IMG/VR virus record: IMGVR_UViG_3300017598_000612
Coordinates: 1-45,754 of that record
DNA length: 45,754 nt
Direction: 5' to 3' (one strand)
Source: a virus
The notes under the pieces were generated by a model, which saw only the letters and a program-made list of their open reading frames with translations, did no database searches and had not been told where the DNA came from. Both the position numbers and the translations under genes were made by a program. Shown piece by piece: positions 1 to 45,754 of the stretch (within the stretch, counting starts at the first letter, position 1; each line of letters begins with the position of its first letter).

Positions 1-121
1 CAAAACCTCTCCCTAAATTAACAAAGTAACAGCCTAATATTATACATACACATTAGACTTTGTCAAGACCTTTTTTACCGTGGATCTCAAAATAGAGCAG
101 AAATATACAATTTGAAAGTGA
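1..121. repeat. Terminal direct repeat, left copy
   Basis: The first 121 bases are identical to the last 121 bases (45634-45754). The copies include a promoter and the 3' end of the gene at 53-703. An exact repeat of this short length at contig ends is typical of an assembler closing a circular or terminally redundant genome, giving a unit of 45,633 bp. It could instead be a genuine short terminal repeat of the virion DNA, which the sequence alone cannot decide. Confidence 0.95.
39..66 (-). promoter_or_regulatory. Sigma70-type promoter of the metallophosphoesterase gene
   Basis: Leftward TTGACA (66-61), 16-base spacer, TATAAT (44-39). The same promoter lies at 45672-45699 in the right terminal copy and reads into the gene starting at 45632. 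The -35 box sits inside the last codons of the gene at 53-703, so promoter and coding sequence overlap. Confidence 0.85.
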
Positions 122-703
122 ATGATATACACTAAGGAACCCACTTTCATCTTTATGACATGTTTCAAAAAATTCACCATCGTCGTCGTATGTATGCCTC
201 ATGTGTGATGCGAAATATCTCTGCTGTGCATTCTCCAATTTCTTCCAAGGATCGAATCCATATTTCTCATCTGCACCGTATTCTAAAACTTTTCTAACCT
301 CAGCCAGTGACTCAATTAAGTCTATGCCGTGCTTCTCTATAAGTCCAAGATAAGCATTCGCCCAGAAGTAATTCTTATTGGCAGTTATAGCCTCAAAACA
401 CTCAATTGGGATAAGATCCCACCTCGTTTTACCCTCATCAAATTTATACTTATGGTAGTCATCTTCCTTTTCTATTACATCAAAATCAAGCCACTCTTTT
501 TTCCAATAATGATTACTGCAAGAATACTCATAGTCTGTATGAATATCTTCACTTACATGAAGAAATTTACCACAATAATAAAACATTCTATTAAAGAAAC
601 ACCCGCAATCACAGCAGAAATCACCATCTTCATCAACACCTTTAACACCTAAATCCTTGAGAAGCTTTAAAATCTCTTCTCTACTCTTAACCCTAACTTT
701 CAT
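53..703 (-). CDS. dATP/dGTP pyrophosphohydrolase domain protein (DUF5664-like) with Cys-rich N-terminus
   Basis: This 216-residue protein has two parts. Residues about 1-85 hold a Cys-rich segment with four cysteines near residues 30-45. Residues about 88-205 resemble the phage dATP/dGTP diphosphohydrolase family (DUF5664): a KFDEGKTRWDLIP entry, EVRKVLEYGADEKYGFDPW, then RYFASHMRH and a HSLSNCIFLLYFE helix whose acidic and histidine residues suit metal-bound nucleotide hydrolysis. Family members remove pyrophosphate from dATP or dGTP and may adjust nucleotide pools during replication. The ATG follows a GGAGGGAG ribosome-binding site behind its own promoter at 734-761. Function is inferred from family resemblance. 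Confidence 0.7.
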   Translation of the reverse strand: MKVRVKSREEILKLLKDLGVKGVDEDGDFCCDCGCFFNRMFYYCGKFLHVSEDIHTDYEYSCSNHYWKKEWLDFDVIEKEDDYHKYKFDEGKTRWDLIPIECFEAITANKNYFWANAYLGLIEKHGIDLIESLAEVRKVLEYGADEKYGFDPWKKLENAQQRYFASHMRHTYDDDGEFFETCHKDESGFLSVYHSLSNCIFLLYFEIHGKKGLDKV

Positions 704-733
704 AACTCCCTCCTAAATTAAAACACTCCTATA

Positions 734-761
734 ATTGTACTCGTATTTTTGGAATTGTCAA
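734..761 (-). promoter_or_regulatory. Sigma70-type promoter
   Basis: Leftward TTGACA (761-756), 16-base spacer, TACAAT (739-734), lying between the terL stop and the gene starting at 703. The leader then reads TTAATTTAGGAGGGAG before the ATG, a leader form shared with the genes starting at 41362 and 45632. Confidence 0.8.
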
Positions 762-772
762 GAAATAATTTA

Positions 773-1999
773 TTAGAATAATCTTTTGCCTGGCCTTGCG
801 ATCTTTCTACCCCTGAAATGCGTATAAAGTGCATACCTAACAGCGTCCATACAATCATCATTTTCTTTTTTAGGTTGCTCTTTTTTGTTTTTGTCGTCCC
901 ATTCATACGCATATACTTCCTGCATGAAGTGTGGAGCCGCACCCTTTAAAACAAAAAACTTCTCATCTTTCATATACTGCTGAACCAATTCAATGCCTTC
1001 AATTACATCTTTTTTGCCGTTTTTGGCTCTGAATCTTCTTACGTACTCAGGTCTTGCTGTATCTGCATAGAAAACGATACCCCTATACTGTTTCATTATC
1101 TCTTTACGTTTAACATCCCACCAGTCGATCTCTTGATGTCTAGCGGCTACTTCGTGGACTAAATACACATTACCATCATGATCTACACCGAACACTACAA
1201 TCGAGCCATAGTGATCGTAGCCCCAATCAACACCACCAATATAAAACTTAAATTCTGGAACTGTATCCACAATAAGCTTATCTCTAAAACTGGTATAAAT
1301 TACACCATCGCTTGCAACCCATTTACCATGAATGGTTCTATCTTTCCTGAAACCATCTGGCATAGACTCGCTTAAACTTTCAATGTATTTATCTGGAACA
1401 AATCCACTATTACTTTTTGCATTATCCCATATATCGAAATGCCACGATTTAACTCTAATTGTACCGTCGTCAAATAGCGCACCATCCTTATCCACAAACT
1501 GTGTTTTAATTGGATGAGTAGGGTAATCAGGGTTGGTATCAAAGAACACTCTAGCACCCTCTCCTGAACATCTATTGAATGCTTCCTCTAAACTATTCTC
1601 ATGGTGTAATGTTACTTCATTACCAAACAGCCCATAAGCAGTCATTCCACGCATTGCCTTATATGATCCATAATTATCTGCACCAAACACACAAACAGTA
1701 TTACCAAATAGTTTAAACTCATTGTTTTTGTTGAGATCTACATTTAAGCCAAAAAAAGACTCTAAATCATCCAAACAATTCTTTTTAAGTGAAGCTGAAG
1801 TATAGCCAAGCATTAGAAATTTATAGCCCTTATTCTTAAATTTGAGTATATGATTAAGCCATAAAAACAACATGATAAAAGTTTTACCTGACCTAACTGA
1901 TCCTTCTAATATAGTTATAAATGGCTCATGTTTTTGGTCATATTCCCAGACTTGGACTTGTTTTTTATTGAATTTGCTAGATAGCTGTTTAATACTCAA
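773..1999 (-). CDS. terL: Terminase large subunit
   Basis: This 408-residue protein is the ATP-driven DNA packaging motor and headful nuclease. The N-terminal ATPase has a Walker A motif GSVRSGKT at residues 33-40 and a probable Walker B region around YGLFGNEV. The C-terminal RNase H-like nuclease shows GGVDWGYD, VHEVA, FYADTARPEY and a final DDCMDAVRYAL, supplying the acidic metal ligands. Length fits the PBSX/Terminase_6 class. The only sensible start is TTG at 1999, two bases after the stop of the preceding gene, so translation may be coupled. It works with the small subunit at 3768-4136 and the portal at 39387-40817. Confidence 0.95.
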   Translation of the reverse strand: MSIKQLSSKFNKKQVQVWEYDQKHEPFITILEGSVRSGKTFIMLFLWLNHILKFKNKGYKFLMLGYTSASLKKNCLDDLESFFGLNVDLNKNNEFKLFGNTVCVFGADNYGSYKAMRGMTAYGLFGNEVTLHHENSLEEAFNRCSGEGARVFFDTNPDYPTHPIKTQFVDKDGALFDDGTIRVKSWHFDIWDNAKSNSGFVPDKYIESLSESMPDGFRKDRTIHGKWVASDGVIYTSFRDKLIVDTVPEFKFYIGGVDWGYDHYGSIVVFGVDHDGNVYLVHEVAARHQEIDWWDVKRKEIMKQYRGIVFYADTARPEYVRRFRAKNGKKDVIEGIELVQQYMKDEKFFVLKGAAPHFMQEVYAYEWDDKNKKEQPKKENDDCMDAVRYALYTHFRGRKIARPGKRLF

Positions 2000-2001
2000 T
2001 C

Positions 2002-2256
2002 TTAACCCATTTCGTGTAGAATTATGTGTAGATGTTCTCTATCAGCTAAAGCATTTAATTCGGGACCGCTGAATTTTATTTGCTCTTTTAATAAATATTC
2101 ATATAAAGATATGTCAGGTTCATGTCCATTATAAGTGTTGTTGCGATTTAGTTCGAAATAAAATAACACATATGTATTATCCTTGAGAACAAAACTAGCC
2201 TGCATATCACACCCAGTAAAATGAAAATGTTTTAAGAATGATATTTGTTGTTTCAT
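2002..2256 (-). CDS. Hypothetical protein, 84 residues
   Basis: I do not recognise this protein. It begins MKQQISFLKHFHF after an AGAGGTAAC ribosome-binding site and mixes aromatic beta-prone segments (YVLFYFEL) with a charged C-terminus. No transmembrane helix or Cys cluster is visible. It ends two bases before the TTG start of terL, so it is co-transcribed and possibly coupled with it. Confidence 0.75.
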   Translation of the reverse strand: MKQQISFLKHFHFTGCDMQASFVLKDNTYVLFYFELNRNNTYNGHEPDISLYEYLLKEQIKFSGPELNALADREHLHIILHEMG

Positions 2257-2271
2257 GTTACCTCTTAACGC

Positions 2272-2529
2272 TTATTTTAAGCGTATATTCTCTTTAATAA
2301 ATATTTGCCCTTCCTCTGGTATCTTATCCTCAAAAATAATACTATCATAAACATGATCATTGCAAAATTCTATATTACCCTTAAACACATGATAATTGCA
2401 CCCGTAAAACCTAACCCTATCAGCAGCGTGGTTTCTTTTATAATAATCTATATACTCTTTGTAAACTAGATAATTTAACCACACCACTAATATTTTTTTT
2501 GTCTTTCTCAAACTTTTTCTTTTAAACAT
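2272..2529 (-). CDS. Hypothetical basic protein, 85 residues
   Basis: I chose the ATG at 2529 because AGGAG lies six bases upstream; the longer reading frame runs back into the preceding gene without a better site. The protein opens with a very basic stretch (KRKSLRKTKK), then a hydrophobic and aromatic segment (ILVVWLNYLVYKEY), and ends in a mixed charged region. It could associate with membrane or nucleic acid, but no family is recognised. Confidence 0.7.
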   Translation of the reverse strand: MFKRKSLRKTKKILVVWLNYLVYKEYIDYYKRNHAADRVRFYGCNYHVFKGNIEFCNDHVYDSIIFEDKIPEEGQIFIKENIRLK

Positions 2530-2677
2530 TTTCATCTCCTCTACACGGCACAAAACTATCACAAGTGCCATCCTTATTTGGTTCAAAATTACTCCAAGGC
2601 TGCCACATGCTATCTGGCTTGCATTTACGCCAACAACCCAGCTTACACTCAGTATTCGAGCATTTACACAAACTCAC
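2522..2677 (-). CDS. Small Cys-rich protein, probable zinc binder, 51 residues
   Basis: The GTG start at 2677 overlaps the TGA of the preceding tiny gene (GTGA arrangement). The 51-residue product has seven cysteines, including CKCSNTECKLGCWRKC near its N-terminus and CDSFVPC near its C-terminus. This pattern fits a metal-bound knuckle. It overlaps the next gene by eight bases. No named family is recognised. Confidence 0.65.
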   Translation of the reverse strand: MSLCKCSNTECKLGCWRKCKPDSMWQPWSNFEPNKDGTCDSFVPCRGDENV

Positions 2678-2736
2678 AACACACCTATAGTAATAGCTAA
2701 GCAAACAATAGATATAACAAAAAGTAACTCATCCAT
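2674..2736 (-). CDS. Membrane micro-protein, 20 residues
   Basis: A 20-codon frame, MDELLFVISIVCLAITIGVL, is almost entirely one transmembrane helix. The ATG follows GAGGTGACAA, overlaps the end of the gene before it, and its TGA overlaps the GTG of the next gene. The tight chaining of starts and stops is the main argument that it is translated. Function unknown. Confidence 0.55.
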   Translation of the reverse strand: MDELLFVISIVCLAITIGVL

Positions 2737-2869
2737 TTGTCACCTCACACTTACATGGTGAATGTTTAATTTCCTCTAGCTCAATAATTGTGCCTAACAC
2801 ACTAATTATAAGAAGGAAAGAAAGTATTATCGACATCATAATTAATCCCACTTTATCATCTTTATTCAT
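2729..2869 (-). CDS. Single-pass membrane protein, 46 residues
   Basis: The product starts MNKDDKVGLIMMSIILSFLL, giving a short charged N-terminus and a hydrophobic helix over residues about 8-27, followed by a soluble tail with a CKC motif. The start overlaps the TAA of the previous gene (TAATG), with GGAGG upstream. It belongs to a string of tiny genes before terL. No function can be assigned. Confidence 0.65.
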   Translation of the reverse strand: MNKDDKVGLIMMSIILSFLLIISVLGTIIELEEIKHSPCKCEVTNG

Positions 2870-3099
2870 TACCGCATCCTCCTAATTTTATCTAGTATCT
2901 GATGTAGATACATAATCTCGCTTGGCGCGCTCTCTTGAGAATGACGATTAATAAAACTCTCTAGTGTCCATAGTTCATGCCGGTCAAGTATAATCGCTTT
3001 ACGCTCTTTCTCTTTCTTGTCAGCTTGTTTATCAAGTAACACGTCAGCTAACTTTTTCACTTCGTGTTTTGGTAGATCTTTGTTTTTGATTTTAACCAT
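2869..3099 (-). CDS. Hypothetical charged protein, 76 residues
   Basis: This Lys/Glu-rich, mostly helical protein begins MVKIKNKDLPKHEVKK after an AAAGGAGAGTAAA ribosome-binding site and ends in a second helix (IMYLHQILDKIRRMR). It has no membrane segment or Cys pair. It is coupled to neighbours by an overlapping stop. It may be a small DNA- or protein-binding adaptor, but no family is recognised. Confidence 0.75.
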   Translation of the reverse strand: MVKIKNKDLPKHEVKKLADVLLDKQADKKEKERKAIILDRHELWTLESFINRHSQESAPSEIMYLHQILDKIRRMR

Positions 3100-3100
3100 T

Positions 3101-3376
3101 TTACTCTCCTTTCCTAATTAATTTAACATCATATTCATCATCTCCGTGTTGTTCTATTATTTTTAATATTGATCTGCATTCCTCACATGCAAAAAAATCT
3201 CCTTTTTCTACATCCATATATATGTCTGAATTTTTATTACATACAGGACAATTAAAATATTCGCTCACAACCTCACAACAAACCTCACAACATATCCTAC
3301 CTTTAACATAAATTTTGAATTCCTTCACCTCTGTACTCACATCCATAAATAGATATTTACCCTGTTCTGCTTTCAT
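3101..3376 (-). CDS. Zinc-ribbon protein sharing its N-terminus with the head fibre
   Basis: I chose the ATG at 3376, eight bases after GGAGA; a GTG two codons earlier is too close to that site. Of 91 residues, the first 16 (MKAEQGKYLFMDVSTE) match 14 of 16 residues of an internal segment of the LamG protein at 30371-31609. The rest holds Cys pairs, CCEVCC then CPVC and CEEC, typical of a double zinc ribbon. The N-terminal block looks copied from a structural gene, or both proteins share a small binding element. Function unknown. Confidence 0.75.
   Translation of the reverse strand: MKAEQGKYLFMDVSTEVKEFKIYVKGRICCEVCCEVVSEYFNCPVCNKNSDIYMDVEKGDFFACEECRSILKIIEQHGDDEYDVKLIRKGE
3329..3376. repeat. 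48-bp segment duplicated at 30524-30571
   Basis: By eye, 39 of 48 bases agree with 30524-30571 in the same orientation. Here the segment encodes the first 16 residues of the zinc-ribbon protein, ending exactly at its ATG; there it is internal to a LamG head-fibre gene. Most differences in the coding part are silent or conservative, as expected for a copied and then selected segment. Confidence 0.75.
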
Positions 3377-3387
3377 TCTCACTCTCC

Positions 3388-3609
3388 TTAAAATATAATA
3401 ATTTTACCTTGATTAACATCTTGCGACCTATATATCTTAACCCCACATATATAGATATACTTTTTTGATTTTGGGCTAAGATTTAATAGTTCCGCCTCAT
3501 TTTTTAACTGCTCATAATCACCGTTGTTTATTATTGCATTTATTGCGTGATTACAACTAAAAAAAGAGACTATACCGCCCAAGCTGACTTCATATTTTTG
3601 CTCTCTCAC
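3388..3609 (-). CDS. Hypothetical protein, 73 residues
   Basis: The start is GTG, with AGGAGAG just upstream. The sequence combines a short hydrophobic N-terminal part (GGIVSFFSCNHAINAIINN), a charged middle and a beta-prone end with two further cysteine or basic clusters. No family is recognised. It lies in the tiny-gene string between terS and terL. Confidence 0.65.
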   Translation of the reverse strand: MREQKYEVSLGGIVSFFSCNHAINAIINNGDYEQLKNEAELLNLSPKSKKYIYICGVKIYRSQDVNQGKIIIF

Positions 3610-3618
3610 TCTACTCTC

Positions 3619-3753
3619 CTACATCATGTAATTAAAACTAAAAATTGCCGTGATTGCGCCCAGGATTATACCCACCTCGACACCGATAAGGAACACATTT
3701 AAATCAAAACTTTCTTTGGTTTTCTCTTTACGTACTCTTCTTTTTAAAAACAT
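3619..3753 (-). CDS. Single-pass membrane protein, 44 residues
   Basis: The ATG follows AAGGAGGGAGAG directly after the terS stop. A basic N-terminus (MFLKRRVRKEKTK) precedes a hydrophobic helix over residues about 20-42 with glycines (LIGVEVGIILGAITAIF). The basic side predicts that the N-terminus stays in the cytoplasm. It is short for a holin but could be a holin-like or membrane-modulating peptide. Confidence 0.65.
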   Translation of the reverse strand: MFLKRRVRKEKTKESFDLNVFLIGVEVGIILGAITAIFSFNYMM

Positions 3754-3767
3754 CTCTCCCTCCTTAA

Positions 3768-4136
3768 TTAGTCATCATCTCCCATCGCCTTCAACAGCTC
3801 CTCAGCTTTATTTTCAGGCGTATCTATATTGTGCACCACCTGACGATCTACTAACCCATGATTAGCCTTTAAAAGAAATATCGCCATAGTTGGATTCCAC
3901 TCAGCTTTTAACCCTTTCTCCATTAGTGAATTCTTCTGTAATGCCTTGATTCTTTTTACTGTTACGGAAAACGCATTATGAATCTTACGCCATTCATTCA
4001 CAGTATCGATATTTATCTTAAGATGTAAAGCTAATCCTTCAGTAGTTGCTAATTGATCACTTTTCTCAATCTTATCAACATATTCATCAGCTTTTTTCTG
4101 TAATTTTTCATTGTATTTTGTAGGTCTTGCCATCAT
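3768..4136 (-). CDS. terS: Terminase small subunit
   Basis: The protein recognises packaging DNA and delivers it to TerL. It starts with ARPTKYNEKLQKKADEYVD, then a predicted helix-turn-helix (TTEGLALHLKINIDTVNEWR), followed by the family-typical KNSLMEKGLKAEWNPTMAIFLLKANHGLVDR and an acidic tail. I chose the ATG at 4136, near GGGGGC; ATGs at 4133 and 4145 are alternatives. A strong promoter ends about 40 bases upstream. The separation from terL by eight tiny genes is unusual, as the two normally adjoin. Confidence 0.9.
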   Translation of the reverse strand: MMARPTKYNEKLQKKADEYVDKIEKSDQLATTEGLALHLKINIDTVNEWRKIHNAFSVTVKRIKALQKNSLMEKGLKAEWNPTMAIFLLKANHGLVDRQVVHNIDTPENKAEELLKAMGDDD

Positions 4137-4175
4137 AGCCCCCATTCAGTCTATGCCCAATTAGTAACTTAAACT

Positions 4176-4204
4176 ATTATACACTATTTATTATCATTTG
4201 TCAA
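4176..4204 (-). promoter_or_regulatory. Consensus sigma70-type promoter of terS
   Basis: Leftward TTGACA (4204-4199), 17-base spacer, TATAAT (4181-4176): a perfect match to both consensus hexamers with the optimal spacing. It should drive terS and the genes down to terL. Confidence 0.9.
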
Positions 4205-4225
4205 ATAAAAGATGAAAGAAAGCTA

Positions 4226-4247
4226 ATGTCGCCATTTATAACGACAT
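4226..4247 (-). terminator. Hairpin downstream of tRNA-Tyr, possible terminator
   Basis: On the leftward strand ATGTCG and CGACAT form a 6-bp stem around a 10-base loop, followed by a T-rich but interrupted tract. It lies 40 bases beyond the tRNA 3' end, where a terminator or processing stem would be expected. The tract is poor, so this is a weak call. Confidence 0.3.
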
Positions 4248-4287
4248 CGAATACTACTTCTACATCTTGGTAGATTAGCTGGAAAAA

Positions 4288-4372
4288 TGGTGCGGTGCCT
4301 TGGACTTGAACCAAGAGTGTCTTAAGACGGGAGATTTACAGTCTCCTGAGTTACCAATTACTCTAACACCGC
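4288..4372 (-). tRNA. tRNA-Tyr (anticodon GUA)
   Basis: The leftward strand folds as a full class II tRNA. The acceptor GCGGTGT pairs with GCACCGC, followed by discriminator A and an encoded CCA. The D-arm is GAGT/ACTC, the anticodon stem GGAGA/TCTCC around CTGTAAA, the variable arm is long, and the T-arm CTTGG/CCAAG encloses TTCAAGT. The long variable arm is normal for bacterial tRNA-Tyr. Phage tRNAs commonly support translation of AT-rich late genes. It lies directly downstream of a strong promoter and a terminator-like hairpin, with the first tRNA base only three bases after the U-tract. Confidence 0.95.
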
Positions 4373-4375
4373 ATC

Positions 4376-4416
4376 AAAAAAATAGGGTGCACAGTGGAGA
4401 GATACTGCACACCCTA
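4376..4416 (-). terminator. Strong intrinsic terminator or attenuator before tRNA-Tyr
   Basis: In the leftward transcript, a 13-bp stem (4416-4404 with 4395-4383, two G-U pairs inside) closes an 8-base loop AUCUCUCC and is followed by seven uridines (4382-4376). This is a textbook intrinsic terminator. It lies between a consensus promoter and the tRNA, so tRNA transcription must read through it or come from some other start. Confidence 0.8.
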
Positions 4417-4446
4417 AAAGGAGAGAAGGAGTTTCATGAAAAAACT
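4376..4446 (-). ncRNA. Candidate small RNA with C/U-rich anti-Shine-Dalgarno segments
   Basis: A near-consensus promoter (4480-4453) and an intrinsic terminator (4416-4376) bracket a transcript of roughly 70 bases without a leftward open frame. The predicted single-stranded part contains ACUCCUUCUCUCCUUUU, and the terminator loop shows AUCUCUCC. Both are complementary to ribosome-binding sites such as AAAGGAGAGAA. This is the design of known C/U-rich trans-acting small RNAs. The alternative is an untranslated leader of tRNA-Tyr carrying an attenuator. I inferred the start point from the -10 position. Confidence 0.5.
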
Positions 4447-4452
4447 ATATAT

Positions 4453-4480
4453 AGTATACAGAAGATTCTCCATTTGTCAA
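4453..4480 (-). promoter_or_regulatory. Sigma70-type promoter of the small RNA/tRNA-Tyr unit
   Basis: Leftward TTGACA (4480-4475), 16-base spacer, TATACT (4458-4453). No ribosome-binding site or open frame follows before the terminator hairpin, so the product is RNA only. Confidence 0.85.
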
Positions 4481-4521
4481 GTATTATTTTTATTTAAAGA
4501 CTGATTTTACTTTGAAATACT

Positions 4522-4962
4522 TTAGAAAACTTTCCTTTTCTGCAACGCAACAATAACTTTTTTCACCTTTTTAACGTACTCTGGATCGACTGCATACCTA
4601 TATTTTACCAAACTACTATAAAAGCCATCCACACTGGTCAAGTACCCTTTGCCTCTAAAATGCTCTAGCATGTCAATATTCGCCTCATCAAACGTAGAAT
4701 ACTGCTTCATACACTCAATTGGTTTGCTCTTTGATTGACACTCTTTCCAACTAATCTTTTTGGAGTAGTAGTTTTTATATTGATTATGATAACTACTAGT
4801 ATACCAGGCTGATTCCAGTACAGTCATTGCAGTTATTATTTTTGCAGCATCAGAATACTCAGTATTTTGGTAAAAATCGTAAATTTTTTTCGCCTTCTCT
4901 CTATAGTCACCGTGCAAAAACACCGTAAACAATATTATTATAATTGCCATTAGTTTTCGCAT
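4522..4962 (-). CDS. Exported glucosaminidase-like peptidoglycan hydrolase
   Basis: The 146-residue protein begins with a signal sequence (MRKLMAIIIILFTVFLHG). Its mature part resembles the FlgJ/Bax N-acetylglucosaminidase fold: a helix with AAKIITAMTVLESAWYTS, whose E50 is the likely catalytic acid, then a QYSTFDEANIDMLEHF segment and a C-terminal DPEYVKKVKKVI helix, as in family members. It would cut glycan strands in the periplasm during lysis. A second muralytic enzyme at 6605-7150 lacks a signal. Two Cys in the middle could form a disulfide after export. No typical wall-binding domain is present. Confidence 0.75.
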   Translation of the reverse strand: MRKLMAIIIILFTVFLHGDYREKAKKIYDFYQNTEYSDAAKIITAMTVLESAWYTSSYHNQYKNYYSKKISWKECQSKSKPIECMKQYSTFDEANIDMLEHFRGKGYLTSVDGFYSSLVKYRYAVDPEYVKKVKKVIVALQKRKVF

Positions 4963-4967
4963 AAATA

Positions 4968-5120
4968 TTACTCGCTAAATCTATCAATTATTAATTCCCA
5001 AAAACATTCCCTCTCTGGATTAATTAAACATACCGCATTCTGCAACTCTATGTCACTAAATTTCTCCTCCCTTGATAACCTGCATGGATACTCGCAACTA
5101 CTACATATATATTCATTCAT
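4968..5120 (-). CDS. Small Cys-containing protein, 50 residues
   Basis: The ATG has an ideal AGGAGGTAATT upstream and the frame ends six bases before the hydrolase gene. The product opens MNEYICSSCEYPCRLSREEK, with a CxxC plus two later cysteines, a likely single zinc site. No function is known. Its place in a lysis cluster may be incidental. Confidence 0.7.
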   Translation of the reverse strand: MNEYICSSCEYPCRLSREEKFSDIELQNAVCLINPERECFWELIIDRFSE

Positions 5121-5129
5121 AATTACCTC

Positions 5130-5561
5130 CTAAAAAATTATTGGTCTATTATTGTGCTCAAATCGCCTTATATTTTCATCGCCACAATGCTGTTGAGACT
5201 TACACTCATCTAAATTATATATACAACCCATCGGTATATCAATTCGCGTTAAAACATAATCATGTCTATCAATTTGATAGCTTCCCCCCCTCCAATCAAC
5301 TACGGTATTATCAACTTTAATGCCGTTTTCACGCCATAAATTATATTGTTCGACTGCCTCATAATTCGACAATATATAGCAACCACCATCATCACTAATA
5401 TAGCCTATATCTGAATGATAACCAAGCTCATTTTTGAAACCTATACATAAATTATTTACTATATCAACGCACAATTTTAGTACATACTTATCGCTCTCAA
5501 GCCTTTCTATTGTATCACCTAACTCTTCGTACTTCTTTTTCAAATCACTTAAATTGCTCAC
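5130..5561 (-). CDS. Hypothetical coiled-coil protein, 143 residues
   Basis: The GTG start follows AGGAGGTAATT. Residues about 4-30 form a heptad-like coiled coil (SDLKKKYEELGDTIERLESD). The rest is a mixed domain with a GYISDDGGCYILSNYEA stretch and several cysteines near the C-terminus. No catalytic motif or membrane segment stands out and I recognise no family. Confidence 0.75.
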   Translation of the reverse strand: MSNLSDLKKKYEELGDTIERLESDKYVLKLCVDIVNNLCIGFKNELGYHSDIGYISDDGGCYILSNYEAVEQYNLWRENGIKVDNTVVDWRGGSYQIDRHDYVLTRIDIPMGCIYNLDECKSQQHCGDENIRRFEHNNRPIIF

Positions 5562-5570
5562 AATTACCTC

Positions 5571-5753
5571 CTAAATACTATACCGTTCACACGCATCACC
5601 CACGCCATTATTATTGTTGTCTTCCTGCGCCTCGTTAGGCACACTTGGACAGTTATCAACCTGATTTGCAATGCCGTCATTATCTGCATCACGAATAGGG
5701 TTATTAATACTGCAACCGATTAAAAACATTACTAAAATTAAACTAATCCTCAT
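5571..5753 (-). CDS. Secreted lipoprotein with a thrombospondin type-3 repeat
   Basis: This 60-residue protein has a type II signal peptide, MRISLILVMFLIGC, with the lipobox cysteine at residue 14. A single calcium-binding thrombospondin type-3 repeat follows: DADNDGIANQVDNCPSVPN and then DNNNNGVGDACE, with the two expected cysteines (35 and 55). It should be lipid-anchored and face the periplasm or cell surface. TSP3 repeats are common in bacterial outer-membrane proteins but unusual in phages. It lies among lysis genes, so it could act as an o-spanin substitute or exclude superinfecting phages. Function is inference. Confidence 0.8.
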   Translation of the reverse strand: MRISLILVMFLIGCSINNPIRDADNDGIANQVDNCPSVPNEAQEDNNNNGVGDACERYSI

Positions 5754-6417
5754 CTATAACCCCTATTATCTTTGAACCGTTGATGGGTTCGAGTAATTCA
5801 AAATTACTAAGAAAATCTTCAGCCGTCCAAAATACATCATTATCATTTTCAAATGAAACTGTATCTAAAATTACATATTTTTCCTCGCCTACCACCTTTG
5901 CTCTTTTCCCCCAAAACGTCTTGAACTCCTCAAAGTTCTTACACGCCCTATATTTAGGCTCAGGTTTTTCAAAGCTGTCTGTTTCTGGGAGATATTTTGT
6001 AGCTGGGAAATTACGCTCCTTGAGACTTATATATTTATTTCTAAAAAAAATTTCTGAAAACACATTTAAACTGCTTTTTACGGAAGAGTTTATAAATTCA
6101 TATCCATAGCGCTCTGCTATCTCAATTAATTCGCTACTTTGTTTACAATAAAACAACTTATCTTCTTTCAGTGCCTTTATGAAATTATCTCTCCCCTCGT
6201 ACACTATCTCAGTGTATTTTTCTTTGTCGGAGGGGAGGATTAACTGACAACATTCATAACTTATGCCCCCTGCATCTACAACAAATGGATATTCATCACC
6301 CGGACAATATTCATGCAACCTATCAACATTTGGCTTATCGCTATAGTCCTTATCCCAAAAAAAACAAGGCACTTCGTCTTCAGCAGCCTTCTTCCAATTC
6401 ACCACTTCTTTTCCCAT
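5743..6417 (-). CDS. Hypothetical protein, 224 residues
   Basis: A soluble, acidic protein beginning MGKEVVNWKKAAEDEVPCFFWDKD after GGAGGTGATGAA. It contains several aromatic and cysteine residues in the first half and a C-terminal section (FWTAEDFLSNFELLEP) suggestive of a small alpha/beta domain. It overlaps the lipoprotein gene by 11 bases and the preceding gene by 19. I do not recognise a family. Confidence 0.8.
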   Translation of the reverse strand: MGKEVVNWKKAAEDEVPCFFWDKDYSDKPNVDRLHEYCPGDEYPFVVDAGGISYECCQLILPSDKEKYTEIVYEGRDNFIKALKEDKLFYCKQSSELIEIAERYGYEFINSSVKSSLNVFSEIFFRNKYISLKERNFPATKYLPETDSFEKPEPKYRACKNFEEFKTFWGKRAKVVGEEKYVILDTVSFENDNDVFWTAEDFLSNFELLEPINGSKIIGVIDED

Positions 6418-6608
6418 TTCATCACCTCCTTATTATTTTCATTAAACTCTTCCATCTCTTCAAGAATATTCCTGAAATTTTCTATTATGTGCTCAGGAAT
6501 TAAACTGTCAATATTTGTAATGTCTGTTTCTATCACGGAACCTCCACTTTCTACCCTTAATTCAAGAATTTTATCATTTATATTGTTTAGACTAAAATTA
6601 ACACTCAC
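6399..6608 (-). CDS. Hypothetical acidic protein, 69 residues
   Basis: The GTG start lies six bases after GGAGGTGA and overlaps the endolysin stop. The protein has a beta-prone N-terminus and a Glu/Asn-rich helical C-terminus (FRNILEEMEEFNENNKEV). It lies between the endolysin and an unknown gene with overlaps on both sides, so it is part of that transcript. Function unknown. Confidence 0.7.
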   Translation of the reverse strand: MSVNFSLNNINDKILELRVESGGSVIETDITNIDSLIPEHIIENFRNILEEMEEFNENNKEVMKWEKKW

Positions 6609-7150
6609 TTCATCACCTCCTTGTAAAATTCCTTGCTACAATCTCTTACCCTTTTCAACCATCCCCCTAGAAATTTTCTATTGTTATTTATCGTTGATAT
6701 ATCTCTGTAGAAAATCAACCTGCTTGAATAATACTTAATGTATACCATCTCTGGATTGCTCTTTATTGCAGCCAATGTAATCGGCCCAATAATCCCATCC
6801 TGTTGCACCTTGGCTATCTTCTGTAACGTACGAATAGCTTTACCTACACCGGCATTGACCGCAAAATCAAACACGTGAAGCGCAAGCAATGGATGTATAT
6901 TAATTAAATCTTTACCTGCAATTCTTGAATAGTAATTACCAAAATAAAACTGCTCAACTATGCCTTCAAGATCTTCATAGATCTCGCCTTTAGTAGGGTT
7001 TCTATCATCCAGGTATTTCCAAATAATACACCCTGGATGGTTGCGTCTGGAAATACCTCTGTAAGTCTCCCATCCATTATCATCTGGATCTTTAACGTAC
7101 CCGCCCTCATTCTTGAGAGAAATCCTTAAAAATATTAAATAATCCATCAT
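6605..7150 (-). CDS. Endolysin, GH108 family with C-terminal peptidoglycan-binding domain
   Basis: The 181-residue enzyme carries the GH108 signature NEGGYVKDPDDNGWETYRGI near its N-terminus, with E15 the likely catalytic glutamate. The C-terminal half has the pattern of PG_binding_3 domains: VFDFAVNAGVGKAIRTLQK and QQDGIIGPITLAAI. GH108 enzymes cleave peptidoglycan glycan strands as muramidases. No signal peptide is present, so release to the cell wall should depend on a holin. The ATG overlaps the preceding stop (ATGA). It is most likely the main lysis enzyme. Confidence 0.9.
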   Translation of the reverse strand: MMDYLIFLRISLKNEGGYVKDPDDNGWETYRGISRRNHPGCIIWKYLDDRNPTKGEIYEDLEGIVEQFYFGNYYSRIAGKDLINIHPLLALHVFDFAVNAGVGKAIRTLQKIAKVQQDGIIGPITLAAIKSNPEMVYIKYYSSRLIFYRDISTINNNRKFLGGWLKRVRDCSKEFYKEVMK

Positions 7151-7440
7151 ATCATCCCCACTATTTTTTTGACTTTATCGAAAATATTTTCATCGTCAAC
7201 AGTGTATTTAGTTGGTATTTCACTAATAATTTCCCTTAGTGCTAAAATCTCTTTTTTCAACTTTTCTTTGATTTTAGAGTCACTTTTCTTAGCCTCCAAA
7301 TTAGCAACCTTAAACGATTGCAATAATCTCAACGATTTTCTGCATTCAAAAAGCTCCTTCTGGAGTTCCAGAATCTCAATTTCCAAGTTTAGGTTTTCAT
7401 CCCTTAACCCGTCAAGGTCATCAAAAAATTTATCATTCAT
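7147..7440 (-). CDS. Coiled-coil protein, 97 residues
   Basis: Residues about 10-75 are a continuous heptad-rich helix (ENLNLEIEILELQKELFECR followed by KSLRLLQ and a Lys/Glu stretch). There is no membrane segment or signal peptide, so it is not a spanin of standard type. It starts after GGAGGTGTAGTT and its stop overlaps the endolysin start, implying coupled translation. Function unknown. Confidence 0.75.
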   Translation of the reverse strand: MNDKFFDDLDGLRDENLNLEIEILELQKELFECRKSLRLLQSFKVANLEAKKSDSKIKEKLKKEILALREIISEIPTKYTVDDENIFDKVKKIVGMI

Positions 7441-7442
7441 AA

Positions 7443-7670
7443 CTACACCTCCACATTGCCAAATTCATCAATCCTAAACCTAATCTTCCAAGGGGAAATA
7501 TTACTCTCTTCTGGAACTGATTGCGATTTATAGTATCCCAATTCCAAAAGGTCATGAAGACAACAGAAACCGTTATCTTCATCAAGCTCAGTCCATGCCC
7601 TACAGTTAACCGTACGGCATTTTTTATTATACTTAGGACAATCAAGTTGCCCAGCTTCCAATGTATTCAT
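7443..7670 (-). CDS. Cys/His protein, probable zinc binding, 75 residues
   Basis: I chose the ATG at 7670, five bases after AAGGAG, rather than a frame opening nine codons earlier. Cysteines in CPKYNKKCRTVNC and later CCLHD suggest a metal site; the C-terminus is beta-prone (KIRFRIDEFGNVEV). It is the first gene after the promoter at 7723-7750 and heads the lysis transcript. Confidence 0.75.
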   Translation of the reverse strand: MNTLEAGQLDCPKYNKKCRTVNCRAWTELDEDNGFCCLHDLLELGYYKSQSVPEESNISPWKIRFRIDEFGNVEV

Positions 7671-7722
7671 AGTAACTCCTTTTTTGCACGATAACAAGAC
7701 TTATGTTACTGTGCATAATCAT

Positions 7723-7750
7723 AGTTTACTTATCAATTAATCTTTGTCAA
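7723..7750 (-). promoter_or_regulatory. Sigma70-type promoter of the lysis gene run
   Basis: Leftward TTGACA (7750-7745), 16-base spacer, TAAACT (7728-7723). The -35 box lies inside the last codons of the gene at 7737-7892. The -10 is less perfect than in the other copies. Confidence 0.7.
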
Positions 7751-7892
7751 GAACTTTTTCATAATAATTTTTAGAGTTGTCTCTAAACCCTATTTTACTA
7801 GGTGTTCCAAACCATTCTACATCTACACTCTCCAGATTATTTACCCATAAAAAATGGGCTAAATCAGTAATATCCTGCCAGTTAATCCTCAT
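7737..7892 (-). CDS. Hypothetical protein, 51 residues
   Basis: I chose the ATG at 7892, which overlaps the end of the pentapeptide gene by 11 bases; the longer frame only extends inside that gene. The product begins MRINWQDITDLAHFLWVNN and ends in LDKD, whose codons double as a promoter -35 box. The ribosome-binding site is weak, so expression may rely on coupling. No family is recognised. Confidence 0.6.
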   Translation of the reverse strand: MRINWQDITDLAHFLWVNNLESVDVEWFGTPSKIGFRDNSKNYYEKVLDKD

Positions 7893-8244
7893 GTGACGTA
7901 CCAAACACAGCTCTAGTAAAATCGCAACCAATTACAATAGAATCCTCAGTAGTTGCATCGACCATAATTGCATTACTGAAATTAGTATAAACCAATCTAC
8001 AATTTTTCATGGTTGCAGCTAACATAATTGCACACCTGAAATCTGTATATTCCAGGTTGCAGCAATCTAAATTTGAGTTAATCAACATGGTTCGCGACAT
8101 ATCCAAACCAGATAAATCACAACCCGACAGATCAACGTCATTTAGGTCAATATAGCCATCCTTAAAAAATAACTCCCTGTAGCGATCCCACAACCGTTTA
8201 TCGCCTCTTTTTAATACTGCTACTAATTTTTCCTTAGTCATCAC
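7882..8244 (-). CDS. Pentapeptide-repeat protein
   Basis: This 120-residue protein has, after a short helical N-terminus, repeated five-residue units of the A(D/N)LXX type: DLNDVDLSGCDLSGLDMSRT, then NLDCCNLEYTDF and later NFSNAIM and CDFTRAVF. Such repeats form a right-handed quadrilateral beta-helix. Some bacterial members mimic DNA and bind gyrase; phage members are mostly uncharacterised. It has its own promoter at 8274-8302 inside the helicase gene. A role in protecting gyrase or in replication is possible but not shown. Confidence 0.85.
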   Translation of the reverse strand: MMTKEKLVAVLKRGDKRLWDRYRELFFKDGYIDLNDVDLSGCDLSGLDMSRTMLINSNLDCCNLEYTDFRCAIMLAATMKNCRLVYTNFSNAIMVDATTEDSIVIGCDFTRAVFGTSHED

Positions 8245-9263
8245 ATCCCTCCTTTAGAATTATTGATAATCATAGTATAACCCTCATAACTGACTTTGTC
8301 AAGCTCTTTTATTTGCGCTTTCCAACCAAAAAACGCATAGTAAACAAAACCGTGACTACTGCCGCCCTTATTTTTAACTAAATGCAATTCAATAACTGGG
8401 TTGTAAATAGGATTATTTATGTCACCTGTTTGGTATACAGCGTCAGTTTTTCCACCTGCAGAGTGATATTCATTGTGAACTAAAATAATAACTGTTGCGT
8501 CATATTGCAAACAGTTAGAGTTCTTAATATCATCTACGGCAGGTCTCCCATATGTACCTGTTTTTTTAAACTCAGTTGTCATAACAATTGGAATATTTAT
8601 CTTAGTTGATAACTCCTTCAATCCATTGCTCATATGCATTACAGATTTGACCTCATCAGTAAACTTATTGTTTCTAATTTTATGGAAATTATCTATAAAT
8701 ACAACCAGATTTTCGTCATCTTCAAGATCTCCATTAGAGGACATAATTTCCTCAACTATATCATCATAATCTACCATGTCAGCAGCATCTATAATTTGTA
8801 AATTATCTGATTTACCAACTAGTTTTTCGACGCCTTCCAACATTTTTTTATAATAATTATCATATTTCTCCGGCTTATTTGCCTTAACTCTTCTAGGAAA
8901 ATTGACATCATTAATGCTTTGACTAGATTCGTTGGATAATAAACGATTGATAATCATACTTGCACTATCATCAATGGAAAAATATACAATCTTAGTTTTT
9001 GGATTATGGGACAATATACCAAGCATTAAATTAATAAAAGTCATGGTTTTGCCATGATGAGACCTACCACCAAGAGCTATCACACCAGGTTGTAAACCAT
9101 CTAATCTGATATCTAGTTCGGGAAACCCTGTTTTTAATCCGATTAACTCACCCGTTCTATTCGCCGCTACGGTCAAAAACTCTTCAACCCTAGTCTTAGT
9201 ACTCGGAAATCGTTTTTCGTTCATCACGGCTGCGAGAGTATCTAATTTAGTATCTTTAGTCAC
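8241..9263 (-). CDS. Replicative DNA helicase, DnaB/RecA-type ATPase
   Basis: I chose the GTG at 9263 because GGGAGG precedes it; a TTG start 14 codons earlier lies deep inside the loader gene. The 340-residue protein has a Walker A motif GGRSHHGKT at residues 65-73, Walker B VVFIDNF at 187-193, and a KLSTKINIPIVMTTEF-type motif with later DIKNSN, as in DnaB C-terminal domains. The N-terminal DnaB domain is very short, so this is a compact phage form. It should unwind the fork together with the loader and organiser upstream in the same transcript. Confidence 0.88.
   Translation of the reverse strand: MTKDTKLDTLAAVMNEKRFPSTKTRVEEFLTVAANRTGELIGLKTGFPELDIRLDGLQPGVIALGGRSHHGKTMTFINLMLGILSHNPKTKIVYFSIDDSASMIINRLLSNESSQSINDVNFPRRVKANKPEKYDNYYKKMLEGVEKLVGKSDNLQIIDAADMVDYDDIVEEIMSSNGDLEDDENLVVFIDNFHKIRNNKFTDEVKSVMHMSNGLKELSTKINIPIVMTTEFKKTGTYGRPAVDDIKNSNCLQYDATVIILVHNEYHSAGGKTDAVYQTGDINNPIYNPVIELHLVKNKGGSSHGFVYYAFFGWKAQIKELDKVSYEGYTMIINNSKGGM
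8274..8302 (-). promoter_or_regulatory. Sigma70-type promoter within the helicase gene
   Basis: Leftward TTGACA (8302-8297), 17-base spacer, TATACT (8279-8274). It lies wholly within the 3' end of the helicase gene and reads into the pentapeptide gene, whose GGAGGGATGTG site follows. Confidence 0.8.
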
Positions 9264-9564
9264 AATCAAACCTCCCGCTTTCAAACTGTTTCTTCTGAAT
9301 AGCAAATTTTTGTTCTTGTTCTACTTTTTTCACATATTGTAAAACTTTTGCCAGATTGGGTGTACGCTCTTCCTGTTCCATACACAATTCTATTGCAGTA
9401 ACAATAGTTTTGTTGGTATATATACCAAGCTTGCTGTCCCATAACTTCAGCACCATATCTTTACCAGCTTCATTCTCCATGTAACTAGCTGGAAATGGCA
9501 TATAACCAAACGCTATATGGATCATGGAAAATATTTTTCTATAAAACTCTCTAGGTTTTTTCAT
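9256..9564 (-). CDS. Probable helicase loader
   Basis: This 102-residue helical protein has a pattern seen in phage helicase loaders of the P/G39P type: LKLWDSKLGIYTNKTIVTAI followed by EERTPNLAKVLQYVKKVE. Its place between the replisome organiser and the DnaB-like helicase is the classical order. It would deliver helicase to the melted origin. Similarity is by eye and modest, so position is the stronger argument. It overlaps the helicase GTG by eight bases. Confidence 0.6.
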   Translation of the reverse strand: MKKPREFYRKIFSMIHIAFGYMPFPASYMENEAGKDMVLKLWDSKLGIYTNKTIVTAIELCMEQEERTPNLAKVLQYVKKVEQEQKFAIQKKQFESGRFDCD

Positions 9565-9572
9565 ACTCCCTC

Positions 9573-10229
9573 CTAAAAATCAAGCAATGTTTTCTGACCA
9601 CCACTTTTAGTTTCCTCTTTTTTAAACCATGTTAATGCAGCCGCATAATGGCTCTTATACTTTCTCCCTTTTTGCTCAATATAGATATCGATACGCTCAA
9701 TCATGGATATGGTTTTTTCTGTTCCAAATCTGTCAACTAATTTCTGATATTCTGAGTCAGTCATTTTCACGTGGTTGAATTCACCATAACTTTTTTTGGA
9801 TTCTTTTGTAATAACGTAGTTATTATTTTCTTTATTATTATTCTTATTATTCTTAGTATGTGTTGATGGCGTGTTAGATGGCGTGTTAGATGGCGTGTTA
9901 GTCAACTGGTATTTATCCCAATTAGTTACTGAAATCACTGTATATTTTTTACTTCCTACCTGTGTTAGTTCGCGTGTTAGTTCGCGTGTTGATTCTAATT
10001 TGCTTAAAGCTGTACGAATACGCTGTATTGTTAAGCCTGTTTTTTTGGATAAACTTGAATAACTGGTGATAAATGATCCTTTTTTAACTGTGATTCCTTT
10101 CCATATTTTCTCTTCATAATTAGCTCTTAATATTATGTGTATAAATAATAAAGATACAACAGGGTCTTCTATCCACTCCCATTCTAACATTGATCTGTGT
10201 AGTTTGATGAAGCCTGTGTTGAGTGACAT
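9573..10229 (-). CDS. Replication initiator, phage replisome organiser
   Basis: The 218-residue protein opens with the phage replisome-organiser winged-helix domain: GFIKLHRSMLEWEWIEDP, then WKGITVKKGSFITSYSSL and a helix-turn-helix ending in a VTNWDKYQ strand. A Thr/Pro/Ser/Asn-rich linker with repeated SNTP units (residues about 113-135) leads to a C-terminal domain with YKSHYAAALTWFKKE. Such proteins bind iterons inside their own gene and recruit loader and helicase. The linker and the preceding TREL repeats are encoded by tandem 12-bp DNA repeats. It is expressed from the promoter at 10301-10328, with a palindrome in the leader. Confidence 0.85.
   Translation of the reverse strand: MSLNTGFIKLHRSMLEWEWIEDPVVSLLFIHIILRANYEEKIWKGITVKKGSFITSYSSLSKKTGLTIQRIRTALSKLESTRELTRELTQVGSKKYTVISVTNWDKYQLTNTPSNTPSNTPSTHTKNNKNNNKENNNYVITKESKKSYGEFNHVKMTDSEYQKLVDRFGTEKTISMIERIDIYIEQKGRKYKSHYAAALTWFKKEETKSGGQKTLLDF
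9860..9997. repeat. Iteron-like tandem 12-bp repeats, candidate replication origin
   Basis: Two clusters of a 12-base unit beginning GTGTTAG or GTGTTGA lie inside the initiator gene: about four units at 9860-9906 (GTGTTAGATGGC type) and three at 9962-9997 (GTGTTAGTTCGC type). An AT-rich run lies beside the first cluster (9800-9858). Iterons inside the initiator gene next to an AT-rich unwinding stretch is the arrangement of lambda-like origins. The repeats also encode TREL and SNTP peptide units, so protein-level repetition is an alternative reason for them. Confidence 0.6.
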
Positions 10230-10246
10230 GTTGCCCTCCCTCTTAA

Positions 10247-10266
10247 AGTTAACAAAGACGTTAACT
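10247..10266. promoter_or_regulatory. Palindromic operator candidate in the initiator leader
   Basis: AGTTAAC, six bases, GTTAACT form a perfect inverted repeat just upstream of the initiator ribosome-binding site and downstream of its promoter. A second perfect palindrome, TCTGGCCAGA, follows at 10271-10280. Their place between promoter and gene suits autoregulation by a dimeric repressor or by the initiator itself. The binding protein is unknown. Confidence 0.5.
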
Positions 10267-10300
10267 CTACTCTGGCCAGAGAGAGAGCAACATCCCTATT

Positions 10301-10328
10301 ATTATACCATAAAGTTATTAATTGTCAA
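10301..10328 (-). promoter_or_regulatory. Consensus sigma70-type promoter of the initiator gene
   Basis: Leftward TTGACA (10328-10323), 16-base spacer, TATAAT (10306-10301). The -35 box overlaps the last codons of the gene at 10318-10602. Confidence 0.87.
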
Positions 10329-10602
10329 ATGTTTTTTTAAGCATCTCATTATGCTTATTTTCCAGAAACTCTTTTGCCTCTTCAGGTGTCATAATTTCAT
10401 CCCTAGCAAGAGGTTTTACAGTGGCCTCTGTAATGTTATTAAGAAATATAAAAACCTCCTGTTCACCGTCCTTATTGTTTATAACAATATGACCGGTTAT
10501 ATACCTTGACATAATGTTGCTCCTACTACCGGAAACCTCTTTTCTTAAAAAGATTTGGTCTCCAATTTCTAGCCCTTTCTCAATTTCATACGTTTTCTTC
10601 AT
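10318..10602 (-). CDS. Hypothetical protein, 94 residues
   Basis: A soluble protein starting MKKTYEIEKGLEIGDQIFLRKEV, beta-rich in its first half (YITGHIVINNKDGEQEVFIFL) and helical with acidic residues at the end. The first half resembles a small barrel, but no family is recognised. It lies in the early leftward operon from 10874; its ATG overlaps the preceding TGA and its C-terminal FDN codons contribute to a promoter. Confidence 0.8.
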   Translation of the reverse strand: MKKTYEIEKGLEIGDQIFLRKEVSGSRSNIMSRYITGHIVINNKDGEQEVFIFLNNITEATVKPLARDEIMTPEEAKEFLENKHNEMLKKTFDN

Positions 10603-10679
10603 GATAAACTCCTTAAAATTAAAAATACTAAAACACCTGTTATAATAGCTGTTCCTATTATAACCTCTAAATATTTCAT
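10599..10679 (-). CDS. Membrane micro-protein, 26 residues
   Basis: The frame MKYLEVIIGTAIITGVLVFL plus six residues is one transmembrane helix with a short basic tail. GGAGGGTATT precedes the ATG; start and stop each overlap a neighbour by four bases. Its codons contain a perfect 10-bp inverted repeat, GTTATAATAG / CTATTATAAC, with a 6-base loop (10639-10664). Function unknown. Confidence 0.65.
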   Translation of the reverse strand: MKYLEVIIGTAIITGVLVFLILRSLS

Positions 10680-10813
10680 AATACCCTCCTGCAATTCTTT
10701 ATAGGGTAGCCCCTACCATAGCTGTCATAATCCCATATTGTTTGTCCATCGTTCGAAATTTGACCATTAAATACATGGTCTTTAAATATTCCCTTAATTA
10801 CTCTGAATTTCAT
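10676..10813 (-). CDS. Hypothetical early protein, 45 residues
   Basis: This is the first gene after the leftward early promoter at 10847-10874. GGAGGGCGCC precedes the ATG, and the stop overlaps the next ATG. The product begins MKFRVIKGIFKDHVFNGQIS and is polar and basic, with several Tyr/Gly near the end. As a first-transcribed phage gene it may target the host, but no homology is recognised. Confidence 0.7.
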   Translation of the reverse strand: MKFRVIKGIFKDHVFNGQISNDGQTIWDYDSYGRGYPIKNCRRVL

Positions 10814-10846
10814 GGCGCCCTCCAAAATAAATAACCTACTCTTACA

Positions 10847-10874
10847 ATTGTACTCATTGAATTAATTCTGTCAA
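10847..10874 (-). promoter_or_regulatory. Leftward early promoter of a divergent pair
   Basis: TTGACA (10874-10869), 16-base spacer, TACAAT (10852-10847), reading left into the 45-, 26- and 94-residue genes. Its -35 lies only 25 bases from the -35 of the opposite promoter, so the two could be controlled jointly. Confidence 0.85.
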
Positions 10875-10899
10875 ATGTTTTTTTTATTTTTATTTTCAC

Positions 10900-10927
10900 T
10901 TGACAAATATTAATTTATCAGTACAAT
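10900..10927 (+). promoter_or_regulatory. Rightward early promoter of a divergent pair
   Basis: TTGACA (10900-10905), 16-base spacer, TACAAT (10922-10927), reading into the primase module. The same hexamers and spacing occur in the leftward partner at 10847-10874. Confidence 0.88.
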
Positions 10928-10955
10928 TATATTATCATTATTAATGGAGAGTAAT

Positions 10956-11213
10956 ATGAAAATTAAGGATCTAACTTTTACACCAGCAAAATTTGGAAAT
11001 TACGATAATGTCATTTATGGGTGTAATATTAATAATCTTAGAATTACTGTATTAGATAGGATGACATTTGCTGGCTATAGAGAAACAGAGACTGGATTTC
11101 GTGATATTAATGGCGGTTTTTGGCTTGTATCAGGTGGTTTTGATATAAGATGTTACCCAGAATTAGAATTATGGGAAGCTATAGAATTAATAAAAAGGAA
11201 TAGTACGTTATGA
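10956..11213 (+). CDS. Hypothetical protein, 85 residues
   Basis: I chose the ATG at 10956, following GGAGAGTAAT, over an upstream ATG lacking a site. The product begins MKIKDLTFTPAKFGNYDNVI and is beta-rich and aromatic (GGFWLVSGGFDIRCYP). Its stop overlaps the primase start, so the two are probably coupled. It could be a primase accessory factor, an inference from position only. Confidence 0.75.
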   Translation: MKIKDLTFTPAKFGNYDNVIYGCNINNLRITVLDRMTFAGYRETETGFRDINGGFWLVSGGFDIRCYPELELWEAIELIKRNSTL

Positions 11214-12100
11214 TAACAGTTTCCTTTGGGGAATCAATAAAAAAACCTGACCAAATATTCAAATATGGATCACTGGAATCATTACTCCAATGGCAAGCAT
11301 ATAGCGAAAAACAGGAACAGAAAATTGAAGACTTGCAAAAAGAAACTGATCCAGATAAACGCAAACTAATCAAAAATCAATTACCATACATTGTTGGCTC
11401 TGTATTTAGCCCAGAAAAACGAAAAGCTAAAAACCTGAAAAATAGCAACTTAATGATTTTTGATGTAGATAAAATTGATAATGTTGAGGAGTTGTTCAAT
11501 ACGCTAAAACGTGAACCATTTATATGTTTTATTTTCAGATCACCTTCTGGAAATGGCATTAAATTTGGTATAAAATTAAAACAAAATATTACTGATCCTG
11601 ATCTGTTCAGCAAGGTATATAAATATGCATCAAAAAAGTTGTCCAATTTTTATGGTATAGAACTGGATAAAACAAGTGACTGTAGCCGTGCGTGTTACCT
11701 GGGGAACGATCCCAACTATTATTATAATCCAGTTAGTGTTGGATTTCCAATCAAATATGATATTGAAAAACCTGTTCAACAATTTACTGCAGAATTTGAA
11801 AACGATCCTGACATAGAATTACAAATAATTAGAGAAATTTGTCAAACAATGAACGTTGGTAATTACCAGGACTGGGTCACGTGTGCGGCTGCACTTGCTA
11901 CGCTAGGCGGTATAGGTGAGGATCTGTTTATAACATTAAGTACTGGTAAGGGCTATAAGGATTCTGTTTCGTCACTAAGGCGTAAATTCAAGAGTTTTAG
12001 CTCAAGTGGTGGTGTGCAAATAGGATCATTTTTTCATATTGCAAAAGAGAACGGTGTGGATGTAAAGGAGATAAAAAGGAGGTTTTATGAAAAGCATTAA
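11210..12100 (+). CDS. Archaeo-eukaryotic-type primase (BT4734/VirE-like) with PriCT-2 domain
   Basis: The 296-residue protein has the three signature regions of this primase group: LMIFDVDKI with the metal-binding DVD at residues 85-87, RSPSGNGIKFGIKL at about 110-123, and DKTSDCSRACYLGNDP at about 153-168. A C-terminal helical region (YQDWVTCAAALATLGG, then LSTGKGYKD) matches PriCT-2. It should synthesise primers for the phage fork and replaces a DnaG-type primase, which is absent. It overlaps the neighbouring genes on both sides, giving an operon with the resolvase downstream. Confidence 0.85.
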   Translation: MITVSFGESIKKPDQIFKYGSLESLLQWQAYSEKQEQKIEDLQKETDPDKRKLIKNQLPYIVGSVFSPEKRKAKNLKNSNLMIFDVDKIDNVEELFNTLKREPFICFIFRSPSGNGIKFGIKLKQNITDPDLFSKVYKYASKKLSNFYGIELDKTSDCSRACYLGNDPNYYYNPVSVGFPIKYDIEKPVQQFTAEFENDPDIELQIIREICQTMNVGNYQDWVTCAAALATLGGIGEDLFITLSTGKGYKDSVSSLRRKFKSFSSSGGVQIGSFFHIAKENGVDVKEIKRRFYEKH

Positions 12101-12479
12101 ATTGACACTTCCTACCTATATAATAATGGGTGTTATAAAGATTAGGAAATATCAACTTAATTTCAACAACTATCATACCTGGCACTTCCAAGTAAGGAAC
12201 AAACTGAAAAAGATGTTTGAAGCCTCAATTTTATCACAGATAAAACAAATACCACCTATAAATAAAATAATATCAATTAAATATAAAATTTACCACAAGA
12301 CTAATAGGAAATTTGATGTTAACAATAAGCTTGTACTTATAGACAAGTACTTACAAGATGTACTAGTTAATAATGATATAATAGAGGATGATAATTATAA
12401 CTTTATTCAGCATACAGAGTTCCAATATGGTGGTAAAAAAGAAGAAGATTACGCCACTGCTGAAATTTTTTACACATAA
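12087..12479 (+). CDS. RusA-like Holliday junction resolvase
   Basis: The 130-residue protein shows the RusA hallmark: conserved aspartates in KFDVNNKLVLIDKYLQDVLV followed by NDIIEDDNYNFI. Family members bind metal through these aspartates and cut four-way junctions symmetrically, here before packaging. GGAGG precedes the ATG inside the last 14 bases of the primase gene. The first fifteen residues are hydrophobic and not typical, so an internal start is possible. Confidence 0.8.
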   Translation: MKSIKLTLPTYIIMGVIKIRKYQLNFNNYHTWHFQVRNKLKKMFEASILSQIKQIPPINKIISIKYKIYHKTNRKFDVNNKLVLIDKYLQDVLVNNDIIEDDNYNFIQHTEFQYGGKKEEDYATAEIFYT

Positions 12480-12535
12480 ATCTAGCAATAAAATCAATCA
12501 CTTATAATTATTTTGCATTTTTCTTTATAAAACAC

Positions 12536-12563
12536 TTTACAAGTCGTAATTTATAAGTACAAT
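12536..12563 (+). promoter_or_regulatory. Sigma70-type promoter of the recombination genes
   Basis: TTTACA (12536-12541), 16-base spacer, TACAAT (12558-12563), in the 141-base gap after the resolvase. The -35 has one mismatch. A leader of about 50 bases precedes the AAAGGAGAGAGTC site of the gene at 12621. Confidence 0.75.
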
Positions 12564-12620
12564 ATGATTATGGGGTTGAGGGAATCCCACTGATCATTAA
12601 CCAAGTGAAAGGAGAGAGTC

Positions 12621-12857
12621 ATGATTAAGATAAGCAAAGAAAAGTACAAAAGATTTTTCGGTTTCTGCAAGGATATTGAAGAAGTTCTCGATGGTACTAT
12701 TGAATTAGTACCACACAGAGATGGTAAATGGGTAGTGTTAGCCCACGTAGTCAGAAAGGACGGTAGTGTCTGCCAGAAACGTCTAGCCGTAAGTATTAAT
12801 CACGCATCAGGCGCCTTAAGGCAGGTATCTGAATATTGTGGAGAGGTGACATTATGA
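12621..12857 (+). CDS. Hypothetical protein, 78 residues
   Basis: A basic, beta-prone protein opening MIKISKEKYKRFFGFCKDIE and containing WVVLAHVVRKDGSVCQKR. It has three cysteines but no clear metal pattern. It is the first gene behind its own promoter and its end overlaps the next tiny gene. Its ribosome-binding site contains AAAGGAGAGA, fully complementary to part of the candidate small RNA at 4376-4446. Confidence 0.8.
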   Translation: MIKISKEKYKRFFGFCKDIEEVLDGTIELVPHRDGKWVVLAHVVRKDGSVCQKRLAVSINHASGALRQVSEYCGEVTL

Positions 12858-12922
12858 GTGTAAGTAATATAATTAAAGGCGTTATGATCGGTTCACTTAT
12901 TTTAGCAATGATAATCATATAA
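12854..12922 (+). CDS. Membrane micro-protein, 22 residues
   Basis: MSVSNIIKGVMIGSLILAMI plus two isoleucines is a single hydrophobic helix. The ATG overlaps the previous TGA and GAGAGGTGACATT lies upstream. Its existence rests on context and the coupled start. No function is known. Confidence 0.55.
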   Translation: MSVSNIIKGVMIGSLILAMIII

Positions 12923-12932
12923 GGAGATAATT

Positions 12933-13076
12933 ATGAATAGTAAATATGTAAAAATCTGTGAAGAAATAAACGAACTCACAAGGCAGAGAAATAAAGAGGT
13001 GATGAGGATTGAAATACTTTTCAACGCCTTCACTTTTTTTGTTGGTGTAATTCTTGGCATAGTGGTGACGCTATGA
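12933..13076 (+). CDS. Tail-anchored membrane protein, 47 residues
   Basis: AAGGAGATAATT precedes the ATG. Residues 1-27 are polar and helical (ICEEINELTRQRNKEVMRIE); residues 28-47 form a transmembrane helix (NAFTFFVGVILGIVV). The stop overlaps the next ATG. It would sit in the inner membrane with its N-terminus inside. No family is recognised. Confidence 0.65.
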   Translation: MNSKYVKICEEINELTRQRNKEVMRIEILFNAFTFFVGVILGIVVTL

Positions 13077-13225
13077 TTACATTTGAATGTAAAAGTTGCG
13101 GGGGTAGATGTATCTTGTTCACAAAAGATACTGACGAATTTCCTGCGGTATTGGATAAGGGCGTGTGTCCAATGAATGGCGATGAGTGCGAATGGAAGAG
13201 AATTGGAGGTAATAATGGAATATGA
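13073..13225 (+). CDS. Zinc-finger micro-protein, 50 residues
   Basis: The product starts MITFECKSCGGRCILFTKDT and later has CPMNGDEC, giving a CxxC plus CX6C metal site. Its ATG overlaps the preceding TGA, and its 3' end overlaps the next gene. Such small knuckles in phage operons are usually uncharacterised. Confidence 0.65.
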   Translation: MITFECKSCGGRCILFTKDTDEFPAVLDKGVCPMNGDECEWKRIGGNNGI

Positions 13226-13406
13226 CGTAAAAGTAATTAATGAAGATGGAGAGGGAGAATTTGAATCACAATGTAAGCAAATGCTTGATGAAGGGTATAA
13301 AATGAGAGCATGTAATTGTGGGTTTGGGCAGTCAGAAGAATATGTTTTTTGTGCAAGATATATAGCAGTATTTATTAAAGAGCTGGGAGGAGGTAATAAT
13401 GAGTGA
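13215..13406 (+). CDS. Hypothetical protein, 63 residues
   Basis: I chose the ATG at 13215, since GGAGGTAATA lies immediately upstream and the longer frame lacks a site. The product begins MEYDVKVINEDGEGEFESQC and ends in FIKELGGGNNE. Three cysteines sit in an ACNCGFGQSEEYVFCA stretch. It overlaps the ERF gene by eight bases. Confidence 0.7.
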   Translation: MEYDVKVINEDGEGEFESQCKQMLDEGYKMRACNCGFGQSEEYVFCARYIAVFIKELGGGNNE

Positions 13407-14094
13407 TTTAAATATTTTCCAGAAAATGATCCAAATAAAATCTAAAATTGAAACAAAAAAAGACGGTCAAGGTTACGGCTATAAATATCATCAACTTGAA
13501 GATATACTCAATGAGTATAAACCATCTGCACTTAAATTTAATGTTTTGGATGCTTTTGATTTAAGATATAATGATGATACCAAACATTACGAATGTACAA
13601 TTACATTTATTAATGCAGATAAACCAGATGATAGATATCAAGTATCAATGGACCTGCCACTTGCAAAAGTAAAAGGAGCCTCAGACGCTCAATGTGTTGG
13701 ATCTACTAGGACTTATGCATATAGATATATGTTAATGACTGCATTAGGTGTGGCTGAAAATGATGATCCAGACGCACAGAAACCAGAAGTAGCACAAGAA
13801 AAACCAAAGAAAAAACCACAAAGCAAAAAAGATAAAGAAAGAGCTGAAAAAGTTATGGCTAATTCTAAAGAGAGTGCACAATTAAGGAAAGAAATTGCTG
13901 AATTGAATAAAACTGCCACACCTGAACAAATTCAGAAAATGAAGGAAATTGCAAACGGTGTTGATAGGGACCATTTGAAAGTCGAACAGTGGAGAGAAAT
14001 TAGGGCGTTGTTTACACTTGCTGAAGAAATACGTGAAGATATTAAATTAGAACCAAATCCCGGAATAACTGCTGATACAAATCCCAATAATTAA
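13399..14094 (+). CDS. erf: ERF-family single-strand annealing recombinase
   Basis: The 231-residue protein has the ERF core: GYGYKYHQLEDILNEYKPSA, then DLPLAKVKGASDAQCVGSTR and TYAYRYMLMTALGVAENDDP. ERF proteins form rings on single-stranded DNA and anneal complementary strands, helping recombination-dependent replication or circularisation. After residue 130 comes a Lys/Glu-rich linker and a helical C-terminus. Neighbouring Gp157 and single-strand-binding-like genes complete the usual cassette. GGGAGGAGGTAATA precedes the ATG. Confidence 0.9.
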   Translation: MSDLNIFQKMIQIKSKIETKKDGQGYGYKYHQLEDILNEYKPSALKFNVLDAFDLRYNDDTKHYECTITFINADKPDDRYQVSMDLPLAKVKGASDAQCVGSTRTYAYRYMLMTALGVAENDDPDAQKPEVAQEKPKKKPQSKKDKERAEKVMANSKESAQLRKEIAELNKTATPEQIQKMKEIANGVDRDHLKVEQWREIRALFTLAEEIREDIKLEPNPGITADTNPNN

Positions 14095-14106
14095 TGGAGA
14101 AAAAAA

Positions 14107-14316
14107 ATGGATTACAAAAAAATGACAATAGATAGTTTGTGTCAAGATATATTTGAAAAATCTCTATGTAGGATCAATAAAGCTGATATATGTAGTAGAA
14201 TTGAATATCTCATTCAATGTGCTGTGGAGAAAAATATCAAAGATATAGAATGTTATATAAAGGATAATTATCCAGAAATATACAATTTTTTAGCTGAAGA
14301 GATGGAAAATAAATGA
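14107..14316 (+). CDS. Hypothetical helical protein, 69 residues
   Basis: A small, mixed-charge helical protein beginning MDYKKMTIDSLCQDIFEKSL, with four cysteines spread through it. ATGGAGAAAAAA precedes the start. It lies between ERF and Gp157 and probably belongs to the recombination operon. No family is recognised. Confidence 0.75.
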   Translation: MDYKKMTIDSLCQDIFEKSLCRINKADICSRIEYLIQCAVEKNIKDIECYIKDNYPEIYNFLAEEMENK

Positions 14317-14340
14317 TGATGAAGAAGCTGAGGGGTAATA

Positions 14341-14850
14341 ATGTCTAATTTATATGAAATATCTACTCATGTTAGAGATTTAAATATTCTTGCGGGCCGT
14401 AAGTTGACGGAAGAACAGCAAGAGCAGTTTGAATTAATAAAGACGACTCTAATGGGTCAATTGAGCGAGAAAGCCACTGATATTATTCACGTTATAAATA
14501 AAAATGAAAGAGATATTGATTATTTAAAGGAGGAAATTAAAAGGCTAAAGAGTTTGCAAATTTCTTTAGAAGACAAAAACCAGGGTTTAAAAGATTTTCT
14601 AGTGGTAGGATTGGAGTTTTCAGGTCTTAATACAATTGAAACCCCTGAAATGAGAATAGAGCTTGGTAAGCTACCAGATTTACTAACGATAACTGATGTC
14701 GATGATGTCAAGGAGGAATTTATGAAAGAACCGCCAAAACAGGAAAACAAACCAGATAAAAAGGCGCTCCTTGATGAGTATAAAAAAACTGGCGTTATTC
14801 CTGCAGGGTGTAAAATTGAGACCGATAGGAAGAAAATTAACGTTAAGTGA
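14341..14850 (+). CDS. Gp157-family protein
   Basis: This 169-residue protein matches the siphovirus Gp157 pattern: an N-terminal helix, a long coiled coil (DYLKEEIKRLKSLQISLEDK), then the beta segment ETPEMRIELGKLPD and a C-terminus with YKKTGVIPAGCKIETDRKKI. Members usually neighbour annealing proteins and single-strand-binding proteins and are thought to take part in recombination or exclusion; the biochemical role is not settled. Confidence 0.85.
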   Translation: MSNLYEISTHVRDLNILAGRKLTEEQQEQFELIKTTLMGQLSEKATDIIHVINKNERDIDYLKEEIKRLKSLQISLEDKNQGLKDFLVVGLEFSGLNTIETPEMRIELGKLPDLLTITDVDDVKEEFMKEPPKQENKPDKKALLDEYKKTGVIPAGCKIETDRKKINVK

Positions 14851-14861
14851 GGGAATTTATC

Positions 14862-15023
14862 ATGGGTGTATTTGTAGAAATTTTACAGAATCAAAACAAT
14901 ATTTTGGCTGCAATTTTAGGATTGTTTTTTGTTAACACAGCTCTCAACATCGTAAAAACTGGGGCTAAATCAGTTCTATTTTTAATCGATAGAAGAGTAA
15001 AAAAGGAGAAGAAAATAAAATGA
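14862..15023 (+). CDS. Single-pass membrane protein, 53 residues
   Basis: GAGGGAATTTATC precedes the ATG. The product begins MGVFVEILQNQNNILAAILG, with a hydrophobic segment through residue about 30 and a very basic tail (DRRVKKEKKIK). The stop overlaps the next ATG. A basic tail after the helix predicts a cytoplasmic C-terminus. Confidence 0.65.
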   Translation: MGVFVEILQNQNNILAAILGLFFVNTALNIVKTGAKSVLFLIDRRVKKEKKIK

Positions 15024-15373
15024 CACAAGAAAAAAACATTATTAAGGGAAAAATTCACAAACTTCCGACTGAGGTATTAAAAAAGGATGGTACACCAATT
15101 ACCAACAAATATGAATTTAGAATTATTAAAAATGAGAATATGGATTATCCCAGTGTTATACCATTTTCACTAGTTGGTAGAGGGTATGAAAATTTTCCAG
15201 ATGTTAAAATTGGGGACGCTGTAGAAATTGATTTTTCGCTTAGTGGTAGAGAGTGGCAAGATCGTTGTTTCGGTGAAATAATTGCTTGGAAAGTGTCTGT
15301 AGATGAACTCCAAAAAGCCGTTGACAAAGATAAGGAAATTAGCTCAGACGATATAGATAATTTACCTTTTTAA
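15020..15373 (+). CDS. DUF3127-like single-strand-DNA-binding-type protein
   Basis: The 117-residue protein resembles DUF3127, an OB-fold group: GKIHKLPTEVLKKDGTPI, PSVIPFSLVGRGYE, KIGDAVEIDFSLSGREWQ, then IIAWKVSVDE. It ends in an acidic tail DDIDNLPF, like the protein-interaction tip of bacterial SSB. With ERF and Gp157 next to it, it probably coats single-stranded DNA in replication and recombination. Its last 12 bases overlap the opposing gene at 15362. Confidence 0.75.
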   Translation: MTQEKNIIKGKIHKLPTEVLKKDGTPITNKYEFRIIKNENMDYPSVIPFSLVGRGYENFPDVKIGDAVEIDFSLSGREWQDRCFGEIIAWKVSVDELQKAVDKDKEISSDDIDNLPF

Positions 15374-15763
15374 TTTCTTAATTAAGTCTTTTAATTCGCA
15401 TAAATGAAGGGGTAAACCTCTACTCTTAAACGAAGATCCACCAAAATTGCTAACAGCTTTTACGTATATTTTAGCCCATCCATAGTACCACCATCTAAGC
15501 CATTTTGATTCTTTTTTAACTGCTAAACACATATTGTCATAAAATAGTTTATCCGCCCATTTTTTATGTTCCTTAGTACCACCTAGATGATACGCACAAT
15601 CGTGTTTTTTACATGCTGTTTTGAATACCATTTCTGGAATAATAGCCGCTAATATTTTGCAATTATCAGGACCACAACCAGACCGCCCTAGGAAGTCTTT
15701 TTCTTTATTTGTAAGCCCTGCCCATATGTGTTTAAAATAAATTTTGTATGTTTTGTAATCCAT
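15362..15763 (-). CDS. Phospholipase A2-like protein
   Basis: I chose the ATG at 15763, seven bases after GGGAG. Residues about 30-80 hold the core seen in secreted phospholipase A2: CGPDNC, then KTACKKHDCAYHLGGT with the His-Asp dyad at residues 54-55, and a later aspartate in WADKLFYDNMC. Phospholipases A2 hydrolyse the sn-2 ester of phospholipids. It is the last gene of the late tail transcript, so it could be a virion enzyme or help lysis. Some residues of the calcium loop cannot be confirmed by eye; activity is inference. Confidence 0.6.
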   Translation of the reverse strand: MDYKTYKIYFKHIWAGLTNKEKDFLGRSGCGPDNCKILAAIIPEMVFKTACKKHDCAYHLGGTKEHKKWADKLFYDNMCLAVKKESKWLRWWYYGWAKIYVKAVSNFGGSSFKSRGLPLHLCELKDLIKKLKR

Positions 15764-15789
15764 TTTTAATACTCCCGTAACATTCAATT

Positions 15790-16122
15790 CTATTTTTTAT
15801 CTTGCCTCATTGTGTAGATTTTTTTTTTAATATCATACCTGTAAATGTGCTTGTTTATTTCTTTTACGCTATCTTCAATTCTGAATAAACTAGCTTTAGT
15901 TTCTCTTTGAAACTCTTGCTGTATCATATCAATTTTTTTAAGCTTTTCGCTTGTTTGTGTCTTATACTCTTCAAGTTTTTCCTTTAAATGCTCGACTTCT
16001 TTTTGCTGTAAAATCCATGCTGTGGTTGCTGAAGCGGTTACACCAACTATAAAGAATATGACACCAAGAAATACTTTTGCACGATTAATGAATTTTACAA
16101 GATCTATTTCATTTTTTGACAT
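15790..16122 (-). CDS. Membrane-anchored coiled-coil protein, possible i-spanin
   Basis: A 110-residue protein with a polar N-terminus, one transmembrane helix over residues about 16-37 (AKVFLGVIFFIVGVTASATT) and a long coiled coil (EVEHLKEKLEEYKTQTSEKL onward). That topology is that of Rz-type inner-membrane spanins, which span the periplasm to an outer-membrane lipoprotein. A candidate partner is the TSP3 lipoprotein at 5571-5753, although the genes are not adjacent. A structural or XhlA-like role is also possible. Confidence 0.55.
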   Translation of the reverse strand: MSKNEIDLVKFINRAKVFLGVIFFIVGVTASATTAWILQQKEVEHLKEKLEEYKTQTSEKLKKIDMIQQEFQRETKASLFRIEDSVKEINKHIYRYDIKKKIYTMRQDKK

Positions 16123-16135
16123 AACCGACTCCTAA

Positions 16136-17245
16136 TTATATTATATCTCTAATAACTGTATAGCCTGTACCCGCGTACGCTGTCCATAAATTACCAATAA
16201 GATTTGTTCCAGAGGCATCACGCAATGCAACCCATGTTGCGCCCGGTGTGGTTGCCCCTGAAGTGGCGAAAAAATAGATCCTACTACCCACAACATTTAC
16301 TACTTTTATCGTAGAAACTAAACCTGGAACCGAACTATAAACAGTTAAAGTTTTCCCAGGCTGTATATCATTCATTGCTGCGGTTGTAGTTCCTAGGGGT
16401 ACGTCATAATCTAACAATGTTATGTGATTATATTTACCTATAAATTCACCACCTGTTTTTCCTGCCCCAATATCGGCTATTAATGCAATATCACTAGGCG
16501 CTTCGTAGTTAATTCGCCCCCCCTGTGAGCCTATAAAAACACTGCCTGAATTTGTTATTGTGGTTGTTCCTACTACATTAATGTTTGTAAAAACTGCCTC
16601 TGCCGTATATCCTGTTGCAGCCGCTGCTGTAAAAGTACAGCCGCTCAGATAACAACTACCTACATTTTTTGCTTGCAATGCTGAGCTCGATGGTGCTGCA
16701 CTTGTATTTGTAAGTGTGCAACCTGTTAGAGATACCGCATTAATTGAATGTATTTTATTTGAATAACTTGCTGCAGGATCGCTATTGAATTCTACACCTG
16801 TAGCCGTAAATTTATCACAATTTTCAACATCAAGGGCTAGGCCGCCTATTCCAGAGCTAGTTAAAACAGGTGAGCCAGTACCGGTTATAATTATTTCTCC
16901 ATTGTAGAACCCATCAAAAGTAAACGCGCTTGCTAATGCATATGAGCCTGTTGCAATAGTTATAGTTAATGTATAATTATTCATATTTTTTGGAAGAGTT
17001 GCTACCTCTGCTATAGCTGCTGCAAGTGTAGCGTCATCAGTTACGGCAATAGTATGATTCCCTTCAAAATGATCCAATGCATCTACATAATCAATCCACT
17101 GACTGACTCGATTCCAAAACCAGTTAAACGCTTCGCTTGGCGCTGCGTCTCCCGACAACCATCCATAAGTTGCCTTTGATCCTGGATCGGTTATGTTGGT
17201 TGAATTGTCTGGGACCCATGCTGGTTTTTGTGTTGGTTTTGCCAT
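16136..17245 (-). CDS. Tail fibre/spike with parallel beta-helix
   Basis: The 369-residue protein starts with the attachment segment common to many phage tail proteins: KPAWVPDNSTNITDPGSKAT and SEAFNWFWNRVSQWIDYVDA. From about residue 75 it is rich in short beta strands with Thr, Ser, Gly and Asn, typical of a right-handed parallel beta-helix like those of pectate lyases and tailspikes. A C-terminal beta domain follows. It is a good candidate for host binding, perhaps with glycan-degrading activity, but no catalytic residues can be assigned. Confidence 0.75.
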   Translation of the reverse strand: MAKPTQKPAWVPDNSTNITDPGSKATYGWLSGDAAPSEAFNWFWNRVSQWIDYVDALDHFEGNHTIAVTDDATLAAAIAEVATLPKNMNNYTLTITIATGSYALASAFTFDGFYNGEIIITGTGSPVLTSSGIGGLALDVENCDKFTATGVEFNSDPAASYSNKIHSINAVSLTGCTLTNTSAAPSSSALQAKNVGSCYLSGCTFTAAAATGYTAEAVFTNINVVGTTTITNSGSVFIGSQGGRINYEAPSDIALIADIGAGKTGGEFIGKYNHITLLDYDVPLGTTTAAMNDIQPGKTLTVYSSVPGLVSTIKVVNVVGSRIYFFATSGATTPGATWVALRDASGTNLIGNLWTAYAGTGYTVIRDII

Positions 17246-17258
17246 TTTAATTCTCCTG

Positions 17259-19043
17259 TTATGTGTTTAATTTATTACTAAAAATTCCATTATCAAAACT
17301 ATCCAAACTAGATGTAGAATCGAATTTAAAAAACCCGTCACCCTCTACGGTAATTGGTAGAATCCAAACTACTCTCACACCTGCCTGTGCTGCCTGATCC
17401 ATTAATTCAAAAATAAAATCTTGAATTTGTTGTGTGGATTGTGTTGCTGAAGTCAATAGTTCAATTTGTGCAGGGTATTGCTCATTAACCTTAATTGTTG
17501 CCCCTGGATTAAATATATTCCATAAAGATAAGATATCGTTTAATGTACCTCTACTATTATTTATACCTACTTGGCCCTTTAAAAATATTCGGTATGTATC
17601 GTCATCAAATCCAGATCTATCCTGACCGATTATAGCCCCTATACGATCTAAATTAACGCCCTCTTGCGTGTCTATATCCCATGCTGAATATAAATCGTAA
17701 GTATCATCCTCTGTTTGCTGTAATGGTCCTACTAAAGCAGCACAAATTTGCTCCACGTTTGAACCTTGTCTGTATTGCCTAATTAATCTACCTTGTGCGG
17801 TTGCGACGTGTGTATCAATGTAGCTTACTTTAAAATCACCTGCAAGAGAGGTTACTGAAAGAGCAATAGCAATTGTTGGATTGTATGATAAAGTTGCGCT
17901 ACCCTCTACGGTCCCAATTTCGCTTGTACAAGACCTAAATTGTATATCCTCACTAGCACTCGCTAAAATGTCAAAAGTCGGTATATTGCTAACCCATGTC
18001 GTATCACTCGATTTTTTACATTCAAAACCTGTTGGTGCAACTATACCAGAAACAGTGCGTGTGGAAGTGTCTATATTTTCAACCTCTATAGTATAAATTG
18101 CGGAACAAGCCCCTTTTGATACACTACCAAAATTCTCACTTGGTTTAACATCACAATAAATATCCTCTGTGTTAGTACCTGCAAAAGAAACTTGTGAGGG
18201 GATTGAAAGAGTTGCTGAATTTTCATATTTAAATTTATAGGTTTCTGATCCAGCCGGACCCGGTACACCATCAATAGTATTATAGAATTCGGTCCCTGAC
18301 CAAGCAAGATTAAATAATAGCCCACTTGTACTAGCTTTAGTTGCTAGAGTTTGTCTATTGTCCCAAACTTTAACATCTGATACATGAATATTGTTGTAAT
18401 ATGCGCTAGATTGTAATGCACCTATCTGGAGTCCTAATGTTGTATCAATTTGTAGCGCACCAGATAAGCCATTGTAATCCCTCCCCTCTAAATCTGTTTC
18501 AAGTCGAGTAAAGGGTGTTTCAACAGTAGTTAGTATAGCCTCATGCCATCCACCATCATTATATGTATTTGTTGTTGCGACTGAATAACTAGTATAAAGT
18601 GATCTATAATTCCAATATAATTTTCCATCTGTTTTTAATGTAACACCTATTACAGGATTTCCACCTCTTGAATCTGGTATCTCCACAAGTGGCGTGTCAT
18701 TTAAGGGTAACGAAATAATTTTAAATCGAATATATATAGTCCCACTCGGAAAACTTGTTGGAAAACTATTTCTTTCTAAAACTGAACTAGAGCCATTAAA
18801 AATCGCGTGGTCTGTGTCCCATGTTGTATCTGTATTTGTCATTGTTCCGGCTGCGGCTGCATCTAAACTGAAACTATCATTTCCAGTATTCCAATTAGCC
18901 CCATCATCGTCACTCCATTTTACACCACTAACGGCATTTGTAAGCGTTACATTTTCCGTACTCGCTCCATCATTCACCACAATTACATTTTGCTGTAATC
19001 CATTTTTTAAATCTATACTACTAGTATTAACACTTATACTCAT
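17259..19043 (-). CDS. Baseplate wedge protein (DUF2612) fused to lectin-like and Ig-like domains
   Basis: Residues about 405-594 form the DUF2612 baseplate domain: VATAQGRLIRQYRQGSNVEQ, YDLYSAWDIDTQEGVNLDRI and RIFLKGQVGINNSRGTLNDI. In front lies an unusual extension. Residues about 55-260 look like a concanavalin A/LamG jelly roll (HAIFNGSSSVLERN, then ILTTVETP and IHVSDVKVWDN), and residues about 290-400 like one or two Ig-like beta sandwiches. Typical DUF2612 proteins are about 200 residues, so the sugar-binding part was probably added by fusion. It sits beside baseplate J as expected. Confidence 0.8.
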   Translation of the reverse strand: MSISVNTSSIDLKNGLQQNVIVVNDGASTENVTLTNAVSGVKWSDDDGANWNTGNDSFSLDAAAAGTMTNTDTTWDTDHAIFNGSSSVLERNSFPTSFPSGTIYIRFKIISLPLNDTPLVEIPDSRGGNPVIGVTLKTDGKLYWNYRSLYTSYSVATTNTYNDGGWHEAILTTVETPFTRLETDLEGRDYNGLSGALQIDTTLGLQIGALQSSAYYNNIHVSDVKVWDNRQTLATKASTSGLLFNLAWSGTEFYNTIDGVPGPAGSETYKFKYENSATLSIPSQVSFAGTNTEDIYCDVKPSENFGSVSKGACSAIYTIEVENIDTSTRTVSGIVAPTGFECKKSSDTTWVSNIPTFDILASASEDIQFRSCTSEIGTVEGSATLSYNPTIAIALSVTSLAGDFKVSYIDTHVATAQGRLIRQYRQGSNVEQICAALVGPLQQTEDDTYDLYSAWDIDTQEGVNLDRIGAIIGQDRSGFDDDTYRIFLKGQVGINNSRGTLNDILSLWNIFNPGATIKVNEQYPAQIELLTSATQSTQQIQDFIFELMDQAAQAGVRVVWILPITVEGDGFFKFDSTSSLDSFDNGIFSNKLNT

Positions 19044-19052
19044 TATTTACCC

Positions 19053-20252
19053 CTAAGAAGATGTTACATCTATGTTACCAATTGCCCAAGTTGAGACTTC
19101 AACCGCACCACCTGAACCGTCATCAATAACGATATTTGAAGTTCCGGTAGGTGGATCAACAATGTCAACTTTTAAAACAATTGTATCAATTCCAGGAACA
19201 TCAGTTACAATATTTGCCTGTAGACCTGCATAATTAACATCCACACCTACACCCAAAGCATTACCATATTCTAAAACAGCATCTTTGATTTGATCATCAC
19301 CGTCTATTGGATAAGCTGCTGTTGTTGTAACTGTTACATCTGTATGAATTACAACCTCATCAACCCTGCTAAATTTAACTACTGCTGTATCTCCGTTTGA
19401 ATCTACTGCAGTCTCACTAACTACACCATATGTTTGAATACCCGCGCCTTTTGAGTCCAATATCGCTTGTGCAATTGTGGAATCTAAACTAGTAGCTCCA
19501 GAGGATTGATAGACATAAGTCTCAAACGAATGTGCAGGTCTACTTGATACAGTTAAACCAGTATCATTTTCTGCAACTGTTACATGCTCTACGATTGTTG
19601 TAGCACCATCAACATTAGTTGCAAGTATACTTTCTTTTATCCCTTGCGCTGTCCCAGAATCGGTAGAACTTTTTCTTGATGCTAATCGAATTCTGTACGC
19701 TGCGTCTGTCTCTATTGCGCGGCCTAAAACACCTGCACTTGCATTTGTTACGGCTGTCATTCCTGCAACCGGTGTATCTATTATTGTTAGAGTACTCGCA
19801 TTAATTACTTTAGCGCCCGTTTCCGTTGCTGTGCATTCTGCTGCAATACTACCACCCCCGGGAATTGTTACTTCTGCATCTGTTTCTACTATAATATCAG
19901 GTTCACCATCTACGCTAAATAGTGTACCAACAGGTATTACTGTTGCTGCTGTACCTGTAATGGTTGATGTAACTGTGCTTGGTGCTGCTTGCAATCGTCT
20001 TACACCAAGTAAATTTCCAATTATATCGAGGCTGTCTCCCTGTGCGGTATCAATGTTAAAACCAGAATAAATATTTTGAGATAACTCATTCAAGCTTGCT
20101 GCAACTTCCGCAAAAACTCCCACAAGTTGTTGTTCTGGCTCTGTTAGTTCGGTTATATTTAATGTTGGAAATATTGCCAATAAACTGGCATTCATATCAT
20201 CAATAATTTCTGATAAACTTTGCGTGGTAAATCCACTACTATTCAATCCCAT
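19053..20252 (-). CDS. Baseplate assembly protein J-like
   Basis: The 399-residue protein has the baseplate J organisation: an N-terminal helical region (SLSEIIDDMNASLLAIFP), NIDTAQGDSLDIIGNLLGVR, a central beta section beginning IPVGTLFSVDG, and a C-terminal PGIDTIVLKVDI. It forms part of the baseplate wedge and controls sheath contraction. The order gp25-like, J, DUF2612, fibre is typical of contractile tails. Confidence 0.9.
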   Translation of the reverse strand: MGLNSSGFTTQSLSEIIDDMNASLLAIFPTLNITELTEPEQQLVGVFAEVAASLNELSQNIYSGFNIDTAQGDSLDIIGNLLGVRRLQAAPSTVTSTITGTAATVIPVGTLFSVDGEPDIIVETDAEVTIPGGGSIAAECTATETGAKVINASTLTIIDTPVAGMTAVTNASAGVLGRAIETDAAYRIRLASRKSSTDSGTAQGIKESILATNVDGATTIVEHVTVAENDTGLTVSSRPAHSFETYVYQSSGATSLDSTIAQAILDSKGAGIQTYGVVSETAVDSNGDTAVVKFSRVDEVVIHTDVTVTTTAAYPIDGDDQIKDAVLEYGNALGVGVDVNYAGLQANIVTDVPGIDTIVLKVDIVDPPTGTSNIVIDDGSGGAVEVSTWAIGNIDVTSS

Positions 20253-20609
20253 TTATACCACCTCTTGTTCTAATGTTATCACGCCTGCTGTCGTCATAAT
20301 CGTACCAGAAACATATAAAACCCTATTTACTGTGTCTTGCACCAAGTCAAACGTTTGTAAGCTAACCACGCCCTTTGTGGTTAATATAGCACGTTTAAAT
20401 TCAGATTTTACAGTATTTGCATCCGGTCCTTTTATTAAAATTCTTTCTTTATATTTTATCCCTTTTGACCGTGCAAGAAACCATTCACCATACCATAGTT
20501 TTAGCTTATGTAGTATTAATAGTCTTATTTCTTCGGAGTCAGTTTTGAAAGTAAAATGACCATTTGTCACTATAAAATTATTGTTGTCATTTAAGTTGAA
20601 TACACTCAT
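20253..20609 (-). CDS. Baseplate wedge protein, gp25/DUF2634-like
   Basis: The 118-residue protein contains the family-like FKTDSEEIRLLILHKLKLWY followed by GEWFLARSKGIKY and a C-terminal beta section. Such proteins share the T4 gp25 lysozyme-like fold without activity and nucleate the sheath at the baseplate. Position directly upstream of baseplate J supports the call. Confidence 0.8.
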   Translation of the reverse strand: MSVFNLNDNNNFIVTNGHFTFKTDSEEIRLLILHKLKLWYGEWFLARSKGIKYKERILIKGPDANTVKSEFKRAILTTKGVVSLQTFDLVQDTVNRVLYVSGTIMTTAGVITLEQEVV

Positions 20610-20610
20610 A

Positions 20611-21318
20611 TCATACCTTTTTCATTGTGTCTAAATTTGTCTTATCACCATCTATCGCTGCTATGTCAGATGTAAATAATGTTTTTGTAGCAGGATCAAA
20701 CACTCCAGTCGAACCCGATACGGCTATTATACCATTTTTTACATTAGTCATAAAAGCTGATAAATTACCTAGTGCGCTCGATAAAACAGTAACCATTTCC
20801 TGACTATCACCGCTGATCTCTATTTGCCCAGCTGGATATAATGTAATTGACATTTTATCATTTTTTACGACCGTATTACTTAAATCTGCACCTGCTATAT
20901 TTTTAAATGGTTGTAGATCTGGTGTGAAACTAGCATCTGTCAAATCATGAATTCTGAAACTTTCAGGTTCAACAGCTTTGCCATCTCCATATAGCCATCT
21001 AGCCATATCACGGTCAAAAAACGTAAGTGTCCCAGTATCGCCCGCTTTAATTGGAATAGTAATGAAAGATGAACCCCCGTTTGAAACAGGAAAACAAACG
21101 GGGATATCAACAATTTCGGGCAAAGAAATTGCTTCCATTTCTGGAGCTGGTACGGTCTTAAAAAGTGGTTGAACTCTTGCCCTAGTTCCATCAAAACTTA
21201 CCACTTTTCCAGGCATTGTACACCTTGTTGATAATAGTGCTTGCCTTATTTCCGCTCTTATTAAATCTGTTAAAGTTCTACTTTCTATTTCTGTTAAAGT
21301 TTGTTGTTTGATCGTCAT
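20611..21318 (-). CDS. Baseplate spike protein, Gp138/gpV-like
   Basis: I chose the ATG at 21318, which overlaps the preceding TGA and follows AAAGGGG. The 235-residue protein has an OB-fold-like N-terminal half (MPGKVVSFDGTRARVQPLFK, then IPIKAGDTGTLTFFDRDMAR) and a repetitive beta C-terminus (MSITLYPAGQIEISGDSQEM), as in membrane-piercing spikes. It would sit at the centre of the baseplate. Confidence 0.8.
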   Translation of the reverse strand: MTIKQQTLTEIESRTLTDLIRAEIRQALLSTRCTMPGKVVSFDGTRARVQPLFKTVPAPEMEAISLPEIVDIPVCFPVSNGGSSFITIPIKAGDTGTLTFFDRDMARWLYGDGKAVEPESFRIHDLTDASFTPDLQPFKNIAGADLSNTVVKNDKMSITLYPAGQIEISGDSQEMVTVLSSALGNLSAFMTNVKNGIIAVSGSTGVFDPATKTLFTSDIAAIDGDKTNLDTMKKV

Positions 21319-22151
21319 ATACAAACCCCTTTAGTATACCAATTATCACCATGTGAATCGCCTATAGAATTTGATTTTATTATTTTAAAAACATTATTAA
21401 AATCGCGACTTTGTATTTTTACAAATTGACCAGGATTAAATTTCCCAGGTTGAATTAATGCAGTAAATTCAAGACCATCTTTTGTCTTTACAGGTGATCC
21501 GATCAAACCCGTTTCTGGAGTCAATAAAGTTGGTGTTGTGGTTGCTGTTTCCTGACCAATTTCAATTATTTTAAGCACGTCATCTTGTATGGTAAATGTT
21601 TTGTCGTATGGCTTTAAAAGTGTCTCTAAGGTAGAAGAGATTAACCCAGAAACAGAAAGCCCGCTATCAGCTTTTTTACCTTCTGCAGTAATCTCTTGTA
21701 TCTTTTTCTTTATATCACCTGCTATTTGAACACCTGCTCTTTTAACCTCTTTTATAACATCTTCAATTATATTTGCAGTTGTTACGCCCGCTGAATATGA
21801 CTTACTTATATTTGTTTTTGTTAATACATCATGACCATCACCACACTCTAAAACTGTAATAATATCAGTATCTTCATAGCGCCTTGAATAACTTACAACT
21901 TTTCCAGAAAAAATAATATCTGGTTCAACTTCATCATATCCGCACCTCAATATTGCTCTTCCTTCATCCTCATCCCAGTAATAAAATAAGTCACTATCTT
22001 GATTCAAATTGTAAATCTCAATTGTGGCTTTATCTGGTGTTTTACCAAGTGTTTTTTCTATTTTAAATGTAACCCTTAAATTTTCGTAGGTTATTTTGTC
22101 AGATTCGCTTTGGACCTCAACACTGTATTTTCTACCGAATAGATATGACAT
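21315..22151 (-). CDS. Baseplate hub protein, gpD-like
   Basis: The 278-residue protein begins with a beta-rich domain (VTFKIEKTLGKTPDKATIEI), then a section with ILECGDG-like and NIIEDVIKEVKRAG segments common in hub proteins. It ends with QPGKFNPGQFVKIQSRDFNN and DSHGDNWYTK. Hub proteins link tape measure, tube and spike. The place between baseplate plug and spike genes agrees with this. Confidence 0.8.
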   Translation of the reverse strand: MSYLFGRKYSVEVQSESDKITYENLRVTFKIEKTLGKTPDKATIEIYNLNQDSDLFYYWDEDEGRAILRCGYDEVEPDIIFSGKVVSYSRRYEDTDIITVLECGDGHDVLTKTNISKSYSAGVTTANIIEDVIKEVKRAGVQIAGDIKKKIQEITAEGKKADSGLSVSGLISSTLETLLKPYDKTFTIQDDVLKIIEIGQETATTTPTLLTPETGLIGSPVKTKDGLEFTALIQPGKFNPGQFVKIQSRDFNNVFKIIKSNSIGDSHGDNWYTKGVCI

Positions 22152-22462
22152 TAATTCTCCTCGAACATAACAAAAACGTCTTCACCTAGACTTGTCAAAG
22201 TAGCGTCTGTGTTTTCACTTAGAAAATTAATTGTAAACAGAATACCATCTGGTAAATCTGATAAGTCTTTGTTATTAAAGATATTATACCCTAATAGCAA
22301 AGCCCTTGAACCAAGTAATAATGTTTCAAATTCATCATATATTTCTATATACCAAGTTTCTGCTCTGGTATTATAATCTATTCTTATATTTAATACTATT
22401 TCATCTACCGTTGTTGTAAATTCATAGTGTGTATTATTTGCGTTTATTGGTAATTTTATCAT
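22151..22462 (-). CDS. Baseplate plug protein (DUF6983-like)
   Basis: A 103-residue, beta-rich protein with the group pattern YEFTTTVDEIVLNIRIDYNT, ETWYIEIYDEFETLLLGSRA and LPDGILFTINF. Homologues lie between Dit-like and hub genes in many myoviruses. The start overlaps the preceding stop by one base. Confidence 0.75.
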   Translation of the reverse strand: MIKLPINANNTHYEFTTTVDEIVLNIRIDYNTRAETWYIEIYDEFETLLLGSRALLLGYNIFNNKDLSDLPDGILFTINFLSENTDATLTSLGEDVFVMFEEN

Positions 22463-23071
22463 TTATCTACCTATATTTACTAAATTATAGTAATCAGAAC
22501 TTTCAACTTTATTTACTTCCTGTGGTGTAGCTGCTGTTGTTTTTTGCTTACCTAAATCTTTCTTTTTGCTTGCTGTGGATTTATCAGCGGTATTAGTATC
22601 GTCTACGGTGCCCTCTTTAGCTGTTGCAAAACGAACCTCCTCAAATTCCACATCAAAAAACAAACCGCCACCTTCATCTAGTGATTTTCTATAATTAAAG
22701 TTTTTCATTATATATGTGCTGTAATATTCAACGCTTGTTTGAATATAGCAAATTATACTATTTTCATAAATATTAGTTAAAAAATCGAATGCATTTTGAC
22801 TAGGTTTTTCATTGATAGAGTTTAATATTTTATTGCTTCCAATCAACCCAGGTGAATCAGTAATAACACAAGAAAGGTTTATCATTTTAGGTGCCTTTCT
22901 TACATTGTCGGTAATATCAAGGCCTTCCTCAACCTCATGTTTGGTTATATCTGTACTGTAAACATGATTCTCAGATATTATTGCATCAATTTCAAGTGTT
23001 TCAAAATCATCTGTTTCAATGATTACTCTTTTTGGTTTAGTTAATGGATCGAATATACTTTTTAATACCAT
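22463..23071 (-). CDS. Dit-like baseplate protein
   Basis: The 202-residue protein has a beta-rich core with a signature seen in Dit-like myovirus proteins: HEVEEGLDITDNVRKAPKMI followed by NLSCVITDSPGLIG and a later FNYRKSLDEGGGLFFDVEFE. The final 45 residues are low-complexity and Lys/Thr/Ala-rich. It lies directly after the tape measure, the usual place for the tube-baseplate connector. Confidence 0.75.
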   Translation of the reverse strand: MVLKSIFDPLTKPKRVIIETDDFETLEIDAIISENHVYSTDITKHEVEEGLDITDNVRKAPKMINLSCVITDSPGLIGSNKILNSINEKPSQNAFDFLTNIYENSIICYIQTSVEYYSTYIMKNFNYRKSLDEGGGLFFDVEFEEVRFATAKEGTVDDTNTADKSTASKKKDLGKQKTTAATPQEVNKVESSDYYNLVNIGR

Positions 23072-24579
23072 TATTTTTGCCCCTGTCCAGTGTTTTTGTT
23101 CGCACTCCTAACGCCTTTTACGAAGTCACTAGCTATCTTACCTCCGTCCGCATCTCCTGAAGCATAAATTTTTACATCATAATTGTCACCCTTCCCAGGT
23201 GCTACATAACTAGCCTGTGCCGGTGACACATATCCCGCTGGTGCTGTAGCTCCAAAACCGGGTTTATATTGTGAAGTTCTTTCACCAGCAAAGAAATCTA
23301 TTACATTTTCCCACGCTTTATCAAATACGCCCTTTTGTGGCTTTATTCCTAAGCCTAGACTCATTGTATCCTTACTTTTATCTTCACCAAAAAATATATT
23401 CTTATAGTCAAGATAAGCTTTTTTTACATTCTCAATTGCTTTCCACATATCTTCCCAAACACCAAGTTGTAATAAGAGTGATTTTAAGCCGCTATTAGCT
23501 TCTGGGCTTGTAAATGCAGTCCATATATCTTGCACTATTAAATATACCGCTGCTGCTAAAGCGCCTATCGCTATTAATGGACCTAAAGTTTTTGCCCAGG
23601 CTATCAAGCTAATATTACCTAATAAGGCAATACTGCCACCCAACATTGCAACCGCTTTACCTACTGCAGCTAAACCGGCTAATACAGCAATAAAAGCAAA
23701 AGCCTTTCTAAATTTAAATAGAAATGAACCAATAGTTTTTAATGATTGTATCATAGAGCGTAAAGCGCCAGCAATACGTTTAGCTATAACAGCTTGATTT
23801 TCCTTAAGAAATTTAAATAATGATTCTACTAAAGGTTTTAAATCTTTATTTATCTCAACCCCAACATCTTCTTTAATTAATGACCAAAAAACGCCAACAT
23901 TGCTCTTTAAACCATCCATTGTTTGAGCTAAATCACCCATTAAATTATTAAATTTGCCACCTTTACCGGTCATTTTATCCAGAGCTTCAGCAACATTTTC
24001 AAAAGTAATACCTAAATCTTTTGGGCTTTGCTGTATAGCTGCTTTTGTGTGTCCTGTTATTTTAGATAACATTTCAACCATAGGTACACCGGCTTCAGTA
24101 AATTGTCTCATATCTTGAGCATCAAGTAAACCTTTAGCTCTAATTTGACCAAAAACGGTAATCAATCGCGTCATTGGAACATTTAAACCTGCCGCAATAT
24201 CTCCCAGTTGCCTGGCCTCAGTTAATACAGTATCCATACTGGAACCCATGGCTAATAGCTGTTTTGTACCCTTAACAACCTCTTTATAATTAAATGGTGT
24301 TTCTAGCGCAAAACCTCTCATGTCTTTTATTAATTTGTCGGCTTTTTCAGCACTTCCCAACATAGTTTCAAAAGATACTCTAGTTTTTTCGGCTTCTCCG
24401 CCAGCTTTTGAAAAATAATTAGTTATACCTACAAATGCAGCCCCAGTTGCAGCTATAGCCACACCTAAACGCATAGCTGTCTGCGTGGTCATACCAAGTT
24501 TTTTGTCTAATTTATTTAATTGGCTTGAGTCGGCTTTCACACCAACTTTCACCAATAAATCTCTTATCGTCTTAGCCAT
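23071..24579 (-). CDS. Tape measure protein
   Basis: The 502-residue protein begins DLLVKVGVKADSSQLNKLDK and carries the conserved tape-measure domain around residues 60-230 (TRVSFETMLGSAEKADKLIK, LLDAQDMRQFTEAGVPMVEM). Two hydrophobic stretches at residues about 290-350 (AFAFIAVLAGLAAVGKAVAM) may enter the host membrane at injection. The length suggests a short tail. Its start overlaps the frameshifted chaperone end by eight bases. Confidence 0.92.
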   Translation of the reverse strand: MAKTIRDLLVKVGVKADSSQLNKLDKKLGMTTQTAMRLGVAIAATGAAFVGITNYFSKAGGEAEKTRVSFETMLGSAEKADKLIKDMRGFALETPFNYKEVVKGTKQLLAMGSSMDTVLTEARQLGDIAAGLNVPMTRLITVFGQIRAKGLLDAQDMRQFTEAGVPMVEMLSKITGHTKAAIQQSPKDLGITFENVAEALDKMTGKGGKFNNLMGDLAQTMDGLKSNVGVFWSLIKEDVGVEINKDLKPLVESLFKFLKENQAVIAKRIAGALRSMIQSLKTIGSFLFKFRKAFAFIAVLAGLAAVGKAVAMLGGSIALLGNISLIAWAKTLGPLIAIGALAAAVYLIVQDIWTAFTSPEANSGLKSLLLQLGVWEDMWKAIENVKKAYLDYKNIFFGEDKSKDTMSLGLGIKPQKGVFDKAWENVIDFFAGERTSQYKPGFGATAPAGYVSPAQASYVAPGKGDNYDVKIYASGDADGGKIASDFVKGVRSANKNTGQGQK

Positions 24580-25203
24580 TATTTTTTTCCCTTAACAAAT
24601 GGTTATAATCTGCTTCATAATCCATACACTCATGTAGTTCACAAAGAGCCTCCCAGGGCATTGTATTTGCCTCTGTGTATGTACATTTACCTGCCATTAT
24701 CGGCCCCCAAAAAAACCAGTCAATACCATCATCATTTAATCTATTTACAATTGTGTCAGTTGATGGGTACTTTCTTCTTCTATATTCTTTTTTTGCTTTC
24801 CCTCATACACATTTATTCCGTTTGAAAAAATTTGTGCTTCCAGGGTCTCATCTTCATCAAAACAATTATTAAAACTATTTAATTTATCAAGTGCATTCCC
24901 TTGACCTTTTATAGTTACATGTTTAAAAATTATATCTCTGACATCTTCATAATATTTATGTGTCATTGCCTTAAGGATTCCAACGGCTGTGCTTTCCTCC
25001 ATAGACTCTCTATATTGCTTCTTTTCTTCTTCTGATAATTCTTTTAATTGTTTTTCTGATAGTATATCATTTTGAACATTTATCATATTATCAATAAGAG
25101 CAACGCTCCAAAGCCTTCTGACCGTGGAGCGTTCCCTATTATTTATACCTGTAAAACTGACCTCATAGTCGTTAATTGTTTTCACTACTGGGAATTTACT
25201 CAT
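24572..25203 (-). CDS. Tail assembly chaperone, long frameshift product (gpGT-like)
   Basis: A -1 shift at 24787-24793 fuses the upstream 139 or so codons to an open frame without its own start, ending at TAA 24572. The extension contains YPSTDTIVNRLNDDGIDWFF and WGPIMAGKCTYTEANTMPWE, a well-known pattern for the second part of such chaperones. The product has about 210 residues. G and GT forms assemble tube protein around the tape measure. The extension is missed if only single-frame genes are called. Confidence 0.85.
24745..25203 (-). CDS. Tail assembly chaperone, short product (gpG-like)
   Basis: I chose the ATG at 25203, after GAGGGCAAAGATT. The 152-residue, mostly helical protein begins MSKFPVVKTINDYEVSFTGI and ends shortly after the slippery site with EEESTHQLTQL. 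It lies between tube and tape measure, where the chaperone belongs. Most ribosomes should make this form. Confidence 0.85.
   Translation of the reverse strand: MSKFPVVKTINDYEVSFTGINNRERSTVRRLWSVALIDNMINVQNDILSEKQLKELSEEEKKQYRESMEESTAVGILKAMTHKYYEDVRDIIFKHVTIKGQGNALDKLNSFNNCFDEDETLEAQIFSNGINVYEGKQKKNIEEESTHQLTQL
24787..24793 (-). other. Programmed -1 ribosomal frameshift site
   Basis: In the zero frame the codons read CAA AAA AAG, giving the slippery heptamer A AAA AAG, the same as in E. coli dnaX. After slipping, reading continues GAA TAT AGA AGA through an open frame to the tape measure gene. No stimulatory structure was worked out. Confidence 0.88.
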
Positions 25204-25228
25204 AATCTTTGCCCTCAATTATTTGTTA

Positions 25229-25633
25229 TTAACTATTGCCACCATCTATAAAAATCTGTGATTTACCTATAAAAGTCCAGACTCTGTCGGATACCGCATC
25301 TTTTGCAAAAGTCATGGTAGGTCTTTTTTTAAATCTCGCTTCTGCAACCGAACAAGTACTATTTCCATTTAGATCTAAGATACCGATTGGCATAGATACA
25401 TTTGTTGCGTGAAGTGTGCTAAGTGTCAAATTATCAACACTTGTTTGGTCTAAAGTTAATGTAATTAAAACATGGTCCGCGGCTGGATGTTCGGTTGTAA
25501 TAAACCCACCGTCAGCGTCAAACGCTTCAATATTTGTATCGTTAAGTGGTTCTACACTTATTTCATTTTTACCCTCTAGGATGTAACCTGCAATAGTTAT
25601 TATTACATCTTTAGGTGCATAGTGTCTACTCAT
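25229..25633 (-). CDS. Tail tube protein
   Basis: The 134-residue, beta-rich protein resembles the DUF3277 tail-tube group: YAPKDVIITIAGYILEGKNE, then ISVEPLNDTNIEAFDADGGF, and ARFKKRPTMTFAKDAVSDRV followed by WTF. It polymerises inside the sheath. Its place between sheath and chaperone genes is standard. Confidence 0.88.
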   Translation of the reverse strand: MSRHYAPKDVIITIAGYILEGKNEISVEPLNDTNIEAFDADGGFITTEHPAADHVLITLTLDQTSVDNLTLSTLHATNVSMPIGILDLNGNSTCSVAEARFKKRPTMTFAKDAVSDRVWTFIGKSQIFIDGGNS

Positions 25634-25642
25634 AATTACCTC

Positions 25643-27055
25643 CTATACTGCTAGCTTTAAGCTAATTGAAATTTTTGAAACTGCTCCCGACAGTGAACCA
25701 TTAGCCGCCACACCATCCAACCATCTCGCAGCTTTTTTAGCTGAGTCATAGCTATCTAAATCCGGCATAACTACAGTGATGGTCCCCGGAGTGATTATTT
25801 TGGCTTGAACTCCGTAAATATCTAAAATTGATTCTATTTTTGTCTTAATAGAAAAGGAACCTCTTGCGTCAAATGGTATTTTTGTACTTGATTTAATTAA
25901 TTGATAGACTCCCTCGGTTGACCTTGCACTTAAAAAGTCACTAGCCACCACATTGGCGATGTATCCACCTGAAGCGGTAAGACCTCCCTGATTACCTGAT
26001 TTACCAGCAAAAGTACCAGGAACAACAACATCATCTCCATCATTTAGAAAAAGATTTATATTTCCCGCTATCAAATTAGTAATATTAGTTTCAGTTAAAG
26101 TATCACCGGTAATTCCAACCAAAGGATAATAACAAGTATTTATCCCATATAAATTATCAGGAAGAGTAGCCCCAACCCACGCACAATTAGCATAAGTTCC
26201 TGCCAATTCATTGTAACATAGAATTTGATTCTCATAACCTAAAGTTCTTAATTCTTCTTCAACATTATCTGCTGCTCCTGATTTTACATCAGGGTCTCTT
26301 GTTAGGTAATAGAAAATTTTCTTTTCTGTGCTTGTTATTCCTGCCAATTCAAGAATATCTGCTTTAACTTCTGAACCAAGCAAACAAACATAAAAATCAT
26401 CATCTTCAGCTTTTACTGCTGCGTATGCTGCTGTAATTGTTTCCACTGCTGATCCGTAAGCTGTTTGTGCTGCACTTCCGCTTGTAACGCTTGTTAAAGA
26501 TCCAACATTTACTGCTGTACACTGAAAATTAGTAGTATCATCAACAACATCATCAAAAGTTATTGTGAACCCTTTTTTGTCTCCTGCCTGCGTTCCTAAT
26601 AATGCAACCGTAACGCCTGTAACATTTGTACACGCTTCTATACCTGTTTCTACCGCACCCGCTACTGCATCATAAGCAATTGGATCACTTGTATCTGTTG
26701 TGTCACCATCAACATCTTTTATATCAAGTGTAAATGTTCCAGCTGTTGCGCTTGCATCAAAAGTGATTGTAATTACTGCATTATTGTCACTCAATTTCTT
26801 ACCAACTTTGATAGTAGGTACAGATTTACCTAACTTACTAACCTGATCAAAAATTGCCTTCCCCATCAAGTATTCTCTATCTGTGGAAATATACCCAGCT
26901 TCTAACATCGCTGATGCACTGGAGAAAGAATCCACTCTATTTTCACTACGGATGCTTTCACTTAAAATCAGTGGTACACCAAACCCTTGCTGCGATACAA
27001 CCGCTTCTCCTATTGTAATACTTACTGGTACTACATCATCAATTTTAAAGCCCAT
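25643..27055 (-). CDS. Tail sheath protein (DUF3383-like)
   Basis: The 470-residue protein starts MGFKIDDVVPVSITIGEAVV and ends with DSYDSAKKAARWLDGVAANG, both family-typical of DUF3383 sheaths. Residues about 95-200 form a Thr/Ala/Asp-rich beta domain (ATAGTFTLDIKDVDGDTTDT) that looks inserted and surface-exposed. The protein contracts to drive the tube into the host. It precedes the tube gene, as in other myoviruses. Confidence 0.9.
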   Translation of the reverse strand: MGFKIDDVVPVSITIGEAVVSQQGFGVPLILSESIRSENRVDSFSSASAMLEAGYISTDREYLMGKAIFDQVSKLGKSVPTIKVGKKLSDNNAVITITFDASATAGTFTLDIKDVDGDTTDTSDPIAYDAVAGAVETGIEACTNVTGVTVALLGTQAGDKKGFTITFDDVVDDTTNFQCTAVNVGSLTSVTSGSAAQTAYGSAVETITAAYAAVKAEDDDFYVCLLGSEVKADILELAGITSTEKKIFYYLTRDPDVKSGAADNVEEELRTLGYENQILCYNELAGTYANCAWVGATLPDNLYGINTCYYPLVGITGDTLTETNITNLIAGNINLFLNDGDDVVVPGTFAGKSGNQGGLTASGGYIANVVASDFLSARSTEGVYQLIKSSTKIPFDARGSFSIKTKIESILDIYGVQAKIITPGTITVVMPDLDSYDSAKKAARWLDGVAANGSLSGAVSKISISLKLAV

Positions 27056-27067
27056 TTAAGACCTCCC

Positions 27068-27556
27068 TTAATTATTTGTGTCAAAATCATTACTATTAAA
27101 TGTACCGCTCACACGGTCTATGTAACCTAAATTATTTATTATGTCTTTTGCATAACCAAATGTTATATCTACCACATATCTTTGTTCCCATTTGCCATCA
27201 ATCACAATCGCAAGTGGAATAGGACTTGAAATTGTTCTGAAATACAAACCAGCCTCTTTTAATAGATCCAACTCATCAGCATCATATATACCATCCGTAA
27301 TTAAATCTATTAAAGCCGCTGCAGTGTCGCCATAGGTACTAATTGAAACCGTAAGTAACTTTTTGATATGTTGCGTGAAAGTATCGTCACCATTGCTTGT
27401 TTGTGCGGGGTAACCCTCATTTTCACCATAGCTGAGTATATTTAATGTGGTGTACGGTAAGGCTGGACTGCTTATATTTTGCTGTGCTCTAACCACTGTT
27501 CCACTTGTTATATTTGACAGAAAAACACCTATTGCATCTTCGAAAGACTCAAACAT
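27068..27556 (-). CDS. Neck/tail terminator protein, gp12/LIC_12616-like
   Basis: The 162-residue protein begins MFESFEDAIGVFLSNITSGT and contains SSPALPYTTLNILSYGENEG and a later PIPLAIVIDGKWEQRYVVDI, matching neck terminators of contractile phages. It would cap the tail where it meets the head. It lies between head-completion genes and the sheath. Confidence 0.75.
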   Translation of the reverse strand: MFESFEDAIGVFLSNITSGTVVRAQQNISSPALPYTTLNILSYGENEGYPAQTSNGDDTFTQHIKKLLTVSISTYGDTAAALIDLITDGIYDADELDLLKEAGLYFRTISSPIPLAIVIDGKWEQRYVVDITFGYAKDIINNLGYIDRVSGTFNSNDFDTNN

Positions 27557-27872
27557 CTAATTTCTCCGCATAACATTTGTAATGTTCAAGAAATCCTTCT
27601 CTTGTGTAATCAAATGTAGCCCATACTTCATACTGGTCACCATCTATTATTAATATGTCCTCTAGTTGCATTTGTGCCTCTGTATAAACTCTCTTATGCT
27701 CTTTATCGCGTCTGTTTTCTGGTAGTTTTTCAATCTGAAACCCGTTAAATGGTTGAATACCTGCGCTTATGTTTACATCTGCTGCAAATGTATTACCGCC
27801 CCTAATGCCTGTGTAAGCAACTCCAGTATATTCTTTTCTAACTATGATTTCATTCATGAAAAACAGTGTCAT
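27549..27872 (-). CDS. Head-closure/connector protein
   Basis: A 107-residue beta-rich protein, start overlapping the preceding stop (ATGA). It carries KLPENRRDKEHKRVYTEAQM followed by ILIIDGDQYEVWATFDY, resembling small head-closure proteins. Its place between the HK97 gp10-like and terminator genes supports this. Confidence rests largely on order. Confidence 0.65.
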   Translation of the reverse strand: MTLFFMNEIIVRKEYTGVAYTGIRGGNTFAADVNISAGIQPFNGFQIEKLPENRRDKEHKRVYTEAQMQLEDILIIDGDQYEVWATFDYTREGFLEHYKCYAEKLDV

Positions 27873-28366
27873 TTAGTCACCTTCTTTTTATAATCTATAT
27901 CTCTAGCAAGTTGACCTGTGTCGGTTAATGGTGGTTTACCTTGCCCCTTTTTAGCTATTGTTTTAGGTGAATTTGGTTCAGACCAACTGGCCGCAGTTTT
28001 AATCCGCTTATAGATTAAATATTTGATAAATTTACCTATACTATCCATTACTTTATTTATGGTTGTTTTGCCATCAATAAATTTCTGCTCTTGCTTTTCA
28101 ATAAAATTCATTATTTTACGCTTATTACTATCAACAGCCGTTCTAACAAAGGGCCGTGCTGGTTTAGATATTCCATTTGTAGTTATCCCAAATTCATTTG
28201 ATATTGCAATTTCTGCTAAATCCTCAACATCACCTGTCTCTGGGTCTATATGTATTTTCTCACCCTCAAAATAGCCTATCTCAACTTCACCCGCTTTGGT
28301 TAATGCCTTTTCAAGATCTTTAAAACCTAGGTCTATATCTTTTATATTAATTACATTTCTAGCCAT
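27869..28366 (-). CDS. HK97 gp10-like head-tail joining protein
   Basis: I chose the ATG at 28366; a TTG one codon earlier also fits. The 165-residue protein has the group pattern VEIGYFEGEKIHIDPETGDV, AISNEFGITTNGISKPARPF and a C-terminal PKTIAKKGQGKPPLTDTGQL. These are hallmarks of gp10/virion-morphogenesis proteins that complete the head-tail junction. Confidence 0.8.
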   Translation of the reverse strand: MARNVINIKDIDLGFKDLEKALTKAGEVEIGYFEGEKIHIDPETGDVEDLAEIAISNEFGITTNGISKPARPFVRTAVDSNKRKIMNFIEKQEQKFIDGKTTINKVMDSIGKFIKYLIYKRIKTAASWSEPNSPKTIAKKGQGKPPLTDTGQLARDIDYKKKVTK

Positions 28367-28719
28367 CAATTAAACCTCACGTACTGATATCTTTTTTTAA
28401 GCCTAAGATATTCAAGGCCGTACTTTGTGCTACCTAGGGCCATATCATTAATGTTTGGGCTTGTGTTATTTGCATATTCACGCTCAACATCACCAACACG
28501 TTCACGCTCTACTGCACCACCTGTACTACCTGAAGAACTATCAACAGAAACACTGTGTGCTACAAAATACCTTTGCAATATTTCTTGATATGCACTAGCG
28601 CAAAAATTCTCATCTATAATTAATGCAGCATCAGCAAGAATTAATGTAAATAGGTCATCACTTACAGTGCTTAATTCCGGTGCAATTAATAGCACATTTG
28701 CTTTAGTTGTATCAGCCAT
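28366..28719 (-). CDS. Head-tail adaptor, DUF4054-like
   Basis: The 117-residue helical protein contains VLLIAPELSTVSDDLFTLIL, a QRYFVAHSVSVDSSSGSTGG segment, then ERVGDVEREY. This is the pattern of DUF4054/adaptor proteins attached beneath the portal. It overlaps neighbours by one base on each side. Confidence 0.75.
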   Translation of the reverse strand: MADTTKANVLLIAPELSTVSDDLFTLILADAALIIDENFCASAYQEILQRYFVAHSVSVDSSSGSTGGAVERERVGDVEREYANNTSPNINDMALGSTKYGLEYLRLKKRYQYVRFN

Positions 28720-29141
28720 TATTTTTTATCCTTTTTGTATTTTTCTTCTTTTATTTCCTTTTCTTTTTTAACCTTAATGTCTTTTTTTAACTTAAGTTTA
28801 TTAGATCCAAATTCGGTAATATAGGCGTCAATCTCTTCGGATCTTATAATCATTCTACCATATGCATCCCTGCTTCGATTATCCTTGTCTCCAGCTTTTA
28901 TATATTTTTTACCGTCTTCATCCTCATGTATTTCGCTGTAGTTCTCAAAGTTAATATCTTCGATAGAATCCTTTGAAATTCTAAACCCCTTGGATTTTTC
29001 AACTGGTGTTTTAAGTTGTGCCTCTGATATTTCAAATATAAAGTCTGCATCGTCTTCCAACAATATAGAGAACTTTTTACCCTCTGCGTGTAGTGCTATG
29101 ATATCACTTGCTTCGAAATTTTCCATTAGTATTCTAGCCAT
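28719..29141 (-). CDS. Hypothetical virion-region protein with Lys-rich tail
   Basis: The 140-residue protein is acidic in its first 100 residues (KFSILLEDDADFIFEISEAQ) and ends in a Lys/Glu-rich tail (LKLKKDIKVKKEKEIKEEKY). It lies between decoration genes and the adaptor. The tail resembles that of the protein at 31873-32058. No family is recognised. Confidence 0.75.
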   Translation of the reverse strand: MARILMENFEASDIIALHAEGKKFSILLEDDADFIFEISEAQLKTPVEKSKGFRISKDSIEDINFENYSEIHEDEDGKKYIKAGDKDNRSRDAYGRMIIRSEEIDAYITEFGSNKLKLKKDIKVKKEKEIKEEKYKKDKK

Positions 29142-29153
29142 AATTAAGTCCTC

Positions 29154-29849
29154 TTATGTTTTACTCATCTCTTCATCCGAACCATCACTGTCAACAGCTC
29201 CGTGATCGTCAATGAAGTAGACTTTCATTACTCCACCTAGACTGTCTGTTCTAGCCAACTGAATTTGAAAGGTATCGGAGATATCACAGTCAACTGTTTT
29301 TGCTTCGCTTGCTCTAGTTAGTTGTCCCATATATTCTTCACCGTTTAAATTCGTTGCGTCAAACACATTGTCCACTCCGCTTGTTATTGTTATTGTAGTC
29401 CAACTTGGAGTCGTCAGATTAATCCCGTAACCATTTCTTACAATTCTCCACCTAACTGTTAGCTCATACGCTGTTGTATCAAGAACATCAGGTGTATGGC
29501 TTACAACTTCTTGGAACCAGTGTGCATGAAGATAGAAAGGGATTGACAAGCCAACCTTAAACTCATGGTTAATCTCAAGATTAGCTCCTACTCTATCATT
29601 TGCGTTTGAGATTGAACCGCCTGAAGCAAAATCTAGGCAATTGTTCTCATAGTCATAATCAACTTTTCCAACTTGAGATAGAAGTCTCCTTCCAAAAAGA
29701 TCGCCAATCATATCTTTCCAAACTGTAGAAGTTCCGTTGTATCTTTTGCCTTGTGTTTTGTTTAATTCCACATTATTTGTTGCATCACCCGTTTTAATAC
29801 CGTCAGGCGTTTCTGTAGGATCTAATAATAATTCATTTAGTTTAGACAT
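29154..29849 (-). CDS. Virion protein, jelly-roll-like
   Basis: I chose the ATG at 29849 after GAGGTATAT. The 231-residue protein begins MSKLNELLLDPTETPDGIKT. It has a central FYLHAHWFQEV segment like the HPHIHW signature of a group of phage beta-sandwich structural proteins, then ELTVRWRIVRNGYGIN. It lies in the head-decoration cluster and is probably a fibre or decoration component. Confidence 0.65.
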   Translation of the reverse strand: MSKLNELLLDPTETPDGIKTGDATNNVELNKTQGKRYNGTSTVWKDMIGDLFGRRLLSQVGKVDYDYENNCLDFASGGSISNANDRVGANLEINHEFKVGLSIPFYLHAHWFQEVVSHTPDVLDTTAYELTVRWRIVRNGYGINLTTPSWTTITITSGVDNVFDATNLNGEEYMGQLTRASEAKTVDCDISDTFQIQLARTDSLGGVMKVYFIDDHGAVDSDGSDEEMSKT

Positions 29850-29856
29850 ATATACC

Positions 29857-30369
29857 TCAATCGAAAAATTCACTTATAGTCGTACTGTAATGCAAAAAAG
29901 TTAAATCCTTTTCCGCTTGGTCTGACTGAGTCATTAATTGTATTTCATCATTTTCATCTAGTTCCAAAACCACCGTGCCAGAAACAGCGTAAGGCTGCCC
30001 CGCATTTTTTGCGAATGTCCCCATTCTTGACGATGTGACCAAAGCGCCATTTTTGTATATAGCGCAATGAAAAGTTGTGTTTGCAACCTCTGCACTAACT
30101 GTAGCGTGCCAATCAATTTCGAAATATTGTGTCAATGCACAATCATATTTTATTCCAGGTGTGTGCGTTACCGCTGCTCTAAAGCATTCAATAGGTGAAT
30201 TTACAAATGTACCCTCGATTGGGTAATATGTACCCGCCACTGTTGTTTCTGTTGCTGCTGATCCGGTTAGATAGGCAAATACACCAACTTTTAAACCTGT
30301 TACATTTCCGGCCGCATTTATATTATCAACCTCTGTATTATCCGCTAATAGTGTTTTTAATTCAGACAT
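29857..30369 (-). CDS. C1q/TNF-like jelly-roll virion protein
   Basis: I chose the ATG at 30369 after GGAGTTAAA. The 170-residue protein opens MSELKTLLADNTEVDNINAA, similar to the next gene's N-terminus (MSKLNELLLD), suggesting a shared attachment element. The rest suits a C1q-like fold: FEIDWHATVSAEVANTTFHC, AIYKNGALVTSSRM and VVLELDENDEIQLMTQSDQA. It may form trimeric knobs on head or tail fibres. Confidence 0.65.
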   Translation of the reverse strand: MSELKTLLADNTEVDNINAAGNVTGLKVGVFAYLTGSAATETTVAGTYYPIEGTFVNSPIECFRAAVTHTPGIKYDCALTQYFEIDWHATVSAEVANTTFHCAIYKNGALVTSSRMGTFAKNAGQPYAVSGTVVLELDENDEIQLMTQSDQAEKDLTFLHYSTTISEFFD

Positions 30370-30370
30370 T

Positions 30371-31609
30371 TTAACTCCATACCGCGTAATTATTAGAATC
30401 AAATACATGATTCCCATTTGAATCTAATACTAAATTATCGCCATTATTTATAAAATTATGAATTGTTATTGATTGTTGACCTGTTAATGGACTACTGAAT
30501 AACAACATATTCTTGTATTGAAATTCTGTTGATACATCTATAAATAGATATTCACCTTGCTCTGCTTTCATGTCGCTATAACTCTGTGCTATACCATAGG
30601 AAGTAGTCACATCATGCAGTATATGTTCTGTGTCTGCCGCCTGAACTAATGCGGCTACATTCCAAGCCTCATCGCCTGTATCATATGTTGTCGCACCTAG
30701 TATATGTTTAGTTTCACAGCCATTGTTGTATGTTCCTGCAGGGTGTTCAGATTGCTTGGTATATCCAGAAATAGAACTAACTACAGGTGTATCAGAAACA
30801 TATGGAACATATACTTCTAGTAGCCCGGTTGCATCATCTGTATATCTATCACAGCCGTTTAATTCATTGTAATGAAAATAATCCTGTGTTCCCCAAGTTA
30901 TGTCGGTGGGTGTTCCGTGGTTTGCGTTGCCTGAGACGTCGTAACAGGATTTTTGTAGTGGATAAGATGAGCCACAAGGAAAATTAACATCATATGCGTT
31001 AAAAGCTGCTGGAGATACAGCACCTACTCTCATTCCGATTAACATCGGCTGACTATTCCACCGATACACTAGGTAGTTAACAGGTAGAGTATTTCCAATT
31101 ACAGTTGTTCCATTTATGTCTATAAACACTTTATTGCCTATAACACCATATGTAACATCATTCAATCCAGGATATATCATTGTTCCACTTGCAACATATG
31201 AATTATTACCATTTATCTTAATTTGAAATACAATTTCATTTGTAAGAATGTACATACTGAAACCATCTTGACCGGAGGAAAGACTTTTAATACCATTTTT
31301 ATCAAAGATAGCAGAAAAGGCACCGGATGCCTCAACCGGATCTATTATCTGGATTGTAGAGCTCCAATCGCCCTGAACAGTGTAACCATCCAATGCACCA
31401 CAACTAACATAGCTACTAGTTCCGTTAAAATCAGCACAAGCACTATCAACCAATCTAGCAGGTTCAAGTGTGGCTGTATTCTTATCTAGTGATTCTAAAC
31501 CATTAGAATTAAAACCTAGACTGCTAAACGTCCAACTTAATGCACTATTTAGCAGCCTATTTAATGCGCTACTGATATGACTAAATATTGTATTTAAGTA
31601 TAAAAACAT
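30371..31609 (-). CDS. LamG-type lectin-like head fibre protein
   Basis: Residues about 50-210 of this 412-residue protein look like a concanavalin A/LamG domain: ADFNGTSSYVSCGALDGYTV, then AIFDKNGIKSLSSGQDGF and GVIGNKVFIDINGTTVIGN. A Cys- and Tyr-rich C-terminal half follows. It includes DMKAEQGEYLFIDVSTEFQY, nearly repeated as the N-terminus of the zinc-ribbon protein at 3101-3376. The next gene upstream encodes a spike base, so this is probably a head spike or fibre that binds cell-surface glycans. A tail role cannot be excluded. Confidence 0.7.
   Translation of the reverse strand: MFLYLNTIFSHISSALNRLLNSALSWTFSSLGFNSNGLESLDKNTATLEPARLVDSACADFNGTSSYVSCGALDGYTVQGDWSSTIQIIDPVEASGAFSAIFDKNGIKSLSSGQDGFSMYILTNEIVFQIKINGNNSYVASGTMIYPGLNDVTYGVIGNKVFIDINGTTVIGNTLPVNYLVYRWNSQPMLIGMRVGAVSPAAFNAYDVNFPCGSSYPLQKSCYDVSGNANHGTPTDITWGTQDYFHYNELNGCDRYTDDATGLLEVYVPYVSDTPVVSSISGYTKQSEHPAGTYNNGCETKHILGATTYDTGDEAWNVAALVQAADTEHILHDVTTSYGIAQSYSDMKAEQGEYLFIDVSTEFQYKNMLLFSSPLTGQQSITIHNFINNGDNLVLDSNGNHVFDSNNYAVWS
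30524..30571. repeat. 48-bp segment duplicated at 3329-3376
   Basis: This is the internal partner of the segment at 3329-3376, with 39 of 48 bases identical. It encodes the C-terminal MKAEQGEYLFIDVSTE of the lectin-like fibre protein. Confidence 0.75.
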
Positions 31610-31612
31610 TAT

Positions 31613-31876
31613 CTACCTATGTGCGAGCATGTCGCTTGCTGTGGTTCCAGTTTTATAAACCTTAGTTACAAAAACGGGTAAAAAACGCCCATCTTCCAAA
31701 TTTTTATAAGTAACCGTTTGACCGCCTAAAGTATCAACTTTTACGTCTCCACCAGTACCTATAAATAGTATAGAAGGGCTTGACAATTCGTCATCTACGG
31801 AAGAAATATCAACAGCAACCGCATTCTCACAAATAGCATGTCTTAAGACTTGATCTGCTTTATTTCCAACGCTCAT
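31613..31876 (-). CDS. Head spike base protein, RCAP_Rcc01079-like
   Basis: The 87-residue protein matches the short spike-base family known from the Rhodobacter gene transfer agent: FIGTGGDVKVDTLGGQTVTY, KNLEDGRFLPVFVTKVYKTG and TTASDMLAHR. In that particle it sits on the capsid and carries a fibre. The lectin-like gene comes next in the transcript, so a similar two-part head spike is likely. The end overlaps nothing; the start overlaps the preceding gene by four bases. Confidence 0.75.
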   Translation of the reverse strand: MSVGNKADQVLRHAICENAVAVDISSVDDELSSPSILFIGTGGDVKVDTLGGQTVTYKNLEDGRFLPVFVTKVYKTGTTASDMLAHR

Positions 31877-32058
31877 TTGTCACCTCTTTTTTTTCTTTTT
31901 CTTTTCACTTTCTTTTCTTCTTTTACTTCTTCTTTTTCTTCCACTATTTCAATCTCTTTTTCAGCTTCTTTTTTAGCCTTAATTTCAGCTTTCTTTTTTT
32001 CTTCAGCTTCTTTTTTAGCCTTAAAATTTCTCATTCTGTTAAATGCAAATAATCCCAT
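31873..32058 (-). CDS. Lys/Glu-rich small protein, 61 residues
   Basis: After MGLFAFNRMRNFKAKKEAEE the protein is nearly all Lys, Glu, Ala and Arg, a single highly charged helix ending KKVKRKRKKRGDK. It lies between capsid decoration and spike base. The opposite strand is open here, but only as a Ser/Phe-rich mirror. Function unknown; it may contact packaged DNA or the scaffold. Confidence 0.65.
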   Translation of the reverse strand: MGLFAFNRMRNFKAKKEAEEKKKAEIKAKKEAEKEIEIVEEKEEVKEEKKVKRKRKKRGDK

Positions 32059-32068
32059 AATTTACCTC

Positions 32069-32845
32069 TTAAGCTTCAAAAGTTTCTACTGAAGTACCAC
32101 CAGTTATTGCATAGCCCATAATTTCAATATTTGCAACAGTTAGTGTGTCAGTCTCTTTAGCTACGCCCGCTTGTGTATCTGTGGATGCACCAAAAGTAAC
32201 ACCTGTTGTGTCAGTGTCAACAAAACCAAAAGCAAGTGTGGCATCGTTTGCGGCCGGTGTAATTGCTGTTAGGATTGCGGAAGCATCTGCACCACTAACA
32301 GTAAAAAAGGAAGCAACATCTGCGTCTGCTGCCAAAGCTGTTCTAAGTGCAAGCCCTACATCATTAACGCCATCGCTTAAAGCAACTGGAACCACAACCG
32401 CTTTAGGGCTATTTGACATTCCTGCCGCTGTAATTGTCATTGTAATGTCACCCGCTCCAGTTGATTCGCCTGCTGTGCAAGTAATAGTTTCAATCTGTGC
32501 AGTACCACCTAACCAAGCTGCTGCATCTTTAGAGACAACTACTGTTGCTTTACCCTCTACTAGGGAAAGTGTTGTAGAAGCAATTGAAGCTGTTCCAGCG
32601 CTTGATGTGTCGGCAATGCTTAATTTTGCTGCAAAGTCTCCACTGTAATGCGTGTGCACTTCACCTGCTGCATTCTTAAGCGCTACAACCACATTTCTTG
32701 TAGATAATGCGCTTGTAGGTAAAGAGGATACTGTAGCCGGAAGGATAGACAAAACCATATCTCCAGCCATAGCCTCTTTCATCATTCTAAACTCTTTATT
32801 ATGTTTACCAAGTGAAAAGGAATTTTCACTATCTAGTCTAGCCAT
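32069..32845 (-). CDS. Capsid decoration/Ig-like protein
   Basis: The 258-residue protein follows the capsid gene. It starts with a short charged arm, then an Ig-like beta domain (STRNVVVALKNAAGEVHTHY to VVSKDAAAWLGGTAQIETIT). A Thr/Ala/Asp-rich C-terminal domain (DVGLALRTALAADADVASFF) is comparable in style to the domain inserted in the sheath. Low Cys and high Ala/Thr suit an abundant structural protein. A head decoration role is inferred from position. Confidence 0.65.
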   Translation of the reverse strand: MARLDSENSFSLGKHNKEFRMMKEAMAGDMVLSILPATVSSLPTSALSTRNVVVALKNAAGEVHTHYSGDFAAKLSIADTSSAGTASIASTTLSLVEGKATVVVSKDAAAWLGGTAQIETITCTAGESTGAGDITMTITAAGMSNSPKAVVVPVALSDGVNDVGLALRTALAADADVASFFTVSGADASAILTAITPAANDATLAFGFVDTDTTGVTFGASTDTQAGVAKETDTLTVANIEIMGYAITGGTSVETFEA

Positions 32846-32861
32846 TTTTTTTACCTCATAT

Positions 32862-32889
32862 AAAAAAGGGTGAGCTTTAACCCACCCTT
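32862..32889 (-). terminator. Intrinsic terminator after the capsid gene
   Basis: In the leftward transcript AAGGGUGGG and CUCACCCUU form a 9-bp stem with a 6-base loop, followed directly by a U-tract. It lies in the 60-base gap between capsid and decoration genes. Partial termination here would give more capsid than downstream structural mRNA. Confidence 0.85.
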
Positions 32890-32905
32890 ATAATTATTAA
32901 ATTAA

Positions 32906-33898
32906 TTAATTGGTTACCATTCTGACAATACCTGTGTTTTTCTTTTCGAACACTCTATCCCATCTTGCAGCGTCATCAAGCTCAGCATTGGAAGGTGAAT
33001 TTCCTGCAATAGAACCTTCAATGTACTGGAATCCTGCAGGGTGAAAACAAAAGATTCTTCTGGATGCAAGAACATCGTCAGCTTGAAGGATGTCTCTATC
33101 AACTTCAGTTATAAGGTCTCCATATGATTCGCCAAAAAGAACAGAACCTGGTTTAAATAGATAAGTTACGTATTTGTAACCGCTTGTATCTCCTGCGATA
33201 ACTGGCATATTGTCATTTACCACAATGGATTTACCAAGGTAAGTTCCAAAACCAATATTCTGAATATTAGTCGGTGTGAAATCAATTAGATTAAGCTGTT
33301 GTAGTCTAGTGTAAACTACAGAGTGCATAGCAAGAGCGGAAACTTTAGAGGCAGAATCACCTAGAAGAGCTGAGGCAGCAATTATAGCTTCTCCGCTCAT
33401 TTTGTTAGAATCGCCTGCATTCTCGCCATCTCCTGTAGCTATATCATAAATAAGATCACTAGAATCAGCTGCTTCATTGTTAGCAAAAACACCTTTAAGC
33501 TGCGCAAGCAATACGTTTTCCATATCGTGTGCCCAATAATCAGCAATTTGAGATCCAATGGCTGCCATAGGGTCAGCACCTGCATTGATCTTAACTAGAT
33601 CATTGCTAGACCATGCGTCTCCACGTTCGAGCCGTCTTGCAATCTGTTTCTCGGCTGTAATGTTATTAACGCCTAATGGAGAAGACTCTGAAAGCACATT
33701 AGAAGAAGTCTTGCCAACTATGCTTTGAAAGAAAGGCATATTGAACTGTTGTCCGCCACCTGCAACTAGTGAATTAATAACAGAATCTTGTCTAACGATT
33801 CCAGACCTAATAAAGGCCATTTTAAGACTTGTTTGTTCGATCAAATACTTGTTAAAAATCTCCGGTATGATCACATCGGATAGTGCTGTTTTAGCCAT
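32906..33898 (-). CDS. Major capsid protein
   Basis: The 330-residue protein begins AKTALSDVIIPEIFNKYLIE and has the coat-protein pattern of HK97-fold phages: GQQFNMPFFQSIVGKTSSNV, a spine-helix region with DPMAAIGSQIADYWAHDMEN and FGTYLGKSIVVNDNMP, then VDRDILQADDVLASRRIFCF and a HPAGFQYI strand. It follows the scaffold gene and precedes a strong terminator. It forms the icosahedral shell. Confidence 0.92.
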   Translation of the reverse strand: MAKTALSDVIIPEIFNKYLIEQTSLKMAFIRSGIVRQDSVINSLVAGGGQQFNMPFFQSIVGKTSSNVLSESSPLGVNNITAEKQIARRLERGDAWSSNDLVKINAGADPMAAIGSQIADYWAHDMENVLLAQLKGVFANNEAADSSDLIYDIATGDGENAGDSNKMSGEAIIAASALLGDSASKVSALAMHSVVYTRLQQLNLIDFTPTNIQNIGFGTYLGKSIVVNDNMPVIAGDTSGYKYVTYLFKPGSVLFGESYGDLITEVDRDILQADDVLASRRIFCFHPAGFQYIEGSIAGNSPSNAELDDAARWDRVFEKKNTGIVRMVTN

Positions 33899-33919
33899 TT
33901 GTTTGTCCTCTTAAAATTA

Positions 33920-34558
33920 TTATATTGTTTTTCCTGCTTGTTTCGCTAGGTGTCTGGCTTTTTCTGGATCTTCTCTGAAAAGCCTTCCTTGTTCTGTATA
34001 GTTTAACGTTTTTGAATCGAAAGGATTGATCACACCACTGGGATTATCTACACTCGCACCGCCCGGCGTGTGTACATTGGATTTAAGTCGTTTGATCACT
34101 TCTTCGTCAATCATTTTATCTACATTATCATTAATTATATTTACTCTACTTATTGTCTCTTCTTCGTCGGTTGTCACTTTTAAAAGCCCTTCAAGCTCTT
34201 TGTGTTTAAGTTGTTTTAAAGCCTTCTCTCTAACCATCAACAAAGCTTTTTCATTATCTGATTTAAGTATTTTTGCTTCAAGCTCCAAAACACGCTGTTC
34301 AAAAGGGTTTTTAGGTGGGTCAAGTTCAAGTTTAATTTTCTCACGTTCAGACTCAATCCTCTTTTCGAATTCCTTTTCCATACCTTTGCTTTTGAATGCT
34401 TCTACTACTTTAGATCCGTGTGAATCCAATAGTGGCTGTATAGACCTTAGCCCGTCTTCACTTACAATAAAACTAGAAAATTCATTTTTTAATAGTTCTT
34501 TTACTTCGTTACTTTCTTTGTTTTCGCTTAAAAATTCTTTGACTTGTGCAAAATCCAT
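33920..34558 (-). CDS. Capsid scaffolding protein, Gp20/DUF4355-like
   Basis: The 212-residue protein is largely coiled coil and very charged (EKEFEKRIESEREKIKLELD, then FEQRVLELEAKILKSDNEKA). It ends in the family-like NPFDSKTLNYTEQGRLFRED. Such proteins act as internal scaffold during capsid assembly and then leave. GAGGTAAGAG precedes the ATG and the promoter at 34632-34660 drives it. Confidence 0.85.
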   Translation of the reverse strand: MDFAQVKEFLSENKESNEVKELLKNEFSSFIVSEDGLRSIQPLLDSHGSKVVEAFKSKGMEKEFEKRIESEREKIKLELDPPKNPFEQRVLELEAKILKSDNEKALLMVREKALKQLKHKELEGLLKVTTDEEETISRVNIINDNVDKMIDEEVIKRLKSNVHTPGGASVDNPSGVINPFDSKTLNYTEQGRLFREDPEKARHLAKQAGKTI

Positions 34559-34631
34559 CTCTTACCTCAATTGTTGTTGATATTAATCCCTATGAGTGCA
34601 GAATGCCCCCAAAAGTGTTGTAATCTTATAT

Positions 34632-34660
34632 ATAATAATAAAAAAGTGCTGAAATGTCAA
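34632..34660 (-). promoter_or_regulatory. Leftward late promoter for scaffold/capsid/tail
   Basis: TTGACA (34660-34655), 17-base spacer, TATTAT (34637-34632). It is the only clear promoter I see for the long structural run down to 15362. A leader of about 70 bases follows. Confidence 0.7.
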
Positions 34661-34667
34661 AAATAGC

Positions 34668-34696
34668 TTGACAAATACTAGTAAATATGATACTAT
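34668..34696 (+). promoter_or_regulatory. Rightward promoter of the accessory insert
   Basis: TTGACA (34668-34673), 17-base spacer, TACTAT (34691-34696), diverging from the late promoter with only seven bases between the two -35 boxes. Simultaneous use by two polymerases may be hindered. Confidence 0.8.
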
Positions 34697-34719
34697 TATT
34701 TATTTAATAGGAGGGAGTC

Positions 34720-35262
34720 ATGATAACTACTTTAAGAGAAATTAAATCTTTCAATCCTTGTGTTTCGGGATGGAAGAAATTATGTAGAACTTTAAGAACT
34801 ACAAACTTGGACACTGAAGTTTCTATACTTCAGATACTTGAAAGTAACGGTGTGCAAGATGCATTTTGGGCATTAAAAACACAAGACTACAAGGATTATT
34901 GTTTAATTCTTGCAGATATTGCAGAATCTGTTTTGCATATTTTTGAAAGTAAATGTCATGGAGACGGCAGAGTAAAGAAGGGTATTCAAGCTATTAGAGA
35001 TTATAAGGAAGGTAGAATTTCTAAAGAAGAATTAAAAACCCATACCGCTACTGTTTCTCGTGCTGCCTCTGATGCTACTACTATTTCCGCTGCCGCTACT
35101 GCCGCTGCCTATACTACCGCTGATACTATTGATATTGCTGCTTATACTGCTGCTGCTAATGCTGTTAATACTGCTGCTGCTGCTGCTGCTTATGCTGCTG
35201 AAGGTAGAAGAAATCAATGGGATATTAACGAAGAAATATTAAGAAAACATTTGGAGGTTTAA
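34720..35262 (+). CDS. Imm-5-like Ala-rich protein
   Basis: The 180-residue protein opens LREIKSFNPCVSGWKKLCRT and has a helical core ending in GIQAIRDYKEGRISKEELKT. This resembles the phage-abundant Imm-5-like putative immunity family. Residues about 108-165 are a long Ala/Thr run (ASDATTISAAATAAAYTTAD), encoded by GCT, ACT and GAT codons that make a trinucleotide-rich DNA stretch at 35045-35200. Codon slippage could make its length vary. GGAGGGAGTC precedes the ATG. Its role is unknown; defence against host toxins is only a suggestion from the family name. Confidence 0.7.
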   Translation: MITTLREIKSFNPCVSGWKKLCRTLRTTNLDTEVSILQILESNGVQDAFWALKTQDYKDYCLILADIAESVLHIFESKCHGDGRVKKGIQAIRDYKEGRISKEELKTHTATVSRAASDATTISAAATAAAYTTADTIDIAAYTAAANAVNTAAAAAAYAAEGRRNQWDINEEILRKHLEV

Positions 35263-35459
35263 TGGAAAGGCAATCAATGATTACGTATTTCAAAAGTGAG
35301 GAGGCAAAAGAGTATTTTATGGACTGCCTCAAAAAGGAATTTGGGACCGCCAGCAATGGCATAAACAGTATTTTATTTGAGCGTTACGGCTCCTGGTTTA
35401 TTCCAGGGTTTAGGCGCGTAGGTGTGGAGGTAAAGAATGGAAATGATATCACAAAGTAG
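35262..35459 (+). CDS. Hypothetical protein, 65 residues
   Basis: The ATG overlaps the TAA of the Ala-rich gene, with GGAGGTTTA upstream. The product begins MERQSMITYFKSEEAKEYFM and has an aromatic, Gly-containing C-terminal part (ERYGSWFIPGFRRVGVEV). It overlaps the next gene by 23 bases. No family is recognised. Confidence 0.7.
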   Translation: MERQSMITYFKSEEAKEYFMDCLKKEFGTASNGINSILFERYGSWFIPGFRRVGVEVKNGNDITK

Positions 35460-35784
35460 CCCTGTTGCAAGAAAAGAGCATCAATGTATGTGGTGCTCAG
35501 GTGTGATAAAAAAAGGTGAAAAATACGAAAGAATTACTTTTAAATATGTTGACGAATTATACACATGGAAAAATCACTTAAAATGTACGAAACTATATGA
35601 AGAGTTAAATATGAGAGATAATGATGATGGCTATGGTATTGACTCTAATACTTTTTCAAATTGTGTCCACGATTTCCTTTTAAATCATTACTCATATGAG
35701 AAAATTGAAGACTTAGACTTATGTGATGAGAATGCAGTAGATGAGGCGTTAGAAATATTAAAAGAGGTAAGAAATGAAAGGTAG
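35437..35784 (+). CDS. Zinc-finger-like conserved phage protein, 115 residues
   Basis: The N-terminus holds SSPVARKEHQCMWCSGVIKK followed by GEKYERITF and later YTWKNHLKC, a CxxC...H..C metal site common in phage and bacterial proteins of unknown role. The C-terminal half is acidic and helical. GTGGAGGTAAAGA precedes the start. Confidence 0.75.
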   Translation: MEMISQSSPVARKEHQCMWCSGVIKKGEKYERITFKYVDELYTWKNHLKCTKLYEELNMRDNDDGYGIDSNTFSNCVHDFLLNHYSYEKIEDLDLCDENAVDEALEILKEVRNER

Positions 35785-36028
35785 AGAGTGTATAAATAAG
35801 GAATGTTATGTTATCCATGATAATAAGATAAACACTGGAATTATATTATCTAATAAGTTGAAATTTAGATCGGAAGGGAATGAAGTAGAGGAGAGTGTAG
35901 AATATGGTATAGATATTATTGGGTACGGTGTTAAACATTTTGATCAAAGTAAAGTATTTTTCACTAAAGAAGACATTATAAAGGGGTTAAAAGATGTTGA
36001 AGTGTATATGGAGGGTGAAAATGAGTAA
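35774..36028 (+). CDS. Hypothetical protein, 84 residues
   Basis: A soluble, acidic protein beginning MKGRECINKECYVIHDNKIN, with two cysteines near the start and a predominantly beta core (SVEYGIDIIGYGVKHF). It overlaps neighbours by 11 and 8 bases. No function is recognised. Confidence 0.75.
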   Translation: MKGRECINKECYVIHDNKINTGIILSNKLKFRSEGNEVEESVEYGIDIIGYGVKHFDQSKVFFTKEDIIKGLKDVEVYMEGENE

Positions 36029-36287
36029 ATGTAAACCAGAAGTGAAAATACCAACTGAAGCTGATATTCAGCGTTTGGTTGAAAGATATTTTATAGTGTT
36101 TTTTAAGGCAGAAACAAAAAATGGTGCTGTTGAAGGTCATTTAAATATTGAATGTAAATCATTTCCTAATTATATAGAAATTAAATCTTATATTTATGAT
36201 TCCTACGAGACTGACAATTGTGCTATAACCAATATTATTGAGTTATCAAAAGAAGATTATCTTGACTGGAACTATGAAGATGAGTGA
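36021..36287 (+). CDS. Hypothetical protein, 88 residues
   Basis: I chose the ATG at 36021, after GGAGGGTGAAA; an upstream ATG in frame lies in the preceding gene without a good site. The protein starts MSKCKPEVKIPTEADIQRLV and continues with a beta-rich domain ending in acidic residues. Function unknown. Confidence 0.7.
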   Translation: MSKCKPEVKIPTEADIQRLVERYFIVFFKAETKNGAVEGHLNIECKSFPNYIEIKSYIYDSYETDNCAITNIIELSKEDYLDWNYEDE

Positions 36288-36606
36288 TAAAAAATGTGAC
36301 CTATTAAGGTACAATTTAGACTGCATAGGGAATAAATGCCCCTTTGCAGACGTATTTGAAGTTCCAATTAAAAGTAAAACCATACAGCATGAATTCTCCA
36401 TCCCAGAAACTTTATTTCTTGAAAATAATCAACCTAGAATCGCACGTCATATAGCTTACATTTTAGGTGTAAAAAAAGTGGAAATTGAGAGTATAAAAAA
36501 AATAGGTTATGTATTTTATGACATTCAAAGAAGTGTAGCTATAGATGTAAAATTTAAAATTATTATACATACAACGAAATGTGTTTGCAGTTTGGAGGGT
36601 AATTAA
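36274..36606 (+). CDS. Hypothetical protein, 110 residues
   Basis: The ATG at 36274 or the next one at 36280 is likely; both overlap the previous stop. The product has CDLLRYNLDCIGNKCPFADV near its start and CVCSLEGN at its end, a possible metal or disulfide arrangement, with a basic beta-rich middle (HIAYILGVKKVEIESIKKIG). No family is recognised. Confidence 0.7.
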   Translation: MKMSDKKCDLLRYNLDCIGNKCPFADVFEVPIKSKTIQHEFSIPETLFLENNQPRIARHIAYILGVKKVEIESIKKIGYVFYDIQRSVAIDVKFKIIIHTTKCVCSLEGN

Positions 36607-36852
36607 ATGAAGAGATTACAGATGGGTATAAATTTTATATTAAATGATTTACGTGAGCGGGTAAAAGCAGTAAAAAGAATTGATCCAACTGTTGTAAGTG
36701 TGATACATTACGATGGAATACTAACTGAATATTATAATTATAAAGGAGATTTAAAATACATGACTAAACCTTTATGTTATCGATCAATTGAATTGCCTCC
36801 ACTATATCAAAACAAATGGGAATTGCATCAATTGAATTTAGGGGTAATTTAA
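36607..36852 (+). CDS. Hypothetical protein, 81 residues
   Basis: The product begins MKRLQMGINFILNDLRERVK and has a basic helical N-terminus and a Tyr-rich second half (YNYKGDLKYMTKPLCYRSIE). GGAGGGTAATTAA lies upstream and the stop directly abuts the HNH gene. Function unknown. Confidence 0.75.
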   Translation: MKRLQMGINFILNDLRERVKAVKRIDPTVVSVIHYDGILTEYYNYKGDLKYMTKPLCYRSIELPPLYQNKWELHQLNLGVI

Positions 36853-37188
36853 ATGGAACAATGGAAATCTATTGAGGGTTATGAGGGTTATTATGAAGTT
36901 TCAAACTGGGGTAGAGTCAAAAGCCTACCCCGCACCATTTTGCACCACAACGGAAGGTCACATTTTTTAATCGGTGGTATATTGAAGTTTAAAATCACAG
37001 AAAAGGGTTATTTATGGGTAAATCTTATAAAAAATGGAAAGTCAAGAAAAAACGACCTTCATAAATTAGTATCACAGGCGTTTCTTGATAACCCTAATAA
37101 CTTAGCATTCATAGAGCACAAAGACGGTATATGGACAAATAATGAAGCGACAAACCTAAAGTGGATAAATTGTAAGGAAAGGAGGTAA
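36853..37188 (+). CDS. NUMOD4/HNH homing endonuclease
   Basis: The 111-residue protein begins with a NUMOD4 motif (QWKSIEGYEGYYEVSNWGRV, then KSLPRTIL) and ends in an HNH_3 domain: LHKLVSQAFLDNPNNLAFIE, then HKDGIWTNNEATNLKW. It resembles free-standing phage HNH endonucleases that promote their own spread. The first conserved HNH histidine reads as LHKLV and the second as EHKDG, so the active site looks intact. It is placed in the rightward insert that splits the head genes. Confidence 0.85.
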   Translation: MEQWKSIEGYEGYYEVSNWGRVKSLPRTILHHNGRSHFLIGGILKFKITEKGYLWVNLIKNGKSRKNDLHKLVSQAFLDNPNNLAFIEHKDGIWTNNEATNLKWINCKERR

Positions 37189-37190
37189 AA

Positions 37191-37766
37191 ATGTGTGATT
37201 ATGAACCAAGTACCAAAAATAACAATAGATATATCAAATTACACAACAATATAGTTCCAATATCACAAATCTACAGTATATTCACAATAGATAGCGATGT
37301 GTATTTTGAAAGTGAGGAGGAGACTTTCCAATTTGCATTGCCTGATATAGAAATAGACTCAGATATTGTCACTACGTTTGTAAATGACATTATGAACAAC
37401 ATGCATGATGATTTTGCACTTTCGAGCGTGCATGATATATTATGTAGAAAATTATTCATATATTTAACTATTAATATTACAGAAGAATATGCAAACAGAA
37501 TGAGCATTAATCTAATATCTTACATTAATAGTGATTTAGAATCATTAATATCTGATTGCAGTAGTATAATATGTCATAAGGATATATATGAATGCGAGGA
37601 AATACAGGATCTTACCTGTTATGAAATTAGTAAATTTGAGTATTTGGACAAGCATATAGAACCAGCAAGAATATGGACATGTTCAAAAGATACTAAATTT
37701 GCATCTATGTATAAGGATTGGATCTTATTAAAAAATATTGTAAATAATTTTGAGATTTATTATTAA
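37191..37766 (+). CDS. Hypothetical acidic protein, 191 residues
   Basis: The protein begins MCDYEPSTKNNNRYIKLHNN after AAAGGAGGTAAAA. It is very acidic and rich in Ile, Ser and Cys, with an N-terminal beta segment and a helical remainder. It closes the rightward insert, and its last four bases overlap the opposing head gene. No family is recognised. Confidence 0.75.
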   Translation: MCDYEPSTKNNNRYIKLHNNIVPISQIYSIFTIDSDVYFESEEETFQFALPDIEIDSDIVTTFVNDIMNNMHDDFALSSVHDILCRKLFIYLTINITEEYANRMSINLISYINSDLESLISDCSSIICHKDIYECEEIQDLTCYEISKFEYLDKHIEPARIWTCSKDTKFASMYKDWILLKNIVNNFEIYY

Positions 37767-38815
37767 ATAATCGGAATAGTCTTGTTGTTAAAATCTTTAT
37801 ATTTTTGAAATGAACTTATAGTTTCTCCCTCAATTTCTCCAAAGTTCCATAGTCTCATTATATCATTATCACTCTTTAAGGGTATTAAATCACATTTACA
37901 ACCTGGGTACTCTATTGGTGGTGTGTAATAAGCCTGTTCAGGTGTACCTATAGTGAATACATGACCATTTACATGTATTTTCGTCCAATGCCAGTGATCG
38001 CTGGGTACAGACACAACTTGAAGTTTTTTAAAGCCTGAATCTTTATAAGCTTCAATACAAGACGTAAAATACGAATGTGTTGTTTCAGAGTATAACAACC
38101 TACTCGCATGACGTTTACTCACACCCATTCTATCAGCTATATCACCCGCCATTTTACCCAATGGTTGCCCTTGTAAAAACCCGCGTGTTGTTACTTCTTT
38201 TAACGTACTGGCTAACTTTTCTTTATTAGCCCATATACGTTCTGAAAAAGTTTTACCACTCCAAGGGTAATTTATCATCTTATCAATAGTTCTTTTTTTT
38301 ATGTCACTGTTAATGTTGTATTTAAAATTCAACCCTCTAACCACATCGAATTGAGTTAAAACATAGGCGCTTAAAATTACATCTCTTAAGAAACTATCAT
38401 AATTTTCATCTTGTGCTTGGAATACTTTATGTATGCTATATTCTTGATCTAAATCAAGATCATTCTTCCTGAATTGTTTCTTGTTGTTTATGTATTTACC
38501 TAACCTGATTTTAAATCCCTCATCGCTAGTGTTAATTATTTTATCTCTTACTTTTTCAGCTTTTCTTTGGAATGATCTTCTTTCCTGTCTGCTCATCAAT
38601 TGAAAAGCGTCATTTTGTGTAATTACAATTGTGTTTCCTTTTACAGTTCCATACTTACCATAAAAAGCATCAAGTTTCTCTTTCATCTCTAGCAAACTGT
38701 TTTTGTATTCATTCTGGATATATCTAAAATCAGATGCAGCGGCTTTTTGAAATAAACTACTCCTTGCCTTAGATCGTTTTAACCAATATTCTTGCGGTTT
38801 TACTTCTAGTACCAT
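37763..38815 (-). CDS. Minor head protein, Mu gpF/SPP1 gp7-like
   Basis: The 350-residue protein has an N-terminal helical part and a C-terminal head-morphogenesis domain: GQPLGKMAGDIADRMGVSKR followed by HASRLLYSETTHSYFTSCIE, then VSVPSDHWHWTKIHVNGHVF and YTPPIEYPGCKCDLIPL. These Cys and His residues form the zinc-like cluster typical of the family. It assembles with the portal, which is encoded just upstream in the transcript. Confidence 0.88.
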   Translation of the reverse strand: MVLEVKPQEYWLKRSKARSSLFQKAAASDFRYIQNEYKNSLLEMKEKLDAFYGKYGTVKGNTIVITQNDAFQLMSRQERRSFQRKAEKVRDKIINTSDEGFKIRLGKYINNKKQFRKNDLDLDQEYSIHKVFQAQDENYDSFLRDVILSAYVLTQFDVVRGLNFKYNINSDIKKRTIDKMINYPWSGKTFSERIWANKEKLASTLKEVTTRGFLQGQPLGKMAGDIADRMGVSKRHASRLLYSETTHSYFTSCIEAYKDSGFKKLQVVSVPSDHWHWTKIHVNGHVFTIGTPEQAYYTPPIEYPGCKCDLIPLKSDNDIMRLWNFGEIEGETISSFQKYKDFNNKTIPII

Positions 38816-38824
38816 GTTTTACAC

Positions 38825-39301
38825 CTAATTATCAAAATAAAATATAATTCTAACGTTTTCAGGATCGCCAAGGGCTTTTATATCGTCAACATCTTCAAAA
38901 AAACATTCGCCTAAAAATTCTTCATATGTTTCTTTTTTAGTTGCCATACTATTATAATTAAAATCCAATAATTCTTTCAATGTTAAAAAACTATAAGAGT
39001 GATAGTCTAAATCTTCAAGAATATCTTCATATAAGGTTACAGGTGTCTCCTCGCCAAAATAATTATCGACATGTTCACAATTTAAATATTCACTATCACA
39101 CGGCAGACCTCTCAGTTTAGATATAGGTGCTATAACATATGAATTTCTAACACCTGCTAAAAAGGCAAATGTCTTGTAATTCCGTACCTCAAAAGGGGAA
39201 TCCTTGAGAGACCCATCCCAATATGTAAATATTTTATTATCATTAACTATCCACTTGCCGTTTTTCTTTACTTCTGTAATTAAATGTATATCACAACCCA
39301 A
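38825..39301 (-). CDS. Conserved phage protein of unknown function, 158 residues
   Basis: The start is TTG at 39301, six bases after GGAG. It begins MGCDIHLITEVKKNGKWIVN and has RNYKTFAFLAGVRNSYVIAP, then ISKLRGLPCDSEY. This pattern recurs in many phage and bacterial proteins without known role. It is wedged between portal and minor head protein. The family may be a hydrolase, but no catalytic residues can be claimed. Confidence 0.8.
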   Translation of the reverse strand: MGCDIHLITEVKKNGKWIVNDNKIFTYWDGSLKDSPFEVRNYKTFAFLAGVRNSYVIAPISKLRGLPCDSEYLNCEHVDNYFGEETPVTLYEDILEDLDYHSYSFLTLKELLDFNYNSMATKKETYEEFLGECFFEDVDDIKALGDPENVRIIFYFDN

Positions 39302-39409
39302 TTAATTCTCCATTTCAGATATTATTATAAAATCTTTCTCTAGGCCAGCCACATAAACAACATAGCCTAGAGTATAATTAAGAAATCTATTTGTCTTCTC
39401 TATTTTCAC
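39302..39409 (-). CDS. Possible micro-protein, 35 residues
   Basis: A GTG-initiated frame (MKIEKTNRFLNYTLGYVVYV followed by 15 residues) fills the gap after the portal gene and ends two bases before the next start. The ribosome-binding site is poor, so this is a weak call. No family is recognised. Confidence 0.3.
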   Translation of the reverse strand: MKIEKTNRFLNYTLGYVVYVAGLEKDFIIISEMEN

Positions 39410-40817
39410 TTGGTTCTCTTTGCTCAAAATCATCTCCATCGACTACTTCTTCTTCCAACTCTTTATTTTTCTGCTCAATTTCCGCATCGGGATCATTGAT
39501 AAAAGATGCCTGAGAAAATATAGTTTTTTTGCTGAATCCTGCAGCACCAAGTTTGACAAGTTTTTCAGCTTCTTCCACATCATTCAAAGGAGTATCTAAA
39601 GTAAATTTAATGGATACTTTTTTCCAGTCAAAGTCATTTATACTAAGTGCATTCCAATATGAACCAAGTGCTTTTAGAAGTCCCTGTAATGTCTGGTCTA
39701 AATGCATAATTAATGCCTTAGCCTTGTTCTCAAGAGGTTTAATTCTTGTCTTAATTGCTAAGTTTGTAGCTTTGCCATATACCTCTGGGTCTGCATAATT
39801 TAAGTGACCTGTAAACCGTTCAATATTTTTTTCAAGTTGTTTAAGTATAAACTCAGTATCTTCATACTTAATATCCTTAGTTATATATTCAGCTTTGGAA
39901 CCTTCTTCAAGATATAACATCCTAAGTTCTTTGATTCTTTTTGGTGCCATGTCATCGTCATCATTATCATTTTCATTTTTCATTACATAGCCATATAGGG
40001 CAAGTATAGCATGCCTAAAACCTGTCATCTCATTACCAAAATCTGATAACATGCGGTTGTAAGCATCGATTAAAGATATCACTTTGTAAAAGGATGGTTT
40101 GCGCTCTTCATTGTTTTTAAGCTCGAGAAATGGAACACCTGGGACCGGGTCTGGTTGGTCTCTTTCTTTTTTTAATTGGTTCTCTGAAATACCGCTAAGA
40201 AAATAAATCTTTTCACCATCATAAAATTCGCCTTTATATATTGTTTCTGTTTCAACAGTACTACCAGTAGTAACAACAGCGTCAGTATTTCTAATTACAT
40301 CTTCAGACCAGTATAATAATGCACCTGTGATAGTCTCTTTTAGGTCGTCCCATTCAAGAATGTATTTGTCTGGCATGACAACACGAGTTTTTAGCATTGG
40401 GTTTTCATCACTATCTTTACCGTTATAAATTAATAGTCCACCGGAACCAACCGCACCCGCTGTTATAGTTAAATTTCTTAATTTAAGTAGAAACCCATCT
40501 TCCTTAATCCAATTGTTTAACAACTCCTGATTACGGTCTCTGCTTTCCTCATTATCTGAATCAATATACTCAAACATCACTGGGTTAGCTAGCGCATAAT
40601 TAACCCTGTTATCAACTATTTCAGAATCATACGCATTGATTAAGCGCTGATCCTCATCAATATTGGAATCATTTTCCTCCAGATATTTAGGCGTGTCAGC
40701 TAGTGTAATTGGTAGACTGTCAGTGGTATACCTATTGTACCAAATACCCACATCATACTCTACACCCGAATTGTTATTAATCAATTTTTCAACTCTTTTT
40801 TCTATGTCAATTGACAT
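39387..40817 (-). CDS. Portal protein, SPP1-like
   Basis: The 476-residue protein has the phage portal SPP1 pattern: NAYDSEIVDNRVNYALANPV, ITAGAVGSGGLLIYNGKDSD, then FYKVISLIDAYNRMLSDFGN and ILALYGYVMKNE. A long helical C-terminus (KTRIKPLENKAKALIMHLDQ) and an acidic end follow. Twelve copies would form the vertex through which DNA enters and leaves. AGGAGGTAGC precedes the ATG. Confidence 0.92.
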   Translation of the reverse strand: MSIDIEKRVEKLINNNSGVEYDVGIWYNRYTTDSLPITLADTPKYLEENDSNIDEDQRLINAYDSEIVDNRVNYALANPVMFEYIDSDNEESRDRNQELLNNWIKEDGFLLKLRNLTITAGAVGSGGLLIYNGKDSDENPMLKTRVVMPDKYILEWDDLKETITGALLYWSEDVIRNTDAVVTTGSTVETETIYKGEFYDGEKIYFLSGISENQLKKERDQPDPVPGVPFLELKNNEERKPSFYKVISLIDAYNRMLSDFGNEMTGFRHAILALYGYVMKNENDNDDDDMAPKRIKELRMLYLEEGSKAEYITKDIKYEDTEFILKQLEKNIERFTGHLNYADPEVYGKATNLAIKTRIKPLENKAKALIMHLDQTLQGLLKALGSYWNALSINDFDWKKVSIKFTLDTPLNDVEEAEKLVKLGAAGFSKKTIFSQASFINDPDAEIEQKNKELEEEVVDGDDFEQREPSENREDK

Positions 40818-40825
40818 GCTACCTC

Positions 40826-40993
40826 CTATATATTTAGTTTATTAATTGTTTCTATAAATAATTGTTGCCTATATTCTCTGGGCTTATTTTCTGGAGGGGG
40901 AAAGAATGCAATGTCAAGGTGTATTACTGCCTCCTGTAATATTTTTAAATTCTCCTCAGCTTTCTTAATTTTCATTAAATCCATTAAGTCCAT
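40826..40993 (-). CDS. Hypothetical small helical protein, 55 residues
   Basis: GGAGGGATAAAAA precedes the ATG, which starts MDLMDLMKIKKAEENLKILQ. A Pro-rich turn (FFPPPENKPREY) splits two helices. It lies immediately before the portal in the transcript and overlaps nothing. Function unknown. Confidence 0.65.
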   Translation of the reverse strand: MDLMDLMKIKKAEENLKILQEAVIHLDIAFFPPPENKPREYRQQLFIETINKLNI

Positions 40994-40996
40994 TTT

Positions 40997-41362
40997 TTAT
41001 CCCTCCAATAATTCTCCATCCTCGTGAATGTTGCCCTGGATCTTGCCTATATCGCCTTCCCTACCTGCTTCATAGAGATCAAAAAAAGGAAACTCCATCT
41101 CGACATTCCCTTCTCCAGCTAAATAAACAATATCCCCCTCAAAGATCTTCACGCCGTTCTTGTCTTTAAGGCCGGTGTATTGACTTACTGTTTCGGAGTC
41201 AACTTCGAAAAGACGAAACCTCTCTTTGAGTATATAGTGTTTTCTTTCTGGAACGTCATCATAGTTTTGAGAATTATATTCTATGTCGAAATCAAAATGA
41301 TACGACCCATAAACCCACTCGCCGTTGTCAACCCTTCTCCCTCTAAACTTATTCTCTCTCAT
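40997..41362 (-). CDS. YopX-family protein
   Basis: The 121-residue protein has the YopX signature: RENKFRGRRVDNGEWVYGSY at the start and SQYTGLKDKNGVKIFEGDIV further on. YopX proteins are widespread in phages and prophages; their function is not known. AGGAGGAGAGA precedes the ATG, and promoter 41400-41428 lies upstream. Confidence 0.9.
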   Translation of the reverse strand: MRENKFRGRRVDNGEWVYGSYHFDFDIEYNSQNYDDVPERKHYILKERFRLFEVDSETVSQYTGLKDKNGVKIFEGDIVYLAGEGNVEMEFPFFDLYEAGREGDIGKIQGNIHEDGELLEG

Positions 41363-41399
41363 TCTCTCCTCCTAAATTAATACACCAATACAGCACCAT

Positions 41400-41428
41400 A
41401 TTATAACTAAATTATTTAAAAATGTCAA
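41400..41428 (-). promoter_or_regulatory. Consensus sigma70-type promoter of the YopX/portal run
   Basis: Leftward TTGACA (41428-41423), 17-base spacer, TATAAT (41405-41400). It should drive yopX, the 55-residue gene, portal and minor head genes. Confidence 0.9.
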
Positions 41429-41432
41429 GTAA

Positions 41433-41618
41433 TTATTTGTCTAACTGCCCTTTTTTATTGTAAGTAGTCTGAATCCTACTAGGCAATTTAACCATTTTAG
41501 ATACTATATTTTTCTTCCTACACTCGATACAAAATAAGTAGATACCCTGATTGATACCCACTTTGTAATCTTCCACTACATGCCCGCATTGTCTGCATAT
41601 TAAATCGAAATATGGCAT
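41433..41618 (-). CDS. Zinc-ribbon protein, FmdB-like, 61 residues
   Basis: The protein reads MPYFDLICRQCGHVVEDYKV and has a second CIEC pair, giving a CxxC...CxxC ribbon like that of FmdB-type small regulators. A basic tail follows. GGGGGTGATGAA precedes the ATG. Function unknown. Confidence 0.75.
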   Translation of the reverse strand: MPYFDLICRQCGHVVEDYKVGINQGIYLFCIECRKKNIVSKMVKLPSRIQTTYNKKGQLDK

Positions 41619-41622
41619 TTCA

Positions 41623-41880
41623 TCACCCCCTTAATTTTTTTAAATCTTCTTCTAATCGCATATGAAAAGTATCTTCACCATCATCGCCACTGACTAACCA
41701 ATCGATACGCTGTGCATAAACGTGAGCTTCCTTTAACAACTTAATAGCATACTTAAATTCTCTCAATGTTCCTTCATGGTAGCTGAAATGCTCTTCTTTA
41801 TTTTCGGCTATAATTTGCTCAATCTCATCAGCTATGTGTTGGATATTATACTGCTTATACTCGAAATGTCCACCACTCAC
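41623..41880 (-). CDS. Conserved phage protein, 85 residues
   Basis: The GTG start follows AAGGAGGTTTAA. The sequence SGGHFEYKQYNIQHIADEIE and RIDWLVSGDDGEDTFHMRLE belongs to a conserved small protein found in many phages and prophages with unknown role. It is largely helical and acidic. Confidence 0.8.
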   Translation of the reverse strand: MSGGHFEYKQYNIQHIADEIEQIIAENKEEHFSYHEGTLREFKYAIKLLKEAHVYAQRIDWLVSGDDGEDTFHMRLEEDLKKLRG

Positions 41881-42048
41881 TTAAACCTCCTTACTGGTAT
41901 ATGTTTTTGTAACCTCTATTCTAACCTCAAAAACCTCACTACAGTGCATGCACCTCTTGACGACACTAATATCATCGCTAGTGCGTATATGCTCATTCAT
42001 TTTGTTACAATAAGGGCATTTTGGATATTTCTGTCTATTTAAACTCAC
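41881..42048 (-). CDS. Zinc-ribbon micro-protein, 55 residues
   Basis: A GTG start after GAGGAGGATTAA opens the frame SLNRQKYPKCPYCNKMNEHI with a second pair CMHC, a classic CxxC...CxxC ribbon. The stop directly abuts the next gene's GTG. Several similar small ribbons occur in this genome. Function unknown. Confidence 0.75.
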   Translation of the reverse strand: MSLNRQKYPKCPYCNKMNEHIRTSDDISVVKRCMHCSEVFEVRIEVTKTYTSKEV

Positions 42049-42189
42049 TTAATCCTCCTCTACAAAAAAAGATGAAATAAACCATAAATGAGAAATCAAA
42101 CAAAAAACACATCTCACATTCCCATCTGATAACCCCGCTAAAACACCTATAGCTACTCCCGCTAAAATCATAACAATACTTTTACTCAT
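42049..42189 (-). CDS. Two-helix membrane protein, 46 residues
   Basis: The product starts MSKSIVMILAGVAIGVLAGL and has a second hydrophobic part (CVFCLISHLWFISSFF). Its ATG overlaps the preceding TGA. Two close membrane segments in 46 residues would fit a small holin-like hairpin, but there is no other evidence. Confidence 0.6.
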   Translation of the reverse strand: MSKSIVMILAGVAIGVLAGLSDGNVRCVFCLISHLWFISSFFVEED

Positions 42190-42365
42190 CAAGAATTACC
42201 TCCAAATATATCACCAAACACATCTTTAAAATTAGACAATCTTCTAATGTTGCCTTTCATATCTATTTCATACTCATTATCACAACTGGTACATAAATAC
42301 TTATATTTACTCATTCCAGTTGCTTTTTCGTATTTTAATTCTTTGCCACAATTAGGACATTTCAT
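42189..42365 (-). CDS. Zinc-ribbon protein, 58 residues
   Basis: The frame opens MKCPNCGKELKYEKATGMSK and has a second pair CTSC, then a basic-acidic tail. Its ATG overlaps the stop of the 96-residue gene (TAATG). It is another single-ribbon protein in this accessory run; function unknown. Confidence 0.75.
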   Translation of the reverse strand: MKCPNCGKELKYEKATGMSKYKYLCTSCDNEYEIDMKGNIRRLSNFKDVFGDIFGGNS

Positions 42366-42655
42366 TATTTAACCTCTCTTATAAATATCTCAAAAACTAT
42401 ACGTTTATCTGCTTTTTTTCTAGAATATGAGATAAGATCTTCAAACGCCATATAATTTTTCAGGCCAGTATCACAGCTCACAAATCTTATATCAACTTTT
42501 CGTAATTCAAGCGTATTTTCACAATAACATGTTCCTGAATCGCCTCCAACTTGAGGCTTTTTACCATATCTATCTTCACACCACTCATATTCATCAGTAC
42601 AATTATAAACATCAATCAATTCAGTCGATTCATGTGTTTTTTTTATATATACCAT
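42365..42655 (-). CDS. Hypothetical Cys-containing protein, 96 residues
   Basis: The protein begins MVYIKKTHESTELIDVYNCT and has several cysteines (WCEDRYGKKPQVGGDSGTCY, then C), followed by a mixed alpha/beta C-terminus. GAGGAGGATTAA lies upstream. No family is recognised. Confidence 0.75.
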   Translation of the reverse strand: MVYIKKTHESTELIDVYNCTDEYEWCEDRYGKKPQVGGDSGTCYCENTLELRKVDIRFVSCDTGLKNYMAFEDLISYSRKKADKRIVFEIFIREVK

Positions 42656-42799
42656 TTAATCCTCCTCTAGCATTTGATCTTCATACAAATCATCAAGTAT
42701 CTTCTCTAACCTATCCCTAATCTCTGGGCAGTCAGTTCTATTAATTTCTAGCTTAATAAACGCAATTTGAGCGTTAATATCTTTTAGTTTTCTCATCAT
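42656..42799 (-). CDS. Small coiled-coil protein, 47 residues
   Basis: GGAGGTGGA precedes ATGATG. The product (MMRKLKDINAQIAFIKLEIN onward) is a charged helix pair with one cysteine. The stop overlaps the next ATG (TTAAATG context). Function unknown. Confidence 0.65.
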   Translation of the reverse strand: MMRKLKDINAQIAFIKLEINRTDCPEIRDRLEKILDDLYEDQMLEED

Positions 42800-42984
42800 T
42801 CCACCTCCTTTGCATCCACCTTCAGTTTTTTTAATATATCATTTGATCCATGATAAATGAGGTCTGAATATTCGCCAAACATGTATACATTATTAGCGTA
42901 TTCTCTGAACTGAATTAATGTATCTATAACATTGTCTATATCATCATCTGTTAGGTTAATTTTATATTTACCATCACTACGCAT
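42796..42984 (-). CDS. Hypothetical protein, 62 residues
   Basis: I chose the ATG at 42984, nine bases after GGAGGT. The product begins MRSDGKYKINLTDDDIDNVI and is acidic and helical with several Tyr. It overlaps neighbours on both sides. No family is recognised. Confidence 0.7.
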   Translation of the reverse strand: MRSDGKYKINLTDDDIDNVIDTLIQFREYANNVYMFGEYSDLIYHGSNDILKKLKVDAKEVE

Positions 42985-43156
42985 CACCTTTCACCTCCTT
43001 TGACTCTCTAACAAGTCTTAACATTTCAAGTGCACCAGCAACATACATATCTCTGCATAGATCAGACTCATAGCATCCTTTAAAATGCCTATCTGCTAAG
43101 TTTTGAATCTGCCTTGTCAATTGTGCCATGTTCACTTTTTCTTTTAACTTAATCAC
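42977..43156 (-). CDS. Hypothetical protein, 59 residues
   Basis: I chose the GTG at 43156, six bases after GGGAGG and overlapping the previous TAA, just as in the helicase gene. The product (MIKLKEKVNMAQLTRQIQNL onward) is helical with a CYESDLC pair. An ATG nine codons further in is the alternative start. Function unknown. Confidence 0.6.
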   Translation of the reverse strand: MIKLKEKVNMAQLTRQIQNLADRHFKGCYESDLCRDMYVAGALEMLRLVRESKEVKGDA

Positions 43157-43568
43157 ACTCAACCTCCCTTGCATCAACCGCAAGCCCTTGCTCAATCCAG
43201 CCTCTTTGGTCAATGCCTATGCTGTCTAGGTAATCAATTATTTTAACTTCAGAGTAAGTTGGTTTCTTGCCTGATAAGAAATCTAATTGATCTTCTGTAA
43301 GTTCATCTAAAATTTTATGATATTTTTCAAATTCCTCCTCTGTCATATCCTCAATACTTCTGAGAATAGGTTTACAATAGTCTGAATGAATAGTGCATAA
43401 TAGTCTGTTCCTGCTTTCAAATTTAGGTAAAAAGCCAATAAAACACGAATTATCACTCGCTTTTTCAATAGATTCAACAGTGCATATACAGCCATCCCAT
43501 TCATCATTCATAATATAACAATCACCACCTATCATCCTCCCCCAATCATGCACACTCAATTTCTTCAT
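43149..43568 (-). CDS. Hypothetical protein, 139 residues
   Basis: The protein begins MKKLSVHDWGRMIGGDCYIM. Its first half is beta-rich with cysteines; the second is acidic and helical (EEEFEKYHKILDELTEDQLD). Several DWGRMIGG-like openings occur in other phage proteins of unknown role. The GGAGGGGTAG site overlaps the preceding gene's end. Confidence 0.75.
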   Translation of the reverse strand: MKKLSVHDWGRMIGGDCYIMNDEWDGCICTVESIEKASDNSCFIGFLPKFESRNRLLCTIHSDYCKPILRSIEDMTEEEFEKYHKILDELTEDQLDFLSGKKPTYSEVKIIDYLDSIGIDQRGWIEQGLAVDAREVECD

Positions 43569-44279
43569 CTACCCCTCCAATTTATTAAAAAAATCTGTAA
43601 TAACTCTATCATTAATTTTCTTCTGCTTCTCTTCAGCTTCAAAATCACCGTAAATATACGCTTGTTCCAGTGCCATGTCAACAACGTCATCACAGAACAA
43701 ATCATCATCATTAAGCACTCTGTTAGTGAATTCATTATCATTACCAATTGTGTTCAAAACTAAATCTTTAATTAATGGCAGGTAGATGGCTCTATTCTGT
43801 GTTCTAAGTATCTTGCACGCATCTACGCCAAGTGTGTCGAATACGTTTTTTATTGTAAAACTCTCATTAAAATATTTAAGATTAAGATTTTTTCTTATTT
43901 TTTCAATCTTTAATTTATCAATAACAATAGTTTTTAGCTTTTCTAATGTTATTTTTTTCATTTTATTATTCCTAATCTGCACTTTCAAAGTAGCCTCTAA
44001 AGCCTTCTTTTTAGCTAACTCTTTTGTTTTTACTATCTCTCTCTCACGCTTAATATTGATCTTTTTTAATGCTTTGATATCATATTCAGGCTTAAACATC
44101 TCATTACGCATTAAACTGTGTATATTTTCAACACAATCTACACACATAAACACACTGGATATACTAGCAATTTTCATTTTTATTTTGCAAGCCTTTTCTT
44201 TCTTTTTTAATAATTTCTTGCCGCAGCACCTGCATACCGCGTCTCCGGTGGTGGGAGCTGAAAAACTAACTTCTTTCAT
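43569..44279 (-). CDS. Zinc-finger protein with long basic helix, 236 residues
   Basis: I chose the ATG at 44279 after GGAGGTGGTA. The N-terminus has CRCCGKKLLKKKEKACK and CVDC, a probable four-Cys zinc site. A very basic coiled segment (KKINIKREREIVKTKELAKK) and an acidic C-terminal half follow. The basic helix suggests DNA or RNA binding. I recognise no family. Confidence 0.7.
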   Translation of the reverse strand: MKEVSFSAPTTGDAVCRCCGKKLLKKKEKACKIKMKIASISSVFMCVDCVENIHSLMRNEMFKPEYDIKALKKINIKREREIVKTKELAKKKALEATLKVQIRNNKMKKITLEKLKTIVIDKLKIEKIRKNLNLKYFNESFTIKNVFDTLGVDACKILRTQNRAIYLPLIKDLVLNTIGNDNEFTNRVLNDDDLFCDDVVDMALEQAYIYGDFEAEEKQKKINDRVITDFFNKLEG

Positions 44280-44424
44280 TACCACCTCCAAACGCTACTA
44301 TCAATAAATAAATGAAACCAAATAAGAGAAGAACAAACGGTCCTTCCTTTCCAGGCTTATCACTCATTTCAACCATAACTCCCGCTGATAACAACAGGAA
44401 TATAAAAAAACAATACTTAATCAT
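44266..44424 (-). CDS. Two-helix membrane protein, holin candidate
   Basis: GAAAGGAGAGAATT precedes the ATG. The 52-residue protein has hydrophobic segments at residues about 4-18 (YCFFIFLLLSAGVMV) and 29-46 (PFVLLLFGFIYLLIVAF) split by a short charged loop, the layout of class II holins. It overlaps the next gene by 14 bases. Its ribosome-binding site shares AAAGGAGAGAA with the complement of the candidate small RNA. No endolysin adjoins it, so the holin role is tentative. Confidence 0.6.
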   Translation of the reverse strand: MIKYCFFIFLLLSAGVMVEMSDKPGKEGPFVLLLFGFIYLLIVAFGGGNERS

Positions 44425-44460
44425 AATTCTCTCCTTTCAAACAATTAACTCCTAATTACT

Positions 44461-44488
44461 ATTGTATGTAAAAATTGACGAATGTCAA
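44461..44488 (-). promoter_or_regulatory. Sigma70-type promoter of the accessory run
   Basis: Leftward TTGACA (44488-44483), 16-base spacer, TACAAT (44466-44461). The TGA stop codon of the preceding gene lies inside the -35 box. It reads into the two-helix membrane protein gene. Confidence 0.8.
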
Positions 44489-44625
44489 GTAGTTTTTAAA
44501 ACTTTCTCATATTTCTCAACAGCTTCTACTAATTTCTCTAAGTCATTCTCTAGAAATTCTATCCTATCCATAGTAAAGCCTATCAACCGCATGATTCTAT
44601 CATAGTTTTCATTATTTACTATCAT
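44485..44625 (-). CDS. Small coiled-coil protein, 46 residues
   Basis: The frame MIVNNENYDRIMRLIGFTMD continues as a charged helix ending KYEKVLKTT. Its ATG lies just after the metallophosphoesterase stop, and its stop TGA is part of a promoter -35 box. No strong ribosome-binding site is seen, so it probably depends on coupling. Confidence 0.55.
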   Translation of the reverse strand: MIVNNENYDRIMRLIGFTMDRIEFLENDLEKLVEAVEKYEKVLKTT

Positions 44626-44627
44626 TA

Positions 44628-45632
44628 TCACACACTATATATTTTAGGTTTTTTTAGGCTCATTGGTAGCAATTCAGGGATAAGTACCACTTTACCATCA
44701 TCATAAATATCTATTATTATGAAACCATAATTAGTGGTTCCCTCGCACTTTCTTTTACCGAAATTAGAGTTAAATTCCAGTGCTGGAGTAACTACTGCTA
44801 ATTGACCATTTAAGCGTGTTTCTGTGAAGTAATGAACGTGCGAACGTATGAATATATCTGCCCTTTTCCTACCTGTGTAGAGTGCATTTAAATCATCTAG
44901 AACCATGGATTTTTGAATAGGAGTGGCTTTTCCGTATGGAACACTGGTTCCGCCGATATGATGTCTCGCATTTATAAGTTTACCGTTAACCTCTAAAAAT
45001 AATTGGTCCTCTATTGCACCACCTATATTTTCAGCTAGTATTTTCTCAAAATCTTCCGCCTTACCAGTGTGATATGCTGAACCGTATGTAAAATAATTAT
45101 TATCACAACCAATAAAATTAATTATCTCTTCCGCCATTTTTACTTGATGCACTCTGTCTGATGAAATTAACTCAATACCGGAATTGATCTTACCTGCACC
45201 ATCGATCATATCACCGTTTCCGATCAACACATCGAATTCTTTTTCGCTCCTGCTTTCTTTTATCTTGTTAGTAAACCAATCCCACGTGAGACGCTGCACT
45301 TTAGCCGCTGCAGCAAATTCTTTATTATCTAGATTATAATGCCAAGATGGAGGCGTTAATCCGTATCTATGACCACAATGCATATCAGACAAAACTAAAA
45401 CTCTTTTACGACCATTCTTTTTTGGTACAGAATACTTAATCTCAATATTATCATCTCTTTCAATCTTAGGCTCAACCATAGCCTTGTGTTCTAGCCTAAC
45501 ATACCTTTCAAACGTGCTAGATGTCAAATCAGGATACAATTTAACATAGCCATCATACTTGTTTCGAACCTCCTTTTTAGTTAGTGTTAATAAGTCTTTT
45601 TTGATGCTCTCCCTTAATCCTACAAACTTCAT
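44628..45632 (-). CDS. Calcineurin-like metallophosphoesterase
   Basis: The 334-residue protein has the dinuclear metallophosphoesterase motifs: LVLSDMHCGH (D83, H85), GNGD at residues 138-141, RHHIGG at 223-228 and RSHVHYF from 263. The usual GNHE motif is replaced by a GSAYHTG segment, so metal coordination may differ. The first 70 residues are a helical arm. Phage enzymes of this fold include phosphatases and DNA nucleases such as Mre11 relatives; substrate cannot be told here. It is first in its transcript, behind the promoter at 45672-45699. Confidence 0.8.
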   Translation of the reverse strand: MKFVGLRESIKKDLLTLTKKEVRNKYDGYVKLYPDLTSSTFERYVRLEHKAMVEPKIERDDNIEIKYSVPKKNGRKRVLVLSDMHCGHRYGLTPPSWHYNLDNKEFAAAAKVQRLTWDWFTNKIKESRSEKEFDVLIGNGDMIDGAGKINSGIELISSDRVHQVKMAEEIINFIGCDNNYFTYGSAYHTGKAEDFEKILAENIGGAIEDQLFLEVNGKLINARHHIGGTSVPYGKATPIQKSMVLDDLNALYTGRKRADIFIRSHVHYFTETRLNGQLAVVTPALEFNSNFGKRKCEGTTNYGFIIIDIYDDGKVVLIPELLPMSLKKPKIYSV

Positions 45633-45633
45633 G

Positions 45634-45754
45634 CAAAACCTCTCCCTAAATTAACAAAGTAACAGCCTAATATTATACATACACATTAGACTTTGTCAAG
45701 ACCTTTTTTACCGTGGATCTCAAAATAGAGCAGAAATATACAATTTGAAAGTGA
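45634..45754. repeat. Terminal direct repeat, right copy
   Basis: These 121 bases are identical to positions 1-121. They contain a second copy of the promoter (45672-45699, leftward) that reads into the metallophosphoesterase gene, and a partial copy of the 3' end of the gene at 53-703. Confidence 0.95.

Follow-up and report, generated by a model that had tools for sequence, protein, structure and literature searches.

Phage mosaicism through recombination without long homology has been described, in the parts of those accounts drawn on here (PMC3029335; PMC3233612), and the closest described case is that of gp68 of mycobacteriophage Island3, a small orphan of 85 amino acids whose last 18 residues (approximately 50-60 bp) copy the end of the upstream gene. 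As far as that description goes, a sister phage almost identical to Island3 lacks the gp68 gene (PMC3029335), just as the sampled relatives of the window lack the small gene investigated here. In Island3, however, the copies lie at the C-termini of adjacent genes, whereas the copy reported here is N-terminal, provides the start codon, and comes from within a virion gene at a distance of 27 kb. At a larger scale, domain mosaicism in phages, according to the portions used of the survey by Smug et al. (2023; PMC10684548), consists of fragments common to otherwise unrelated proteins, with fibres as a hotspot, and the locus described here is most likely a smaller-scale instance of it. No published account of this small gene and fibre pair was found in the literature, which was covered mostly at the level of titles and the starts of abstracts.

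The stretch of DNA analyzed, referred to as the window (45,754 bases), contains genes for tail sheath, tape measure, baseplate, portal, major head protein and terminase, and its tail sheath, baseplate and other virion genes indicate a contractile-tailed phage. The window begins and ends with an identical direct repeat of 121 bases (1-121 and 45634-45754), so that its ends probably join into a circle. The features relevant to this study are the following.

773-1999, minus strand: terminase large subunit, downstream of the variable cassette (PHROG 2, E 7.6e-48)
2869-3099, minus strand: next gene and lower cassette border, conserved in the sister phage (43% over 72 aa, L009:9078-9551)
3101-3376, minus strand: small Cys-rich gene, zinc-ribbon-like, 91 aa, with fibre-derived start (CxxC pairs, codon usage, weak profile matches)
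3176-3250, minus strand: CPxC-x17-CxxC stretch, a weak LysW-like zinc-ribbon pattern (NCBIfam NF041070)
3329-3376, minus strand: fibre-derived segment, codons 1-16 of the small gene (39/48 nt, 14/16 aa)
3384-3389, minus strand: ribosome-binding site AAGGAG, 7 nt ahead of the small-gene ATG (direct sequence reading)
3768-4145, minus strand: terminase small subunit, upstream of the variable cassette (PHROG 606, E 2.4e-12)
4176-4204, minus strand: sigma-70-type promoter ahead of the terminase small subunit gene, TTGACA-17-TATAAT (12/12 consensus)
30371-31609, minus strand: fibre-like virion gene of the donor family, 412 aa (homologues 50% and 52% identical in two other phages)
30524-30571, minus strand: fibre segment homologous to the small-gene start, residues 347-362 (sequence match, fibre alignment)

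Between the genes for the small and large terminase subunits, genes are densely packed on a single strand, and the small gene is one of them. The promoter ahead of the terminase small subunit gene may drive the operon; in the window as a whole, promoter-like sites show no excess (11 versus a shuffle mean of 9.9). At 4176-4416, immediately ahead of the gene for the terminase small subunit, a strong terminator-like hairpin is followed by this full-consensus promoter. Elsewhere, dispersed repeats around TTGTCAAG/CTTGACAA with AT-rich flanks occur on both strands (37-75, 7714-7759, 10892-10935 and 12535-12572) and are probably a set of related promoters. Beside the terminase large subunit gene, the C-terminal part of the product of 53-703 matches the N-terminal family of dATP/dGTP diphosphohydrolases.

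Codons 1-16 of the small gene (3329-3376) and codons 347-362 of the fibre gene (30524-30571) are identical at 39 of 48 bases and at 14 of 16 residues, which confirms the agreement reported in the initial annotation, with which the translations of both reading frames also concur. Among all 16-residue windows from frames of at least 60 codons in the window, this pair has the highest score; the runner-up among unrelated pairs, at 12/16, involves a poly-Phe low-complexity frame. In 200 residue shuffles of the pools of reading frames the maximum was 8/16, versus 14/16 observed, and blastn inside the window returns the small gene and the fibre gene with an E of 3.9e-10 over 38 bases. As a control, the same 16-residue comparison was applied to 13 sources, namely, the window and 12 other phage loci, with short or near-duplicate loci left out, and with windows of fewer than nine residue types and pairs less than 300 nt apart excluded. 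The best pairs reached 8-10/16 in 11 of the 12 loci, and the remaining one, L009, gave 16/16 between two adjoining duplicated genes. The segments of the small gene and of the fibre therefore share a common ancestor.

The match is also sharply delimited. Upstream of the ATG the observed score is reached by 197 of 400 nulls, in line with the earlier statement that the similarity ends precisely at the start codon, and past codon 16 the observed extension score is reached by 112 of 400 nulls, so that the match is confined to 16 codons and the rest of the two proteins is unrelated, as had been proposed. This amounts to a homologous fragment of 16 codons between otherwise unrelated proteins. A longer copied segment, suggested by a gapped alignment with frameshifts to approximately base 72, was discarded, since the anchored extension is that same within-null result (112/400) and free local alignment also stays within the null (97/1000 and 385/1000).

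The annotation would have failed had the motif proved to be common in unrelated phage proteins, and this was not the case. Scans that demand exact pattern matches, made in collections that may omit very near relatives of the window, recovered from 2.9 million viral contigs a single stretch for the degenerate motif AEQGxYLFxD and three for the looser ExGxYLF[IM]DV, namely, the fibres of two phages, G001 and G002, and L036. The latter is a chance match in an alternative frame over another gene, which resembles that of a very-short-patch repair endonuclease. With only two same-family fibres and one chance frame among 2.9 million contigs, the idea of a common low-information motif was rejected. 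A tblastn search with a 28-aa piece of the fibre against 50,697 phage records returned nothing at E values up to 10.

The fibre homologue of G001 (L003) was located by the degenerate motif scan. G002 (L009), found by a terminase search, is a sister phage syntenic with the window nearly throughout, and its fibre is encoded at L033:1492-2820. In the alignment of the three fibres, each carries the segment collinearly and at the same position, with MKAEQGEYLFIDVS in the window, MVAEQGEYLFIDVS in G001 and MIAERGNYLFIDVS in G002, and the segment belongs to the conserved blocks of the fibre C-terminal domain. Scans for this domain gave no family member beyond G001 in viral contigs and none in genome contigs, and the 50,697 phage records yielded no tblastn match to the window and G001 fibres at E values up to 0.01. 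No profile supports the label 'lectin-like' that had been given to this protein, and the name 'head fibre' follows from gene position only; AlphaFold2 returned a pLDDT of 29.

The small gene has a different distribution. It was found in none of five related records (G001, G002, G003, G005 and G006), three of which, G003, G005 and G006, are shorter and may be fragments, and the only match of the small protein in G001 and G002 is the fibre itself. In the 9-kb record G003 the genes for the small and large terminase subunits abut. In G002, the locus of the small gene is occupied by an unrelated ORF, which points to a replaceable cassette: ORFs of 33 and 76 aa, together with an orphan stretch, fill the interval between the terminase small subunit gene and the homologue of 2869-3099. 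That homologue (L009:9078-9554) reads in frame from the upstream orphan stretch, which contains Cys codons, as if two genes had been fused or one split. Both of the two related fibres retain the segment, and their records yielded no small gene. Copying, as judged from these comparisons, therefore ran from fibre to small gene, with the fibre as the original site of the segment and the small gene as its recipient.

Two further differences among these phages were recorded. The window has a single gene at 41626-41880, and the sister has two neighbouring copies (L009:15236-15544 and 15721-15990) with at least 16 identical residues in common. The protein encoded at 17259-19043, in the baseplate region, matches G001 over residues 1-305 (47%) and G002 over residues 1-63 and 263-594, but not in the middle, and thus looks domain-swapped.

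The recipient is an intact reading frame that appears to be translated, with a coding signal of 0.21 bits per codon in its own frame, as opposed to -0.77 and -1.30 in the remaining frames, and with a codon usage that resembles that of the phage's other genes. Its ATG is likely the true start, as suggested by the AAGGAG located 7 nt upstream. The description as a zinc ribbon holds for the cysteine pattern: the protein has the pairs C30/C33, C43/C46 and C64/C67, the latter two forming the knuckles C43PVC46 and C64EEC67 at ribbon spacing. It does not hold at the level of profiles, where neither zinc ribbons nor LysW/ArgW carriers reached the curated cut-offs, with NF041070 (LysW/ArgW) at E 1.1e-3 and 19 bits, where the cut-off is 75, and Elf1 at 14.2 bits, where it is 29.8. 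Zinc-ribbon carriers of the LysW/ArgW type are characterized by an EDWGE-type C-terminus; the small protein has a similar CPxC...CxxC pattern in its second half but lacks such a C-terminus. On its cysteine pattern, the small protein probably binds zinc. AlphaFold2 without an alignment gave a pLDDT of 45, and PADLOC gave no match. Three further short proteins with double CxxC motifs are encoded by the phage (41436-41618, 41884-42048 and 42192-42365), all conserved in G002, and small ribbon-like genes are therefore usual in this lineage.

The initial annotation had proposed a gene born by fusing a copied structural segment to a zinc ribbon, and had suggested searching for each half separately. 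The segment was indeed recovered in both related fibres, but the Cys-rich half was never found alone, so that the fusion is only likely; it may have added the segment to an older small gene or may have produced the whole gene in a single step. For this half, nothing convincing came from 8-mer scans of viral and genome contigs, from PDB sequences or from phmmer against 3650 ORFs of the compared loci, and no homologue devoid of the fibre fragment turned up. The spacing pattern matched only once, in L042, where a repetitive ORF rich in Ser and Ala gives a chance frame, and a CCEVV resemblance in a Cys-rich ORF of G001 (E 4.8) was also taken as chance. Using tblastn against the 50,697 phage records, the whole small protein gave nothing at E values up to 1. 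A tblastn search for the Cys-rich half gave one weak match, MT837271 (E 2).

The codons of the segment bear on the identity of the donor. K2 (AAA) and L9 (CTA) are common only to the small gene and the window fibre, and Q5 (CAG) and S14 (AGT) are common to the small gene and the G001 fibre. Over the 48 bases, the small gene has 39 identities with the window fibre, 35 with G001 and 33 with G002, while the fibres have 34, 36 and 31 among themselves. Because its codons are split between the window and G001 fibres, the donor would be closely related or ancestral to the present fibre rather than identical to it. Five of the seven changed codons are synonymous (binomial P 0.013 versus a neutral expectation of 25%), and this means that at least one of the copies has been constrained at the protein level. 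Of the changes seen in the small gene alone, sorted by eye from the codon alignment, three are synonymous and two non-synonymous, which is not distinct from neutral (P 0.10). Constraint on the fibre before the transfer suffices to account for the synonymous excess, although constraint on the peptide in the small gene is also possible; as the fibre side alone explains the pattern, the codons do not demonstrate that the peptide is useful to the small protein.

We consider the most probable explanation, with a probability of about 0.75, to be that some 16 fibre codons recombined onto the 5' end of a small Cys-rich gene within a variable cassette and persist there as a passive relic. The alternative of a functional docking or mimic module, by which the small zinc-ribbon protein would bind the partner of the fibre, be it a structural protein, a chaperone or a receptor, draws on the position of the segment in a conserved block of the fibre C-terminal domain and on residues little changed since the split, with most changed codons synonymous. 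Yet the small gene that bears the peptide occurs in one genome only, no second piece of their own fibre at 10/16 residues or better was seen in the examined pieces of G001 or G002, and the private changes are near-neutral. Nothing in our analyses speaks for the shared docking motif suggested earlier, about which the codon pattern is uninformative, and we regard it as unlikely. A slightly smaller chance is given to its extension, a transplantable recognition module of the fibre C-terminus reused to recruit a small zinc protein, made in the terminase operon, either to the partner of the fibre or to virions under assembly.

That the match stops exactly at an ATG behind a ribosome-binding site would also suit a common DNA or RNA signal, regulatory or recombinational, rather than a peptide. 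Such a signal is very improbable, however, as the differences fall 2, 1 and 6 times at the three codon positions with residues mostly kept, the related fibres conserve residues over bases (31-36/48 bases identical), and no third copy of the segment DNA was found within the window. Nor is a chimeric metagenomic contig readily believed, even though the window is an IMG/VR-type virus record and its relatives lack the small gene: 9 of the 48 bases differ between the copies, which speaks against a single set of reads having been used at both places, the gene is closely flanked by others on its strand and has a ribosome-binding site of its own and phage-like codon usage, and the record carries a 121-bp terminal direct repeat. 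Least credible of all are copying from small gene to fibre, or convergence. K2, present only in the small gene and the window fibre, could reflect a later gene conversion in either direction, but as the main explanation reverse copying is refuted by the related fibres, which carry the segment in records where the small gene was not found, and convergence is excluded by the extent of identity in residues and bases. In diversity-generating retroelements, differences are confined to template adenines; here, AGT/TCA and A/G changes occur in both directions, and a template and variable repeat was discarded.

Under the preferred reading of a recombined relic, a piece of approximately 16 codons would have come from the phage's own fibre lineage or from a co-infecting relative, and non-homologous or micro-homology recombination would have made it the beginning of a small Cys-rich gene, in the variable cassette between the two terminase subunit genes. 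The piece would have supplied an in-frame ATG, 7 nt past a ribosome-binding site, as the present start codon, and the 16 fibre residues would thereby have become the N-terminus of the small protein, most plausibly as a passive relic and not as a binding module. Selection would then keep the frame open and translated.

This is a clean and polarized case in which the start codon and first 16 residues of a phage gene were taken from inside a virion gene 27 kb away. In the portions used of the survey of domain mosaicism, the sequence criterion is at least 50 aa, and a segment of 16 aa falls far below detection (PMC10684548). Since that survey is blind to fragments of less than 50 aa, the contribution of micro-mosaicism to the origin of small orphan genes may be underestimated.

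Follow-up and report, generated by a model that had tools for sequence, protein, structure and literature searches.

A strictly conserved promoter-terminator unit beside the terminase genes of two related phages is a putative C/U-rich small-RNA gene

Directly upstream of a tRNA-Tyr gene, the phage genome analysed here (45.75 kb; the whole stretch is referred to as the window) contains a short region enclosed by a promoter and a terminator. We wondered if this region is a gene for a small RNA and, if so, which messages such an RNA would act on. Features of the locus are listed in Table 1. The window has identical 121-bp ends (positions 1-121 and 45634-45754), as does the contig of a relative described below; these ends identify a complete circular assembly and are compatible with headful packaging. 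Capsid, portal and terminase resemble those of Firmicutes phages, and the endolysin belongs to a family (Glyco_hydro_108) found mainly in phages of Gram-negative bacteria. Several other genes gave domain matches. The product of gene 53-703 contains a dATP/dGTP diphosphohydrolase N-terminal domain (PF18909, E 4e-14), possibly indicating a nucleotide-pool gene. An Imm-5-like immunity domain (PF21805, E 1.7e-7) is encoded at 34720-35262, within a group of rightward genes surrounded by leftward late genes, and this may be a counter-defence or superinfection gene. At the end of the tail module, 15362-15763 matches prokaryotic phospholipase A2 weakly (below the PF09056 cut-off).

Table 1. Features of the locus and its neighbourhood (window coordinates)
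Feature	Position	Strand	Basis or remark
Glucosaminidase-domain protein	4522-4962	minus	precedes the unit in both phages
Sigma-70-type promoter, TTGACA-16-TATACT	4453-4480	minus	11/12 consensus matches
Predicted RNA, about 71 nt	4376-4446	minus	start inferred 7-8 nt past the -10 box; end at the U-tract
Short 5' stem-loop, AGUUUU..AAACU	4430-4446	minus	predicted fold
C/U motif AAACUCCUUCUCUCCUUU, mostly single-stranded	4417-4434	minus	fold and identity in relative
Terminator hairpin, 13 pairs, loop AUCUCUCC (UCUCUCC)	4383-4416	minus	fold, terminator scan
U7 tract of terminator	4376-4382	minus	sequence, terminator scan
tRNA-Tyr(GTA), CCA encoded	4288-4372	minus	three bases past the U-tract; absent from relative, outside conserved unit
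Terminator-like hairpin after tRNA, 10 bp	4225-4248	minus	terminator scan
terS promoter, TTGACA-17-TATAAT, perfect	4176-4204	minus	promoter scan
Terminase small subunit (DNA-packaging protein gp3 family)	3768-4145	minus	

On the minus strand, the promoter is followed by a C/U-rich leader of about 30 nt, the hairpin with its U-tract and then tRNA-Tyr. A near-consensus leftward promoter, a 13-bp hairpin with U7 and a tRNA starting three bases further on had all been claimed in the first-pass annotation, and each of them was recovered. The hairpin with its U-tract is the strongest terminator-like site within positions 1-20000 of the window. The predicted 72-nt RNA has a folding energy of -23.1 kcal/mol, compared with -7.9 +/- 2.35 kcal/mol for shuffled sequences (z = -6.5; matched by none of 200 shuffles). 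In the predicted fold, the stretch CCUUCUCUCCUUU and the loop AUCUCUCC are unpaired with a probability of 0.9 or more in each of the two phages, leaving C/U motifs complementary to Shine-Dalgarno sequences exposed. UCUCUCC is an exact repeat, with one copy in the single strand and one in the terminator loop. Since the terminator stem holds two G-U pairs, where the other strand would have A-C mismatches, the RNA is expected to read leftward.

Promoter-like sites occur at chance frequency (89 found, 88.7 expected from shuffles), so the promoter alone proves nothing, even though few sites score 11 or 12 of 12. It is conservation, rather than promoter score, that indicates that the unit is real. 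No reading frame within the RNA is conserved between the window phage and its relative; an AUG frame of 7 codons is present in the window phage only. A leader on the opposite strand with Shine-Dalgarno sequence and ATG (AAGGAG..ATG, about 4437) was considered and rejected, its frame of 22 codons being reduced to 8 in the relative.

The relative, IMGVR_UViG_3300017598_000369 (45.4 kb, complete, syntenic), was retrieved with the large terminase as query. Alignment of the two genomes covers 71% of the window at 74% identity, leaving 29% unalignable. Positions 4377-4434 are identical to the relative in all 58 aligned bases, with one extra base in the relative, and form the most conserved 58-nt stretch genome-wide (runner-up 0.983). 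The 41-base exact match in the unit is among the three longest between the genomes; those of equal length fall within called genes or at their borders. The unit occupies the same position in the relative, between the glucosaminidase gene and terS (8186-8290 of the extracted relative sequence). C/U tract and terminator hairpin are identical in sequence and the fold is kept. The 5' stem forms in both phages with a loop that differs in sequence and length, and the C/U motifs stay open. The relative's promoter (TTGACA-17-TATAAT) has the same -35 hexamer, with TATAAT replacing TATACT, and the spacer is not conserved (16 vs 17, bases changed too). Both phages thus keep an own promoter and terminator around a short non-coding stretch, the organization of an intrinsically terminated small-RNA gene. 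The earlier claim of a discrete promoter-RNA-terminator unit with C/U-rich, anti-Shine-Dalgarno-like motifs gains support from this retention, and conservation of both motifs in a related phage, suggested there as a check, is complete. A discrete RNA is likely to be made from the unit. Because only two copies are known, those of the window phage and of this relative, covariation is uncountable.

Other intergenic stretches are well conserved too, and none of them reaches the level of the unit. One example is a divergent promoter region (10814-10955; TTGACA-16-TACAAT on either strand), probably the early control region with operators; it matches the relative at 88% identity across 126 bases, including two 30-base exact matches. 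Among the proteins, a product of 46 aa (42656-42796) with no Pfam family stands out, its identity to the relative's counterpart being 96% and greatly exceeding the genome mean.

Further copies of the unit were searched for in several ways. Three pattern scans of IMG/VR (exact and gapped motifs) yielded no third copy, one narrow pattern yielded none in GTDB genomes, and all motif matches in these two collections beyond the one relative lack the hairpin. Blastn of the unit region against INPHARED returned no match. Profile searches started from TerS, TerL or the glucosaminidase encoded upstream of the unit retrieved no second close relative bearing the unit; in the partial contig L002 (TerL 81%), a different gene precedes terL and the 2.5 kb upstream contain no unit. 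A search of Rfam, at gathering thresholds and at E<=10, detected the tRNA and a chance-level LhrC match only. In 3.5 Mb of retrieved sequence, a total over both strands, the combination of CUCC in a terminator loop with CUCC upstream is found only at this locus in both phages.

Comparison with the relative also bears on the tRNA. The first-pass annotation had suggested that the hairpin might also gate tRNA expression; such a gate would control read-through into tRNA-Tyr. The three bases between U-tract and tRNA leave no space for a second promoter, and the tRNA of the window phage therefore depends on read-through or on upstream transcripts; probably it is expressed via read-through. However, ARAGORN detects no tRNA in 21 kb around the unit of the relative, so the unit is kept without the tRNA. 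Moreover, terminator and tRNA fold separately in a joint fold, with no alternative antiterminator. As a conserved function, gating is largely refuted and we consider it extremely improbable, although it may be a side effect in the window phage. Retention without the tRNA indicates that the unit is an independent RNA gene that stands alone and is under selection by itself. To judge from the same comparison, tRNA-Tyr adjoins the unit in only one of the phages and was gained or lost independently of it.

In both phages the unit heads the leftward terS-terL-portal operon, a position that raises another explanation. Lambdoid pR' promoters give a short transcript under control of Q. Similarly, polymerase might halt at the hairpin until a phage antiterminator permits it to proceed into terS and the genes for packaging and head. 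A strong promoter with a strong terminator close behind would suit such an attenuator leader, as would L002, with its different gene before terL and no unit seen. Against this reading, both phages have a perfect promoter for terS itself immediately behind the terminator; in the relative, this promoter starts a few bases after the U-tract of the small RNA. Q requires that its binding element lie between -35 and -10 (PMC6606751), and in exactly this region the two phages disagree in length and in sequence, unlike what is expected of a Q-dependent late promoter. No antiterminator family was matched among the proteins scanned, which represent part of the genes, and attenuation leaves the conserved part, C/U tract and loop, unexplained. 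We thus regard it as unlikely.

The location next to terS in both phages, together with very high DNA conservation, would also fit a pac- or cos-like element of packaging or replication that acts as DNA and not as RNA; the 121-bp end repeats, circular as assembled and compatible with headful packaging, agree with this. Promoter, U-tract and G-U pairs possible on one strand only nevertheless point to RNA, and in the window phage the tRNA lies between the element and terS, which makes a DNA element very unlikely. Strict sequence conservation and the exact UCUCUCC repeat, in single strand and loop, could alternatively reflect a decoy RNA titrating an RNA-binding protein of host or phage. Such a decoy would carry only two copies of the motif, no known bacterial decoy with UCUCUCC was found and no candidate protein was identified. 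We consider the decoy decidedly unlikely.

We then turn to the messages with which the RNA could pair. C/U-rich RNA pairs with Shine-Dalgarno sequences by nature. Gene starts were called heuristically in both genomes, and every start region was then scored by its longest Watson-Crick match to AAACUCCUUCUCUCCUUUU. The longest matches claimed before do exist: 11 bases (AAAGGAGAGAA) in the start region of the 52-aa gene 44266-44424, whose product has two hydrophobic stretches and is holin-like by eye only, 10 bases at the gene starting at 12621, and shorter matches at genes 40997-41362, 3101-3376 and 2869-3099. Shuffled C/U tracts keeping the two CUCC cores served as control. Matches of at least 9 bases number 6, compared with 3.2 from shuffled tracts (P=0.19), and the result is similar for at least 10 (P=0.25) and at least 11 bases (P=0.32). 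The relative shows no excess (P=0.85-1.0). Permutation of flanks around GGAG cores gave P=0.39 and 0.63, the observed maximum being reached in 39% of cases. In the relative, the match at the orthologue of gene 44266 shrinks from 11 to 8 bases and the orthologue of the 12621 gene has lost its GGAGAG site. The 11- and 10-base matches are thus genuine, yet no more than chance would give (P about 0.25-0.4), and phage genes are not singled out as targets. Of the earlier proposal, the matches themselves stand; targeting of phage messages does not, as their number and length equal those of shuffled tracts and they are shorter in the relative. Target prediction over phage start sites, which had been recommended, gave no excess over shuffled tracts or flank-permuted sites, so complementarity to phage mRNAs is not above chance, in contrast to what is expected of an anti-Shine-Dalgarno RNA acting on them in trans.

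With phage messages not favoured, the likelier targets would be host mRNAs. We therefore lean, with a confidence slightly above even, towards an independent phage small-RNA gene whose RNA of about 70 nt would block selected mRNAs, most likely of the host, by pairing of C/U motifs with Shine-Dalgarno sequences. The RNA would be transcribed from the unit's own host-type promoter and end at its own intrinsic terminator. It would expose two motifs, CUCCUUCUCUCC in the single strand and UCUCUCC in the loop of the terminator, and both could pair with purine-rich Shine-Dalgarno sequences, a step that we judge marginally more probable than its absence. Translation of the paired messages would be blocked. 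Anatomy, conservation and exposed motifs of the unit are in keeping with this reading. Counted against it is that the hairpin is conserved in sequence as well as in structure, more than a pure terminator stem needs. A bolder version, which we find improbable, is that the RNA mimics the anti-Shine-Dalgarno tail of the ribosome with two exposed CUCUCC copies, competing with ribosomes for a class of host messages and redirecting translation during infection. As the most conserved short stretch between two complete genomes, the gene appears to matter to the phage. If the RNA does act on host messages, it would offer a protein-free way to steer host translation. To our knowledge, few phage small RNAs having a separate gene are known.

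Similarities to known systems are partial. The short transcript of lambdoid pR' is likewise terminated before late genes, but here the promoter spacer contains no conserved element and a separate late promoter lies downstream. Phage-encoded trans-acting RNAs have been described, e.g. PreS of lambda and VpdS of VP882 (PMC12197685). These are phage-borne and trans-acting as proposed here; however, they belong to other phages and hosts, and the review mentions neither CU-rich motifs nor terminase. CJnc230 of Campylobacter jejuni uses a short single-stranded anti-Shine-Dalgarno stretch between two stem-loops to block ribosome-binding sites (PMC11187230). It differs in length (98 nt), in its CCUU motif and in being an RpoN-dependent chromosomal gene, and no CU motif was noted in its terminator loop. 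The LhrC family of Listeria (Rfam RF00616) has redundant CU-rich motifs, located in a single-stranded region as well as the terminator loop and proven to bind purine-rich start regions of mRNAs (PMC4132741). In contrast to the phage unit, LhrC RNAs are about 111 nt long, form two large stem-loops, carry UCCC motifs and are chromosomal and multicopy; the unit scores 16.4 bits with the covariance model, whose cut-off is 110 (E = 5.7), and is not a member. It is thus best described as a new RNA family within a known kind; its conservation indicates that it is real, and its function is putative.
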